The notes under the pieces were generated by a model. It saw only the letters and a list, made by a program, of their open reading frames with translations. It had not been told where the DNA came from and ran no database searches. A stretch of 50,389 nucleotides of DNA from a virus, in the IMG/VR virus record IMGVR_UViG_3300030098_001962, positions 1-50,389 of that record. One strand, given 5' to 3'. A program made the position numbers and the translations under genes. This document shows, one piece after another, positions 1-50,389 of the stretch (its first letter is position 1; each line of letters opens with the position of its first letter).

Positions 1-2475
1 TGACTTAGTTGATAAGTTTGAGTCGGCTAAGGCTATACTTTGAGGCGCTTTGGCAGGAGTATCGGTTGACGCAAGTGGTAAATAATTTTCAGGGCACAAA
101 GTAAAATCTAACTTAGGTTCTGCAACTGTGCCTTCTTCTGTATCACCTTCTAAATCGCCTTCAGTAAAACCAAAGTTCTCAGGCATGTCAATTTCTATTT
201 TACCTCCGGGTGAGTAAATGTCTAAATCACCCGCATCTAAAGCAGTATGAATAAGATCGAGAATCGATGTCGAGCCAGTTACAATCGTACTTACATCAGG
301 TACAGTCTTAGTTACCATTATTGATGGCCCGTTCATACTTAGTTTTACAATAGCGCCAGTAGTATCAGCAGATTGAAATGCTGAATCAGTAGCGGCACTA
401 AATGTCACCTTCTTAGTGCTATGATTCAGTGTAGCAGTAATCGATGTGTCAGTTGTCGCAGGTGTACTTCCAATAGAAAAATCAGTAGCAGGTAGTACGG
501 CTCCATCTTTGCCAAACGATTTGATACTTTCTAACTTGATAATAGTAGATGTACTAGTGAATGAAGAGTCTATCCTAGATGCAGCAGCAACAGGGAAGTT
601 GGTCGCACTGTGACAAACTGCATTGTAATGTATTTGTATGAATGGTGCATAGTCATAAGTAGACAAAGAAGGCAAATCAAGTATAGCAACCCTTGCTTCA
701 TCGGATGGAACTAAATGTCTAGCGGCTTCTGCAGAATCACTCAATGCATTAGTGCCACCAATTGATTTAAGATTAAACAGACTAGAATCAAATGTTGTGC
801 CACCTAAAGCAAGAATGCCTCTTTGTGTATCTGATATGTCACTCATGCCGTTTTCTACAACTTGTCTAACTTTGCTTTTGAAAGAAAGGTTGGTAATTTT
901 ATTAGCAGTGTGCGAATCATAAGCAGAAATCTTAGAATTGACAGGGACAGTATCTTTGATATCAGAATACTGTGATTCAAAGGTTGCAGATATAACATCG
1001 GCAGAAGCATCCAATTTTTTGTTTACTACTAAATCAGAAACAGGTGGCAGAGTACCCATGAATGGGTGACTCTTTACATGATTTAGTGTATGTCTACCCG
1101 AATGACCTATGTAAAAACCGTCACCGGGGTTAGCAGAAGATGCTGAAAACTTGTTGTAACTATCAGAATCGATTGCCATACTCATTGAAAACATAATGCC
1201 GTGATTTTCAAAATCACTTTCATCGATACAAACCTGCCCTTGTCTATGAGAAAACTGCGTACCGCTACCCTGTGGTTGGAAGTCATTGCCATTCCCCCCG
1301 TCCACTATACAATCTCCAGTTACGACAACAAAGATACCAGCATCATGTGCTTGTAGTGGCCCTCTTCTACCGTTTGATGTAGCACCAAAGTCAAGGTGAA
1401 TTGATTCTACAGTTACTGTACCTGCGCCACCGTCTATTGCCATTAAGCGCAAACGCTCAGGTGCTTTAGCGGTAGGCTTGCCAGTTGTTGAACTGTAACC
1501 AAGAGGGTTTACTATAATGTTGTAAGGTACCTTTGGAATAGAAATGTCGCTAGTAGATGTTGCGGCGTATTTCTTTACAGTGTACGAACCTTGAGAGTTC
1601 CAAGGTGCTGTCGTAGTAAAGTCAATACTTTCAGTTACTCCATCTCCTGCTAACTCTTTCGCTAAGGCTTTGGCAGCGGTGGTGCCGATATTAATTGTAG
1701 CACTTGCACTAGTCGATGCTGATATAGACGGAGTTACAACCTGCGTAGTGATAGGCTCAATAGGCTCTTCAAACCTCCAAAGTGCTATTGTATCATCACT
1801 TTTTACAGGAGCATAAGCAACTTTACCGGATGGCTTAACTCCTCTTGAAAGGTGAATTGCTTCAATGGTTCCTCTATACTCTCCACCTTTACCACCAAGG
1901 AACATGTTGGATGGATTCAATACAACTTGCTGAATCTCATCAAATGCTTTTGATACGACTAGATCGCCGTTGATATGCATAGTCAACCTTCTTCCAGTGA
2001 ATGTAACAGTTACATTCAACAATTCTCTATGTCCATCATTCAGTGCTGTAGAATCGTTTACGGCAGAGTCGAGATAATTGTATGAATTGTGAAATGCTAA
2101 ACTTGGAGAAGGAAACAAAACTCCATCCCAATAAGCCAATTCCCCATCAGGGCTGTGTACAGGCTTTGCACTATTCAATGAATATACGCTAGTAGTACCA
2201 GCAGCGACATTTTCTAAGTTGATTTCAAATGTAGCCGGAGCAGGGCTTGATGGTGTACCTACACTTAATCGCATGACATTTTCATATTCATAAACAATGC
2301 CACCACAGTCGGGCACTATCCAAGTTTCTAAAGTAAACGAGCGCAATACATTAGGCAAAGTTTTGAGGTTTTCATCGTTTTTACCATGTACAATGTTAAG
2401 ATTTGGAGGAACCAGTACACCATCAGTTATACCATTAAAGAGCAAAGCGTGGCCGGGGTCAATTAGTATAGTCAT
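1..2475 (-). CDS. Tail-tip/fibre-like protein with N-terminal LamG-type domain (partial, runs off the left edge)
   Basis: The frame is open from an ATG at 2475 to the first base, so at least 825 codons are present and the C-terminus lies outside the window. The upstream gene's stop lies just before it and GGGTG precedes the start. Residues about 45-215 look like a concanavalin/LamG jelly-roll: TLETWIVPDCGG, a central HINGDLVV strand, then MFLGGKGGEYRGTIEAIHLS, the usual LamG ending. The rest is Ser/Thr/Asp-rich beta-type sequence. LamG domains in virion proteins usually bind glycans, so a receptor-binding or distal tail role is likely from the domain and from its place after the other tail genes. 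The exact structural role is inferred. Confidence 0.8.
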   Translation of the reverse strand, partial: MTILIDPGHALLFNGITDGVLVPPNLNIVHGKNDENLKTLPNVLRSFTLETWIVPDCGGIVYEYENVMRLSVGTPSSPAPATFEINLENVAAGTTSVYSLNSAKPVHSPDGELAYWDGVLFPSPSLAFHNSYNYLDSAVNDSTALNDGHRELLNVTVTFTGRRLTMHINGDLVVSKAFDEIQQVVLNPSNMFLGGKGGEYRGTIEAIHLSRGVKPSGKVAYAPVKSDDTIALWRFEEPIEPITTQVVTPSISASTSASATINIGTTAAKALAKELAGDGVTESIDFTTTAPWNSQGSYTVKKYAATSTSDISIPKVPYNIIVNPLGYSSTTGKPTAKAPERLRLMAIDGGAGTVTVESIHLDFGATSNGRRGPLQAHDAGIFVVVTGDCIVDGGNGNDFQPQGSGTQFSHRQGQVCIDESDFENHGIMFSMSMAIDSDSYNKFSASSANPGDGFYIGHSGRHTLNHVKSHPFMGTLPPVSDLVVNKKLDASADVISATFESQYSDIKDTVPVNSKISAYDSHTANKITNLSFKSKVRQVVENGMSDISDTQRGILALGGTTFDSSLFNLKSIGGTNALSDSAEAARHLVPSDEARVAILDLPSLSTYDYAPFIQIHYNAVCHSATNFPVAAASRIDSSFTSTSTIIKLESIKSFGKDGAVLPATDFSIGSTPATTDTSITATLNHSTKKVTFSAATDSAFQSADTTGAIVKLSMNGPSIMVTKTVPDVSTIVTGSTSILDLIHTALDAGDLDIYSPGGKIEIDMPENFGFTEGDLEGDTEEGTVAEPKLDFTLCPENYLPLASTDTPAKAPQSIALADSNLSTKS

Positions 2476-2477
2476 TT

Positions 2478-4415
2478 TCACACCCCTATTACAAAGTCAG
2501 ATGCCTTCAACTTCAAAGTAAAGGCGTAATATTTGTTGCCAGCATCATAGCGTACATGTAGTTTTTCAGGAATAATCCTTATTCCACCATCATTACCAAG
2601 CGGGTCAGATAACAATGTTACGAATGTATCACCAATAAAATTACCAACAAATCCGGCAAGGGCCATTACGGCATCACCAAACTCAGTTATATTGTCAAAG
2701 AAACTATCTCCACGATCTGGAAGAGGGTCGCCACCTAAATCGCCCGGAAGCAAACCGGGTATCATTGTGTGAGATGCACTTAGGCTGTTATTAGACGAAC
2801 CCTTAGCGTCATTGTCTTGTTGCCCAAAGGTCAAAAAGAAGTTCCTTGCAGTTGGTGTGACTGCATCACTTTGTATCAAACTGTCATAAGGTATCTGTAT
2901 ACCTCTAATCAAATCTCTATTCTTTTTTGCATTCGACACTATTCCTATTAAATCTTGAACTTTGTCGCCAGCCGATTTAGAACTAACGCTAGTAGAGTTT
3001 ACAACATAACCACCTGTAAAGAACTCGACTTGAGCCAACTCGTAAATACCTGCATCAGCCACATCAAAGTTTTCAGAAGCATCGAACTGCAAGCAGGGTT
3101 CCAAAACTGAAACAAAATTGTTACTTATGGGCCTGTCCTTTTGCTTTACCTTCAACATAGGTCCACCTACTGTAACTGTAAATGCAGAGCCTAATGTTTG
3201 CCCTCCAGTAGAAGTAATGCTTCCATCTATCATAATGTCGTCTGTCAATTCTAACGCCTTCTTTACAATCAATGCTAAAGTAGATGCTGGGTTGCCATTC
3301 ACGGCATGACTTGTTATGCCGCCTATTGGGACTTTGATGTAAACATCTTGGCCGGTTCCTGCAATTCTGTTACCGTCAGTATCTGTTTCTTCATTGTGCC
3401 GACCTCTTTGAATGACGGTGGGATAAGCACCGCCGGATGATTGATTTTGAAAATCAGAATGCGCTCTGTCAGTAGAAAACACTAAGTGAACACCTAGCGG
3501 TAGGTTTCGTGTAGAAGTCATTCCATCTATTCTCCAATAATTAGGAAATATCGATATTTTTTTATTATTTAGTAATGCTTCTACTGGCGGAGCAGAAGCA
3601 ACCGTCAAGTAATAATCTACATCTTTGTAAACAGGTACACCAAGGCTATCTAATTTTATCTCCTTGATTTTTACTAAATCCCCCTCATAATCTATTACGC
3701 TACCTACTACTTGCCCTTGCCCTGTCCAAAGTTGAGTTTTATAATTGTACAAGGTAGTACCATGTGCTAGATTTACTTCAGTCCCTCCACTAAGCGTCAA
3801 TGTGCTTCCATCATCATTAGTTACTACTCCAACAAATGTACCGTTAGATAGATGTATTCTTTGGCCTATGGAAATCTGAGAGGTGCCTCCTGAGACTGCT
3901 ATGCTAGTTGAACCTGCAGCGTAAGTACCCGATGATGGATGATTGATTGTAGTTCCAGTCTGTGCATCCCTTATTGTATCACTTATTTCTCTTGTTTCAT
4001 TAAATTGCGTGTGGACAGGGGGTGTATCAAATATGTCAATCATATCAGTTATTTCATCAGTTCGGCTTATGTCATCTTTGAAGTTTACTTTTACAAAATT
4101 ATCCAAAGCACGAGGTATAGGTGAAAGATTAGAAGTAGGTACGATTGATGCAAAATTGAATACAATGTCTCCTCCTTCAAAACTAGGCTTGGTTTTTTCT
4201 ATGTCAAATGATGTACCTACTTCGTCTTGAAATATACCACCTATTTCGATGTCGATCTCGGGTATGTTCGTGTCAATTGCAACTCTACCAACTATGTTAT
4301 TAGGAGTAGGGAAGGCAGATGCATTGCGATTTACAGTAACATCTAGTGACTGTGCCTCTAATGGTATCTCCATTAGATTGTCAGGTCCAACAATTAGTCT
4401 GATTGGTAAAGCCAT
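2478..4415 (-). CDS. Distal tail/baseplate-type structural protein, paralogue of the next upstream gene
   Basis: A 645-residue protein starting at an ATG preceded by GAGGAGATACT. Three blocks match the neighbouring 841-residue protein. At the N-terminus, an SAF..P block is followed by AIDxN and an E(I)xGxFxDE stretch. A KSAGDKVQD(L/I) block is followed by IQIPYD. At the C-terminus, an HVxxDAxxKxYxFxLK strand closes the protein. This marks tandem duplication of a tail structural gene. The middle contains beta-rich repeats typical of phage tail proteins (SIGQRIHLSNGTFVGVV-type). No enzymatic motif was seen. Position downstream of the tail tube, chaperone and coiled-coil genes supports a tail-tip location. 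The specific baseplate role is not established. Confidence 0.8.
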   Translation of the reverse strand: MALPIRLIVGPDNLMEIPLEAQSLDVTVNRNASAFPTPNNIVGRVAIDTNIPEIDIEIGGIFQDEVGTSFDIEKTKPSFEGGDIVFNFASIVPTSNLSPIPRALDNFVKVNFKDDISRTDEITDMIDIFDTPPVHTQFNETREISDTIRDAQTGTTINHPSSGTYAAGSTSIAVSGGTSQISIGQRIHLSNGTFVGVVTNDDGSTLTLSGGTEVNLAHGTTLYNYKTQLWTGQGQVVGSVIDYEGDLVKIKEIKLDSLGVPVYKDVDYYLTVASAPPVEALLNNKKISIFPNYWRIDGMTSTRNLPLGVHLVFSTDRAHSDFQNQSSGGAYPTVIQRGRHNEETDTDGNRIAGTGQDVYIKVPIGGITSHAVNGNPASTLALIVKKALELTDDIMIDGSITSTGGQTLGSAFTVTVGGPMLKVKQKDRPISNNFVSVLEPCLQFDASENFDVADAGIYELAQVEFFTGGYVVNSTSVSSKSAGDKVQDLIGIVSNAKKNRDLIRGIQIPYDSLIQSDAVTPTARNFFLTFGQQDNDAKGSSNNSLSASHTMIPGLLPGDLGGDPLPDRGDSFFDNITEFGDAVMALAGFVGNFIGDTFVTLLSDPLGNDGGIRIIPEKLHVRYDAGNKYYAFTLKLKASDFVIGV

Positions 4416-4424
4416 AGTATCTCC

Positions 4425-6950
4425 TCAAATTATTACATTAGCCGCTACAAACTTCAAAGCAAACTCATAGGCTTTCATTTCTGCATCTCGGTGCACATGG
4501 AAGTCAGTGATTATACCATGTATGCCATTTCGCCTACTGTCATCATGTTCAGGTGCATAATCTTTAGATGCGTGGGTGTCATTACTCACTGCCATCTTTT
4601 CAAATGTTGGTGCATCATCAGTCATAACCCAGTGGTTTCTTTGTGCAATTTGTGCATCCAAATTGCTGTTACCTTTAGTTACACCCGTATCATAAGGTAT
4701 CTGTATAGCATAAATGTAATCGCTGTTATCTCTCTCACCGTAAAACGGATCGGTGACAAACTCTCCTATTTGCGATACAAACCTTCCGATAGAATTGTTA
4801 TTAGCAGCGGTGTCAAAATTATTGCTATTACCAAGTATACCCAAGATATCTTGGACTTTATCACCAGCAGACTTGACTTGTTTACCAGCCTTGCCTCCTG
4901 TGAAACCTTGCACCGTAGGTAAAGTACCGACTCCAAAATTATGACGGATTTTATTATTGACTGTGCCAAGTGATGTAGCGTGGACCTGAGTTATCTCTAG
5001 TCGTGTTTCAAATCCATCTCCGCTCTTTTTGATAGCAGTTGTAAATACCTTATCTATCGTTTTGTTACCAGCGGCATTTACTGCTCGCTCACTTATTTCT
5101 AATGTAGATGTCAATAACTTTGACAACTGATAAGTAATAAACTCGTCTGCTCTTTTTCCATCACCATTTATGTTAGCGTGTGTAGGTATTTGCGTTTTGC
5201 CTTCTGTCCTTGCAACGGTGTTTTGATATGCTGGGTAGTTGACATAACTCAAAGTCTGACCTAAAGCAGTAATTTCTGTAAATGCATTTTCTATAGGTAA
5301 AACCAAAACAGGCCCACCATAGGAAGATGACTCGTGCTCAGGTCCTAAGTTTTCGCACGGTGCCAAGTGTATTTCATCATTAGTGCTTATACTAGCACCT
5401 AACCCTGCTACTACTTCACAAGTTATTGAAGATGCACCTAGCCCTGTAACTTTGAGCAACAAATCAACTTTATCAGAATTAACCCTGTAAGAGCCATAAG
5501 TAGTAGGTTCCTTAATTTTGATATGGTAGTCTGCAGAACTGTTTGTCAATTCTATCCACTCTCTAGGATCTCCTCCTGAAACATTAATTGATGTAACTGT
5601 GCTGCTACCACCAACTGTCAGCCCAGTCATGTGCCTAGACTTATTTACAAAGCCATAAGGTTCGTTTTTAGATGCTACCCTTTGAGCATCAAATACTACT
5701 CTTACAGAGTCAGCATCTTCTTGGAAATTGAAAAACTTGTAACGATGTTTTCCACCCAAAGCACCAATCAAAGGTATGTTATATTTGCTTGAAAGGTAAC
5801 CTTCTACTTGGAACATTTCATCAAGAGATAAGTTCCTATTGTAAATTACAATTTCATAAATGCTTCCAACAAATGGATTAGAGGTGCTACTGTCACTTGC
5901 ACCTATGAATGTAGTAGCGGCATCTGAATTGTTGTAAGCAGTGCTATGTGTTGCTTTGAACTCGCCGTTTTGAAATAGTTGTTTAGTACCACTTGCAGGT
6001 ACTCTTGCTGCAATTATGTTAGGTGAGTTTATCGAAACTGTTCCGTTGCCGCTTTCTAAAGTAGCAGTACCTGAATTATACACATCTAATTTGGCTTCGT
6101 TTTCAGAGCCAGTCATGTTGTAAAATAAAGCATAGCCTTCGTTAGTAGTTTCTCGACTAACGATTATAGATTGAGCAGCACCATTATCATTGTATGTCCG
6201 AGCAACTGCAAAGATAGTCACATCAGCAGGGTTTAGATTAGCGTTAAAGGTAATGTCAAACCTTGATGAGCCATCAAAGTAAACATAAGGTTGTCCACCT
6301 ATACCATGGTCCCTGTAAATCGGAGAGCCAACTTTGTTTGCAGTTATGCTAGAAACAGAATCCACCCAAGTATTCACTGTGGCTCCATGAGTTAATGCAC
6401 CACCTACCATATTAGTTGCAACTAATGAGTCTGCGTTAAATCGTGCAACAAGTCCCGAAGTTATAGGCAACCCGCCAGTTGCTGTTTGGTTTTGCTCAAC
6501 CCAATATGCAACTGGAAATGACATATGTTTACCTTGCCACTTTTGCCAATCCGCTTTTCTTTTTCTTCTTGGTAAATGAATTGATGTCGGGTTACCTATA
6601 GTTCCTGATTTATTACCAGCGCTTTTTTTACCTTGCTTACCACCAGCATTGGCTTCAGCGTAAGCCTCTACTGCATCTTGGTCGAACAAAGTCTGAGTAT
6701 GGTTGAAATCAACCACGGCCTTTGCCTGCGATGATGCTTCTTGACCTTCATCGTCAGTAAACACACCTTGTATCTCAAATCCAACAACTGCTTGGTTTAG
6801 ATCGATTGCCATTTTCTTTGCGTCAGCCAAAGGTATACCAAAGGCAGACTGTTGTCTTTCTACAACCATGTCGATGCTAGTCGCATCTAGGGAGATAGTA
6901 TTACCATTTTCTTGTACTAATCGTACAGGTACTCTCTCCCCATCAGCCAC
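4425..6950 (-). CDS. Tail-tip structural protein with internal LamG domain
   Basis: About 841 residues. An AGGAG lies 9 nt before a GTG at 6950; an in-frame TTG at 6956 is possible but sits too close to that site. The N- and C-terminal blocks match the 645-residue neighbour (SAF..P, KSAGDKVQDILGIL, IQIPYD, final HVHRDAEMKAYEFALK). Residues about 165-400 are a LamG/concanavalin-like insertion: YVYFDGSSRFDI, DVTIFAVARTYND, TTFIGASDSS and FVGSIYEIVIYNRNLSLDE, a typical closing strand. The paralogue lacks this insertion, so the domain was gained or lost in one copy. Glycan or receptor binding on the virion is inferred from the domain type. Confidence 0.8.
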   Translation of the reverse strand: MADGERVPVRLVQENGNTISLDATSIDMVVERQQSAFGIPLADAKKMAIDLNQAVVGFEIQGVFTDDEGQEASSQAKAVVDFNHTQTLFDQDAVEAYAEANAGGKQGKKSAGNKSGTIGNPTSIHLPRRKRKADWQKWQGKHMSFPVAYWVEQNQTATGGLPITSGLVARFNADSLVATNMVGGALTHGATVNTWVDSVSSITANKVGSPIYRDHGIGGQPYVYFDGSSRFDITFNANLNPADVTIFAVARTYNDNGAAQSIIVSRETTNEGYALFYNMTGSENEAKLDVYNSGTATLESGNGTVSINSPNIIAARVPASGTKQLFQNGEFKATHSTAYNNSDAATTFIGASDSSTSNPFVGSIYEIVIYNRNLSLDEMFQVEGYLSSKYNIPLIGALGGKHRYKFFNFQEDADSVRVVFDAQRVASKNEPYGFVNKSRHMTGLTVGGSSTVTSINVSGGDPREWIELTNSSADYHIKIKEPTTYGSYRVNSDKVDLLLKVTGLGASSITCEVVAGLGASISTNDEIHLAPCENLGPEHESSSYGGPVLVLPIENAFTEITALGQTLSYVNYPAYQNTVARTEGKTQIPTHANINGDGKRADEFITYQLSKLLTSTLEISERAVNAAGNKTIDKVFTTAIKKSGDGFETRLEITQVHATSLGTVNNKIRHNFGVGTLPTVQGFTGGKAGKQVKSAGDKVQDILGILGNSNNFDTAANNNSIGRFVSQIGEFVTDPFYGERDNSDYIYAIQIPYDTGVTKGNSNLDAQIAQRNHWVMTDDAPTFEKMAVSNDTHASKDYAPEHDDSRRNGIHGIITDFHVHRDAEMKAYEFALKFVAANVII

Positions 6951-6952
6951 TT

Positions 6953-7375
6953 TCAACCACTCCTGCTAAATCCACTTTGGTTAAGCGGCCCACCAATTTT
7001 AGAGCGCAACTCTTTCTGAACCATGGCACTAATTTCCTTAGCCAACGCCTTCTTGTCACTTCTATCTGTCACGCCACTAACATCTATACGGAGATTAACA
7101 GTAATGTCACCCGGAGATTCTTGAGTAGCGCCTCCGCCCATCTGCGTTCTTTCAGTGGAAGGACTTGTCAATTGATTGAAGCCATCAGTTCTACTAGTTT
7201 GTCTAAGCGATTCTCTAAGGTCATTGCTGTGCGCTTTAGTCATAGCCATGGAATTAGTAAACTTGTCCATCTGCTCCTGCAGAGCCTTCATGTTTTTCTG
7301 CGCCTCTTCAGTGTAATCCTTGAAGTTCTCCATTGCTTCTACAGTTCTAGGGTCAATATTGCCGTCTACCATCAT
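6953..7375 (-). CDS. Short coiled-coil tail protein, tape-measure-like C-terminus
   Basis: 140 residues from an ATG preceded by GGAGGGGAT. The first half is a charged helix rich in Gln, Lys and Met (residues 10-65), likely coiled coil. The C-terminus has DITVNLRIDVSG, then a helix ISAMVQKELRSKIGG ending NQSGFSRSG, which resembles the ends of many tail tape measure proteins. It follows the chaperone pair, the normal tape-measure position, yet it is far too short to span a long tail by the usual length rule. Either the tail is short, the ruler is encoded elsewhere (the 1376-residue coiled-coil gene is a candidate), or this is a tape-measure partner. The resemblance is by eye. Confidence 0.65.
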   Translation of the reverse strand: MMVDGNIDPRTVEAMENFKDYTEEAQKNMKALQEQMDKFTNSMAMTKAHSNDLRESLRQTSRTDGFNQLTSPSTERTQMGGGATQESPGDITVNLRIDVSGVTDRSDKKALAKEISAMVQKELRSKIGGPLNQSGFSRSG

Positions 7376-7641
7376 ATCCCCTCCAGTGGGGGCACCATGT
7401 CATACCCCAAGTAAACTGCGTTTGCAGAAGCCTCAGAATCATCATTAGATGCCTGCGCCCAATACAAAAGTTGCTTGGCATCTTCAATGTTCAATTCTCT
7501 CACTTCATTCAACCCCATGTTATAGTGTGTCATCAAAAGGTACTCCATCCCTTCTCGTTGGTAGCGAAGTCGGTCACTAACGGGTCGCCCGTTGATGAAA
7601 TGTTTGATTTTGCCGACTTCGGCTCCCGAAAAAGTAACCAC
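7372..7641 (-). CDS. Second reading frame of a tail assembly chaperone pair (T-like), probably made by -1 frameshift
   Basis: An 89-codon frame overlaps the end of the 120-residue gene by about 110 bases in the -1 frame. Its nominal start is a GTG without a good ribosome-binding site. The sequence continues as a helical, acidic protein (YLLMTHYNMGLNEVRELNIE, then YWAQASNDD). Two overlapping frames between tail tube and tape-measure-type genes is the classic layout of lambda G/GT-like chaperones. I therefore read it as the extension of a fused product covering 7372-7895 rather than a free-standing gene. The arrangement is seen directly; the frameshift is inferred. Confidence 0.6.
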   Translation of the reverse strand: MVTFSGAEVGKIKHFINGRPVSDRLRYQREGMEYLLMTHYNMGLNEVRELNIEDAKQLLYWAQASNDDSEASANAVYLGYDMVPPLEGI

Positions 7642-7895
7642 TCCATCACCTCGTTAGGCTCAGGAAGCAGCGCTGCTAATGCTGCGCCCTCAGAAGGAGA
7701 TATGTGTTCTATATCAAATTGCGAATCGTATGCTAACCAATGAGTAAATGCATGTCGCCAATAGGATGAAAAGTCTAAACTGCCGTCAGATAATAACGGT
7801 GCTACGGCTTGAACATCAAAGAAAGTTAATTGTTTTGTTTTAACTTCTATTTCTTTGCCATTTATTTCGATTTTATTCTTCTTCTCCTGCGACAT
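7533..7895 (-). CDS. Tail assembly chaperone, first frame (G-like)
   Basis: 120 residues from an ATG after an AGGAGAAG stretch, overlapping the upstream 69-residue gene by 23 bases. It begins with a basic strand (KNKIEINGKEIEVKTKQLTF), then a helical core with HAFTHWLAYDSQF and PNEVMEWLLF. Short proteins of this shape next to the tail tube act as chaperones on the tape measure. The last ~36 codons overlap another open frame in -1, which suggests a longer frameshifted form. Family assignment rests on gene order and the overlap, not on a clear sequence signature. Confidence 0.65.
   Translation of the reverse strand: MSQEKKNKIEINGKEIEVKTKQLTFFDVQAVAPLLSDGSLDFSSYWRHAFTHWLAYDSQFDIEHISPSEGAALAALLPEPNEVMEWLLFREPKSAKSNISSTGDPLVTDFATNEKGWSTF
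7606..7634 (-). promoter_or_regulatory. Candidate -1 ribosomal frameshift zone
   Basis: Within the overlap of the two chaperone frames the coding strand has CTTTTTC (plus coordinates 7628-7634) and GCAAAATC (7606-7613). In each, a zero-frame TTT or AAA codon can re-pair after slipping back one base and enter the second frame. Neither is a perfect XXXYYYZ heptamer in the zero frame, so the exact site is uncertain. Confidence 0.35.
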
Positions 7896-8082
7896 ACTTA
7901 CTCACTGTGTCCTCGGATGCAGCCGAATCGGGGGCATCCTTTGAAGCAAGGTGAGCGAATGGATCGTCACTGGCCCTCCCTGCTTCAGGGTCGAAGAGGT
8001 ATTCTCCACCTTCTTCTTCTTCATCTTCTACAATATCAAGTTCAATACGAGGATGAAGAGGTTTCCAAAACTTCATCGGCAT
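7873..8082 (-). CDS. Small acidic protein of unknown function
   Basis: 69 residues, starting MPMKFWKPLHPRIELDIVED, then a run of glutamates and an acidic, Ser/Ala-rich tail ending YVAGEEE. No domain is recognised. It lies between the tail tube gene and the chaperone pair, overlapping the latter by 23 bases, so it is probably co-translated with them. The strong acidity could suit an assembly factor; this is only a guess from context. Confidence 0.65.
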   Translation of the reverse strand: MPMKFWKPLHPRIELDIVEDEEEEGGEYLFDPEAGRASDDPFAHLASKDAPDSAASEDTVSKYVAGEEE

Positions 8083-8091
8083 ATTATCAAC

Positions 8092-10119
8092 TCAACAATG
8101 GTATAGTGTATCTTGGCTGACTACCTTGACATTTCTCGGCTCCAGCCTAATTTTGGAATGCAATAGTCCCATCCCATCAGGTACGGGAATAGGAACTTCA
8201 GTAATAACATAATCGTCTATCAGGATTCTAAGTGACTGTGCATTACTGCCGCCACCACTGACGATTGGCTTTGTGAAGTTGAGATGGATTAAGTTGCCAG
8301 TTTCTCCTGCAGAGCCACCTGTTTCAAGGTGGCTGCGCAATCGATGTAGAAGCGTAGCATCAGTTAGAATTACATCTATTTCCATCTCAAACTCTTCACG
8401 ACCTTCACGAATAATAGAAGCGTTTCTAGTGCCACCGTATGGCACTTGTTTGGTAGACAAATTGTTTGCATCTACAGTTTCAGCAACAGGATTACTCTGT
8501 ATAGTATGGAACAGTTCTACTCCCGTTTTACCTCTCAGTTCAAAGGCACTAACCATGCCGAGGCTAGAACCAAATGCCTCTACACTACCGTTGTAGAACA
8601 TAAACGGTTTCTCTGTACCACTTGCAATACCTGATGCCTTTCTCGATGCTGCATCAGTTGCCGTGTTTTGGAACATCCTGTGAGCAATATATCTGTCACC
8701 TTTGTTTGATGATTCTAGTCTACCAGTATCTGTATAGGTAGAAAGAGCGTCAAATATACATCGATACTTTAATTCAGCATCCACGGTTGATGACAATTCC
8801 CATTCTACTACTTTACAGCCCCTAAAGATACGAGTCAGTTGTTTGCTGTCATTAGCGCCGCCCGGAGCATTAGATGTCTGCTCTGTGCTGTATGAACCAA
8901 CATCTCTATTCCTAATACTGTGCTCCATACAAAATGATGGAATGGTGTCACTTGAAAACAATAAACGCCTGACTGGATTTGTTATATCTTTAGTCGTAGC
9001 GATACTTGGCCCCGTTGCATCATACTTTCTTAGTAGCACATCGTCAGCGGCACTAGTGCCATCACCGCTGTGCTCAAACTGCCAAGGGTCGTCTACGAAT
9101 ATCCTGTGCCCACTAGCCAGCGGCTCAATCGCTGCTATTCTTCTACACTCACTCGTTTCAGTCCATTCAAAGTGGTGGGCATCCGATCCCAAACTACCAC
9201 TACTAGCAGGGGGCCAGTAATCAGTTGTTGCTATATCAGGAGTTTTGTAGGTGACAGTTGGTGTTCTAGTAGTATCATGGATTAAAATATAATCACCGAC
9301 TGCTGCATTGACTGTCCCTCCCCCAGCATCAAAGTCCAAGTTATCTAAATCAATAAATGTCTGACCGGGGGCAACCGTATAGGTAAGGCTACCTTTAGCA
9401 GAAGTACTTGCAGGTGCACCACCACAGTTGTAAGCATCCACTACTTCTCTACCAAGACTGTAGTATAACCAGCGTGGACTATGAAGTGGCATTTCAAGCG
9501 CACCACCCATGTGATGAACCTTGCCTGTTTGTTGCACTGCGACCTGTCTACCTAAGCCAACAACATGATACTTGTGAATATCTACAGTCATATCGGGCAG
9601 ATTCATAAACGATGCAAGGCCGATAAACTGGTCGATTAAACTAACTTCAGCAGATGCAGCAGCACTAGCATTGATAGCAGTAGTTACTCCAACGGTAGGC
9701 ATACCTAACGAGTGGACGAAAATCACATCAGATGCTGCACTAGTGACAGTTCCTCCAAGATTCATTTTTGGAACTATCTTAATTTTAGTCACACTTGACT
9801 CGTAGGTATGGTCGATAATGCTGAATATCTTACCACTAACTGCCTCGTAATAATGAGCAGAAAAATTACCAGTGTCGCCATGAAATGACATCTTTGTACC
9901 AATCAACATACCAATCGGTACACGCAATACACCTGCCGCTGTGTTGGAACCAATTGAGCCAGCGGCACCTGCTTGTGTTGCAAAAGTAATTACAGTGTGG
10001 TCTGTGCCATCAGTAGCCGACCAAGTTAAGGGTTCATTGTGTTCAATGTAGAGTCCTGTTTCGTGGCCCATCGTGACCTCCGAAACATCTCCCTTGTAGT
10101 GTGCTGCGAACCCTCCCAT
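8092..10119 (-). CDS. Major tail tube protein (large form)
   Basis: 675 residues from an ATG with GAGGTGATT upstream. The C-terminal third has strands seen in siphovirus tail-tube proteins: FYNGSVEAFGSSLGMVSAFE, then GREEFEMEIDVILTD, and a closing RLEPRNVKVVSQDT. The N-terminal part (GLYIEHNEPLTWSATDGTDH) and the middle carry extra beta-rich sequence; tube proteins are usually 150-350 residues, so this one has large insertions. It is followed by chaperone genes and preceded by a terminator-like gene, the canonical order. Tube identity is moderately supported; a sheath is less likely because no separate tube gene is visible. Confidence 0.65.
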   Translation of the reverse strand: MGGFAAHYKGDVSEVTMGHETGLYIEHNEPLTWSATDGTDHTVITFATQAGAAGSIGSNTAAGVLRVPIGMLIGTKMSFHGDTGNFSAHYYEAVSGKIFSIIDHTYESSVTKIKIVPKMNLGGTVTSAASDVIFVHSLGMPTVGVTTAINASAAASAEVSLIDQFIGLASFMNLPDMTVDIHKYHVVGLGRQVAVQQTGKVHHMGGALEMPLHSPRWLYYSLGREVVDAYNCGGAPASTSAKGSLTYTVAPGQTFIDLDNLDFDAGGGTVNAAVGDYILIHDTTRTPTVTYKTPDIATTDYWPPASSGSLGSDAHHFEWTETSECRRIAAIEPLASGHRIFVDDPWQFEHSGDGTSAADDVLLRKYDATGPSIATTKDITNPVRRLLFSSDTIPSFCMEHSIRNRDVGSYSTEQTSNAPGGANDSKQLTRIFRGCKVVEWELSSTVDAELKYRCIFDALSTYTDTGRLESSNKGDRYIAHRMFQNTATDAASRKASGIASGTEKPFMFYNGSVEAFGSSLGMVSAFELRGKTGVELFHTIQSNPVAETVDANNLSTKQVPYGGTRNASIIREGREEFEMEIDVILTDATLLHRLRSHLETGGSAGETGNLIHLNFTKPIVSGGGSNAQSLRILIDDYVITEVPIPVPDGMGLLHSKIRLEPRNVKVVSQDTLYHC

Positions 10120-10128
10120 CTAATCACC

Positions 10129-10575
10129 TCATGGTATCAATTCAGCCAGTATGACTACCTCTACTTGGAAAGTGTGTCTAAACAAACGCTTGGTTCTGTC
10201 ACTAAGATCGGTACGGGTCTTTATGATTAATCTATCATAGTTCACACCATCACCCTTGCGCTTAGTATGAATCAAGCGGCGAAACTCATCTTCCATTTTC
10301 CTCAACCGAGTTCTACTAACTGCGGTCCTTATGTCAACTGTAACATTGACTCTTGTTGTAACGAAGTTGTAAAACAAATCGGGTTGCTCTTCACTGTGAG
10401 CAGTTTCGTAACATAGCACAAAGTCGCTACGCTGTAAGTCTAAACGCTTACCACGCTCAGGGCCGTGGTCTGCTATGTCAATAATAACTGGTTTGATATT
10501 CTCAGTGTTGGCTCTATTCCAATCACCAAGAACGGTGATGATAGAATCCAATGGCTCAGTATATTCTGCCGTCAT
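10129..10575 (-). CDS. Tail terminator/head-tail joining protein
   Basis: 148 residues with a GGTG site before the ATG. Mixed alpha-beta sequence: an N-terminal helix (DSIITVLGDWNRANTENIKP), a strand VTVDIRTAVSRTRLRKMEDE, then a long basic helix and C-terminal strands ending FQVEVVILAELIP. This pattern (periodic helix, three to four strands, final hydrophobic strand) is common in tail-completion proteins. It sits between the connector and the tail tube genes and overlaps the connector by four bases, matching the expected order. Assignment is from context and fold impression. Confidence 0.6.
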   Translation of the reverse strand: MTAEYTEPLDSIITVLGDWNRANTENIKPVIIDIADHGPERGKRLDLQRSDFVLCYETAHSEEQPDLFYNFVTTRVNVTVDIRTAVSRTRLRKMEDEFRRLIHTKRKGDGVNYDRLIIKTRTDLSDRTKRLFRHTFQVEVVILAELIP

Positions 10576-12392
10576 TCAAACACCACTACTTCCTTATATC
10601 TACCTAAGATAGCCTTGGCTTGATTACGGAATATCTGAATCTTTGCACCAAGGTCTACATTCTGAGAGCCTTCAGGTATTAGCACCGAGCGGTCATCGGA
10701 CATAAGTAAGTCAGATGCAACCATCTTGGTAGCCGCTTCTTCGATTGCTTTTTCCAAATAGCGCTCTCCATAGATATAAGCGACTTTGATGGCGTTCCAT
10801 TCAAAGTACGGATAAGAGTTGTTAAAGTAAATGATACCCATTTCATAGTCAATCCACCAATCTTTCAAACGACCTTGGTCGCCTCCTAAGTCAGAGAATG
10901 CTCCGATGTCGGATTGAAGTAGTCTTTGGAAAACAGTAGTGCCACCAGTGTTTAGTGTAGTCAACGGCGTACCTAAGACATTAGCACAACCTGTAAAGGT
11001 GGTATCAGTTTTACCAGTGTAACTTAAAATGGCAACAGATGAGCCTGAGCCAACCATCAAGACTCCGCCGCTAGCAAAGCCAGTAGTAGATGCGACTGTT
11101 ACGGTAGTTCCTGACACGCTAGTGGATGTGGTGCTAGCCTCTGTAGTTTGACCGATTGTTAAATTAGTCAAGTCAGATGAGGCTACACTAACGCTTTCAC
11201 CACCTTTAGTTTGTCTTAAACTAGTTAATTTTACTTTACCATTACCATAATCAGAATTAGCAGTTGCTAGCGCTTCGTTGTTTACAGCGATGTTAGAAGT
11301 ACTACCCGGTAAAGTAAATGCTGGAGTAAAGTCGATTGCTACCTTTTCTACCCTATCTTCTTTATTGATTAAATCAGCAAGGCTTTGTGCAGCACTAACT
11401 TTGTCAAACCTTGCATCCCATTGAGATGTACCCGGCCCTTGTGCTAACTCGACATAACTACCATTTGCCAAACCGATGTAAAAGTGCCCACCTGCGATAT
11501 ACAACTCAGCATCGTTAGCAACCGTTGCTGTTATCCCTGCATCGATTGTAATACTTGTACTACTTACACCGCTAACTGTACCTAACTTAGTACCAGCACT
11601 GTTGTACACAAAATCTCCTAAAGAAAACTTAGTAGTGGCATCAACTCCATCCACTGCCATAGCGCTAGCGTGAGTTGCACTATAACCACCACCGTTGTTA
11701 ATCAGAACACCACTAGCGACATTTTGCAAAGCAAACTCATCTACTATCTCAAGTCTAGCCTCAGAGCCACACAAATCCCTGTAGTCGTCACCCTGCCATA
11801 CTTCAAGCCTCAGAACCTGCTGTACATTTCTGAAAAGGAGGGGAGATGTACCAACATAGTCTGTATAGTACCGGCGGCGGTAAGGCTTGTAGGTATCGAA
11901 ATTGATGTACTCAGCGTGAACCATTGTAGGTCGCCAAGCATTGTGCGCTTCACTATCAATGCGATCTTGGGTGCGCTTAATGAACTCTTCAACGGTTGCT
12001 CTTGTCATTCCACGAGCCTTACCATTGGTAAATGATGCTTGATTTTGAACATAGCCATTGTCACCAGTTTCGTAAAGACCCGGATTGATAGCCGATGAGA
12101 ATGCTAATTTGACACCGCTAGCAGATGTAGTTATCGCTGTAATTACACGCTCCAAACCCATAGGGTCAGCATCACTGTAGATTAGTATAGTATCGTCCAC
12201 TGAAAACCCGGTGTTTCTGTAATCGCCACCAGTAACAAACACTGCGTTTGCTTCTGCGTTAGCAGACATCAGTACTGCTTCTTGAGGGCCAATGCCAAGT
12301 AAATCTGCGACCTTTTGAGCAGTGGTATATACGATTGCTTCAGGATCGAGGGGTCGTGTTTCAGCCTCACCGGGTGAAAATATAATCGGCAT
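10572..12392 (-). CDS. Head-tail connector (adaptor-like) with large internal insertion
   Basis: 606 residues, GGGGAATGGAAG before the ATG. The ends look like a head-completion adaptor: TTAQKVADLLGI near residue 25, helix VEEFIKRTQDRIDSEAHNAW near 133, and a C-terminal helical pair (ERYLEKAIEEAATKMVASDL ... IQIFRNQAKAILGRYKEVV). Adaptors are typically 100-200 residues. The extra ~350 residues in the middle are Ser/Thr/Gly-rich beta sequence, including SVSGTTVTVASTTGF and a repeat-like GVSSTSITIDAG, probably an exposed decorative domain. Neighbouring terminator and tube genes support a neck role. Confidence 0.65.
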   Translation of the reverse strand: MPIIFSPGEAETRPLDPEAIVYTTAQKVADLLGIGPQEAVLMSANAEANAVFVTGGDYRNTGFSVDDTILIYSDADPMGLERVITAITTSASGVKLAFSSAINPGLYETGDNGYVQNQASFTNGKARGMTRATVEEFIKRTQDRIDSEAHNAWRPTMVHAEYINFDTYKPYRRRYYTDYVGTSPLLFRNVQQVLRLEVWQGDDYRDLCGSEARLEIVDEFALQNVASGVLINNGGGYSATHASAMAVDGVDATTKFSLGDFVYNSAGTKLGTVSGVSSTSITIDAGITATVANDAELYIAGGHFYIGLANGSYVELAQGPGTSQWDARFDKVSAAQSLADLINKEDRVEKVAIDFTPAFTLPGSTSNIAVNNEALATANSDYGNGKVKLTSLRQTKGGESVSVASSDLTNLTIGQTTEASTTSTSVSGTTVTVASTTGFASGGVLMVGSGSSVAILSYTGKTDTTFTGCANVLGTPLTTLNTGGTTVFQRLLQSDIGAFSDLGGDQGRLKDWWIDYEMGIIYFNNSYPYFEWNAIKVAYIYGERYLEKAIEEAATKMVASDLLMSDDRSVLIPEGSQNVDLGAKIQIFRNQAKAILGRYKEVVVFE

Positions 12393-12428
12393 CTTCCATT
12401 CCCCTCACCAAAGCCACGCTATAACTCT

Positions 12429-15400
12429 TCAATAACCCTGCCGCCAAAATCGGTCTTTGATACTCTTTAACAAATCATCGCCAACTGTCGAATCAAAACG
12501 CTGCATTGGTTCAGACTTTTGTTGCACATTTGAAACCATTTGCATAATTTCTTCAAGACTCATATTTTCAAGACCTAATCCTCTCAACGCATTTTGTTGT
12601 TCAGGCGTTAAATTAGCCATCGCTTGTTGAATTGCTTGAGTCATGTCCACTCCGGGCGTTTGTGTGACTTGTGCCGCAGGTTGAGCAGGTTGAGCAGGTT
12701 GTCCGAAGTCCATAGGTTGAGGTGCTACTCCTGCAACTTCGGACTGCTGCTCAGTAGTACTGTCCATTGGCTCAGGTGTTGGAGGAGGTGGTTGCTGTTG
12801 GAATATGTTTACAGGTTCTGCTCCTTGTTGTAAGGCAGAAAGAGGACTTGGTGGCTCTCCTGCAAAGCCGGAATCAGCAGGTGCTGCTGAAGCAGGTGCT
12901 GGAGGTGCAACTGGCTCAGGTGCCGGAGGTGCCGGAGGTGCTGCAGGCTGTAAATCTTCAGCAGTCAAATTGCCAGCCAACGCATCTTGTATCATTGACA
13001 TTTTCTCACGATGTGATGCTGCTGTATAAGCACCAGTGCCACTGACAGCCTGTACTCTTGGATTGTTAAGGACATTTAGTATTTCTTCAGGACCATACAT
13101 GTTTGCTAAGGCAGACATAGTTTTCTCATCAGAAGTGCCACCTTCGCCAACTAACTTTGACATGTCAATTCCGCCCTGCAAGAATCTTTGCCTTTTTGAA
13201 CCAAAGGTTGGCCTCTGTGCTTTGTCACCTTCAAACCCTGATGCTTTATCAGGAGTAGCAGATGGCTTATCACCAAATTGCTCTAGTCGCCTTTCTTTGC
13301 CTCCTACAGAGCCTCTTGTGCGAACATCAGTAACTCGCCCGCCAATGGTTTCGCCCATTGCTGGTCCAAAGTCACCTTCTTCAGGTACGATTGATTCAGT
13401 TTCTTTTGTTTCGCCTTCACGGTCAAACACACCAATATCGCCCATTGCATCAGTGAGTAGTTCGTGTCCTTCTTTGGTTCTACGGGCTGCGGCCAATCTT
13501 TCAACATTTGACATTTCAATCGGTTCTTTACCAAACTCTCTTCTGATGCCTCCAGCAAGTCTGTAATCGTTTAATTGAGGCTCATTTTCTTGCATATATT
13601 GCATTACTTCTTCTATTAATTCACCGGGTCTAAACGCATCGGGGCGACTGCCTCCTGTATGAATAGCGGGTGGTGCTTCGGGATATTCGATACGGGTACT
13701 AGTTGCACGATCTGCTGGTGCACTCGGCATTGGATTGAATGTAGTAATCTCCTTTCGGTGCCTTCTTATTTTATCAAGAACCTTATCAACTGTGGCTTGG
13801 TTACCGGATGCTTCTGCTTCTCTCAACTTATCTTCAAGTTCAGACATAGTTTCGCCACCAGCAGCCGATTGTCTAGCAGCCTTAATCCGCCTCTTGAGTT
13901 TGGCTGCTAATTCTGTGTCGCCTCTTTCTTCAGCAACTTTCATCTGTGCTTGCATAGCATCTATATTGAAACCTCTTTCTTTCTTAGGAACATCAGGGTC
14001 AGTATCAAGCAACGGTAATTCGTCAGGTACATCTATATTGAAAGGTCTTTGACCTCTAGCACCTTGGCGATGTCGCTGCATTCTAATCATAGTGTCTCTA
14101 AACATTGAATCTACATCTGCAATGAGTCTTTTTCTTTCATTAGAAAGATGCTCTATAGTACCATCTAATGCCATAGCCTGCCTTTCAAGCATATCAGCAT
14201 CTAAAGACTCAGGGCTGTAACCATATTTGTTTACTAAGCGATTGTGTGAAGTCCCCAAACCATCTTCATCTCCAGTTTGAGCAGCCTCTACTGCCTCACG
14301 CAACAACACTTGCTCTTCTTTCATTTCTTGTATGGACTTGCCACCTTGACCTAAGCCCGGCAACCTACCTCTAACGATTTTGTTATGATTTTGATTAAGT
14401 GCCATGTTTTCAGCCATAGTTTGAACTGCTCGTCCAATCATAGCCTCTTGCTTTTGCCTTTCCATTTCTGCTCGCTTTTCCTGCATTTCTCTAATCTTTT
14501 CAGGATCGCTAAGAGCAAGTTTGTTTTCGTATTGAGTTCTTTCAGCAGTTAATTTTTCAAGTTTCTTCATTTTGCGCTCAGCATCAAGGTCACCCAATTC
14601 GGGGTGGTCCTTTGTCATAAACGCAGCATATTCAGGCCCTAGTAGTTCCATAGCGCCTTCAGGAGTAGCAACATGATTTGCCATGAAACGAGCCATAGCG
14701 TCACCCATTGCTCTGCGTACAACCTTTTCTTGCTCATCAAGTCTACCTCGACCTATGCCTAATCCTCTCAAACCTCTAACTTTGCTTTTTGCTCTTGGGT
14801 CGCCATAATATTGACCCTGCTTCAATTTCGCCATAGTAGGTATTATGTTTTCAGGAACATCATATTGACTCATCACTTGCATAAACAAGGGGTCATCTGA
14901 AAAGTCCCAACCAGTGTTTAATCCAGCAATTCTTTTCTGTGCATCAACAAATCCACCTTCGACAGTTTGGCCTGTGCCTCTTTGACCTTGCCCTCTGCCA
15001 CCAGCAGTCATGCGTGGATTAATCATTCTTCTAAAGAACTCTCTAGCAGGTATAGGCTCTGCTATGTCAGTGCTAATGTCAAGACCTTGTGGCGTTTGTG
15101 AAATTGTGCCACCTAAGCCAGCAGGTACAGAGCGCATTTGCGGTCTACCCTTTTCTTCCAACCTTCGATTCAAATTAACAAGAGCATTCTGAGCCTCTTC
15201 TATCTTGTCTTGTCTACCTGCTGCAGTAGCGGCTGCTAACAAATCTTGTGCATCTCTTCTAGTTTTGATGTACAGAGAATGAGTAGGATTGATATTACCT
15301 TCACCGTCACCAGCCATAATGTATGGCTCGTTAAGTTCTGACTCTAATTTGTCTATCTGAGCATCTCTTTGTTGTGCTTGAGAAAGTTCCTCTTCACCCT

Positions 15401-16559
15401 CAGACATAAATTGAGATCCCATTCTTTGAGCCATTTGTCTAAGTTTTTCAGCGCTGACATCTTTTTCTGCAACCTGTTCACGGACACTTTGACCAGTAGC
15501 GCTTTCGCCAAACTTCGGCCTTGCCTGTATATCAGGGAATGCTTGTGCCTCTTCTTCAATTTGGCTTTGAAGAACCGCTACCCTATCAGAGTCGCCTGCT
15601 TCTTCTGCATCCTCTTTTTCTTCTTGTAACCTAGCGATGGCTACGAGTGCTTTGTCTTGTGCTGCCCTATCATCTCTAAGTTCATCTTCAAGGGCTTCAC
15701 CAGTAGCCTTAGTTGGCCGGATTTCAATTTCTCTGAGTTTGCCTTCAGAGTCCCTCATCATAGCAGTGGGCACTTTGCCAACAATTATGTCGCCAAGAAT
15801 CCTTTTGTAATTATCATCTAGTAATTTTTTGTATTCGGGGTTCATTTCCATCGGGCCAAATGCTCTTAGAGCACCCGGCGGAGGAATAGGAATGCCTTGT
15901 TGATTAGCCAAATCCTTTATTGCATTCAGTGCTTTCTTTTGGGCTAAGTCAAAATCGACACCCTGCATTTCTGCAACTTCTTGTAGTCGGCCTTCGTTTT
16001 CAACCATGGCCCTTTCTCTACGAGATAACTTTGGCTTTTCTTTTACTGCGACCTTTCTTCTTTTAGAGGGGTCAGGTACAAAGTCAGGCTGAATGTTTTC
16101 TATATTGCTCTCTAACTGACTTATTTTTTCAGAAAGGGGCTTTTGTACCTGCTCTCCGTTTTCAGTGACTGTATAGGTTGCATCAGGGTTTTCTGCCAAT
16201 TGTTGCTTTGCATTCTCCAAAGCCTCTTCTAAGCGCTTCCTATCCCTTTCTTCATAACCAGTAGTAGATGTGAAAGTTTCCTCATCATCATCATCTTCTC
16301 GTATCTTTGTTGGAGTAGTTCTAGTAATACCTAAATCTTCAAATGCGGTTTCAGCAGAGCCTTCTGTTACACCAACCCTGCCTCCTCCTTCTTCAAGTCC
16401 CTCTCTTTTGAGAGCCTCTTTTTCTTTGTCTGTCATATCCTTCAAGGCTTTAGGTTTAGGTAAGCCACGAGGATCTTCCTTGTCTTCAAACGATGCCTCT
16501 GCCTCTGCTCGCTTCTCAGCCTCAGAGTCGGCTCTCGATTTGACTAAGACATCACCCAT
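12429..16559 (-). CDS. Very long coiled-coil structural protein with Pro/Gln-rich tail (tape-measure candidate)
   Basis: 1376 residues, GGGAGGAATGATTTC before the ATG. Most of it is charged helix (for example residues 290-460 and 640-900) rich in Glu, Arg, Gln and Met. A low-complexity region near 1215-1310 is full of PAPP-type repeats, and the C-terminus ends DDLLKSIKDRFWRQGY. No transmembrane segments and no enzyme motif were seen. It is the longest helical protein here apart from the 1771-residue one, and its length would suit a tape measure for a ~200 nm tail. But it lies on the head side of the connector, not after the chaperones, so an internal head or scaffold protein is also possible. 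Function unresolved. Confidence 0.7.
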   Translation of the reverse strand: MGDVLVKSRADSEAEKRAEAEASFEDKEDPRGLPKPKALKDMTDKEKEALKREGLEEGGGRVGVTEGSAETAFEDLGITRTTPTKIREDDDDEETFTSTTGYEERDRKRLEEALENAKQQLAENPDATYTVTENGEQVQKPLSEKISQLESNIENIQPDFVPDPSKRRKVAVKEKPKLSRRERAMVENEGRLQEVAEMQGVDFDLAQKKALNAIKDLANQQGIPIPPPGALRAFGPMEMNPEYKKLLDDNYKRILGDIIVGKVPTAMMRDSEGKLREIEIRPTKATGEALEDELRDDRAAQDKALVAIARLQEEKEDAEEAGDSDRVAVLQSQIEEEAQAFPDIQARPKFGESATGQSVREQVAEKDVSAEKLRQMAQRMGSQFMSEGEEELSQAQQRDAQIDKLESELNEPYIMAGDGEGNINPTHSLYIKTRRDAQDLLAAATAAGRQDKIEEAQNALVNLNRRLEEKGRPQMRSVPAGLGGTISQTPQGLDISTDIAEPIPAREFFRRMINPRMTAGGRGQGQRGTGQTVEGGFVDAQKRIAGLNTGWDFSDDPLFMQVMSQYDVPENIIPTMAKLKQGQYYGDPRAKSKVRGLRGLGIGRGRLDEQEKVVRRAMGDAMARFMANHVATPEGAMELLGPEYAAFMTKDHPELGDLDAERKMKKLEKLTAERTQYENKLALSDPEKIREMQEKRAEMERQKQEAMIGRAVQTMAENMALNQNHNKIVRGRLPGLGQGGKSIQEMKEEQVLLREAVEAAQTGDEDGLGTSHNRLVNKYGYSPESLDADMLERQAMALDGTIEHLSNERKRLIADVDSMFRDTMIRMQRHRQGARGQRPFNIDVPDELPLLDTDPDVPKKERGFNIDAMQAQMKVAEERGDTELAAKLKRRIKAARQSAAGGETMSELEDKLREAEASGNQATVDKVLDKIRRHRKEITTFNPMPSAPADRATSTRIEYPEAPPAIHTGGSRPDAFRPGELIEEVMQYMQENEPQLNDYRLAGGIRREFGKEPIEMSNVERLAAARRTKEGHELLTDAMGDIGVFDREGETKETESIVPEEGDFGPAMGETIGGRVTDVRTRGSVGGKERRLEQFGDKPSATPDKASGFEGDKAQRPTFGSKRQRFLQGGIDMSKLVGEGGTSDEKTMSALANMYGPEEILNVLNNPRVQAVSGTGAYTAASHREKMSMIQDALAGNLTAEDLQPAAPPAPPAPEPVAPPAPASAAPADSGFAGEPPSPLSALQQGAEPVNIFQQQPPPPTPEPMDSTTEQQSEVAGVAPQPMDFGQPAQPAQPAAQVTQTPGVDMTQAIQQAMANLTPEQQNALRGLGLENMSLEEIMQMVSNVQQKSEPMQRFDSTVGDDLLKSIKDRFWRQGY

Positions 16560-16563
16560 GAAA

Positions 16564-16848
16564 TCATTCCTCCCTTTGTCCTAAGTTATATTCCATTTGG
16601 CGACCACAAGTACTGCACTTGTCTACCCACATGAAGTAGAGCATACCGCAGTGTTTGCAACGGGTGCCGGACCCGATGTTAAGGACATCACCGGCCTTCT
16701 TATTACGATTACGCTGCTTCTTGGTTATACCTTGAAGCGGCTTATCTTCATTGAATACGGTGCCAGCCCCGTAGGACTCGGCCAACCGTATTCCTCGTTT
16801 CTGAAGGCGCTCGATGTCGTCAAACCCAAGAGTGTTGTGCGACTCCAT
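16564..16848 (-). CDS. Small zinc-ribbon protein
   Basis: 94 residues. A basic central region (KKQRNRNKKAGD) is followed by a C-terminal zinc ribbon, CKHCG...CSTCG, with 14 residues between the two cysteine pairs. The N-terminus starts MESHNTLGFDDIERLQKRG. The gene lies between the 1376-residue protein and a 68-residue gene in the capsid operon. Zinc ribbons recur in several proteins of this virus, including the portal. It could bind nucleic acid or another virion protein; nothing decides this. Confidence 0.75.
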   Translation of the reverse strand: MESHNTLGFDDIERLQKRGIRLAESYGAGTVFNEDKPLQGITKKQRNRNKKAGDVLNIGSGTRCKHCGMLYFMWVDKCSTCGRQMEYNLGQREE

Positions 16849-16859
16849 CCCAATCCCAC

Positions 16860-17066
16860 TCAGGCCTTGTAAATGATTACCAAATAAGCATTTCCTAAGA
16901 CATTGAGCATTTCAAGGCCAGCAATCGTATCTGCTGTGTTAGCATCGGTTACTGCGTCAAAGCCTGCATCAAGTAGTGTCTGTATTGCAGATGCACCCGA
17001 AAAGTCACCGGGTGGTAGTGGACCTACCACCTTAGACTTCAAGCCACCTAGACTTGCACTTCCCAT
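16860..17066 (-). CDS. Small unknown protein in the capsid operon
   Basis: 68 residues with GAGGTGACTAAGC before the ATG. It contains a Gly/Pro-rich N-terminus (KSKVVGPLPPGDFSG) and an Ala/Asp-rich segment ending in a hydrophobic strand NVLGNAYLVIIYKA. No domain is recognised. It is co-directional and tightly spaced with virion genes, so a minor structural role is plausible. Confidence 0.65.
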   Translation of the reverse strand: MGSASLGGLKSKVVGPLPPGDFSGASAIQTLLDAGFDAVTDANTADTIAGLEMLNVLGNAYLVIIYKA

Positions 17067-17077
17067 GCTTAGTCACC

Positions 17078-17404
17078 TCAAGAGCGGCGACCAATTGCTA
17101 GGAAAGTTCCACCTTGTGTTACTGCTGTATCTGCAAGTGTACCGTCAGCCAAAGCCATTGCTATACGGATAGTTGTACCGTCAATCCTTGTTTGAGGATG
17201 GAAAAGTACATTTTGTATGTTGCTGCCGCCACCCGTGTCTGTGATTATTGATTCTTGCAAAATACCACTTAGGTTGACACCTGCAAAGTCGATACTCGCA
17301 AGTAGGCTACTCAAATCAATTGAGTTGTCTGCTGCTTCAAAGGTACCTGTCACTATCATTCTGTCACCGAAATAACTCGGTCTTGGATCTATTGTTATTG
17401 CCAT
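17078..17404 (-). CDS. Small beta-rich virion-type protein
   Basis: 108 residues; the start overlaps the preceding stop (TAATG) and an AGGAGATGAAG ribosome-binding site lies in the upstream gene's last codons. It reads as a run of short strands (MIVTGTFEAADNSIDLSS, TTIRIAMALADGT, GTFLAIGRRS), like small capsid-associated or decoration proteins. Immediately downstream of the capsid gene group. Function not recognised beyond context. Confidence 0.65.
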   Translation of the reverse strand: MAITIDPRPSYFGDRMIVTGTFEAADNSIDLSSLLASIDFAGVNLSGILQESIITDTGGGSNIQNVLFHPQTRIDGTTIRIAMALADGTLADTAVTQGGTFLAIGRRS

Positions 17405-17802
17405 TATTCTTCATCTCCTGTAATTGGTTCTTCAACTGCCTCTTCTGCCACTGGCTCTTCGACAACTGCTGGCTCAGGCTCAGGTGCCGGAGGATTTAGT
17501 GTTTCCTCCACAATTCCGAGTAGTTTCGCCTTTGTAGCGTAACCACCGAACTCTGCACCCTTAGCCTTGAGCCATGCACTGATGTCTTTCTTAGTCCAGC
17601 CTGCGTCAGGTATTCCGTCATTGCCTTCATCTACTGTTACTCCAGTATCACCTTCTACTCTGAAGGTGTTGGGTGTAAGTATGTGTCTATACTTGTCAAC
17701 CCAAGACTGTTCGACTTGAACGGCTTCTCCTCTTATCCATTCACCACTCATGTCCATCCTTCGACGGTACATCATGGGTCCTAGAAAGGTCACTGTAGGC
17801 AA
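17404..17802 (-). CDS. Small protein with SAP-like helical motif and acidic Pro-rich tail
   Basis: 132 residues starting at TTG (17802), supported by AAGGTGAT seven bases upstream; no ATG fits. The N-terminus (VTFLGPMMYRRRMDM) is basic, as is the strand around VDKYRHILTPNTFRV. Residues about 70-105 (WTKKDISAWLKAKGAEFGGY then KAKLLGIVEE) resemble a helix-extended-loop-helix SAP/Rho-N fold. The end is a Glu/Pro/Val repeat tail. Such proteins in phage head operons are often head-tail or decoration factors. The SAP comparison is by eye. Confidence 0.65.
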   Translation of the reverse strand: MPTVTFLGPMMYRRRMDMSGEWIRGEAVQVEQSWVDKYRHILTPNTFRVEGDTGVTVDEGNDGIPDAGWTKKDISAWLKAKGAEFGGYATKAKLLGIVEETLNPPAPEPEPAVVEEPVAEEAVEEPITGDEE

Positions 17803-17813
17803 GTTGAATCACC

Positions 17814-18293
17814 TTAACCTGCGATTAGTGTAATCAAGGTAGTATCGGTTGCTCCACCAACAGTGAATGTCAGTTCACCAGTTTCGTGTGCTACTACAGT
17901 TGCTGCTGCTTGTAGTGACTCATCGGTGTCAGTGTTGTTTGTCAAGTTGATAAGTGCATAAATGCGACTTAGACCTGAGTCATAAGCATTAACTGCAAAC
18001 TTTTGAGTTGTCCCTGTGTCACCTGTTACCATAACTGAAATCAGTCTTAGTCCTGATACTGGTACATTTGTTCCTGCAGCGTTAGTTGCCGCAAATGGGG
18101 TCAAACTGCCCGGATAGCCGGAAGTACCTGCACTGTATGCATCTCCCGGTCCACTTAACCAAGCGGTGTTGTCACCCATTGTACCGTCTGCATCAGGTGC
18201 ACTAGCAAGTGCACCCGGAGTGTTACCTGCAATTGGTATGTCTAGGTATGTTGTCGTTACTGTTAGGTTTGTATGCGATGTTACTGTTGCCAT
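17814..18293 (-). CDS. Candidate capsid decoration protein
   Basis: 159 residues with an AGGAGATGAAAAAAT leader before the ATG. The sequence is Thr/Ala/Gly-rich and beta in character (TVTTTYLDIPIAG, VSGLRLISVMVTGDTG, GELTFTVGGATDTTLITL) with no charged coil. It lies directly after the major capsid gene, the commonest place for head decoration or cement proteins. No specific family is recognised, so the assignment is positional. Confidence 0.65.
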   Translation of the reverse strand: MATVTSHTNLTVTTTYLDIPIAGNTPGALASAPDADGTMGDNTAWLSGPGDAYSAGTSGYPGSLTPFAATNAAGTNVPVSGLRLISVMVTGDTGTTQKFAVNAYDSGLSRIYALINLTNNTDTDESLQAAATVVAHETGELTFTVGGATDTTLITLIAG

Positions 18294-18330
18294 ATTTTTT
18301 CATCTCCTGTATTAATTCTCCAATAGAGCC

Positions 18331-19500
18331 TCACTGTAGGTCACGGATGGAACCTTGACCTCCAAAGAAAGTAGTCCAAACTTCACCCATTGTGCGGTAA
18401 AGTCCTTCTTGCCCTAATCTGTTGATTGCGAATGGATCGCCAGTCTCGATACCGGACTCAAAGTATTGAGTTGGTTTCGCAGTACTGTAGTATAGATAAT
18501 CAGTGTCAAGCATGTAGATTCTGCTGATTCCGTCTGCTTGTACATCCTTAGATGGAATGATTGGTACACCGTTGTAGGTTGCGACAATAAATCCTGCCTC
18601 AACACCCGGTACACCCTTAACGCCGTTGTATGTTGGTACAACACGCTTCTCTTCCATGAATCTCTGTTGAGCCTGCAATAGTTGCTGGATTCTCATAAGA
18701 GTGTCATATCCTGTTAGCATAACCTTCGGGTTACCACCACGAACCCAAATCTTTTGGAAGATTGTGTCCAAGTGGTCGAGTGAAAGTGTTCTGCGGTTTC
18801 CTGCTGCTTGGTCGCTACCACAGTCAACTTCAGCGTTAGACCAAGAGTTTGCACTTCGGTCAATGCTGTAGATGTCAAGGTCGTTAGCACCACAGTGGTC
18901 TGCAGATGCGCCGCCAGTTTCCATAGATGTTAGTCCACCGGATGAGCCACCGTCATTACCAGTAACTCTGTCAAGTGATTCAAGATCGTTACCTGCTGGA
19001 GTATCACAATCTTGTAGTAGCATTTGGTTGATGTGCTCAGCGTGGTGCTTACCCATCTCTTCCTTTAGGACAGAGCGAATGTCGCCAAGTCCGTCATCCT
19101 TGTCATTCAAGAAGATTGCAACCTCGGACATATCGAATGAGTGTGCGATAGTCTTAGGCTTTGCTGCAACATTTTGGAATGTAGGCTTGGTGGTGTCAGG
19201 CAGTGTGCCGTTCTCTGCAATACCGCCACCGACTGCTGTCGAAGGCTTTGCAGTTACGACTCTCCATCCACTGCGGTCCCAAGGCTTCTTAGGAAGGATA
19301 GAGAATGCGTTAAACTCTTGGTTCAACTGGGACCAAACCTTGCGTCCGTAGATCGCTTGGTAGGTACCAGCGGTTGTGCTTAGAAGTGGTGCATCTGCTT
19401 TGAGAAGTTCGCTACCTGAGTAACCGAATCCCATGTTAGTGCCCGCTCCATAGTAGTAGCGTTCCATGTCTTGTACTGTTCGTGTGTAATTTCGTGCCAT
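18331..19500 (-). CDS. Major capsid protein, HK97 fold
   Basis: 389 residues, GGAGGAATGAATA before the ATG. The order protease-scaffold then this gene is the HK97 pattern. It has a short N-arm (about residues 1-45), then FSILPKKPWDRSGWRVVTAK and GGIAENGTLPDTTKPTFQNV, an E-loop/P-domain style region with NEG-like turns. A long spine helix follows (SVLKEEMGKHHAEHINQMLL), then AWMLTG-like MLTGYDTLMRIQQLLQAQQR and a final strand TKPTQYFESGIETGD. There is no long N-terminal delta domain, which fits a separate scaffold in the protease gene. Probably several hundred copies form the shell. Confidence 0.85.
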   Translation of the reverse strand: MARNYTRTVQDMERYYYGAGTNMGFGYSGSELLKADAPLLSTTAGTYQAIYGRKVWSQLNQEFNAFSILPKKPWDRSGWRVVTAKPSTAVGGGIAENGTLPDTTKPTFQNVAAKPKTIAHSFDMSEVAIFLNDKDDGLGDIRSVLKEEMGKHHAEHINQMLLQDCDTPAGNDLESLDRVTGNDGGSSGGLTSMETGGASADHCGANDLDIYSIDRSANSWSNAEVDCGSDQAAGNRRTLSLDHLDTIFQKIWVRGGNPKVMLTGYDTLMRIQQLLQAQQRFMEEKRVVPTYNGVKGVPGVEAGFIVATYNGVPIIPSKDVQADGISRIYMLDTDYLYYSTAKPTQYFESGIETGDPFAINRLGQEGLYRTMGEVWTTFFGGQGSIRDLQ

Positions 19501-19515
19501 TATTCATTCCTCCAT

Positions 19516-21090
19516 TTAGTTCCAAACACTCCCAGCGAGGTTGTGTACCTCGTCCCAAGACATGTTTGCTAGTTCCTCTGTAGTTGGTATTGCTACACTG
19601 GAGTTGTCAGATGCTTTGCGGATTTCAGCCGCAGGTGTAGAAACGGACATGTTGTCGATTCTGTCACTTAGTTGGGAAATTGCCTTCTCGATAGTTGCGA
19701 GAGGGCCACGAGCGTCAAACTCTGCTGCTGCACGAGTCTGTGCTTCGGTTGTCAGTTCTTTCTGCAAGCGCTCAGAGAACACATCGTTCAAGTTGTTCTT
19801 GAACTGCTGTTCCATTGCTGCCGCCTTGAAAACTGCGTATGCTTCTTCAATTTCAGATGCGGAAACATTGTCAGGGTTTAGGTAAGACTTAGCGACATCG
19901 CCGCCTCCACCTAGTCCTGCACGGGAAATAGCGTTGGTTGATGGTGAGCCACCTTCAGTTGCACGACCCTTAACTTGGCCTGCAAAGTAGTCTGCTCCAT
20001 CTCCAATCTGCTCAGGAGTGCTACCAAGGTTAGCCTTGGCAACATCGTCAAAGTGTGCACGAGCAGCACCAGTGTCTACGCCAGCGGATTTCAAAGTGTT
20101 CTCCATCCAATCTAGGTATTCGCTAGTGATAACATCGCTGTACTCTGACTTCTTCGTGTCATCCTTGTACATCTTCTTTTCATCATCTTTCATTTCTTTC
20201 TTTTTATCTTCTTCTTCCTTTGCCATATCGTCGTCCTCGGCTAGTCTTAATTCTTCTTTAGGTTTTCTTTTTGGTCTGTCGTCCATATCCATGTCGTCAT
20301 CTTCGTCTTCGTCACGGTCTTCCAATGCTTCCTCCAAAGATTCCTCTTTGTCGCCATCTTTGTCCATGTCAAGGAAATCAGGTTTCTTCTTTCCTTCCAT
20401 GTCTTTGTGCATGCCCTTCATTTCTCCGTGCATGCCCTTGTTTTCATCTTCTTTGTCCATGTCGTCCAACTGCTTAGATAAACGATCGATTACGGATGCC
20501 AATTCACCCAATGCGTCTACTTCGTTTGTCATAGTAGTGTCCTCCTTCAGTATTCTAAAGGATGCTTCGGGGTTAATCCCCTTTTCACAAATAGTAACTT
20601 CGTGTAGTTCTAACTTGGAAATCTCAGTATAGTTTCCATGCTTTGCATCGGATTTGTTAATGCGCTTGAACGCCTGTCCTCCAATGCTGAACCCAGTTAG
20701 GTTACCCTTGCGAATCTCATTGGCTACTTCACGAGCCTTCTCGATGTCATCTCTAAGTTTGATGACAACGAACATGCCAGCGTCATCAACGCCGGACTTC
20801 CATAGTCTACCATCAGAGTCAGTGTAAGCCTTGATAACTTCACCGACCTGAATATTTGAGTGTGCTAGTTGTACATTGCGGAAGCCATCTGCTTTCATAA
20901 AGTTACCAAAGGCGTCCTTCAATGCTCCACGAGTAATCAAGTCACCCTGCTTGTCTACCATCTCTACAGATGCATAGCCAGCAATAATTAGGTCATTGGA
21001 TGACTTGACAATGGCAATACTAGCAGGATGGGCAGAGGTAGATGTCCTCAGTGCAGCCGCTGGTGCCATGCCAGTAATTACACCGCTCAT
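19516..21090 (-). CDS. Prohead protease fused to acidic scaffold
   Basis: 524 residues. Residues about 25-180 are a caudoviral prohead protease: LIIAGYASVEMVDKQGDLIT, then VQLAHSN with the likely catalytic His77, LTGFSIGGQ with the likely Ser135, and ELHEVTICEKGINPEA (His163). From about 185 to 310 it is an extremely charged Asp/Glu/Lys/Met region, followed by helices, typical of a scaffold that is digested after assembly. The C-terminus ends MSWDEVHNLAGSVW, a motif echoed in a neighbouring 119-residue protein. It sits directly upstream of the capsid gene. No good ribosome-binding site precedes the ATG. Confidence 0.85.
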   Translation of the reverse strand: MSGVITGMAPAAALRTSTSAHPASIAIVKSSNDLIIAGYASVEMVDKQGDLITRGALKDAFGNFMKADGFRNVQLAHSNIQVGEVIKAYTDSDGRLWKSGVDDAGMFVVIKLRDDIEKAREVANEIRKGNLTGFSIGGQAFKRINKSDAKHGNYTEISKLELHEVTICEKGINPEASFRILKEDTTMTNEVDALGELASVIDRLSKQLDDMDKEDENKGMHGEMKGMHKDMEGKKKPDFLDMDKDGDKEESLEEALEDRDEDEDDDMDMDDRPKRKPKEELRLAEDDDMAKEEEDKKKEMKDDEKKMYKDDTKKSEYSDVITSEYLDWMENTLKSAGVDTGAARAHFDDVAKANLGSTPEQIGDGADYFAGQVKGRATEGGSPSTNAISRAGLGGGGDVAKSYLNPDNVSASEIEEAYAVFKAAAMEQQFKNNLNDVFSERLQKELTTEAQTRAAAEFDARGPLATIEKAISQLSDRIDNMSVSTPAAEIRKASDNSSVAIPTTEELANMSWDEVHNLAGSVWN

Positions 21091-21095
21091 ACTAT

Positions 21096-24000
21096 TTAAT
21101 AAGGTACGAAGGCCGCTTTGTCTTTATCTATAGACAAACGACCTGCTTCACCATCATCAACAGGCTTTCTGTGAGCCATTTTCTTATCTTCGGCTCTTTC
21201 TTTGTTATCACGCTCTACATCTCTAGCATCATGGTCGGGCATAGTCTTGGAACCAACAAGGCTGGTAGGGCCACTTGGCGATTCTATAGGTGTAGCATAA
21301 TCTATTCCAAGTCCCATAGCACCTGTGCTAGAATCTCCAACGGCACCTACTCCTGACTTCAACATAGATGATGCCAAGGTTAAACTCTTTGCTAACAGGC
21401 GCTTGACTTTCTTTTTGTGCTCAATTGCATCATCTACTTCAGATTCCCAAAAATTAGTATTTTTTGTTTTCTTTGGAGGTATTAATGGCTTACCATCATT
21501 TTTAGATTCGTGAACTTCTGCTTTAGATTCGTCATCATATAGTGACAAATCTGCTTTCAGCATAACTCCTGCGACTGGCGACCAAAATGGCCTTTGGCTC
21601 TCGGCCAGTCGAATCAACCAACCATTTTCTGCCTTTGGATTGAACATATACCACTCGCCATCGATTGCCGAAGCACGATAACTTACATCTCCCGCAGCCA
21701 TCTTAATAACGATTCTATTTCCATCCCTGTCGATTTCATGCGGCCACATCATAGGTTCAGACTTAGTAAACATCGATAATGTTTCTACACTCGATACTCC
21801 CTCACCTTCTGCTTCGCCTTTGATTTCATTACTGTTCACAGTGTATATGTCGGCTCCATCTACGCTTTCAGTGACAGAGATGCTGTCTACATTTACTGTA
21901 ACTATATCTCCAACCTCATACTCATCCTTAGATTGGAATGATGTACCCACATCCATGTATGTGTCACCCTCGTACTCAACAGCACGATCGCCTAACGAAT
22001 CTTCATGTGTGATAGGACCAGTGCCCAATCGATATGTGAAAGAAGATGTACCCTTCCTGTCAAGAACCATTAGGTTGACATCTTGACCTTCATCATACAA
22101 CACCCACTTTGGGTGCCTATTTTCTCCTTTCATGTAAGTGGAGTTGGCATCCCTTAGTACCAATCGCTTATGCTCTTTGAGCAAATCTTTGACTATGACT
22201 TCTAAGCCGACATCATCCGTTAGCCTCAAATTGTGAGCAGCCGGGAGTAACACATTCTCTGTACTCTCCATAGTACCTCTTAGAATCTTTATGCGTTCTT
22301 GCAAAGGCATATCGTGAACATCACTATCATCATACTCTACAATATCTATGACATTGTATTCTTTATCTGCAAGTACCACATCTACAACAAAGTTCTTCTT
22401 CGATATCTTCTCAAAGTTTTCCTTTGTTTCTTTGTCTAAGTCAAAGTCGCCTCTAACTGTAATCTTGTCATCCTTCTTTTCCACGAATGCTCTTGGGCCT
22501 TCAGGCATAGCAGATACAATCCAGTCGCCACTAAATCCACGAAGGTGTTCCAAATCATCTAACTTGAATATGCGATGCATTGGCTGAAGGATTGGATATT
22601 CGCCATCCTTCTTGAGCATGATGTCCGGGTTAGAAAGCGAGGCAAGTAAAATTGTAGCATCCTCTTGTTTTCTTACCATTCTTCTGCCGCCTCCAAACAT
22701 CTCTATTGCACTCTCATCAGCGTATGGCATTTTAGAATCCATGCTTGGACCCCATCTCGCCTCATATTCGTGGCCTACTTGCTTGTACATAGGTCTTGTC
22801 AATGTTTTGCTCAAAAAGTCGTAAGGTTCGACTTGTTCAAACCTAACCAATTTACCATGAGAGTCGTACACTGGTTTAATGTCTGCTTCAAATCCAAACT
22901 TTTTACCTTCATTACTGCTATGATTATAGTAAACAAATGAGCCTGAGCCGTTCATATCAGACTGAGGAGTAATTGGTGTGAGTATTGTCTCCTCTCTTTT
23001 TTCGCCACTTTCAGGGTCATGCCCCATGTGCGACTGTAAAGTTTCATAGATTCCTCCTGTATCTTCAGAATGCAAACGCCTCTCCATGGCTTTCATGTAG
23101 ACCGCAAGATTACCTAAGTAACGAGGTATGTTGTTGGGATCTCCAAACGATAGACCTTGAGAATCAATCCACCTGTTCCTTTCATCTGCTGCTATTTGGG
23201 TGAGGGCTTTTTTGTCAGCCTCTATAGTGCGCTGCAACTTTTTCTCTCTAGTTTTACGAAATCCATCGACTCTACCTCGGATATATTTCTGCAATTCCTC
23301 AGACAACTCATCGTGCGGTAACCCCTTTCCTCCATCAATTATGTCATTTATCTTTTCAAACAAATCTTTGATGTTATATCTAGGACTTCTGTTCAACAAC
23401 TTTTGCGCTTTACCTCGTGCATCCATTTGGTCGTCAAACTCTTCTATGAACGGAGTGATGTCTTGCAACATACCTTGTAGTCTATCTCTTTCTTCAAAGT
23501 TCCTTATGTGTTCGGGATTTCTAGTATCTAACTTTGATTCAATTTCATTTTTTTGCTGCTTTAATCTATCGTAAGCATCTAAGTTTCGCTGTAAATAATC
23601 AGTAGTGTCATCAATAATTTTAGAATTAGTTTCAACATCACCAATACTAATAGGATTATTCACAGGATCTCTTCTAAGTATGTCAGTGATTAACTTATGA
23701 CCGTGGTGCTCCATTCTTGCATCATCAAAATGCAAAGCATGTTCCTCTTGAGGGTACAAAGGACTATTGGCTTCTCCTCCAATTAAGCCTCTAAGTATAG
23801 ATTGTCTTTCTTTTTCGTGAATATTTCTATCGTGGTGCTCTACTTCACCCGCATGCCCAATGTCAGTATTGCTATGTAGATGGGTGTCATGTATAGCGTC
23901 CGTCTTACCTCTATTTCTTATTACATCTTTGTTAGGAGTTTTGAGTTTGCCGCTGTAAGTTGGGTCATCAGGCTCCCTTTGTGACAACTTAGGTAGCCCT

Positions 24001-26411
24001 AGTGGAGCCAACATATCTTTCAAATGTGCAATCAATCTTGTAACAGTGTGCTTTGGATGCCTTGAAAAATTAGTACCTACTTGTTTAAGTTGATGACCTG
24101 ATGCAGTAATACCCATGTGTGCTGGAGTGCCGAGAGAAAGCGCATAGGACTTTATGTTCTCACTCCTAATTGCATCTGCAGCATCTGCCTCCGCTTTGTT
24201 TTGTGGGTCCATGGTATCTCTATAACCAAACTTCAAAGCAGAAGCCGGGGCATTGCGAGGGACTTTTATGAAGCGGCTTGATATTGGGTGAGTGCTAGGT
24301 AGCCCTTTTTCTTGGGCTTTCTTATGTTGGTGAACTGCCACTGGATCGAATACCGGCCTTCTCACAATGTGCTGCTGCTGCTGACCTGCGAAGGCTAAGG
24401 CATTGTGTGCGCCACCATAACCCTTTGATTCATCCTTTGAGTTTGTAACTTCACCTTTAGGATGAATGTAATTGTGCGGGTCATCAGGATGGTTATAATC
24501 AATCAATAGGTTGCGTTGCTCAAGTAACTTAGTTTCATAGTAATCTTTGAGTGATTTATTATGTCTATATTCATCAATCTGCTTTTCTATTTCTTTCAAC
24601 TTTTCTTCTGCGTTGGCTTTAGCAGTAGAATCCCCTGTTTCCATTATACGCTCTAAGTCCCGTTTCTTTTCAGGCAGGTTCATACGATTGAGGTTTTTTA
24701 ACACCTCATCAGCGGCAGAGTACTTTTCCATATATTCAGACTGTTCCTCTTCTGAAAATGGATGCTCAAATATGTGTGCCAAAACAAGCAGTGCGTTGTT
24801 TTGCTCTAAGCCTTCACCACCGACACCATTGAACATTTGAGTCCAAAAGTGAGACAGACCTTTATTGTCGCCCTCCATAAAGTCCTCCATGTGATTGTCA
24901 TGGACATGAGGGTGCGTAAAGAACAATGAATTATTTCTCAACTCTCTATCTTCGTAGTAACTCTTCCTGTGTCGCTCTGCACGACCTAACATATCCTGTA
25001 TATTTTCAGGATGAAGAGCATATCTTTTATCAAACTCTACACCTGACGGATTGCCACCTAAAGGAAAATACCCATTTCTATCTAAATCATAATGAAATGC
25101 AGCGGCTACTCCCTTTATCGAAAGATTATTTTTGTTGATAGAATTGTGCCAATCATATTTTTTAGGTGCCAATGTATCTAAGCGATCGACACTGAATCTT
25201 TTCTTTTTGGCGTTGTATTTAGGTAAATCGAACATGCGGCTAAATATTTCTTCTGCACGATACTGAGCGCCTTCTATGCTACTACTTTGTTTTGAAGCAT
25301 AAATCTTGTCAGCAAGTTCATCGATTTGGTCTTTGTATGGTTCTAATTTACCTAAGTGCTTCAGAACACCAACATGGTACCTTATCAATTCGTGGTCGTG
25401 CATAGCATTGTAAAGTGCCATAGGTTTGAGTGTTTCTTCAGCCGGTAGATTCTCATGTACTCCTATTTGATTATCTGCTGAAAATCTTTCAGGTCTTATG
25501 AGTGCTCTATAAAGCGGTAATATCTTTTTGTAACTACTGGTAATCATTCTACCTAAAGGTACCCTTACTTTCCCCATAGCATCAAGGGCAATAGAATGGT
25601 TACCATTATGGTCTAAATCATCTGCACGACCTTTGTCTATGCCACCCCTTTCTAATATCTCATCGTACAACTTTTTTCTCCTATCAGACCTTAAATGGCT
25701 AACACCTAACAATACATCTCGGAGTTCAGGTACATCTCCATCTATGAAATTATTTTCTAACATGTGTAATACGCTTTCATCCCCATGAATGTTATTATGA
25801 GTATGGTGCTGTATCGTAGGCTCATTCGCTTGGTTACTTAGTTCGTGAAAAATACCTTGATTGAAAACATTAGCCTCATTTGGTTTTGTTTTGAAATGCT
25901 TTGCCATATTCGCTAATCGCCTATTGTCATATTCGGCTTGAGATATTCCACCCAGTTCTTCTCTAGGAGTATAGTACAAAAAATTGTGAGCGATATAACG
26001 AGGTACCTTTCTGACTTTACCATCAGTAAATGTATGTTCTACTTCCCCATATGCGTGTTGTAAATGAGGATTTGTGTTAGCAGGTTGGCTCATGTCAAAA
26101 GTATTAGCAAACTCAGGGCTATACTGTAACTGACCTTGGAATAATGTGTTTATGTGCTGGGTTTCTTCAGGATCACCCATTTGACCTGATTCAGGACCAA
26201 GTTGGAAAAAATCAGTGTCACCTTCAGCCTTGGCAAGATACAACAACAAAGGCTCAAGACTAGGCTTACTGTAATACAAGTCTGCCTTTGTAACAACACC
26301 ATGGGCTTCTAAGTATTCATCAGCCGCCTCTGATACACCTACGCCATCGTATAGAGATTTGACGAATGTTTCTCTACGAAGGGTGAGAGTATCTAAAGGA
26401 GTTTCAATCAA
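21096..26411 (-). CDS. Giant head-operon protein with a DNA ligase-like C-terminal region
   Basis: 1771 residues from a TTG with GGTGATGAT just upstream. The first ~1200 residues are His/Asn-rich helical sequence of no known family (HHTHNNIHGDESVLHMLENN; FTHPHVHDNHMEDFMEGDN). Residues about 1285-1520 follow the order of an ATP-dependent DNA ligase: DWIVSAMPEGPRAFVEKKDD where motif I belongs, NVIDIVEYDDSDVHDMPLQE (motif IIIa region), KRLVLRDANSTYMKGE (motif IV region), and an OB-type strand YEVGDIVTVNVDSI. The nucleotide-accepting Lys of motif I (KxDG) is not apparent; Met-Pro-Glu-Gly stands there. An inactive or structural use is likely. It lies between portal-side genes and the protease. The tail is basic and disordered. 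Confidence 0.7.
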   Translation of the reverse strand: MIETPLDTLTLRRETFVKSLYDGVGVSEAADEYLEAHGVVTKADLYYSKPSLEPLLLYLAKAEGDTDFFQLGPESGQMGDPEETQHINTLFQGQLQYSPEFANTFDMSQPANTNPHLQHAYGEVEHTFTDGKVRKVPRYIAHNFLYYTPREELGGISQAEYDNRRLANMAKHFKTKPNEANVFNQGIFHELSNQANEPTIQHHTHNNIHGDESVLHMLENNFIDGDVPELRDVLLGVSHLRSDRRKKLYDEILERGGIDKGRADDLDHNGNHSIALDAMGKVRVPLGRMITSSYKKILPLYRALIRPERFSADNQIGVHENLPAEETLKPMALYNAMHDHELIRYHVGVLKHLGKLEPYKDQIDELADKIYASKQSSSIEGAQYRAEEIFSRMFDLPKYNAKKKRFSVDRLDTLAPKKYDWHNSINKNNLSIKGVAAAFHYDLDRNGYFPLGGNPSGVEFDKRYALHPENIQDMLGRAERHRKSYYEDRELRNNSLFFTHPHVHDNHMEDFMEGDNKGLSHFWTQMFNGVGGEGLEQNNALLVLAHIFEHPFSEEEQSEYMEKYSAADEVLKNLNRMNLPEKKRDLERIMETGDSTAKANAEEKLKEIEKQIDEYRHNKSLKDYYETKLLEQRNLLIDYNHPDDPHNYIHPKGEVTNSKDESKGYGGAHNALAFAGQQQQHIVRRPVFDPVAVHQHKKAQEKGLPSTHPISSRFIKVPRNAPASALKFGYRDTMDPQNKAEADAADAIRSENIKSYALSLGTPAHMGITASGHQLKQVGTNFSRHPKHTVTRLIAHLKDMLAPLGLPKLSQREPDDPTYSGKLKTPNKDVIRNRGKTDAIHDTHLHSNTDIGHAGEVEHHDRNIHEKERQSILRGLIGGEANSPLYPQEEHALHFDDARMEHHGHKLITDILRRDPVNNPISIGDVETNSKIIDDTTDYLQRNLDAYDRLKQQKNEIESKLDTRNPEHIRNFEERDRLQGMLQDITPFIEEFDDQMDARGKAQKLLNRSPRYNIKDLFEKINDIIDGGKGLPHDELSEELQKYIRGRVDGFRKTREKKLQRTIEADKKALTQIAADERNRWIDSQGLSFGDPNNIPRYLGNLAVYMKAMERRLHSEDTGGIYETLQSHMGHDPESGEKREETILTPITPQSDMNGSGSFVYYNHSSNEGKKFGFEADIKPVYDSHGKLVRFEQVEPYDFLSKTLTRPMYKQVGHEYEARWGPSMDSKMPYADESAIEMFGGGRRMVRKQEDATILLASLSNPDIMLKKDGEYPILQPMHRIFKLDDLEHLRGFSGDWIVSAMPEGPRAFVEKKDDKITVRGDFDLDKETKENFEKISKKNFVVDVVLADKEYNVIDIVEYDDSDVHDMPLQERIKILRGTMESTENVLLPAAHNLRLTDDVGLEVIVKDLLKEHKRLVLRDANSTYMKGENRHPKWVLYDEGQDVNLMVLDRKGTSSFTYRLGTGPITHEDSLGDRAVEYEGDTYMDVGTSFQSKDEYEVGDIVTVNVDSISVTESVDGADIYTVNSNEIKGEAEGEGVSSVETLSMFTKSEPMMWPHEIDRDGNRIVIKMAAGDVSYRASAIDGEWYMFNPKAENGWLIRLAESQRPFWSPVAGVMLKADLSLYDDESKAEVHESKNDGKPLIPPKKTKNTNFWESEVDDAIEHKKKVKRLLAKSLTLASSMLKSGVGAVGDSSTGAMGLGIDYATPIESPSGPTSLVGSKTMPDHDARDVERDNKERAEDKKMAHRKPVDDGEAGRLSIDKDKAAFVPY

Positions 26412-26426
26412 ATCATCACCAGCCGC

Positions 26427-26867
26427 TTAGTTAATGCGGCGAGATAACTCTTCGATGCTCTTTTTGATTTGCTGGTCTTGATACTTCTGTATGTTTCCAC
26501 CAGCGGATTTGAGAACTGGACCTTCGCCACCTGTGAAGTTTTCAAGTGCACCTGTTGTGCTAAATGCGGTAGGGTAGTAAGGAGATGCTCTTGTTGTGAC
26601 ATCGCTGTTCTCCATAGTAGCGCCCTTGTTTTTGACATCTTCAACTTCAATCAAATGATTGTTAGTGGAGAAGTATTGATTTTTTACATTGTCTTTACCA
26701 GCAGATTGTGTTCTGAACTCATAGCCATGCTCTGAACCTTCCTTAGCAGAGTATTCAGGTTGGCTACTTCTGTCAGCCTTTGCTTTCTCAACTTTGTCAG
26801 CCAACTCATTAGCCTTGTTAAGTAAGTCTGTAAACTCTTCATCTCTAGGTTCAAATCTTGGTTTCAT
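26427..26867 (-). CDS. Head-operon protein of unknown function
   Basis: 146 residues; start chosen at the ATG of MKPRFEPRDEEF with TGGAGTGATTGA upstream, not at the longer frame. An N-terminal helix (LLNKANELADKVEKAKADRS) is followed by a polar, Asn/Ser-rich middle and a C-terminal helix (QDQQIKKSIEELSRRIN). The stop of the preceding gene overlaps the ribosome-binding site. Likely a minor head or scaffold-associated protein from position alone. Confidence 0.65.
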   Translation of the reverse strand: MKPRFEPRDEEFTDLLNKANELADKVEKAKADRSSQPEYSAKEGSEHGYEFRTQSAGKDNVKNQYFSTNNHLIEVEDVKNKGATMENSDVTTRASPYYPTAFSTTGALENFTGGEGPVLKSAGGNIQKYQDQQIKKSIEELSRRIN

Positions 26868-26872
26868 TTCAA

Positions 26873-27232
26873 TCACTCCATTCCCATGTTGTTTCCGGTT
26901 GAGCCAGCACTCTTTGCCGACTCTGCTAATGCGTGAATCTCCGACCACTCCATTTGGTGAAACTCTTCATTGGTGCTTGGCATATCTAGGTCTGCACCTT
27001 TGATTACCATGTCGTCACCCATAGGTCTGAAGTCATCTTCTAACATTCCACTAGGCCTTTCGGTCTTTGACATAACAAATCCTGCCTTTCGTAGCATGTT
27101 CATCGGGTCTGCTATTGCTTTTCGCAAGTTTATGTTTTCTTGCTTGAGCGTTCTTAAATCACTATCCATGTTTTCCATTTTACTAATGAGTGCCCCCATT
27201 AGTTTCTCCGCTGTGTTCTCTCCCTCACTCAT
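26873..27232 (-). CDS. Small coiled-coil protein sharing a C-terminal motif with the scaffold
   Basis: 119 residues from an ATG (a TTG nine bases upstream is an alternative). The N-terminal half is a coiled coil (ISKMENMDSDLRTLKQENIN). The C-terminal part, MEWSEIHALAES, matches the scaffold-protease ending MSWDEVHNLAGS, preceded in both by a T/N-EE helix start. A scaffold-like helper or a duplicated scaffold tail is a reasonable reading. It lies two genes downstream of the portal. Confidence 0.65.
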   Translation of the reverse strand: MSEGENTAEKLMGALISKMENMDSDLRTLKQENINLRKAIADPMNMLRKAGFVMSKTERPSGMLEDDFRPMGDDMVIKGADLDMPSTNEEFHQMEWSEIHALAESAKSAGSTGNNMGME

Positions 27233-27242
27233 TGCGCTCAAC

Positions 27243-27620
27243 TCAAAGTGTTCTGTTGTTTAGTTGCCTTTTGATGCTACCAATACGACTTGTGCGAATC
27301 ATACCCGGTAGGACACTATCAGATGCAGGGTGTACCTTTTCAACTGAATTGAACTTCATCACAGGTGCGCCACCAGCATAGATGTCATTGACACCAACTG
27401 CATGAGTATCTTGCTTTCTGATTGCATTTTCTACATCGTGAGAAAGATAGTCTGCGTATTTTGTAATTTCATTGATATGTGAGCGAGCGCCCATTGCGTC
27501 TTGCTCATCCAATGCTTTGTAAAAAGCATCGATATGAGTGCGCATTTTTCTAGCCATAGGGTCAAGTTTCAACAAGTCCATACGAAACGCCACCACTTCA
27601 CTCATCTTTAATGTTCTCAT
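27243..27620 (-). CDS. Small helical head protein, unknown
   Basis: 125 residues; the ATG overlaps the portal stop codon (ATGA) and GGGTG precedes it. A later Met at codon 6 is possible. Predominantly helical: VVAFRMDLLKLDPMARKMRT, then HINEITKYADYLSHDVENAI, with a basic tail (TSRIGSIKRQLNNRTL). Translation is probably coupled to the portal. No family is recognised; a portal-associated or scaffolding accessory is possible. Confidence 0.65.
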   Translation of the reverse strand: MRTLKMSEVVAFRMDLLKLDPMARKMRTHIDAFYKALDEQDAMGARSHINEITKYADYLSHDVENAIRKQDTHAVGVNDIYAGGAPVMKFNSVEKVHPASDSVLPGMIRTSRIGSIKRQLNNRTL

Positions 27621-29377
27621 GCACCCTTGAATCTGCCGGAGTCGCCAATACTACGGGCTGCTTGCTCTATCGGGCTAGGCTGAGAGCCTCTTTGTTGCAC
27701 ACTGCTCACTGGAGAGCCGGACCCCATGCTAGTTCTATTTTGAGGACTAGACATGGGGCCTCCGTCACTCATACTTCTTGCACCAGCGGAGGCTTGACCG
27801 CCCATAACTCCTGCTAACTGTGGAGGAATGTTGCGGCTCGGTAATTGGCCGGGGTTAGCCTGCGGTTGCGGGCCACTCGGCATACCGGGCATTCCACCCG
27901 GAGGCATCATTCCACCACCCGGAGGCGCACCGCCTCCCATCTGTTGTTGTGCAGGATCGGGTTTCTTGTAAATAAATCGAACATCTCTATTGCCTTCTTG
28001 TACCATTTCAGGTTGATAGCCCAACATAACCATGCGCTGAGCAATGTTCACTTCCATCTCATCACGACGCAATCGAGTAACTTCATCTTCTTCTTCGTTA
28101 GGATAAAGTGTTAATCTCCAATCGCTTACATCTAACTGTTCCATAAGTCGTGGGAATAAATGCTCGGTGTACACCTTGTGTCCAAACTCAACAGCACGAT
28201 TGGTAACAAGAATCTGCATACCCTCGTTATTGAGTCCACCGGACTTACCAGTGTCCATCATAAACACATTCGACACACCATAGAATGATGCAATACGCTG
28301 ACGCATTTCATCTCTAACTGCAAGATACTGCATTTCTTCAAGCGTGTCCATGAACTTGACCCAGTTCACACCACCTTTGCCGGTATTAGATTCAATACCA
28401 ATCTTGGGAATGTAGTGAGGGTCACGCTCTAACTTCTCGTCCATACTCTTGAAGAACGATTTCATAGATTCTAAGTTGTCCGTAGTTACAGAAATTAGAC
28501 CCTTTGGCATCCTGCGCTTTGAATAAGCAGTGTACATGTAGTTGTCCATTGCTGTCAAAGTCATAGCCTGACGCCATAGGGATGACACAGGTGAGCGACC
28601 ATACAACTTGGACGGGTTATACTTACTTACATGAATTACTTCCCCTTCCAAATAATATTGAGTCTTGCCGCTACCTGATGTGTTGACATAGTGAACATCT
28701 TCTAATGCATGCCCACATACCTCACAGGTCTTTTCTTCTTCTGCATAACTACGGACTACATCACGGTGTATAGGACATGAACGATATCTACCACCACGAA
28801 CACCACGCTTGTCAGCAATAATGCGCATGAAGATAGGATCGCCTCTGATTATTTCTTTAACTCTGTAGAAAGATATCTCCTTCGTATCAGGGTCTTGGTA
28901 GTATTCCTTTATCAGTATCATAAAGGCGTCATCCATGATATTCAAATCGTACTCTATCTCTCTCAATACATCCATGAAAGACTGTTCCATGCTATTACGC
29001 TGGTCGATTAACCATCTAGGGTATACGATTTCATTAGCATCAGGTGATTCTAATTCTGTGCTTTCGCAATCGAAACACTGCTCAACATCGTGTTGGTGCT
29101 CCTTTCCACACTCTGTGCACTTCTTATGAAACTTCTTTTCCCAATAGTAACCTCTACGGAATACTTCTTGTTGAAGAGTCGAAAGTACGGTTCTTAGAAT
29201 TAGGTTTTCGTTAGCAACGGAATACAAAGCAGGTATTGTGATACCCTGTACTAATACAGGTTCCTGAATACCAGTAGTCCAAAGAGGCATCTGAGGTGCA
29301 GGAGTTTTTCTCCTTCTGAAACCGTTACCAATACGGGACAGTATTCTTCCAATTCGACTTTGTTTTTCTTCTACCAT
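27617..29377 (-). CDS. Portal protein with two zinc-binding insertions
   Basis: 586 residues from the ATG with CGGAGGAATTGTA upstream, which overlaps the previous stop as TAATG. Portal-type features: EVFRRGYYWEKKFHKK, PRWLIDQRNSMEQSFMDVLR, the wing/stem region VSSLWRQAMTLTAMDNYMYT, and GISNVFM-like FYGVSNVFMMDTGKSGGLNN near residue 390, plus a Pro/Gly/Gln-rich C-terminus. Two metal sites interrupt it: CTECG at 87-91 with CFDC at 101-104, and CPIH at 201-204 with CEVC at 218-221. It lies just downstream of the terminase and the LAGLIDADG-like gene. The dodecameric ring through which DNA enters and leaves the head. Confidence 0.85.
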   Translation of the reverse strand: MVEEKQSRIGRILSRIGNGFRRRKTPAPQMPLWTTGIQEPVLVQGITIPALYSVANENLILRTVLSTLQQEVFRRGYYWEKKFHKKCTECGKEHQHDVEQCFDCESTELESPDANEIVYPRWLIDQRNSMEQSFMDVLREIEYDLNIMDDAFMILIKEYYQDPDTKEISFYRVKEIIRGDPIFMRIIADKRGVRGGRYRSCPIHRDVVRSYAEEEKTCEVCGHALEDVHYVNTSGSGKTQYYLEGEVIHVSKYNPSKLYGRSPVSSLWRQAMTLTAMDNYMYTAYSKRRMPKGLISVTTDNLESMKSFFKSMDEKLERDPHYIPKIGIESNTGKGGVNWVKFMDTLEEMQYLAVRDEMRQRIASFYGVSNVFMMDTGKSGGLNNEGMQILVTNRAVEFGHKVYTEHLFPRLMEQLDVSDWRLTLYPNEEEDEVTRLRRDEMEVNIAQRMVMLGYQPEMVQEGNRDVRFIYKKPDPAQQQMGGGAPPGGGMMPPGGMPGMPSGPQPQANPGQLPSRNIPPQLAGVMGGQASAGARSMSDGGPMSSPQNRTSMGSGSPVSSVQQRGSQPSPIEQAARSIGDSGRFKGA

Positions 29378-30654
29378 TACAATTCCTCCGCCCAACTTAA
29401 CACTGTATCTTGGTCCACTCCCCATTGTCGCAGAGCCTTCTCCGCTTTGTGTGTTCCGTCCCAAGACTGGTATTGCACATACTGTTTCATAAGTAGATTA
29501 TCAGGTTCTAAGAAATAGTGTGCCATCGCTTTTGCGACTTTACTTTTGTTTTCGATATAAGGCAAAGAGCCACTAAGTAACTTAGCAACATCTTGGCCTC
29601 TAAACTCTAGTTGGTGAGTATTAGGTTCATTGACACTTACGCTTTTATTCAACTGCAATGCACCAAAGCCGAGATTGTCATGCAATTGTGTGCAATGAAG
29701 TCTGCCTCTTTCACCCTTGGTTACAATAGTGAGTCTTGGCTCATCCCTATCGGTTATAGAAAACGCACCATGCTCATCAATGAAACCACCAGCGTAGTGC
29801 CAAATGTCTTTGATTACGATATTACCATTCTGAGCAGCAATGTATTCTCCCTTCTTGTGACCTTTGAGTATAGCAATTTCCTCGCCATACATCTTGAGTA
29901 ACTTTGCCATACGATTGACATTCAATCGATTAGTGCCCTTTTCAATTAGTCTTTCAGTGATTGCTCTAGCAGTTAGTGGACCAGCGTCTACTAACTCTGC
30001 TTTGGCTAAACTTAGCCAGTTTTGTTGCTCTTTGCTCAATGTGTTGAATTGGTTTAGGGCGCTCTTCCATATTCCCTTAGCGTCCTGCTTGCTCTGCATT
30101 GCAGTTTCCCAAGCATTGGTTTCCTCTTCGCCCCAAACATCGTGGAACTGATCTAAACTTTTGAGTACGCTATCTGCATTTTCCCACTGTAAGCATGCTC
30201 TACGCAGAGTATTCTTCTTCAATTCACCATATATTCTTAGAGATTTGAGAGTTCTTTCGTCTAAACCTAATTGAATAATAGTGTTGTGGTGGTTATCTGC
30301 CCACTCCATTGAATCTAAAGTCGCCTGCGTTTCCTGAAGATGAACATGCTCTATTGATTTGATTAAGTCGCTGACCTCTTGTAAGTCCTCGGCTTTGCGT
30401 AAATCTCCAATTAACTCTTCAGCGGTCTTACCTAACTGCGATTCAAACCAACCCTCACCCGTTTTAGGAAATGATGGCCTAACAAAACTGACATCTCTAT
30501 CCAAAGTTATTGCATCTTTAGCGATTCTAATTGCATTGTTTGGATTAGACTTAATCAAAGGATGCTCGACCAATGTAGAGGCGATGATAGTTTGTAATTC
30601 ATCACCCATATCAATGATGGATGTATGATTACCAACCCCTAAAGAACCCCACAT
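29377..30654 (-). CDS. Protein with winged-helix-like and LAGLIDADG-like regions
   Basis: 425 residues between terminase and portal, overlapping the portal start. Residues 1-215 are helical with no recognised family. About 225-265 could be a helix-turn-helix (GPLTARAITERLIEKGTNRL then RMAKLLKMYGEEI). Residues 285-385 resemble a LAGLIDADG unit: YAGGFIDEHGAFSI, strands PRLTIVTKG, the turn LHDNLGFGALQ, a strand THQLEFRG and a closing helix. In active homing enzymes the motif ends D-G with a catalytic Asp; here it reads IDEHG, so that acid is His. There is no intein or intron boundary around it. Probably a domesticated DNA-binding fold; possibly packaging-related from its position. Confidence 0.65.
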   Translation of the reverse strand: MWGSLGVGNHTSIIDMGDELQTIIASTLVEHPLIKSNPNNAIRIAKDAITLDRDVSFVRPSFPKTGEGWFESQLGKTAEELIGDLRKAEDLQEVSDLIKSIEHVHLQETQATLDSMEWADNHHNTIIQLGLDERTLKSLRIYGELKKNTLRRACLQWENADSVLKSLDQFHDVWGEEETNAWETAMQSKQDAKGIWKSALNQFNTLSKEQQNWLSLAKAELVDAGPLTARAITERLIEKGTNRLNVNRMAKLLKMYGEEIAILKGHKKGEYIAAQNGNIVIKDIWHYAGGFIDEHGAFSITDRDEPRLTIVTKGERGRLHCTQLHDNLGFGALQLNKSVSVNEPNTHQLEFRGQDVAKLLSGSLPYIENKSKVAKAMAHYFLEPDNLLMKQYVQYQSWDGTHKAEKALRQWGVDQDTVLSWAEEL

Positions 30655-30687
30655 AATACTCAGCCCCTTCCTTCATCCATATTATAC

Positions 30688-32163
30688 TTAGGCTACGAAC
30701 CACCCTTTGCTTGCACTTACTGGTTTATCGCCTAGCCACTCATCGAATCCGCCAAGATAATCGTCTAACATAACAATGCTACCTTTGAACTCCTTTGTTG
30801 CCCAGTTAGCAAGAGCCAAAGCCATTGCCAAGTCATCGTGAGAGCCTACAGATTCCAAACGACCTCTCTTAGTCATACCAAATCTAGTAAGTTGAGTTTC
30901 TAATTGGCGAGTGAACTCCTTGCTCCTTTCATTGCCCCAAGGTGTTTTGATTTTGCCCTGCTCAAATGCCATCAATAATGACATGAACATGCTTTCTTTA
31001 CGCTGTCGAGTAGTCATAAATGTCTTGATTGGTATATCTTCACGCATTTCTTTGAGTTCTGCCTCAAACATACGCTGGAAATTGTTACCTTCAAGTTCAA
31101 TCAAGTCCGGTTGGAACCTGTGATTGAGCATGATTATCTGCTTTTTCTGAGCAGCAGAACCCAATCCCTTCTCATTTAGGAAGTTTACAATCTGCTTTTC
31201 CTCACTATCAGGTGGAGTTCTTAGTGTAACCATAGCAGTATAGTCAGCGTTGCTATCAGACGCTATCGCTGGATCCCAACCAACAAAGTGTTGACCGAAT
31301 ATACCGCCCACATCGCCGTTTTCATCGTATTCTGACTCTGCTCTATCCAATAATACTAGATCTTCATCCCTTGCTTTTTCAAGAAGTTCCATTGGAAACA
31401 TGCTTGACATGTCGTGAATAGGCTCACAAAGGTACTCACGAGCGAACTTTATGGCTGGCATAGACGATTCTCGCATTTTTAAGGCCTCTAAAGGCCACCT
31501 TGTAGGCCATAATGGCTCCCCATTATCCTTAATTGCGGGGTAAGTTTCGACTCTAAATGCGTCTTTTTGCTCTAATTCAGCGTATAAATCGTTGTAACTG
31601 AAGGGTGTTCCGACCATCATTAGCCTTCCAGTGTGGTGCAGAACCGGCAAAAGTACAGTATAAAACCAGTCTGCTGCCCTTTGTAACTCTGTAGCGGTAG
31701 TACCCCATAGAATATCGTCACACAATACTACATTTGGGTGGAAACCACGAGTAGCACCACCAACCGACTTAGCCATAAGTCGGCTTTTATTGGTGAACTC
31801 AAAGTAAGATTTATTCCAAGGACGACCTTGAGGCTTCAAATCCTTGAGTATATCCTTGCCTTCTATCAGATTTCTGATAAATCGCATGTGTTCAAGGGTC
31901 TGCTCTAGGCTGTGACTGAATATCATAATGTGAGTATTGGGTCTGAAAGCCGCTAACCACAGAGCATACGACATAAAGAATACCGATTTGCCGTGGTCCC
32001 TGCTCGCCTTGACACAATATCGTCTACTTTCGTTAAGACCTTGTAGCCAATGCTTGTGATGATCTGAAAACTCAAACTCTAAAATCTCAGTAAAGAAGTA
32101 TTCAAAGGATTTTTTGGACATTTCCATGTCCATTTCCTTGATGAACTCTTCTTTGTTCGTCAT
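30688..32163 (-). CDS. terL: Terminase large subunit
   Basis: 491 residues, GAGGGGCGAAGA before the ATG, which overlaps the previous stop. ATPase domain: Walker A-like KASRDHGKS (about 52-60), FRPNTHIMIFSHS, Walker B VVLCDD (145-150) and the coupling strand RLMMVGTPFSYND (180-192). Nuclease domain (RNase H-like): HFVGWDPAIASDSNADYTA with Asp297, PDLIELEGNNFQRMF with acidic residues near 356-358, and SHDDLAMALALA with Asp443/Asp444. It cuts concatemers and drives DNA into the prohead through the portal. All core motifs are present, so it is probably active. The small subunit candidate is upstream at 36.5-37.2 kb. Confidence 0.93.
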   Translation of the reverse strand: MTNKEEFIKEMDMEMSKKSFEYFFTEILEFEFSDHHKHWLQGLNESRRYCVKASRDHGKSVFFMSYALWLAAFRPNTHIMIFSHSLEQTLEHMRFIRNLIEGKDILKDLKPQGRPWNKSYFEFTNKSRLMAKSVGGATRGFHPNVVLCDDILWGTTATELQRAADWFYTVLLPVLHHTGRLMMVGTPFSYNDLYAELEQKDAFRVETYPAIKDNGEPLWPTRWPLEALKMRESSMPAIKFAREYLCEPIHDMSSMFPMELLEKARDEDLVLLDRAESEYDENGDVGGIFGQHFVGWDPAIASDSNADYTAMVTLRTPPDSEEKQIVNFLNEKGLGSAAQKKQIIMLNHRFQPDLIELEGNNFQRMFEAELKEMREDIPIKTFMTTRQRKESMFMSLLMAFEQGKIKTPWGNERSKEFTRQLETQLTRFGMTKRGRLESVGSHDDLAMALALANWATKEFKGSIVMLDDYLGGFDEWLGDKPVSASKGWFVA

Positions 32164-33191
32164 TCTTCGCCCCTCATTTGCCTTTCTTGTTGCTCCGCTA
32201 TATCAGCCAAATTGGTAGCGTTAAGACCAAAGTTAGTCGCTAGACCTGATACATCAGTTGGGAGCGGTGGTGCAGCACCAAAGTTAGGTGCTTCATCAGC
32301 ATCATCCTCTTGCTTAGGTCGCTCTACACCTGTTTCATTATCAAAATCAATGTTTTCAGAATTAGTAGCCATTGCATCATCTCTTTCATCTTCTTTCTTC
32401 GCACCATGTGGAGATGAGTTTACTCCTCCTGAAGCAGCAACGGAGGCAGCGTTATCTGCAGGACTAATTTGAGGTTGAGGCGGCAAAGGTACCTCACCGC
32501 CCATAGTTGCCATATTTTGTGTGTCGATTTGATTTCTTAAACCAGCAGGCATAGGTGCTAAACCGTCACCACCAACATTAGTCTGCTCAGCAGCATTACT
32601 TGCTGTTACCAATTCATTAGCAGTTTGATTAGTAGGGCCAAAACCTTCAATTCCTTCTTTACCAGTCATTCTTCTTCTCAAATCTAATCCTTCTACATTT
32701 GTAAACTGTTGACCTAGCATATTAGCAACTTCGTTCAATGACATACCGGGGTAATTTTGCCTAGCGTACTCTTCATAATCTGCTAAATCTGTTGCACCTT
32801 TATGGCCGCTTAACTGAGCAGCCTCGGCACCCTTTCTTTGAGATAGGTTTTGAAACCTACTTAGTAATTCTGCTTCTCTTTGAGGTGCTAACTCTGCCTG
32901 CCTTTGCTGGGTGGCCTTTTCTCTAGCCAATATCCTAGCATACGCTTCTTCTTCAGGAGTCATTGGCTTTCTCCCTAAAAGAGCGATAAGTGGATTAGCA
33001 AGCGCTGATGCAAACTGACCGAAGTTTTGTATTTCGTTATTAGCAAAGCGACCAGCGCTGGTGCCAAGTTCTCTACCTGCACCTCCGATATTACGAGTAG
33101 TGCCAAAATCCTTTAATCTTTGTGCCATAGTCTGCTTAGCCAACAAATCATCAGGAGATTCAGTCGGACCTTTTACAAATATTTTACCCAT
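32160..33191 (-). CDS. Unknown protein with long disordered C-terminus
   Basis: About 343 residues; the ATG at 33191 follows the previous stop directly with GGCGGTG upstream, so the earlier TTG at 33206 is less likely. N-terminal helical part: LAKQTMAQRLKDFGTTRN, GRFANNEIQNFGQFASALAN, then RILAREKATQQRQAELAPQR. From about residue 200 it is Asn/Pro/Ala/Asp-rich and probably disordered, ending in a helix (LADIAEQQERQMRGEE). Placed directly upstream of the terminase with a four-base overlap. Function not recognised. Confidence 0.7.
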   Translation of the reverse strand: MGKIFVKGPTESPDDLLAKQTMAQRLKDFGTTRNIGGAGRELGTSAGRFANNEIQNFGQFASALANPLIALLGRKPMTPEEEAYARILAREKATQQRQAELAPQREAELLSRFQNLSQRKGAEAAQLSGHKGATDLADYEEYARQNYPGMSLNEVANMLGQQFTNVEGLDLRRRMTGKEGIEGFGPTNQTANELVTASNAAEQTNVGGDGLAPMPAGLRNQIDTQNMATMGGEVPLPPQPQISPADNAASVAASGGVNSSPHGAKKEDERDDAMATNSENIDFDNETGVERPKQEDDADEAPNFGAAPPLPTDVSGLATNFGLNATNLADIAEQQERQMRGEE

Positions 33192-33192
33192 A

Positions 33193-35136
33193 TCATGCAC
33201 CGCCAAATGTTACTTTAGTTGCTTTAACAATCAAAGGAGATACATTCCACTGCTTGGCTAGAACATCCCAATCTCCCTTTGTAGCCATTATGCCGTAAAC
33301 ATCTTGAGATGTTAGGCCCACAGATGTTGCAAACGAGCGAATATCATTGTAAGATTTCAAAGAGCGACCCTTCTTAACATACTTCATCACTCTATCGTCT
33401 TTGATTGCAGACATCATCTGTAAAGTTTCAAACGAGGTTCGTATTCTTTCAATGTCCATGCCTCCATATAAATCCGCCAAGGTACCTGAAGCAGGTGTGT
33501 CTTGGCCTCGATAAAACCAATCCATATTATTTGCAGGCATTTGGTTGCCACCTTGATAAGAGAGTCGATGCTCGTATGCTTCATTATACAAATCTACCAT
33601 AGTTTGTGCATCGGCTACTTGTTGAGCATTGCCCGGATTTTTCAATTGACCTATATCCCTTATGCGGTTTGCAGATTCAATGTGTGGCTCAGGGTGACCC
33701 TCTCTTATCAATTTGTTAATCAATGCTAAATTAGCAGCATGAAACGCATGCCCTATTTCACTAGCATTAGCAGCCGTAGTGTCCTTTACAGGATTTTCAA
33801 CACTCATAGACATTAAAGCAGCCCTTACTTCTCTATCAGTTAATCCTAATTGTGCTATGTAATTTTGAAAGTTTTGATTATCCACACCGCCCTTGACTTT
33901 GTTAGATACCTTTGTACGAGTGTCCTTTTCACCTTGCCTTCGTGTACCTATGCCAAACAACGCTGACATCTTAGGTGACAACACATTTGCTCTCAATGCA
34001 CCTTCACTTTCTTCCCTTGCTAACAAGTCGATTGCTTTTTGTTTAGATTCAGGAGATACATGTGCCATACCTTCGATACTTTGCAAAAACTGCTGCATAG
34101 CAACAACTCTGTCATAACTACCTTCACCTCTAGTTCTACCCTCTTGACTGTGCGCTTCTAAGGCGTATTTAGGAACAGGAGCACCACTGTGGGTTACATC
34201 AAACTCGCTATCATGTTGTTCAGCCGGTACATAGCCCTGACCTTGGTGATCTTTGTAACGCCTAAGAACTCTTTGAGGTATTATATTTTGTTTCATCTGA
34301 TTCATTTCTTTTTCAGTCAAAGTGTGAACCATACCCGAAGAAACTTCAGATAATGGCAAAATGTGATTTCTCGTCATTCTTTTGATTGGGTTAAATGCTT
34401 GAAAATTATCAAGTGGGCCTATTTCTCCTTCAGGTATACCCATCGACTTTTTCAACCAAGGTGCAGCCATTTGTAATGTTTCTCCAATTTCAACATTTAT
34501 TGGGTTGTAAATTGAATCTATACTGTTGCCTTGGTCGGCATTAGGGTCATCAATTGTACCCTTCTTTGTAAAGTGACTAACTTGGTGGCCTGCATCGGAT
34601 ATACTTCCATCAGCGTTTTGGATTTGTACGCCTCCGTGCCTTGAATGTTTAACAGTTGGCAAAAGTCTACCTGTAGCCATTATCGCTTTTGCTTCTTTTT
34701 CTGAAATATGGTCGCTGCCATGCAAAGTCCTCCACCTTTTACTACGAAAGCCGGACATTATGTTAGGAGAGTTTTCTCCTTCGATTTTAATTATTTTCTG
34801 ATTACGAGAGTGTATCATATGGTCGATGAAGTTAATGTATTGGTTTTTCATTTCATCCGTTTTTTCAAAACCATTCCTTTCTGATAAACGCAACAAGGCT
34901 TCTAACAATGCATCTATCATATGATAGTGACCGGGGCCGCTACCAGTAGGTGCTCTGTCCACCATACCTTCGCCATAAGGATTCGGAACTCCACCACCAT
35001 TTTTTGCTAAATCTTCTTCAGTTAGGTTGTCTGTATATCTTTCAAGTGTGCCATCCTCGTTAATGCGCAGTCGCATTGCACTCTTTTGTATTAGGTCGCC
35101 ACCCATCAAAGTAGAGCGAGGAGTTGTCTTAAACAT
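33193..35136 (-). CDS. Large head-operon protein of unknown function
   Basis: 647 residues; ATG overlaps the previous stop (TGATG) with AAGGG upstream. Starts MFKTTPRSTLMGGDLIQKSA. His- and Asn-rich helical protein with motifs such as GPGHYHMIDALLEALLRLSE and YINFIDHMIHSRNQKIIKIE, resembling in style the 1771-residue protein. No catalytic pattern was identified. The C-terminus ends with short helices (SYNDIRSFATSVGLTSQDVY). Lies between the 461-residue gene and the pre-terminase gene; likely a structural or assembly protein by context. Confidence 0.7.
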   Translation of the reverse strand: MFKTTPRSTLMGGDLIQKSAMRLRINEDGTLERYTDNLTEEDLAKNGGGVPNPYGEGMVDRAPTGSGPGHYHMIDALLEALLRLSERNGFEKTDEMKNQYINFIDHMIHSRNQKIIKIEGENSPNIMSGFRSKRWRTLHGSDHISEKEAKAIMATGRLLPTVKHSRHGGVQIQNADGSISDAGHQVSHFTKKGTIDDPNADQGNSIDSIYNPINVEIGETLQMAAPWLKKSMGIPEGEIGPLDNFQAFNPIKRMTRNHILPLSEVSSGMVHTLTEKEMNQMKQNIIPQRVLRRYKDHQGQGYVPAEQHDSEFDVTHSGAPVPKYALEAHSQEGRTRGEGSYDRVVAMQQFLQSIEGMAHVSPESKQKAIDLLAREESEGALRANVLSPKMSALFGIGTRRQGEKDTRTKVSNKVKGGVDNQNFQNYIAQLGLTDREVRAALMSMSVENPVKDTTAANASEIGHAFHAANLALINKLIREGHPEPHIESANRIRDIGQLKNPGNAQQVADAQTMVDLYNEAYEHRLSYQGGNQMPANNMDWFYRGQDTPASGTLADLYGGMDIERIRTSFETLQMMSAIKDDRVMKYVKKGRSLKSYNDIRSFATSVGLTSQDVYGIMATKGDWDVLAKQWNVSPLIVKATKVTFGGA

Positions 35137-36521
35137 CAAGCGACCCTTCCTGAACCCTTCCTACCAAATGTCTTACCGGAGCCACCAGCACCATCACTTC
35201 TACTACCGTGCTGTGCCTCATCTGCTTGAATGCTTTCAGTAGCACCCTGCGGATTAGTACCCATTGTGCCGTCACCCGGACCTGCTTCACCTATGCCTCC
35301 GGGGTCAGCCATCTTTAATCTGCGATCGTCAACTTTGTTTTTGAGTCTGCGAAGTAGTCTGCGCAACTGGTTGAATCGCATGTAGTCCATCTTTTTGCGA
35401 ACCCCTTCTAATGTTTTACGGACTTCTTCAGTGTCTTTACTACCTTTCTTTTTTAGTTCAGGGTGAAACTTCATAGTGACTTTCTTTGCGTCCTTTTTAA
35501 TTGATTTACCATCAACTAAAACTTCAATTGGATATGGTTCATGCTTGTCGTACCAATAGGCCATGTCATAACCACCGTTTTTTAGAAGTGTTACTAACAA
35601 GCCTCTGTCGTAATCTTTATCTTCTGCTTTCAAAACCATTTCTTTACCTCTTGGTAAAGTCAGGTCTATGTCTTTTTTCTTTAATAAAAACTCTGTAGAT
35701 GCTAACTTCATGCTTGGCTCACTGGGTTCTTTTGGTATTCTTGGAGGCGTTGGTTTACCAGCAGACTTTGGCCTTTCTGCACGAGTAGGGCGAGGTTGCA
35801 TACCTTTTGGCATCTCTATGCCACCCATCAATCTACGACTAGCATGCCTACCCAAAGATTGCTGGTACTTTTCAGGAAACAGGCTGATAGGTTGAGTAGT
35901 TTGTCTGTGACCTCTGTGTAATGCTAACGGTGCTTCGTTAAGCCCACCTTTTTCTGAAGGGTGACCTAACTTTGTGCCAACTATTTTGCTTCGCATTTCA
36001 GTAATCTTGTCAGCCTTGCTTCTGCCGTATGGCGTAGTTTCCATTTGGGGTTGAGTCCAAGGTTTGTGTTCTTTCAAAAGACTAGACCAAGCATCTGCCA
36101 TTGGCTCACTTGTTGCAATAGTCTGCTGACCGAATGGTTGGTTGACTTGTGCACCTACCGATTGACTTACATCAGGTCCACCCTGTCCGGGCATACCTGT
36201 CATTGCAGCAAACTGCTGACCTTCTTCAAATTGATTACTCATTTCAAGTGACTCTTCCATGTCCTCCATACCCGGAGGCAAGTCAGGTTTAGGCTCTACA
36301 GTTTCTAGTCTGAGATGTGGAAGGTCTTTGACTTTCTTTGCATTTTCTTTGTCAGCCTCAAGTTTATCTCTGCGCCTTTCCATCGATTCAGGATCGCCAA
36401 TGCCGTGTCGATAACTGTCGTCATCTTCAGAATTAGCCCCATACATGTTGTTTGATTCCGAGCGAGGAGCATACATTCGGGTATCTGACCCAGTTGACAT
36501 CCCGTAGTTTCCACTTGGCAT
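35136..36521 (-). CDS. Virion-associated protein with compact middle domain and disordered ends
   Basis: 461 residues. The N-terminal ~250 residues are polar and Pro/Gln/Met-rich. The middle (about 265-395) looks folded: LLKKKDIDLTLPRGKEMVLK, LLVTLLKNGGYDMAYWYDKH, PYPIEVLVDGKSIKKDAKKV, then a basic helix FNQLRRLLRRLKNKVDDRRL. The C-terminus is Gly/Ser-rich, ending FGRKGSGRVA. No known family is recognised. It lies between the small terminase candidate and a large unknown, overlapping the latter. The basic helix could contact DNA; this is inference. Confidence 0.7.
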   Translation of the reverse strand: MPSGNYGMSTGSDTRMYAPRSESNNMYGANSEDDDSYRHGIGDPESMERRRDKLEADKENAKKVKDLPHLRLETVEPKPDLPPGMEDMEESLEMSNQFEEGQQFAAMTGMPGQGGPDVSQSVGAQVNQPFGQQTIATSEPMADAWSSLLKEHKPWTQPQMETTPYGRSKADKITEMRSKIVGTKLGHPSEKGGLNEAPLALHRGHRQTTQPISLFPEKYQQSLGRHASRRLMGGIEMPKGMQPRPTRAERPKSAGKPTPPRIPKEPSEPSMKLASTEFLLKKKDIDLTLPRGKEMVLKAEDKDYDRGLLVTLLKNGGYDMAYWYDKHEPYPIEVLVDGKSIKKDAKKVTMKFHPELKKKGSKDTEEVRKTLEGVRKKMDYMRFNQLRRLLRRLKNKVDDRRLKMADPGGIGEAGPGDGTMGTNPQGATESIQADEAQHGSRSDGAGGSGKTFGRKGSGRVA

Positions 36522-36522
36522 T

Positions 36523-37224
36523 TCAAATCACATCCAGTATATTCTTATCTAGTTCGCCGTCAGCCTGAGATAATAACTTTTCTTTGACCCTCTTCCAAGT
36601 TTCAGGGCTTTCTTTACCTAACTCAACCTTCAAGATATTGATTGTATTGTTAGCAACTGCCTTGTTTGGCTCGGACCAAGTTTCTTGGAACTTGTGTAAA
36701 TCCTTGAGAGTTTCTCTGACTTCTTTGTGAAGTTTCACCATGTCGGATATAACGCCGTCATCGTGAAGGCTAGTTTCATCCATGTACTGTGCCAACTTGC
36801 CATTCAAAGTTTGCACATTGTTTCTTAGGATATCTACTTCTTCTCCGACCTTTACTGCCACTACTGCAGTTGCACTTCGCTTGACAAGTGGTTGGAAGTG
36901 ATTCTTCATGTGTTTGTAGACTAACTCTTCACTGCAATCTAACTCTGCTGCGATTTCTTCAGTGGTAGTTTCATCTTCAAAGTATGCAACTTCGTATGCT
37001 CTGCGATTATCGCTAGTGCATACTACACATGTATGGTTAGCAGAGTCACTATAACTACCCATGTGATTTCTTACATGACGCTCTGTAGTGTTGGTTCGCC
37101 AACCCATATCCTTGTCCAACAGCCTCGGTTCTATAGAACCATCAGCCAGCCCACTTTCAAGTCTATCACGCTCTTCGTGTTGGCACAAAGGGCACGACCT
37201 CTTAGTTTGGCGCTCGCCTCCCAT
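36523..37224 (-). CDS. Terminase small subunit candidate (zinc and helix-turn-helix)
   Basis: 233 residues from the ATG of MGGERQTKRSCPLCQHEERD; the frame extends upstream but overlaps the divergent plus-strand gene, so I prefer the inner start. A CPLC pair at 11-14 and a CVVC pair near 66 could make a split zinc site. Then a helix-turn-helix (TTEEIAAELDCSEELVYKHM). The C-terminal half is helical (VDILRNNVQTLNGKLAQYMD; TLKDLHKFQETWSEP), suited to oligomerisation. A DNA-binding, ring-forming protein upstream of the terminase operon fits a small terminase subunit that recognises packaging sites. A regulator is the alternative. Confidence 0.6.
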   Translation of the reverse strand: MGGERQTKRSCPLCQHEERDRLESGLADGSIEPRLLDKDMGWRTNTTERHVRNHMGSYSDSANHTCVVCTSDNRRAYEVAYFEDETTTEEIAAELDCSEELVYKHMKNHFQPLVKRSATAVVAVKVGEEVDILRNNVQTLNGKLAQYMDETSLHDDGVISDMVKLHKEVRETLKDLHKFQETWSEPNKAVANNTINILKVELGKESPETWKRVKEKLLSQADGELDKNILDVI

Positions 37225-37279
37225 ACAAAGCGCCAAGCATACACCATGGATAATGGTTTTGTAGAATGAGGTTGACGGA

Positions 37280-37624
37280 ATGAACATGAGATTACCCCGT
37301 GCGGCACCTAAAATCATGGGCGTACCCGTGTCTATAGACACTGCAAAAAACCTAACTAAGGCAAGTAGGGATATATTCTTGAGAAGGTTCGTAACTGATG
37401 ATGTCAAACAACTAAGAATGGACATCTGTATGGTGTGCCCAAGTTGGCAACACACCAGTAATAGATGCAAAGAGTGCGGCTGTCAAATGAAAGTAAAGGT
37501 ATCATTGAGATCTAGTGAGTGCCCACTCAAAAAATGGGGCAGACATAATGACTCACTAGACGCTAGAGATACGGGAATAGACACTACCGAGCATAAAGAA
37601 GGCACCGAAAAGTCCAGCAACTAA
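37280..37624 (+). CDS. Lone plus-strand cysteine-rich (zinc) protein
   Basis: 114 residues; GAGGT precedes the ATG at 37280 (another ATG lies at 37286). The core has CMVCPSW, RCKECGCQMKVKVSL and SECPLKKW, a cysteine layout seen in small phage proteins of unknown function. It is the only convincing plus-strand gene within the leftward block. It diverges from the small terminase candidate by 55 bases, and its 3' end overlaps the tail of a membrane-protein gene by 69 bases. A separate promoter and late or regulatory timing are possible. Metal binding is inferred from the cysteines. Confidence 0.7.
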   Translation: MNMRLPRAAPKIMGVPVSIDTAKNLTKASRDIFLRRFVTDDVKQLRMDICMVCPSWQHTSNRCKECGCQMKVKVSLRSSECPLKKWGRHNDSLDARDTGIDTTEHKEGTEKSSN

Positions 37625-37801
37625 GTAAGCCATAGTGTCACTAGACAAATCATTAGAGCCAGTAAGCATAATTATTCCTAAAGTTACGATAACTGAAAGT
37701 AACTGTACCATTACCATATCTACAATTACGCTTTTCTTTGGTGCAAATATAGCCATGGTGCTACTTGCAAACCCTATCATTGGTGATTCTCTTGGTATCA
37801 T
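37556..37801 (-). CDS. Small membrane protein, two transmembrane helices
   Basis: 81 residues, GGGATGAGATAAT before the ATG. Two hydrophobic spans are clear: MVMVQLLSVIVTLGIIML and MAYLVAGLFGAFFMLGSVY, separated by a short polar turn (TGSNDLSSD), a hairpin topology. Its last codons overlap the plus-strand zinc gene tail to tail. It belongs to a set of membrane proteins in this stretch (also 40.2-41.0 kb) that surround a small GTPase. A holin is one option by size and topology; a membrane-remodelling partner is another. Confidence 0.7.
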   Translation of the reverse strand: MIPRESPMIGFASSTMAIFAPKKSVIVDMVMVQLLSVIVTLGIIMLTGSNDLSSDTMAYLVAGLFGAFFMLGSVYSRISSV

Positions 37802-37802
37802 A

Positions 37803-38447
37803 TTATCTCATCCCTATCATTTTGCCCATAAATTGACCGGCACTACCGCTGACCTTATTCATAAATCCTTCATCTTGTAATGCCGCATTCAAAGCACCAC
37901 CCATCATACTCTGTTGAGCAAGAGTAGCAATGTGTTGCTGCTGCATTTCTGCTTGCTGAATGTTTTGTTGACTTGCCATTTGCAAAGCGTTGAATTGCCC
38001 TGTCACATTCTCTGCACTCATAGTTTGGAGATTACTTGGTAAAGATGATATATCCATTTTCATTGTGCCGTCATCATCATTGATGACAAAGGTTGCATTC
38101 TTCAAAATCTCTAACACTGAAAAACTAACAAGGTCATTGAGTAACTGAAGCATAGTAGCCATTTGTGCACTACCAATGAATCTATCCATAGGTGCTAAAG
38201 TTTTCATCAATGCCAACTGAATCTCGGCTTCACTTGGAGGGGCCATAGGTTGACCCATCATTCCCATTTGCTGTTGATTCATTCCCATACCTGCCATGAA
38301 GCCTTGTGTCATTCCATTTTGAGCAAAACCTTGTTGCTGTTGCGGAGCAAACGGATTTGTAAAATTAGATTGTGCGTTAGGTTGAGCATTAGCACCTAGT
38401 GACAAGGCCCCGTTTTGTTGCGTGTTATTGTTTCCAAATAGTCCCAT
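37803..38447 (-). CDS. Gln/Met-rich protein of unknown function
   Basis: 214 residues, TAGGTGAATAAAA before the ATG. The first 75 residues are low-complexity Asn/Gln/Gly/Met (FAPQQQQGFAQNGMTQGFMA). A middle helical domain follows (IQLALMKTLAPMDRFIGSAQ; LNDLVSFSVLEILKN), then another Gln/Met-rich helix (QQNIQQAEMQQQHIATLAQQ). The C-terminus is Gly/Met-rich. No domain is recognised. It lies immediately downstream of the 331-residue gene and the GTPase, with short spacers, suggesting it works with them. Confidence 0.7.
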   Translation of the reverse strand: MGLFGNNNTQQNGALSLGANAQPNAQSNFTNPFAPQQQQGFAQNGMTQGFMAGMGMNQQQMGMMGQPMAPPSEAEIQLALMKTLAPMDRFIGSAQMATMLQLLNDLVSFSVLEILKNATFVINDDDGTMKMDISSLPSNLQTMSAENVTGQFNALQMASQQNIQQAEMQQQHIATLAQQSMMGGALNAALQDEGFMNKVSGSAGQFMGKMIGMR

Positions 38448-38457
38448 TTTTATTCAC

Positions 38458-39453
38458 CTACTGTTGTGGTAATTGCATCTGCTCTGCTGGTGCCACTACC
38501 TCTGAGTTGATAACTCCATTGTCTACTGTCTGCGCTTGCATTATTCCAAGATTTGTAATTGCATCTGCCAGTGTTGGTTGCTGCGCAAGTATCTCCTGTT
38601 GGAATAATCTCAAATCAAATACAATCATTGTGACATCATTTATTCCCGTTTTAGGATTCTTGTAGTGAAGCAAACTGATGCCGGGTTGAGATTTAGAATC
38701 TTTTTCTAATTCTACAAAGAATGGCTCATATTTCTTTAACATCTCAGGAGTGTTGTCTTTCTTCTTGATAATCGAAATAGGAACAGCAATAGTACTAACT
38801 CCCTTTTTTACCATTTCTTTCATTCCCAACTTAGTCTTACTGTGATCTTTGTCAGCCTCTGCTTCCCACTTACAAAGTAAATGATACAGATGAAGATGCT
38901 CAGGGCAGTATGTACCTTTCATTTTACGACCATTAGTAACTTGTTCCCTTGCAACAAATGGCTCAGGAGTTTGAGTTACAGGATTTCTCCAATACAAGTC
39001 CCACAAACTTTTGCCAGTTTCTTCATCGCATATTTTTGCATAAAGATTGTCGTACTTGATTAACTCTTCACAATTACAACCATCAACTACACACAAGTTG
39101 GTCTGCCTATTGTAGCGGAACTTGCGCCCCCATATCCAGCGAATAGGATTATACCATGCTCGCTTTGTTGGAGTCAGTAACTTTCTTGCTTGTTTGATAT
39201 CTTGTTTTCTTGCTTTTCTTGGGTCAGGGTTTCTACTAGGGTAGAAATTAACCTTTGGAACTTCTATATTCTGCTTACCAGCAACACTAGCCATAGCCTG
39301 TTGAGCCGCCTGCATTTCAAGCAACTGCTCGTGACTTGCGTTACCTTGCTGCCCTAAAGCCATCAAATGCGCATCGCTCATATTTGCTAAGTTTACATCG
39401 CTTCTCGGTATTCTACCGGAGCCGCCAAAACCAAAGTTCATTACCATATTCAT
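38458..39453 (-). CDS. Cysteine-rich protein encoded beside the GTPase
   Basis: About 331 residues. The start is uncertain: GTG at 39456 or ATGs at 39453, 39447 and 39441 are all in frame near an AAGTGATG. The N-terminus is Gln/Ala/Met-rich, followed by a basic-aromatic stretch (KRAWYNPIRWIWGRKFRYNR), a CVVDGCNC cluster, CDEETGKSLWDLYW, then CPEHLHLYHLLC, possibly one or two metal sites. The C-terminal half is alpha-beta (GISLLHYKNPKTGINDVTMI, then IVFDLRLFQQEILAQQP). It follows the GTPase after a 4-base gap. An effector or scaffold for the GTPase is a guess based on coupling. Confidence 0.7.
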   Translation of the reverse strand: MNMVMNFGFGGSGRIPRSDVNLANMSDAHLMALGQQGNASHEQLLEMQAAQQAMASVAGKQNIEVPKVNFYPSRNPDPRKARKQDIKQARKLLTPTKRAWYNPIRWIWGRKFRYNRQTNLCVVDGCNCEELIKYDNLYAKICDEETGKSLWDLYWRNPVTQTPEPFVAREQVTNGRKMKGTYCPEHLHLYHLLCKWEAEADKDHSKTKLGMKEMVKKGVSTIAVPISIIKKKDNTPEMLKKYEPFFVELEKDSKSQPGISLLHYKNPKTGINDVTMIVFDLRLFQQEILAQQPTLADAITNLGIMQAQTVDNGVINSEVVAPAEQMQLPQQ

Positions 39454-39457
39454 CACT

Positions 39458-40180
39458 TCACATTGTCAGTACATCTATTAATGTATTCTCTACATTCCAA
39501 CCAATTTTAGTAGCCATCATACCCCTTCTTGTAGGTATTCCGGCCTTTTGTAATCTAATTAAATCATCTCTAAAGGGGTCAAACATCTTGTGTTCACCCA
39601 GTCGCTGCTGTTGCCAAAGAACATTCGCCTGCTCGTCCCACCACTGGTCTGCCTTGTTAGCCACTAACATGATTACCTTTGGGCAATACTTTTTACCTCT
39701 AAGCCAAGAACGGAAATTACGATACCGATATTGGCGGTGAAGTATTGCATCTACTAAATATTTGAATCCGCCAACAGCCTGTAGCGCTGCATCGCCACCG
39801 GATAATGACCTATTGTCAAACATGAAAATCACAGCCTCTACATTACGATTAACCATATCGTCTATCCAAAGATTCCAAAATCTTTCATCGCCACCAAGGT
39901 CTGCAGAGTAAACCACACGCTTGTCACCCTTCCAACTGACACGCTTTCTAGTAGGGCGTGGCAACAAGAATCGGTTAAGACCGGGTACTCTGAAATGCTT
40001 AGTGCGCTCATCTTCAGGTATGTCCTCCATCTCTCCGGGTGTAGTCATGTACCGATCGAGTGTAGTTTTACCAGTCATAGGTGGGCCGTATACTCCGACC
40101 TTTCTTGGAACCCAATAATGGTAAAGTTCACGGGCGAAAACCATACCACCCACGAGTGCAGAACTACCCATTGCTGACAT
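39458..40180 (-). CDS. Small GTPase of the Ras/Arf type
   Basis: 240 residues, AGGTGATAAC before the ATG. All main G motifs are visible: P-loop YGPPMTGKTT (31-40), G3 DLGGDERFW (94-102), a hydrophobic strand VEAVIFMFDN (114-123), G4 NKAD (175-178) and a G5-like ATKIG (223-227). The DxGG form of G3 is Arf/G-alpha-like; the residue that is usually catalytic Gln is Asp (GGDERF), so hydrolysis may be slow or partner-dependent. The N-terminus (MSAMGSSALVGGMVFARELY) is a short amphipathic helix that could touch membrane. Transmembrane genes sit immediately upstream. It likely acts as a nucleotide switch at the host membrane. Confidence 0.8.
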   Translation of the reverse strand: MSAMGSSALVGGMVFARELYHYWVPRKVGVYGPPMTGKTTLDRYMTTPGEMEDIPEDERTKHFRVPGLNRFLLPRPTRKRVSWKGDKRVVYSADLGGDERFWNLWIDDMVNRNVEAVIFMFDNRSLSGGDAALQAVGGFKYLVDAILHRQYRYRNFRSWLRGKKYCPKVIMLVANKADQWWDEQANVLWQQQRLGEHKMFDPFRDDLIRLQKAGIPTRRGMMATKIGWNVENTLIDVLTM

Positions 40181-40188
40181 GTTATCAC

Positions 40189-40437
40189 CTAATCAAATAT
40201 AGAATTAGACCACTCTGCTAATTTATTTTTTAACCAATTGCCAGTAGATTCCCAAAGATTCCAGTCAGTGTAAAACTCAAACGCACTTACTACAAACGCA
40301 GTAGTTGTTGAAAAGATTAACACTTTAATCCAACCCATGCCTCTTTCATACGCTACATCAACGGTGTTAGCAATGTGCATACTCCTCAAAGTTTCCTCTA
40401 CAGCATCGTCAGAGGGTGTTTTGAAGATGCGGCCCAA
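40189..40437 (-). CDS. Single-pass small membrane protein
   Basis: 82 residues from TTG (40437) with GGAGTGATTC upstream. A polar N-terminal helix (DDAVEETLRSMHIANTVDVA) precedes one hydrophobic span (IKVLIFSTTTAFVVSAF), then a short aromatic C-terminal part (NLWESTGNWLKNKLAEW) that looks amphipathic. It lies eight bases upstream of the GTPase gene, so the two are almost certainly co-translated. A membrane anchor or receptor for the GTPase is the natural inference. Confidence 0.7.
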   Translation of the reverse strand: MGRIFKTPSDDAVEETLRSMHIANTVDVAYERGMGWIKVLIFSTTTAFVVSAFEFYTDWNLWESTGNWLKNKLAEWSNSIFD

Positions 40438-40443
40438 GAAGAA

Positions 40444-41004
40444 TCACTCCTTCTTTTTGAACTTGCCATCAGAGCCACGGACTCTTTTTGGCTTATCTTC
40501 ATTAAAATCTAAGCCTAAATTGATAGGTGCCTTCTCTTCTATAGAAGTATTAGGTATAAAGTCTGAATAGTTTGAAGGAGGTTGTGTCATTCTTTGTTGT
40601 ACCCAAGGAGGCGTCTTGCCGGGGTTATCTTCCATCCACTTTAGTTCGGCCTCAAGTTGTGCCTCTTGCATACGCATTTCCATATCTTGTCGGCGGCTAT
40701 CGAAGTTGACCTCCATAGTACGGTATCGATTTCTGCGTTCTCTCTCCATAGCGGCGAGCCTTGCCTTTTCGTCCATACCCTGTTGGAAAAACATCTTGAA
40801 AAGATAGTAAGCAAGTCCTTGCACAGCGAATGCAGCCATCGAATATGTCACTCCATTAACCATAGGATCGTTTAAGTCAATCCAAAGTTCAGCGTTGAAG
40901 ATACCAACTGCTAATCCAATAGACATGGACTGCATTAGGATTAATCCCATCAATCGTATTTCACTTTGGTCGTGTTCAGGTATAGGTGCAGAAGTGCTCA
41001 ACAT
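40444..41004 (-). CDS. Membrane protein with basic coiled-coil tail
   Basis: 186 residues from the ATG preceded by GAGGGACACTTT; a GTG 39 bases upstream has no good site. Two to three hydrophobic spans lie at about 18-75 (LMGLILMQSMSIGLAVGIF; TYSMAAFAVQGLAYYLFKMF). A long charged helix follows (RLAAMERERRNRYRTMEVNF; MEMRMQEAQLEAELKWMED), then a Lys-rich end. The helix should face the cytoplasm. It is the first gene of the membrane-GTPase cluster as transcribed. Confidence 0.7.
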   Translation of the reverse strand: MLSTSAPIPEHDQSEIRLMGLILMQSMSIGLAVGIFNAELWIDLNDPMVNGVTYSMAAFAVQGLAYYLFKMFFQQGMDEKARLAAMERERRNRYRTMEVNFDSRRQDMEMRMQEAQLEAELKWMEDNPGKTPPWVQQRMTQPPSNYSDFIPNTSIEEKAPINLGLDFNEDKPKRVRGSDGKFKKKE

Positions 41005-41077
41005 AAAGTGTCCCTCTCTGTCATTGGGAAATAATAGTATCACATAAATGATTCTGTGATAACAAAATTACACTTTG

Positions 41078-42454
41078 TCACTTTTTTGTACGCTTGCCAT
41101 CCTTTGAAGGACCCGGACCCGTGCCTTGTGCACCAAGCACAATTATCATACCATGGGCAGGTTTTTTACTACCTTTTTTGTCACCTTTCTTTTCAGTGTC
41201 ACCCATGCAATGTGCTTTGTGTATTCGTTCCTTTGTTTCTTTCAAAAGTTGTTCTCCAATCTTCATATTATCACCTTTGTTTGTTCCGTAAGCGCCACCG
41301 CCTTCTGCCTCACGCTGCGCTTCTAATATACCCTTACCGCCTTTCTTTCTCCAAATCTGTTGATATTCTGAGTCAGATGACTGTCGGTTACCTATGTTTG
41401 CTACACCAGTACCCGCTGCTCCTCCCGAAGGAGTTGCACTTGCTGTGCCTGAAATGTTAGGACTACCTGTGTTACCAAGTACACCTGCACCCACTGAGGC
41501 TGCTACTTGTCGTATCTTAGGACTATGGAGCAAACCCTGCGCTGTTCGATAAGCAAGATTCCCACGACTACCAGCACCTGCAGTGCGACTTGTAACTCCG
41601 TATGCACCTCTGCCTCCGGTCTTATCATAGAAAGTATCTAGTTCTTCCAAGCGCCTTGCTTTGTTTCTAGCAGTTCTATCTAAACCTGCTTGGCCGCTAG
41701 TTTGCAAACCTTTGATTCCGGTTTTTTCTCCAACTTTTTTGGTAGCCTGTGCACCGAGTCTACTTACGCCTTCTTTGGCAGAAGATAATGCACGACCTGA
41801 TGCTCTTGCTGTACCACCCACTACCGCAAACGGATTAATCATACTACCAATAGCACTGACCGCACCCCTTGATATGCGCTGCCAAATGCTAGGATTTTCA
41901 ATTGGTTCTCCTATTGGCTCACCTGTAAGTGGATGAATGTAAGATGTAGTATCTTCGTAATCAAATACATCACTATAATCAGTTTCACCAAATGGCTGAC
42001 CGGGACTTATTGCATTACCTATGTCTGTAAATACATTGCCGACCAAACTTGCTTTAGAGCCTTGGCTTCGATTAAGAGCATCAAGTGCAAACACACCAGC
42101 AACTACAATCGGGATAAACTTTGTAATTTTGAAAGTGCCCGGAGATGTACTTTCAGGCACATCGCCATCAGGTGCCATATCCAGTGCTTCTTTCAGTTTA
42201 CCACGATGCTCTTCAAACATTTTGTGTGCAGATGCAAGTAACTGGCACTTTGCGTTGTCAGGCATTTTATGAAAGGCCTCGTTGACTTGTTGCATAACCA
42301 TCTGCTTTTCAGGAGGTAAAGACTCAAAATAACTAGATGCGGCCTTTACATCTGCAGGATCCATGACTTGAGTATAGTCAAAGTTATCACGCCCACCATC
42401 CCGCTTGAGTACTGCCCAAGCAGCCTCAGTCGGTATCGATGATGAACTCCACAT
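41078..42454 (-). CDS. Large protein with degenerate PFDxAW peptide near the N-terminus
   Basis: 458 residues from the ATG of MWSSSSIPTEAAWAVLKRDG with GTGGGATG upstream. The start PTEAAWAVLK aligns with the PFDxAWxxLK peptide of eight proteins here. The next part is helical (VMQQVNEAFHKMPDNAKCQL), then IIVAGVFALDAL-like KFIPIVVAGVFALDALNR, one weak hydrophobic helix. Residues about 230-380 are Gly/Ala/Ser-rich and basic (GTARASGRALSSAKEGVSRL), resembling phage internal or membrane-penetrating head proteins. The end is basic. Overlaps the upstream 79-residue gene by 29 bases. Function not recognised. Confidence 0.65.
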   Translation of the reverse strand: MWSSSSIPTEAAWAVLKRDGGRDNFDYTQVMDPADVKAASSYFESLPPEKQMVMQQVNEAFHKMPDNAKCQLLASAHKMFEEHRGKLKEALDMAPDGDVPESTSPGTFKITKFIPIVVAGVFALDALNRSQGSKASLVGNVFTDIGNAISPGQPFGETDYSDVFDYEDTTSYIHPLTGEPIGEPIENPSIWQRISRGAVSAIGSMINPFAVVGGTARASGRALSSAKEGVSRLGAQATKKVGEKTGIKGLQTSGQAGLDRTARNKARRLEELDTFYDKTGGRGAYGVTSRTAGAGSRGNLAYRTAQGLLHSPKIRQVAASVGAGVLGNTGSPNISGTASATPSGGAAGTGVANIGNRQSSDSEYQQIWRKKGGKGILEAQREAEGGGAYGTNKGDNMKIGEQLLKETKERIHKAHCMGDTEKKGDKKGSKKPAHGMIIVLGAQGTGPGPSKDGKRTKK

Positions 42455-42665
42455 GTAGCATCCCACGCTTGCGCTGCTCATAAGCATGTTGTAAGAACTG
42501 GTGATGGTCGGCAACTTCCATTAGGTATGCCAAATCAGTCCAAGAGGTATGCTTGTTAGCATCTCCTTCTAATTTAGTCAAATCTTCAAAACTGACAGTC
42601 GTCATTGCTGTCAAAACATTAGCCCACCAGTCGGTGGGTTGTATTGGCTCACCCTCGTCGGCCAC
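42426..42665 (-). CDS. Small acidic protein of unknown function
   Basis: 79 residues from a GTG; the ribosome-binding site is weak. The sequence is Asp/Glu/Trp-rich and helical: PTDWWANVLTAMTTVSFEDL, then LAYLMEVADHHQFLQHAYEQ, ending HVEFIIDTD. No domain is recognised. The 29-base overlap with the 458-residue gene suggests translational coupling. Confidence 0.6.
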   Translation of the reverse strand: MADEGEPIQPTDWWANVLTAMTTVSFEDLTKLEGDANKHTSWTDLAYLMEVADHHQFLQHAYEQRKRGMLHVEFIIDTD

Positions 42666-42712
42666 GCTCAGTCTATAGAGTCATACTTGAAAGTCATTCC
42701 TCTAAGTCACTA

Positions 42713-43309
42713 TTAACAATTCCATCTTTTCAGTGCTGCGCCTTTTGGTGTTAGTTTGCCTTTCTTTGAGGTTGGACCTTTCACTCCAGTCATGCGAGCA
42801 CAGAATGATTTGCGGCGCTTTGCTTTCTTAGAGCCGGCTTTGAGTTTGCTAGGTTTAGTTGTAACAGGTGGCTTGAGGTTAGCGCCGGTCTTGCGCTTTG
42901 CAGCAGCACGACCTTTGGCGTTCAGTCCACCCTTTTTGCTGTGCTTGTTAGGGTTATATCCGTGAAACGGTTTAGACTTCTTCTTTGCCTTGAGTAAACC
43001 CCATGCTTCGTCAAATGGAGCCAAGTTTAGTTCACCACTTTTCACAACGGTGGGCTTCCCACCCACTCCTTGCTTCTTGGACCTCTTTCTTTTAGTTGCC
43101 GCTTGCTTCTGCCCTTCAGACATTTGGCCCGAAGTCTTTGGGGTTTTACTTGAAACCTTAACACTGGGCCTACATTTAGGATATCCTTTGCTAGATTTTT
43201 TGGCTTTACTGCGCCCACAGGGTGGATGCTTGCCGGTCTTTGGATCTTTACGGGAAACATCAACCCACTTTTCTTTGAACCAACGGTTGAGGTTTTTCTC
43301 TACCGTCAT
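42713..43309 (-). CDS. Lys-rich basic protein joining two marine-virus modules around an internal PFDxAW peptide
   Basis: 198 residues, strongly basic. N-terminal module: NRWFKEKWVDVSRKDPKTGK then CGRSKAKKSSKGYPKCRPS, and a KRKRSKKQG end, as in small proteins common in marine phages and giant viruses. C-terminal module: KSFCARMTGVKGP then GAALKRWNC, another widespread small-protein ending. Between them residues 98-107 read PFDEAWGLLK, the peptide that starts several proteins in the next genes. A TTG at 43024 just before it has GGTGA seven bases upstream, so the second half may also be made alone. Possibly DNA-condensing; function unknown. Confidence 0.75.
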   Translation of the reverse strand: MTVEKNLNRWFKEKWVDVSRKDPKTGKHPPCGRSKAKKSSKGYPKCRPSVKVSSKTPKTSGQMSEGQKQAATKRKRSKKQGVGGKPTVVKSGELNLAPFDEAWGLLKAKKKSKPFHGYNPNKHSKKGGLNAKGRAAAKRKTGANLKPPVTTKPSKLKAGSKKAKRRKSFCARMTGVKGPTSKKGKLTPKGAALKRWNC

Positions 43310-43497
43310 TTCTTTTTCCCCTTCTTCTTGCGGAACTTACCTCGACAGTACTGCACTGCCCAGCCGTTTGCATAGGCCGAAGGGTAGACTTTGAACTTGC
43401 GTTTTGCTGCTGCTTTGCCAGCCGGACACAACTTCTTTTCCAAGAAATCAAACGCTGCGTTCATACCAACGCATTGCCCGCAGTCGCAGCCGACCAT
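43306..43497 (-). CDS. Small basic cysteine-bearing protein, marine-phage type
   Basis: 63 residues, ATG overlapping the next gene's start by four bases at its end. Begins with CDCGQC, then FLEKKLCPAGKAAAKRKFKV and YPSAYANGWAVQYCRGKF, ending in a run of lysines. The CP.GK.AAKRKF.VYPSAYAN pattern is familiar from hypothetical proteins of marine tailed phages. No clear ribosome-binding site precedes the ATG at 43497; an inner ATG at 43464 is an alternative start. The role is unknown; a nucleic-acid-associated structural protein is plausible from charge. Confidence 0.7.
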   Translation of the reverse strand: MVGCDCGQCVGMNAAFDFLEKKLCPAGKAAAKRKFKVYPSAYANGWAVQYCRGKFRKKKGKKK

Positions 43498-43635
43498 GAA
43501 ACGCTGACGCAGGTATAGGAAATAAAGGTGGCCCTTTCACCGGGATAGCATGACGATGAGCGAAAGCGTCATTGAGAGAGAAAGTGTCGAAGTTTCACGG
43601 AGGTGTAGTGTCCGGGCCGGTCAATCTGAGACAAT
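43498..43635. other. Intergenic spacer with a GAAA-capped hairpin
   Basis: This 138-base gap is the longest in the leftward block apart from the far right. It contains ATGAC ... GCGAAAGC ... GTCAT (about 43550-43572): an outer 5-bp stem, a 5-base bulge and an inner GC pair with a GAAA loop. It also has a GGCCCTTTCACCGGG stretch. It could hold a terminator or a promoter for the genes toward 42.7 kb. No ORF of note. Confidence 0.3.
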
Positions 43636-43791
43636 TCAGATATATAGGGCTGTTTCCTTATCCAACTGAATATGTTGGCACTTGTTACACATCCAAGCAA
43701 CACCACGCTGTACGCTGTTATACTTCGTGTACAGTCGCTTAGTAGGTTGGTGCCCACATGCATTACAGGCAGGGCTTGGTTTGCGAGGCAT
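43636..43791 (-). CDS. Tiny zinc-ribbon protein
   Basis: 51 residues from the ATG with AAGGTGAGCAA upstream, starting MPRKPSPACNACGHQPTKRL. The two pairs CNAC and CNKC (17-20 residues apart) make a small zinc ribbon. It ends HIQLDKETALYI. Overlaps the reading of the preceding gene's stop region, so co-translated with the PFEQAW gene. Zinc ribbon by cysteine pattern; the partner is unknown. Confidence 0.7.
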   Translation of the reverse strand: MPRKPSPACNACGHQPTKRLYTKYNSVQRGVAWMCNKCQHIQLDKETALYI

Positions 43792-43795
43792 TTGC

Positions 43796-44185
43796 TCACC
43801 TTGCATCTTCAAACCCAATTATTCTACCTATCTCGTTATACACAGGTCTAACTTCTGCATTACTTGGATCTGTTTCCAATGCAGTTTGAGGAGTTAATTT
43901 AGCAGCGAGTTCGGGTCTGACAGGAGGACGAGCGGGCGGAACTGGACTCATCTCACGGATGCCACGCTCGTCTAGTGGTATATCTGCTAAGTTACCTGTT
44001 GGTGAAACTAAGTTTGATGGTTTACGAAGAGCAAGTTCGGGAGGAGTAGTGCTTTCCATCCCCGGAGGTGGGAACTCAACTGGCGGTGGCCTCATGCCCG
44101 GAGGATCTTGAGGGTAGTTATTCTGCATAGGCATCTCACCTTCATTCTTCAGCAACACCCAAGCCTGTTCAAAAGGACTCGCCAT
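43796..44185 (-). CDS. PFDxAW-peptide protein, Pro-rich
   Basis: 129 residues beginning MASPFEQAWVLLKNEGEM, one of the shared N-terminal peptides. The rest is Pro/Glu-rich and probably disordered (MRPPPVEFPPPGME; VPPARPPVRPELAAKL), with a short possible folded end VRPVYNEIGRIIGFEDAR. It lies downstream of the HMG-CoA lyase-like gene with a two-base gap. No function beyond the shared peptide. Confidence 0.75.
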   Translation of the reverse strand: MASPFEQAWVLLKNEGEMPMQNNYPQDPPGMRPPPVEFPPPGMESTTPPELALRKPSNLVSPTGNLADIPLDERGIREMSPVPPARPPVRPELAAKLTPQTALETDPSNAEVRPVYNEIGRIIGFEDAR

Positions 44186-44187
44186 GA

Positions 44188-45036
44188 CTACACCGAAAGG
44201 GTTTGGGCTAAAGAAGGTTCTGCTATCTTCAAAGCAATGCGCTTGGCGTTGGCAAGGTCATCTATAGACACGCCACAGTCGTAACCCCTAGCGGTCAACC
44301 AGTTGACTAGTGACTCGGTTGCCAAGTTGCCGGGACTCCCCTCTACAAACGGACAGCCCCCTAAGCCAGCAATACTAGAATCAAACTCATCAATGCCGCA
44401 CTCAATACCTTTGCGAACCAGCGAAAGAGCATGCAGTTCACGATCTGCAAGGTGGTGAAGATGAAGCGCAGGTCGAATACCTACCTTCTCACAGATACCT
44501 GCAGCGACCTCGACCTCATGCTCGGTGCCAGTCCCAACAGTATCTGCCAGCACCACAGTGTCGCCAAACAGTTTCGCAGCCTGAATCGCCCTAACACGCT
44601 TGCTCATAGGAATGTCACCCTCGTAAGGACAGCCGAAGTAGCACGATATATAGATACGGACATTGGCCTTCGGTATACCCTCAAGCATGAAAGCGTACCT
44701 AGCAATTGCCTCATTCAGTTCACAACCAAGGTTACGCCTGTTAAACTCCTCACTCGGAGAGAATACAATGTTGAAGTAAGTAACCCCTGACTTAATCGCA
44801 CGGTCCATTCCACGCTGATTCATAACGAGCGCAGCCCCCTGCCCATCGAAAACCCTCTCGGCATCTGCCATCTGAGGAACATAAAGCGGGTGAGCAAAAC
44901 TCACAGTTTCTATAGAACGCAAGCCTGCGCTCCTAAGTGCATCGATTAACGCCCGCTTCATCCGGGTAGGTACGACCTTCTTGATTGTCTGCAATCCATC
45001 ACGAGGGCCGACTTCGTAAATTGAAATCTTCTTCAT
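44188..45036 (-). CDS. HMG-CoA lyase-family metalloenzyme
   Basis: 282 residues; ATG at 45036 with GGTGGGG upstream (a GTG at 45045 is possible). TIM-barrel HMG-CoA lyase signatures: YEVGPRDGLQ at the N-terminus (Arg-Asp metal and substrate site), SFAHP near 50, HLHHL as the metal-binding HxH, and GLGGCPFVEGSPGNLATESL, which keeps the Cys of the active loop and the metal-binding Asn. All key residues are present and the length is about normal for bacterial or archaeal enzymes (~300). It should cleave HMG-CoA to acetoacetate and acetyl-CoA, or act on a similar acyl-CoA. It sits among small virion-type genes as an auxiliary metabolic gene. Confidence 0.85.
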   Translation of the reverse strand: MKKISIYEVGPRDGLQTIKKVVPTRMKRALIDALRSAGLRSIETVSFAHPLYVPQMADAERVFDGQGAALVMNQRGMDRAIKSGVTYFNIVFSPSEEFNRRNLGCELNEAIARYAFMLEGIPKANVRIYISCYFGCPYEGDIPMSKRVRAIQAAKLFGDTVVLADTVGTGTEHEVEVAAGICEKVGIRPALHLHHLADRELHALSLVRKGIECGIDEFDSSIAGLGGCPFVEGSPGNLATESLVNWLTARGYDCGVSIDDLANAKRIALKIAEPSLAQTLSV

Positions 45037-45054
45037 CAGCCCCACCCATGTCTA

Positions 45055-45207
45055 TCACTTCAGGAAAAACAGGGCTTTCAAGACTTTACGCCAATTGACA
45101 GTCAACTTTTCACCAGTAACGAACTCAATACCTGTTTCTGCTTCTACACGATCTAACCTTGATGACTGGTGGTCGAACCACTCGTCTAGTAGGGTGCAGC
45201 GTGTCAT
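45055..45207 (-). CDS. Small protein of unknown function
   Basis: A 50-codon frame from the ATG at 45207: MTRCTLLDEWFDHQSSRLDR, then VEAETGIEFVTGEKLTVNWR and a hydrophobic-basic end (KVLKALFFLK). CGGAG lies about seven bases before the ATG. It fills the gap between the membrane peptide gene and the HMG-CoA lyase-like gene. The spacing and start signal make it credible; function not recognised. Confidence 0.55.
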   Translation of the reverse strand: MTRCTLLDEWFDHQSSRLDRVEAETGIEFVTGEKLTVNWRKVLKALFFLK

Positions 45208-45239
45208 GTTGACTCCGAAGGATGTTCAGGAGTTAAGTT

Positions 45240-45386
45240 TTACTGTTCAAATGCCCCTAAGTCAACAATTATCGGAGGCTCTCCTCTCGGCCAAAATAGT
45301 GTCACAAAAAATGAAACCAAACCCAGTATGACGCATAATAACCAAAGGGGCAGGCCTGTCAGTTCAACGGGGTCAGGAAGTGTCAT
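45240..45386 (-). CDS. One-helix membrane peptide
   Basis: 48 residues from the ATG at 45386, which overlaps the previous stop as ATGA. Sequence: a short polar start (MTLPDPVELTGLP), one strong hydrophobic span (LWLLCVILGLVSFFVTLFW), then PRGEPPIIVDLGAFEQ. Membrane insertion with the C-terminus inside (positive-inside Arg) is likely. It is flanked by PFDxAW genes. Function unknown. Confidence 0.65.
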   Translation of the reverse strand: MTLPDPVELTGLPLWLLCVILGLVSFFVTLFWPRGEPPIIVDLGAFEQ

Positions 45387-45742
45387 TGTTGTTCTGCAAA
45401 TGCTGGAAACTGCTCTCTTATAGTTTGATTTTCCGAAGGATTAGCAGAGGGTAGCGGGTGATTCGGTGGATGATGAGGGCTTTCAACCATACGATTATCT
45501 GCAAAAGTAAACATGTTAGTTTGCCCTCCTCTTAATTTTGAACCTAACCTGTCATGTAATGTGCCAGCATCAGAGTTTTGCATTTGGGATAATATGGCTG
45601 CTACATCTTCTGCGGGTAAGTCATTGAAATTAGGACTCAAGTTGTGACCCATGTTCATTTTTTTGTTTTGAAAATAATACCTAGCCGCTTCACTGCTAGT
45701 CTGTTTCAACAAAGTCCACGCTTGGTCGAAAGGCTTCATCAT
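45383..45742 (-). CDS. PFDxAW-peptide protein, 119 residues
   Basis: Starts MMKPFDQAWTLLKQTSSEAA at the ATG 45742 (GAGTGAT upstream, overlapping the previous stop). The body has a helix LPAEDVAAILSQMQNSDAG, then LGSKLRGGQTNMFTFADNR and a Pro/His/Asn-rich end. The 25 bases coding the peptide are identical to those of the neighbouring 70-residue gene, so the two starts were copied recently or exchanged. No other domain is recognised. Confidence 0.75.
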   Translation of the reverse strand: MMKPFDQAWTLLKQTSSEAARYYFQNKKMNMGHNLSPNFNDLPAEDVAAILSQMQNSDAGTLHDRLGSKLRGGQTNMFTFADNRMVESPHHPPNHPLPSANPSENQTIREQFPAFAEQQ

Positions 45743-45743
45743 A

Positions 45744-45956
45744 TCACTCAATCCCTAGTTCCTGCTGTCTACGCCTAATTGCTTCCATCGCTTGAGCGGT
45801 TTTGCTTTCTTCTGACTGCTCGTAAGCAGCCCGCTCCGCCGCAGCCTTTTCTCGTGCCGCCTTCGCTGCCTGTCTTTCAGGGTCAGGAGTAAAAGGATTG
45901 TAAATCTGCTTTTCTTCTTTTAGAAAAGTCCACGCTTGGTCGAAAGGCTGCATCAC
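45744..45956 (-). CDS. PFDxAW-peptide protein with charged coiled coil
   Basis: 70 residues beginning MMQPFDQAWTFLKEEKQIYN. Residues about 27-66 are a highly charged Ala/Glu/Lys/Arg helix (KAAREKAAAERAAYEQSEES; AMEAIRRRQQELGIE), likely a coiled coil. It overlaps the winged-helix gene by four bases at its start and the 119-residue gene at its end. Confidence 0.75.
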   Translation of the reverse strand: MMQPFDQAWTFLKEEKQIYNPFTPDPERQAAKAAREKAAAERAAYEQSEESKTAQAMEAIRRRQQELGIE

Positions 45957-46177
45957 AATCCATCCATCAAGATCGCATCACCGTGCTTGTGCATCTTGAC
46001 ATTATTCATGGACGCAATCAATTTCTTACACGCACTAGTAGAAAGCCCAGTCGCCTTGCAAAGCAAGTCCACACCAGCGGCACCACCCTCCTTCTTGAGA
46101 GTCTTAACGATAGTCGCCTTGTGCTTCTCCATGTCGTCTTCTTTCAAAATATTCCAAGCCTGTTCAAATGGTATCAT
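45953..46177 (-). CDS. PFDxAW-peptide protein with winged-helix-like domain
   Basis: 74 residues from the ATG of MIPFEQAWNILKEDDMEKHK; a GTG nine bases upstream is an alternative. After the shared peptide (residues 3-12) comes what reads as a small winged helix: ATIVKTLKKEGGAAGVDLLC, the recognition helix region GLSTSACKKLIASM, then a two-strand wing VKMHKHGDAILMDGL. A DNA-binding domain directly behind the peptide is informative: if the peptide loads proteins into the capsid, this would be an injected regulator. Confidence 0.7.
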   Translation of the reverse strand: MIPFEQAWNILKEDDMEKHKATIVKTLKKEGGAAGVDLLCKATGLSTSACKKLIASMNNVKMHKHGDAILMDGL

Positions 46178-46191
46178 GGGTATCACTGTCC

Positions 46192-46665
46192 TTAATATCC
46201 ACCTACAAAGTCGCCGGGGTTGTTAGCATCCTTTGGATAAGGGTACATTAAACGAGGGTCCATGTCGTCACGAGAAAGTGCAGGGTAATCAAGACTCTCA
46301 TTTACACGCATTCCATCTATTACTGGCCTGTAATCGGAACCATCAGGGTCGCTTTCTCGTGCCGCTCTTTCACTCGCAGTGCGTCGCCGTGCCATATCAT
46401 CACCAGTGCTAAAGTTAGCAGGTTCTAGTTCATTGTAAGTGTCTCTTACTCGACCTCTAGTGTCCTCATCTTCGATGGTTCTTACATTGAACTGGCGGTT
46501 TTCAAAAGTTTTGGGCCTTGGTTGTAACTGGTTGTCAACATATTGTCTTTCCATAGGTGCGTAAGAACCCTGCCTACTGTGAGCAAAAGGATAAATCGAG
46601 CCTTTGTTAGGCTCACCTGATGTATAACTTTTCAGGAGTTGCCAAGCATGATCGAAAGGGCGCAT
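46192..46665 (-). CDS. PFDxAW-peptide protein, polar and Arg-rich
   Basis: 157 residues starting MRPFDHAWQLLKSYTSGEPN. The remainder is polar with many Arg, Asp, Pro and Tyr (TRGRVRDTYNELEPANFSTG; ARRRTASERAARESDPDG), ending PKDANNPGDFVGGY. It is probably disordered, with no catalytic or metal motif. The first 16 bases of its coding strand match the 73-residue gene upstream. Confidence 0.75.
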   Translation of the reverse strand: MRPFDHAWQLLKSYTSGEPNKGSIYPFAHSRQGSYAPMERQYVDNQLQPRPKTFENRQFNVRTIEDEDTRGRVRDTYNELEPANFSTGDDMARRRTASERAARESDPDGSDYRPVIDGMRVNESLDYPALSRDDMDPRLMYPYPKDANNPGDFVGGY

Positions 46666-46677
46666 AATTGTTCACTC

Positions 46678-46899
46678 CTAATATCCTAATACTCCTTCCA
46701 AGTGACTAAGCGTTGCCTTTTCTTCAGGGTGCGCCGTTTGTCCACTGTTCGTTAATGAAAGTAATTCGTGATACCTAGTTAGAGCATCTCTCTCTTGCAT
46801 AGGTGTAAGCCCTTTAGGAAAAGGAGATTTGGCTTGGTCAATTGGTAATACTCTCCCTTGCTGTTTAAGCAGAGTCCAAGCACGATCGAAAGGGCGCAT
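46678..46899 (-). CDS. PFDxAW-peptide protein, first gene of the leftward block
   Basis: 73 residues starting MRPFDRAWTLLKQQGRVLPI. The body has a Pro break and a helix (LTPMQERDALTRYHELLSLT), then TAHPEEKATLSHLEGVLGY. It is the promoter-proximal gene of the array and presumably the first translated of the leftward transcript. The preceding ~100 bases are AT-rich. No function beyond the shared peptide. Confidence 0.75.
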   Translation of the reverse strand: MRPFDRAWTLLKQQGRVLPIDQAKSPFPKGLTPMQERDALTRYHELLSLTNSGQTAHPEEKATLSHLEGVLGY

Positions 46900-47198
46900 T
46901 GTCTAACCCCAACGAACCCACACCCAAATAGTTAGCGCTGGTTTTGGTATACTAAAAACGATTTTTTCTAATTTTTTTTCGAGCGCCGTATGGGGTTAGA
47001 ATGGGAAAAGTCGGGGGATAAGTCCCATTCCTCCGGTGATAAGTCTGAGAGTATATAAACGCCCGTGATATTTGTATGTCGGTGCCTCCTGCGTGGGGGC
47101 GCACACAGGCATGTATGCGTGTCAGTGTGTGCTATACAGCGCACACTCGCATGCGTGTCTGCGCCCGCTGCGTGAGGGGGGCCATTGAGGCGAAAACA
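46900..47198. promoter_or_regulatory. Divergent control region: TATA box, paired direct repeats, operator-like inverted repeat, leader hairpin
   Basis: About 300 bases separate the leftward and rightward blocks. Rightward: TATATAAA at 47052-47059, just after two copies of GG(G/T)GATAAGTC (47014-47024 and 47035-47045) whose starts are 21 bases apart, and an 8-bp inverted repeat GAATGGGA/TCCCATTC (46999-47006 and 47023-47030). Leftward: an A/T-rich stretch with AGTATACC near 46951-46958 and long T runs at 46961-46979 (plus strand). No gene is visible in the gap. Promoter function is inferred from the archaeal-type TATA element. Confidence 0.55.
47097..47166 (+). ncRNA. Long leader hairpin upstream of the first rightward gene
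   Basis: The expected transcript start lies ~25 bases after the TATA box. Its leader folds as one long hairpin: GGGCGCA (47097-47103) with TGCGCCC (47160-47166), then ACA with TGT and GCATG (47109-47113) with CATGC (47150-47154), separated by single symmetric mismatches. The tip is AGTGTGTGC/GCGCACACT (47124-47147) with a 6-base loop. It ends 33 bases before the ATG. Attenuation or mRNA protection is possible; no RNA family is recognised. Confidence 0.5.
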
Positions 47199-47555
47199 AT
47201 GAACGACCCACAAGCAATAGCACAGGCGGTAGTGGCAGCACTACTGTCGCTAGCAACACAACCAGCGGAGGCTGTCGCACAGACAGCCGTAAGCGTAGCG
47301 AACAAGGCCCAGAAAATCACATGGGCAACCCGTAAGAAGGTAAAAGCAAACCGCGTATCTCGCGGCGGCCCTATACCAAACGGACCTACATGTGAAGAAC
47401 TGTATGCCGCAGGCATCATCACAATTGATGGTGACTACATCGCAGACGCAACAGCACCAACCGCAACCAAGGTTACTGCAACCAAGGCTGCACCGACAGA
47501 CAAGCAACTAATGCGCATGACCAAGAAGGAACTTGTTGCATTGCTGCAAGGCTGA
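47199..47555 (+). CDS. First rightward gene: small Ala/Lys-rich protein of unknown function
   Basis: 118 residues; the ATG at 47199 has GAGG eight bases upstream and the same AAAACA spacer as several later leaders. The frame is open further upstream, but that part lies in the leader hairpin. Helical Ala-rich N-terminus (QAIAQAVVAALLSLATQPAE), a basic stretch (KITWATRKKVKANRVSRGG), PTCEELYAAGIITIDGDYIA, and an end MRMTKKELVALLQG like a SAP/HeH-type helix. Possibly DNA-associated; not assigned. Confidence 0.65.
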   Translation: MNDPQAIAQAVVAALLSLATQPAEAVAQTAVSVANKAQKITWATRKKVKANRVSRGGPIPNGPTCEELYAAGIITIDGDYIADATAPTATKVTATKAAPTDKQLMRMTKKELVALLQG

Positions 47556-47790
47556 AGCCCCCGTACAGCAACCATACTGTACACCCACAGGACCGTCACC
47601 CCGTTCAAGCGTGACTGACAGCCGGGAACAGACCGGCAAACAAAACCCCGCAGTAGGTGGGTGGAGACACCCTAACTACCTGAGCGTGAGAAACTCACCT
47701 ACTGCACCTATTCACAGCACACGCGATCGTGTGCGACCATCTGTAGCGGCTGGCCCTATACGCAAATGTAGCGCCAGCCAGCACAGAGTA
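47556..47790 (+). ncRNA. Candidate structured RNA: run of perfect hairpins
   Basis: No credible ORF. Successive stems: GTCAC/GTGAC (47595-47615); GCCGG-GAACAGA-CCGGC (47621-47637); a branch closed by 10 perfect pairs GCAGTAGGTG/CACCTACTGC (47650-47659 with 47696-47705), enclosing GGGTG-GAGA-CACCC with a GNRA loop; GCACACG-CGAT-CGTGTGC (47717-47734); and GGCTGGC/GCCAGCC (47748-47779). GTAG/CTAC (47653-47656 with 47676-47679) would compete with the 10-bp stem, so two folds are possible. Strand is assumed to be that of the neighbouring genes. Confidence 0.5.
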
Positions 47791-48053
47791 TGGCGAACAT
47801 ATTTGGTCGAGAATACCCGCAAAACATACCACCTTGCGGGCCAGCCTGCACAAAACAACAGAACACACGCTGCAAATGCGGCGGAGTTAGATGCAAAGCG
47901 CGCTAAAAAAAGCGTATTCTATTCAGCGAGCCGTGTGGGTATTAACATCCCGCACCACATTCACTTCTTGTCATCCCAACATCGTGCGAGGAGATTAATG
48001 CGTTAGTACCGCACGGCTCTAGTCCTATTCCTATTTCACAAACCGTTGTACTG
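47791..48053. other. Non-coding stretch, no gene identified
   Basis: An open frame passes through part of this stretch (ending near 48006), but it runs through the hairpins of the preceding element, has no ribosome-binding site and has an implausible composition. I see a self-complementary AGCGCGCT followed by an A run near 47895-47915 and little else. It may be a linker between the structured element and the repeat region. Confidence 0.4.
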
Positions 48054-48217
48054 CGAGCCAGCGGCTCGTTACGAATACATGAAATACAACATGTACACTA
48101 GTCATGTAAACGAAACCGTAGTGCTTACGAATACATATACACACTACCCATAGATAATATATCTATTATTTCTGTAAGGGGTATAGTGTATGTACTGTAC
48201 ATGAAACTACGAATACA
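48054..48217. repeat. Origin-like region: hairpin, three 10-12 bp repeats and AT palindrome
   Basis: Begins with the hairpin CGAGCC-AGC-GGCTCG (48054-48068). Directly after it is TTACGAATACAT (48069-48080), repeated perfectly at 48125-48136 and as TACGAATACA at 48208-48217. Between the second and third copies lies ATAGATA-ATA-TATCTAT (48150-48166), flanked by ACACTA (48141-48146) and TAGTGT (48184-48189). Iterons beside an AT-rich palindrome are typical of replication origins or multi-site operators. No initiator gene is in view, so the function is inferred. Confidence 0.45.
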
Positions 48218-48316
48218 CGAGTAGTGTACACGATGTATTCCATGTACACGATAGACGCAGTACAGCGTTTAGCCTATTCAATACAGATGTACGGAGGGCG
48301 CAGAGCCTAGTGGGAG

Positions 48317-48440
48317 AGCGAAGCAATTCGCTGTACGCTCGTAGAGATACCGCCACGAAAATCGAAGAAGAACCCAAGTCCTCTTCGGGGGCTGACAGTC
48401 GGGAAAGACCGGCACCCTATTCCCTATGCGCACACGATCG
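48317..48440 (+). ncRNA. Second structured element, 5' leader of the 53-residue gene
   Basis: Hairpins: AGCGAA-GCAA-TTCGCT (48317-48332, GNRA loop); CCTC-TTCG-GGGG (48380-48391, UUCG-type loop); GTCGG-GAAAGA-CCGGC (48398-48413); ATGCG-CACACGAT-CGCAT. The third matches a hairpin of the first element in sequence (CTGACAGYCGGGAA) with a G-U in place of a C-G pair, and the following CACCYTATTC and GCACACG..ATCG blocks also match. Here they are adjacent; in the first element a hairpin domain separates them. It ends about 30 bases before the ATG, upstream of AAGGAGG. Confidence 0.5.
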
Positions 48441-48472
48441 CATACATCACATTCCCAAGGAGGACACCACAC

Positions 48473-48634
48473 ATGCTAGGATTTTGGCTATGCAAAGGAT
48501 GCCGAGAGATATTCTCTCACATATACGATGAAGAAAACTGCTGGTGCAAGAAGTGCGCCCTACACCCTGAACTACGAAGTTTTGACAACTTCGATGACCT
48601 ACAAACGGACGAGAATGGGAAGTTCCGAATGTAA
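48473..48634 (+). CDS. Tiny cysteine-rich (zinc) protein
   Basis: 53 residues from the ATG at 48473 with AAGGAGG nine bases upstream. It starts MLGFWLCKGCREIFSHIYDE, then ENCWCKKCALHPELRSFDN, an arrangement CxxC...CxCxxC suited to one zinc. Ends QTDENGKFRM. It follows the structured leader, so its expression may be controlled by it. Confidence 0.65.
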   Translation: MLGFWLCKGCREIFSHIYDEENCWCKKCALHPELRSFDNFDDLQTDENGKFRM

Positions 48635-48666
48635 TCACATTCACACAAACACAGGAGATGAAACAA

Positions 48667-48846
48667 ATGAAAGCACAATTTGTAAGCAACACGGGTGCGA
48701 GGTGCAAGCCTTTGACCCATGACGAGATGATGAAACAACTGACTGAAGCATACGCAGAGGAAGAAGTTGTACCAACAGACACAGGCTACGAAGTCGTACA
48801 GAAGAACGGCAAGGTAGTAACCACATGGACAATTGTTGTCCAGTGA
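48667..48846 (+). CDS. Small early-type protein of unknown function
   Basis: 59 residues starting at the ATG at 48667 with the AGGAGATGAAACA leader (an upstream ATG overlaps this site and is less likely). Sequence: KAQFVSNTGARCKPLTHDEM, a helix MKQLTEAYAEEE, then strands TGYEVVQKNGKVVTTWTI. A small alpha-beta protein; no family is recognised. Confidence 0.65.
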   Translation: MKAQFVSNTGARCKPLTHDEMMKQLTEAYAEEEVVPTDTGYEVVQKNGKVVTTWTIVVQ

Positions 48847-48897
48847 ATCACATTCCCGCCCACTGAAGGGCGAGATAAGCAAAGAGAGATGATACGA

Positions 48898-49407
48898 ATG
48901 AGTATGGAACTAGGACAAATACTGATGAGCGTAGACGGTGCAGAGAGGGATTACCAAGTGGCAGAACTATTAGGTGGCGCCATGAAGAATGACCTTTCGT
49001 TTGATGCGAAGCAAGCCAACATTGGTGAACTGAACATATCAGGCGACACAGCCGCAGCGATGAAGTCAGCAAACGAAACCCGAACACGAGGCTCTTACAG
49101 AAACAGTAAGAGTAAATCGTGGGGCAAGAAGAAACTGGGCGCACCTAAGCAGGAGTCGAGCAAAGAGGTTTGGCACAACAAGCCTTGGGACTTGCGAAGG
49201 CGCATCCGTAGAGAGGACGCATACAAGGCCAAAGGTGGCTTCAATGCTGGGCCAAAGGCAAAGGTCACTGTAACCCGCAGCATTGGCAAGCCAACAAGCA
49301 CCAAGTGCTACTGTGACAACTGTAGCAGTAACAGAAAGGCTGCTGCGATTTGGTTTCAAGGCGGCAAAGTAGGCGACCACCCAGCACAAGCCGAGTGCGT
49401 TGCATGA
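48898..49407 (+). CDS. Basic protein with cysteine motif, unknown
   Basis: 169 residues; the ATG at 48898 sits behind AGAGAGATGATACGA. The N-terminus is acidic-helical (SMELGQILMSVDGAERDYQV); the middle is basic (RGSYRNSKSKSWGKKKLGAP; KPWDLRRRIRREDAYKAKGG). Toward the end CYCDNC followed by EC near the C-terminus suggests a metal site. Possibly nucleic-acid-binding; not assigned. Confidence 0.65.
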   Translation: MSMELGQILMSVDGAERDYQVAELLGGAMKNDLSFDAKQANIGELNISGDTAAAMKSANETRTRGSYRNSKSKSWGKKKLGAPKQESSKEVWHNKPWDLRRRIRREDAYKAKGGFNAGPKAKVTVTRSIGKPTSTKCYCDNCSSNRKAAAIWFQGGKVGDHPAQAECVA

Positions 49408-49423
49408 ATAGGAGATGAGATAA

Positions 49424-49588
49424 ATGGGCAAATCAGGAACAAGCAGTAACCCAATGGGTATACCAAAAGACAGAAGCGAGCGATGGGACAGAACCGAAGA
49501 ACAAATGGAAAACATGAGAGCGAATGTACGCAAATACGGCATGAGCAAGACTCAGTGGCGTAGGCTGCGACATGTCAGAAAGGTCTGA
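49424..49588 (+). CDS. Small basic protein
   Basis: 54 residues from the ATG at 49424 with AGGAGATGAGATA upstream: MGKSGTSSNPMGIPKDRSER, a charged helix (RTEEQMENMRANVRKYGM) and a basic end SKTQWRRLRHVRKV. No domain is recognised; a DNA- or RNA-binding peptide is possible. Confidence 0.6.
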   Translation: MGKSGTSSNPMGIPKDRSERWDRTEEQMENMRANVRKYGMSKTQWRRLRHVRKV

Positions 49589-49623
49589 TACACGCAGGCG
49601 ATCACATACAGGAGATGAAAACA

Positions 49624-49767
49624 ATGCAAATACACAGAATGACACAAACAGAGTTTGAGATGTGGGAGTCGGGTCTATTGCCTGAACTTCCATGGGTATG
49701 CAAGATGGAAGAAAAACAATGCACAGCAGACAATCCATGCGATGGATGCTGGGGGTTCTTGAGATGA
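49624..49767 (+). CDS. Tiny cysteine-containing protein
   Basis: 47 residues with the GGAGATGAAAACA leader before the ATG at 49624. Sequence MQIHRMTQTEFEMWESGLLP, then a C-terminal cysteine cluster VCKMEEKQCTADNPCDGCWG that could hold one zinc. Its stop overlaps the next start. Confidence 0.6.
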   Translation: MQIHRMTQTEFEMWESGLLPELPWVCKMEEKQCTADNPCDGCWGFLR

Positions 49768-50099
49768 ACAGCGCAGCAATGGAATACAACTTGAGCAGAC
49801 ACCCCGAACTATACCACATGGACGAGGACGGGTTGATACGACTAAACGAAGAAGAATACGAGAAACAAACGGAGATGAAAACAATGATACCAATAGGCAA
49901 GAGAGATATGATTATACGAGCGAAGGATGCAGTTAAGTCATCCGATACTGAGAAGGACAAGAAATCCAAACTAGATAGCATACAGGCGAGATACCCGAAT
50001 GTGCAAATATACTTGGAGTCCGATTGGGAGAGCATTGATGTTGCAGACATGGTTGCAGCAGAGAATGAGCACACCAACTATGTACTGACGCAGATTTGA
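49764..50099 (+). CDS. Protein with an in-frame internal leader, unknown
   Basis: 111 residues from the ATG at 49764, which overlaps the previous stop. At 49884 a second ATG lies in frame behind CGGAGATGAAAACA, the standard leader of this block. So either the two parts are one protein (YNLSRHPELYHMDEDGLIRL ... IYLESDWESIDVADMVAA) or two overlapping products are made. The later part (MIPIGKRDMIIRAKDAVKSS) is helical and acidic. No family is recognised. Confidence 0.6.
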   Translation: MNSAAMEYNLSRHPELYHMDEDGLIRLNEEEYEKQTEMKTMIPIGKRDMIIRAKDAVKSSDTEKDKKSKLDSIQARYPNVQIYLESDWESIDVADMVAAENEHTNYVLTQI

Positions 50100-50109
50100 G
50101 GCGAATGGA

Positions 50110-50271
50110 ATGGCAGGAGATAACTTTAGCAACGAGTACCCAAAGATACACGAAATGGTTGAGGTACTGTTGGGCGGCGACCTCTCACTAGATGAATGCG
50201 ATATACTTGCAGACAGAGTGAAAGAGCGAACCGCATGGCTTCGCAAGTATTGGGCAAACGAGGACTATTAA
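50110..50271 (+). CDS. Small acidic helical protein
   Basis: 53 residues from the ATG at 50110, with TGAGGCGAATGGA before it. Sequence MAGDNFSNEYPKIHEMVEVL, then GDLSLDECDILADRVKERTA and KYWANEDY. Helical, acidic; no family is recognised. The next gene begins 13 bases later. Confidence 0.6.
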   Translation: MAGDNFSNEYPKIHEMVEVLLGGDLSLDECDILADRVKERTAWLRKYWANEDY

Positions 50272-50283
50272 GGAGGAATGAAA

Positions 50284-50389
50284 ATGGTACGAAAGGTGTA
50301 TAATTTGACACCGCACAGCATAGACATATGCGATGAGGAATTGAAGAAAGTAAAGAGCATCAAGCCTGAAGGCTTGGTCGTGAGAGCAA
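50284..50389 (+). CDS. Partial LTPHxI-type small phage protein
   Basis: Starts at 50284 with AAGGAGGAATGAAA upstream (ATG at 50278 is too close to that site) and runs off the window after 35 codons. The beginning VRKVYNLTPHSIDIC and the later KPEGLVVRA match a pattern common in small tailed-phage proteins (NLTPHxI followed by a PxGxxxR turn). Their function is unknown to me. Confidence 0.65.
   Translation, partial: MVRKVYNLTPHSIDICDEELKKVKSIKPEGLVVRA

Follow-up and report, generated by a model that had tools for sequence, protein, structure and literature searches.

Why should a row of small genes that otherwise look unrelated begin with the same ten residues? The question is raised by the virus record IMGVR_UViG_3300030098_001962, whose full length of 50,389 nucleotides was analysed and is referred to here as the window, and by the peptide PFDxAWxxLK that recurs in it. 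The record appears to belong to the magroviruses, a clade that is known only from metagenomes, in which most late genes are unannotated. According to the literature, the hosts of this clade are the Poseidoniales (MGII). We find that the peptide, hereafter the tag, is a clade-wide, putative viral docking helix of late, variable, mostly non-core proteins. On a narrow balance of probability, we hold that it gathers late proteins of unrelated sequence at a single viral receptor, likeliest in the head, for loading and delivery. As a shared address peptide it puts about a tenth of magrovirus ORFs into one functional class, predicts effectors acting on uncultured archaea, and offers an HK97-type shell a cargo signal that is portable and can be tested. 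If this is true, it becomes directly testable what else, besides DNA, archaeal tailed viruses bring into a cell.

Tagged genes in the window

Direct translation of the window gave seven ORFs with the strict pattern PF[DE]xAWxx[LIV]K and two with weak forms. A sequence-only reading of this DNA had named six N-terminal peptides, an internal copy in a 198-aa protein and a weak PTEAAWAVLK; all eight were found where it had placed them, and all are on the minus strand. Five of the N-terminally tagged genes are consecutive, running from 46899 down to 45383. The first encodes 73 aa (46678..46899) and has PFDRAWTLLK at 46864-46893, which scores 34.3 bits in the profile described below. It is followed by an ORF of 157 aa (46192..46665; PFDHAWQLLK at 46630-46659), related ORFs of which are tagged too in the sister records G014 and G005. 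The third, of 77 aa (45953..46186), has PFEQAWNILK at 46142-46171 and then a winged-helix domain; the fourth, of 70 aa (45744..45956), has PFDQAWTFLK at 45918-45947 with an Arg/Glu-rich remainder; and the fifth, of 122 aa (45383..45751), has PFDQAWTLLK at 45704-45733. The sixth gene had been counted in the same consecutive run and does not belong to it. This Pro-rich ORF of 129 aa (43796..44185; PFEQAWVLLK at 44147-44176) is set apart by a 50-aa ORF and by an untagged HMG-CoA-lyase-like gene within the tagged cluster (44188..45045, minus strand; Pfam HMGL-like, 1.6e-22), which is present in 17 of 21 records.

The seventh strict copy, PFDEAWGLLK at 42989-43018, is internal. It occupies residues 98-107 of the 198-aa basic protein (42713..43309), in which Pfam places DUF5872 ahead of the tag and DUF6321 at residues 123-196; in other records (G020 4531, G047 32420) DUF6321 begins right at the tag. 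The weak PTEAAWAVLK at 42404-42433, scoring 21.7 bits, belongs to a 458/478-aa protein (41078..42514) and is retained in G005 and G014. To these eight proteins a ninth can be added, a 461-aa protein of the structural operon (35136..36521, minus strand) with a weak internal copy, TSE-PMADAWSSLLK, at 36072-36104; the motif recurs as P-M-[DE]-x-A-[WF] in homologues from 14 other records.

Recurrence in related viral records

At least 118 stretches of viral contigs matched a degenerate DNA pattern encoding the peptide. In 50 whole viral records from which these stretches came, the strict pattern gave 95 matches, confined to one strand within each record, and the reversed pattern gave none. Next, 75 distinct tags served to train a position-weight profile, which was run on 21 records and the window with a cut-off of at least 14 bits and gave 208 matches in these 22 records against 0 in reversed proteins. 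The 208 copies are spread over 173 ORFs, with 2-17 copies per record. Roughly one tenth of the called ORFs (159 of 1881) are tagged, the ORFs being mechanical calls made without a gene finder on metagenomic records that are often fragments. The recurrence of the tag is not due to chance, and the search of related contigs that had been proposed as a check returned many different cargoes behind the motif.

A second sample, free of selection for the tag, comprised 34 records chosen by capsid protein alone. Strict matches were present in 12 of these and lacking in 22. Profile scans of ten whole records from this sample, each with 0-1 strict match, gave 23 matches and 0 in the reversed proteins. 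By the profile the tag is absent from G066 and G071, both of which are without the cargo region. Capsid-chosen records carry the tag whenever the cargo region is included, in some cases in a degenerate form. A search of the literature for the peptide string, with most subscription papers outside its scope, returned no paper.

Clade and wider distribution

The HK97-type major capsid protein of the window (18331..19500, minus strand; PHROG phrog_24667, 3.9e-56) is 73-93% identical, and the terminase 68-98% identical, to those of all 20 tag-bearing records with a head module, and the portal is shared as well. This capsid protein serves as a marker of both the clade and the late strand. Among named viruses, the haloviruses HCTV-1 and HVTV-1 have the nearest capsid proteins, at 33-34%. 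The opposite strand holds replication genes, among them a clamp-loader-like AAA and DNA polymerase B, and also a chaperonin. Taken together with these opposite-strand genes, the halovirus-related capsid protein makes the window fit a head-tailed magrovirus. This group is described as having a halovirus-related capsid protein, a large genome and a near-complete replication gene set, and its members are reported to rank with the most abundant viruses of the sea (PMC10160649). Portal-like and terminase-like genes lie on the minus strand of the window and are conserved in relatives.

No tag was found in the named relatives HVTV-1, vir519 and vir335. In 84,980 bacterial and archaeal genomes, a scan covering the strict N-terminal form, as distinct from the internal PMD form, gave five scattered matches, which is about chance level. 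For this form, an origin of the motif in the host was rejected.

Strand and gene order

The records are divided into two opposed gene blocks. The strand of the capsid gene holds 166 of the 173 tagged ORFs, compared to 1107 of all 1881 ORFs (Fisher p=1.5e-31, where strand is a proxy for late expression and clustered tagged genes are not fully independent observations). Tagged ORFs are concentrated upstream of a GTPase-like gene and the terminase, with a few elsewhere, and would thus come first on the transcript that is presumed to be late. Judged by strand, the tagged proteins would thus be expressed late. Seven tagged ORFs are on the opposite strand; two of the tags read PFDEAxALAK, and one of these two lies in a Pfam DNA polymerase B ORF. 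A GTPase-like/membrane cassette (39458-41043) adjoins the cargo genes of the window, and its GTPase-like gene is present in 18 of 21 records.

Residues of the tag and its internal form

In the N-terminal form A5, W6, L9 and K10 are nearly fixed, position 2 of the profile is mostly F, M, L or I, and position 3 is D or E. On a helix, F2, A5, W6 and L9 fall inside a 100-degree arc, and the tag is modelled as a helix in two structure models of cargo. The mean hydrophobic moment is 0.48, compared to 0.29 when the order of the columns is shuffled; a value as high was reached in 51 of 1000 shuffles, and taken alone the amphipathicity test is only marginal.

Although 149 ORFs were classed as N-terminally tagged, 59 tags, about a third, are internal or near the C-terminus, with the form roughly [TAKRS][GS]E-PMD[LI]A[WFM][RQ]LLK. 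About 20 cases in the N-terminal class have an upstream [GS]E, look internal and probably are. Long proteins repeat the tag 3-6 times, for example one of 1205 aa with six copies and one of 870 aa with four.

Diversity of the tagged proteins

BLAST comparison of the 173 tagged ORFs, with the tag itself masked, sorted them into about 89 groups, an upper bound on the number of unrelated families since many cargoes are disordered. Together with several distinct folds, this bears out the earlier observation that unrelated sequence follows the shared peptide. Most cargo is small and without recognisable function. DNA-binding proteins are represented among the rest. The 77-aa protein of the window forms a winged helix according to an AlphaFold model and its Foldseek matches. 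A cargo resembling HD (p)ppGpp hydrolases matches Pfam HD_4 at 1.3e-5, just under the cut-off of Pfam, and a (p)ppApp hydrolase in the PDB at 9e-11, in an alignment that starts at residue 15, directly behind the tag. Another has an ADP-ribosyltransferase-like fold, with Foldseek probabilities of up to 1.0 to KptA/Tpt1 at E above 0.001 and a low TM-score; its sequence support is weak as well. In the long proteins with several tags, the recognised matches are limited to SAM-lyase/DUF3293 (8.5e-5 and 2.1e-5) and a weak GNAT match. Proteins containing HExxH are found among the tagged cargo, and several cargoes have a PIP-box-like RQTTLGEF(H/Y).

Destination of the tagged proteins

A common amphipathic tag on unrelated cargo points to one shared partner or place, as the sequence-only reading had supposed. 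A late, capsid-linked destination is favoured because the tagged genes share their strand with the structural genes, are mostly non-core and include several that encode effector-like enzymes. The tag would act as an autonomous amphipathic helix, of which Phe2, Ala5, Trp6 and Leu9 form one face for docking, and one viral receptor would read it on many unrelated late proteins. Candidate receptors are the inner face of the capsid protein and the scaffold-like C-terminal part of the head maturation protease (19516..21090, minus strand), a protein that was assigned by PHROG (3e-14) and by alignment and whose C-terminal region is long. The tagged proteins may be loaded into the prohead and then carried into the next cell, as are the internal proteins and Alt of T4. 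We infer each of these elements, namely binding of the helix to a receptor, a receptor in the head, late expression, packaging and delivery. Head loading and delivery are favoured because late, variable, mostly non-core cargo shares the helix and includes enzymes that would be useful early in infection.

Equally, the tagged late proteins could work in the cell that made them, while virions assemble or at lysis. In the main rival explanation, the tag docks late proteins on a viral hub outside the head, and their role lies within the infected cell, at assembly or exit; the membrane/GTPase-like cassette, the packaging machinery and the partners of the tagged 461-aa protein are examples of such hubs. 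The late strand of the tagged genes, the motif in that protein of the structural operon, and the adjacency and conservation of the GTPase-like gene agree with this explanation. However, nothing was found that links the tag directly to the cassette, searches of Pfam, PHROG and the PDB gave no sequence match for the GTPase-like protein, and the alarmone hydrolase, ART-like and SAM-lyase-like enzymes make more sense at entry than during assembly. We consider a hub outside the head unlikely.

A third explanation is that the tag binds a host protein; binding would serve the recruitment, sequestration or destabilisation of that protein, or give viral proteins the use of a host compartment. Amphipathic helices of the FxxxWxxL type are common ligands of protein grooves, and the PIP-box-like motif in cargo suggests that short motifs may bind a host or viral clamp. 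Yet cellular genomes contain the strict N-terminal form no more often than chance would give, and the tag is nearly confined to late-strand genes and largely lacking from early-strand genes. For these reasons a host partner is less likely than a non-head viral hub, and we give it little weight.

Selection on the peptide

Head loading and the two other explanations above all take the tag to be a binding element. The proposal that it is a foothold for recombination, which the sequence-only reading had listed as an option, or the trace of recent gene duplication, would leave it without a binding role. At conserved tag residues in the window the fraction of identical codons is 0.35, compared to 0.38 expected from the codon usage of the record, and the DNA flanking the tags is unrelated (29-34% identical). 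Codon identity near chance combined with unrelated flanks indicates selection on amino acids rather than on DNA, and the foothold proposal was rejected for the window on the codon test. It is highly improbable elsewhere too, since codon identity is near chance in most records, internal copies with differing flanks keep the same residues, and the N-terminal form keeps Trp and Ala almost without exception even as the codons drift. Codon sharing above expectation is seen in a few records (G008, G016 and G036), where some tag copies appear to be recent, and recent copying seems to happen as well.

Scarcely credible, finally, is that the peptide is an ordinary part, the first helix, of one homologous domain common to all tagged proteins: the winged-helix model does have the tag running into the first helix of the domain, but the roughly 89 groups obtained with the tag masked include unrelated folds, the HD domain match excludes the tag and begins after it, and the DUF6321 protein of the window has the tag between two Pfam domains, so that clustering, Pfam and folds all led to its rejection.

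A candidate cut site before internal tags

Internal tags are preceded by E at position -1 in 47 of 59 cases and by G or S at -2 in 53 of 59. It is only suggested that the conserved [GS]E is a cut site of the maturation protease, at which long proteins would be divided into modules that each begin with the tag. The idea is weak because late proteins as a whole show no enrichment of [GS]E and because Pro at P1' is unusual for a protease cut. No conserved residue pattern was found behind the tag, at profile positions 11-15. A general scheme of modular loading can be imagined, with a receptor, exchangeable tagged proteins and polyproteins cut before each tag, so that the virion would hold a changeable dozen effectors; we regard this extension as possible but doubtful.

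Comparison with known systems

In T4 a capsid-targeting sequence (CTS) of ten residues is common to divergent internal proteins and to Alt, an ADP-ribosyltransferase (PMC9026906). The magrovirus tag is similar in that about ten residues are carried by divergent late proteins, as on IPI, IPII, IPIII and Alt, and in that a maturation protease is among the viral gene products (PMC9026906, PMC7411985); the predicted ART-like fold among its cargo is a further parallel to Alt. The peptide is common to divergent proteins here also, with 208 copies on up to 89 cargo families. The T4 CTS is, however, an N-terminal propeptide that is removed by gp21, whereas the magrovirus tag also occurs internally or at the C-terminus, is repeated within one protein, reaches 17 copies per record and is found on dozens of families. 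In the magrovirus sequences, neither restriction to the extreme N-terminus nor an evident cut behind the peptide was found. The T4-like N-terminal tag that is cut off, as the sequence-only reading had imagined it, is at odds with the third of tags that are internal or near the C-terminus and with the one conserved putative site, which precedes the tag.

Cargo-loading peptides of encapsulins are likewise short linear peptides on unrelated enzymes, in a system with an HK97-type shell, and fusing the peptide to foreign proteins allows these to be loaded (PMC8346489, PMC11866011). An HK97-fold shell is present in the same system here, in the form of the major capsid protein. Encapsulins are host compartments with one or few native cargoes, in contrast to a tailed virus with many.

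Phages of the SPN3US/phiKZ type also load protein cargo into the head, and the SPN3US head protease cuts at Glu-specific AXE sites (PMC7411985). The A/T-G/S-E before internal magrovirus tags partly resembles AXE. The propeptides of SPN3US are long (111-130 residues) and are removed, whereas the magrovirus tag is a single short helix common to all, and the product would retain it.

The polyvalent proteins of Iyer et al. (2017), many of which are probably packaged (PMC5512222), are long multidomain viral proteins that contain domains of effector type, and the magrovirus proteins of 870-1205 aa with 4-6 tags resemble them. A term search in that paper found no shared short docking peptide. Unlike polyvalent proteins, most magrovirus cargo is small.

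A PIP-box-like string in tagged cargo

In the ART-like cargo, the PFDxAWxxLK-type tag is followed immediately by the string RQTTLGEF(H/Y)HP (L125:5904-6572, L147:8473-8946 and L129:12424-13601 in related viral records, and others), which resembles a PIP box of the kind that binds archaeal PCNA. For every 100,000 residues, tagged ORFs contain ∼19 such PIP-like strings, compared with 1 in other late ORFs, which lie on the capsid-gene strand, and 4 in early ORFs on the opposite strand.

Head proteins and a second shared peptide

The C-terminus of the head maturation protease (19516-21090, minus strand) reads IPSTEELAxMSWDEVHxLA in every record of the alignment. A 122-residue ORF at 26873-27241, separate from the protease gene, has the C-terminal end MPSTNEEFHQMEWSEIHALAES, and this second shared peptide suggests that the two are scaffold proteins with a common C-terminal docking motif. 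At the N-terminus of the HK97-type major capsid protein (18331-19500, minus strand), SGSELLK is invariant in the alignment of records; the GSE within it is similar to the [GS]E pair found ahead of internal tags.

Between the portal and protease genes lies a 1771-residue protein (21096-26411), conserved across records mainly in its C-terminal third and with no match in PHROG. HVTV-1 has a large protein in a similar position, there annotated as a zeta toxin.

Genes in and near the tagged cluster, and an early-strand chaperonin

A conserved cassette near the tagged genes (39458-41043) encodes two short proteins with hydrophobic segments and a GTPase-like protein of 240 residues, which contains the Arf-like stretch ADLGGDERFW and has no sequence match in Pfam, PHROG or PDB. 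Within the tagged cluster, an untagged HMG-CoA-lyase-like gene (44188-45045) is present in 17 of the 21 related records. The early strand of one related record, G005, carries a full-length chaperonin of the Cpn60/TCP-1 family (L129:7000-8496; 4.6e-128).

Also untagged among the tagged genes is a small basic protein (43306-43497; KFKVYPSAYANGWAVQYCRGKFRKKKG). An ORF of the related record G048, starting MTDCDCEHCFGMQTAWDLLEKK, looks related to it and may contain a decayed tag.
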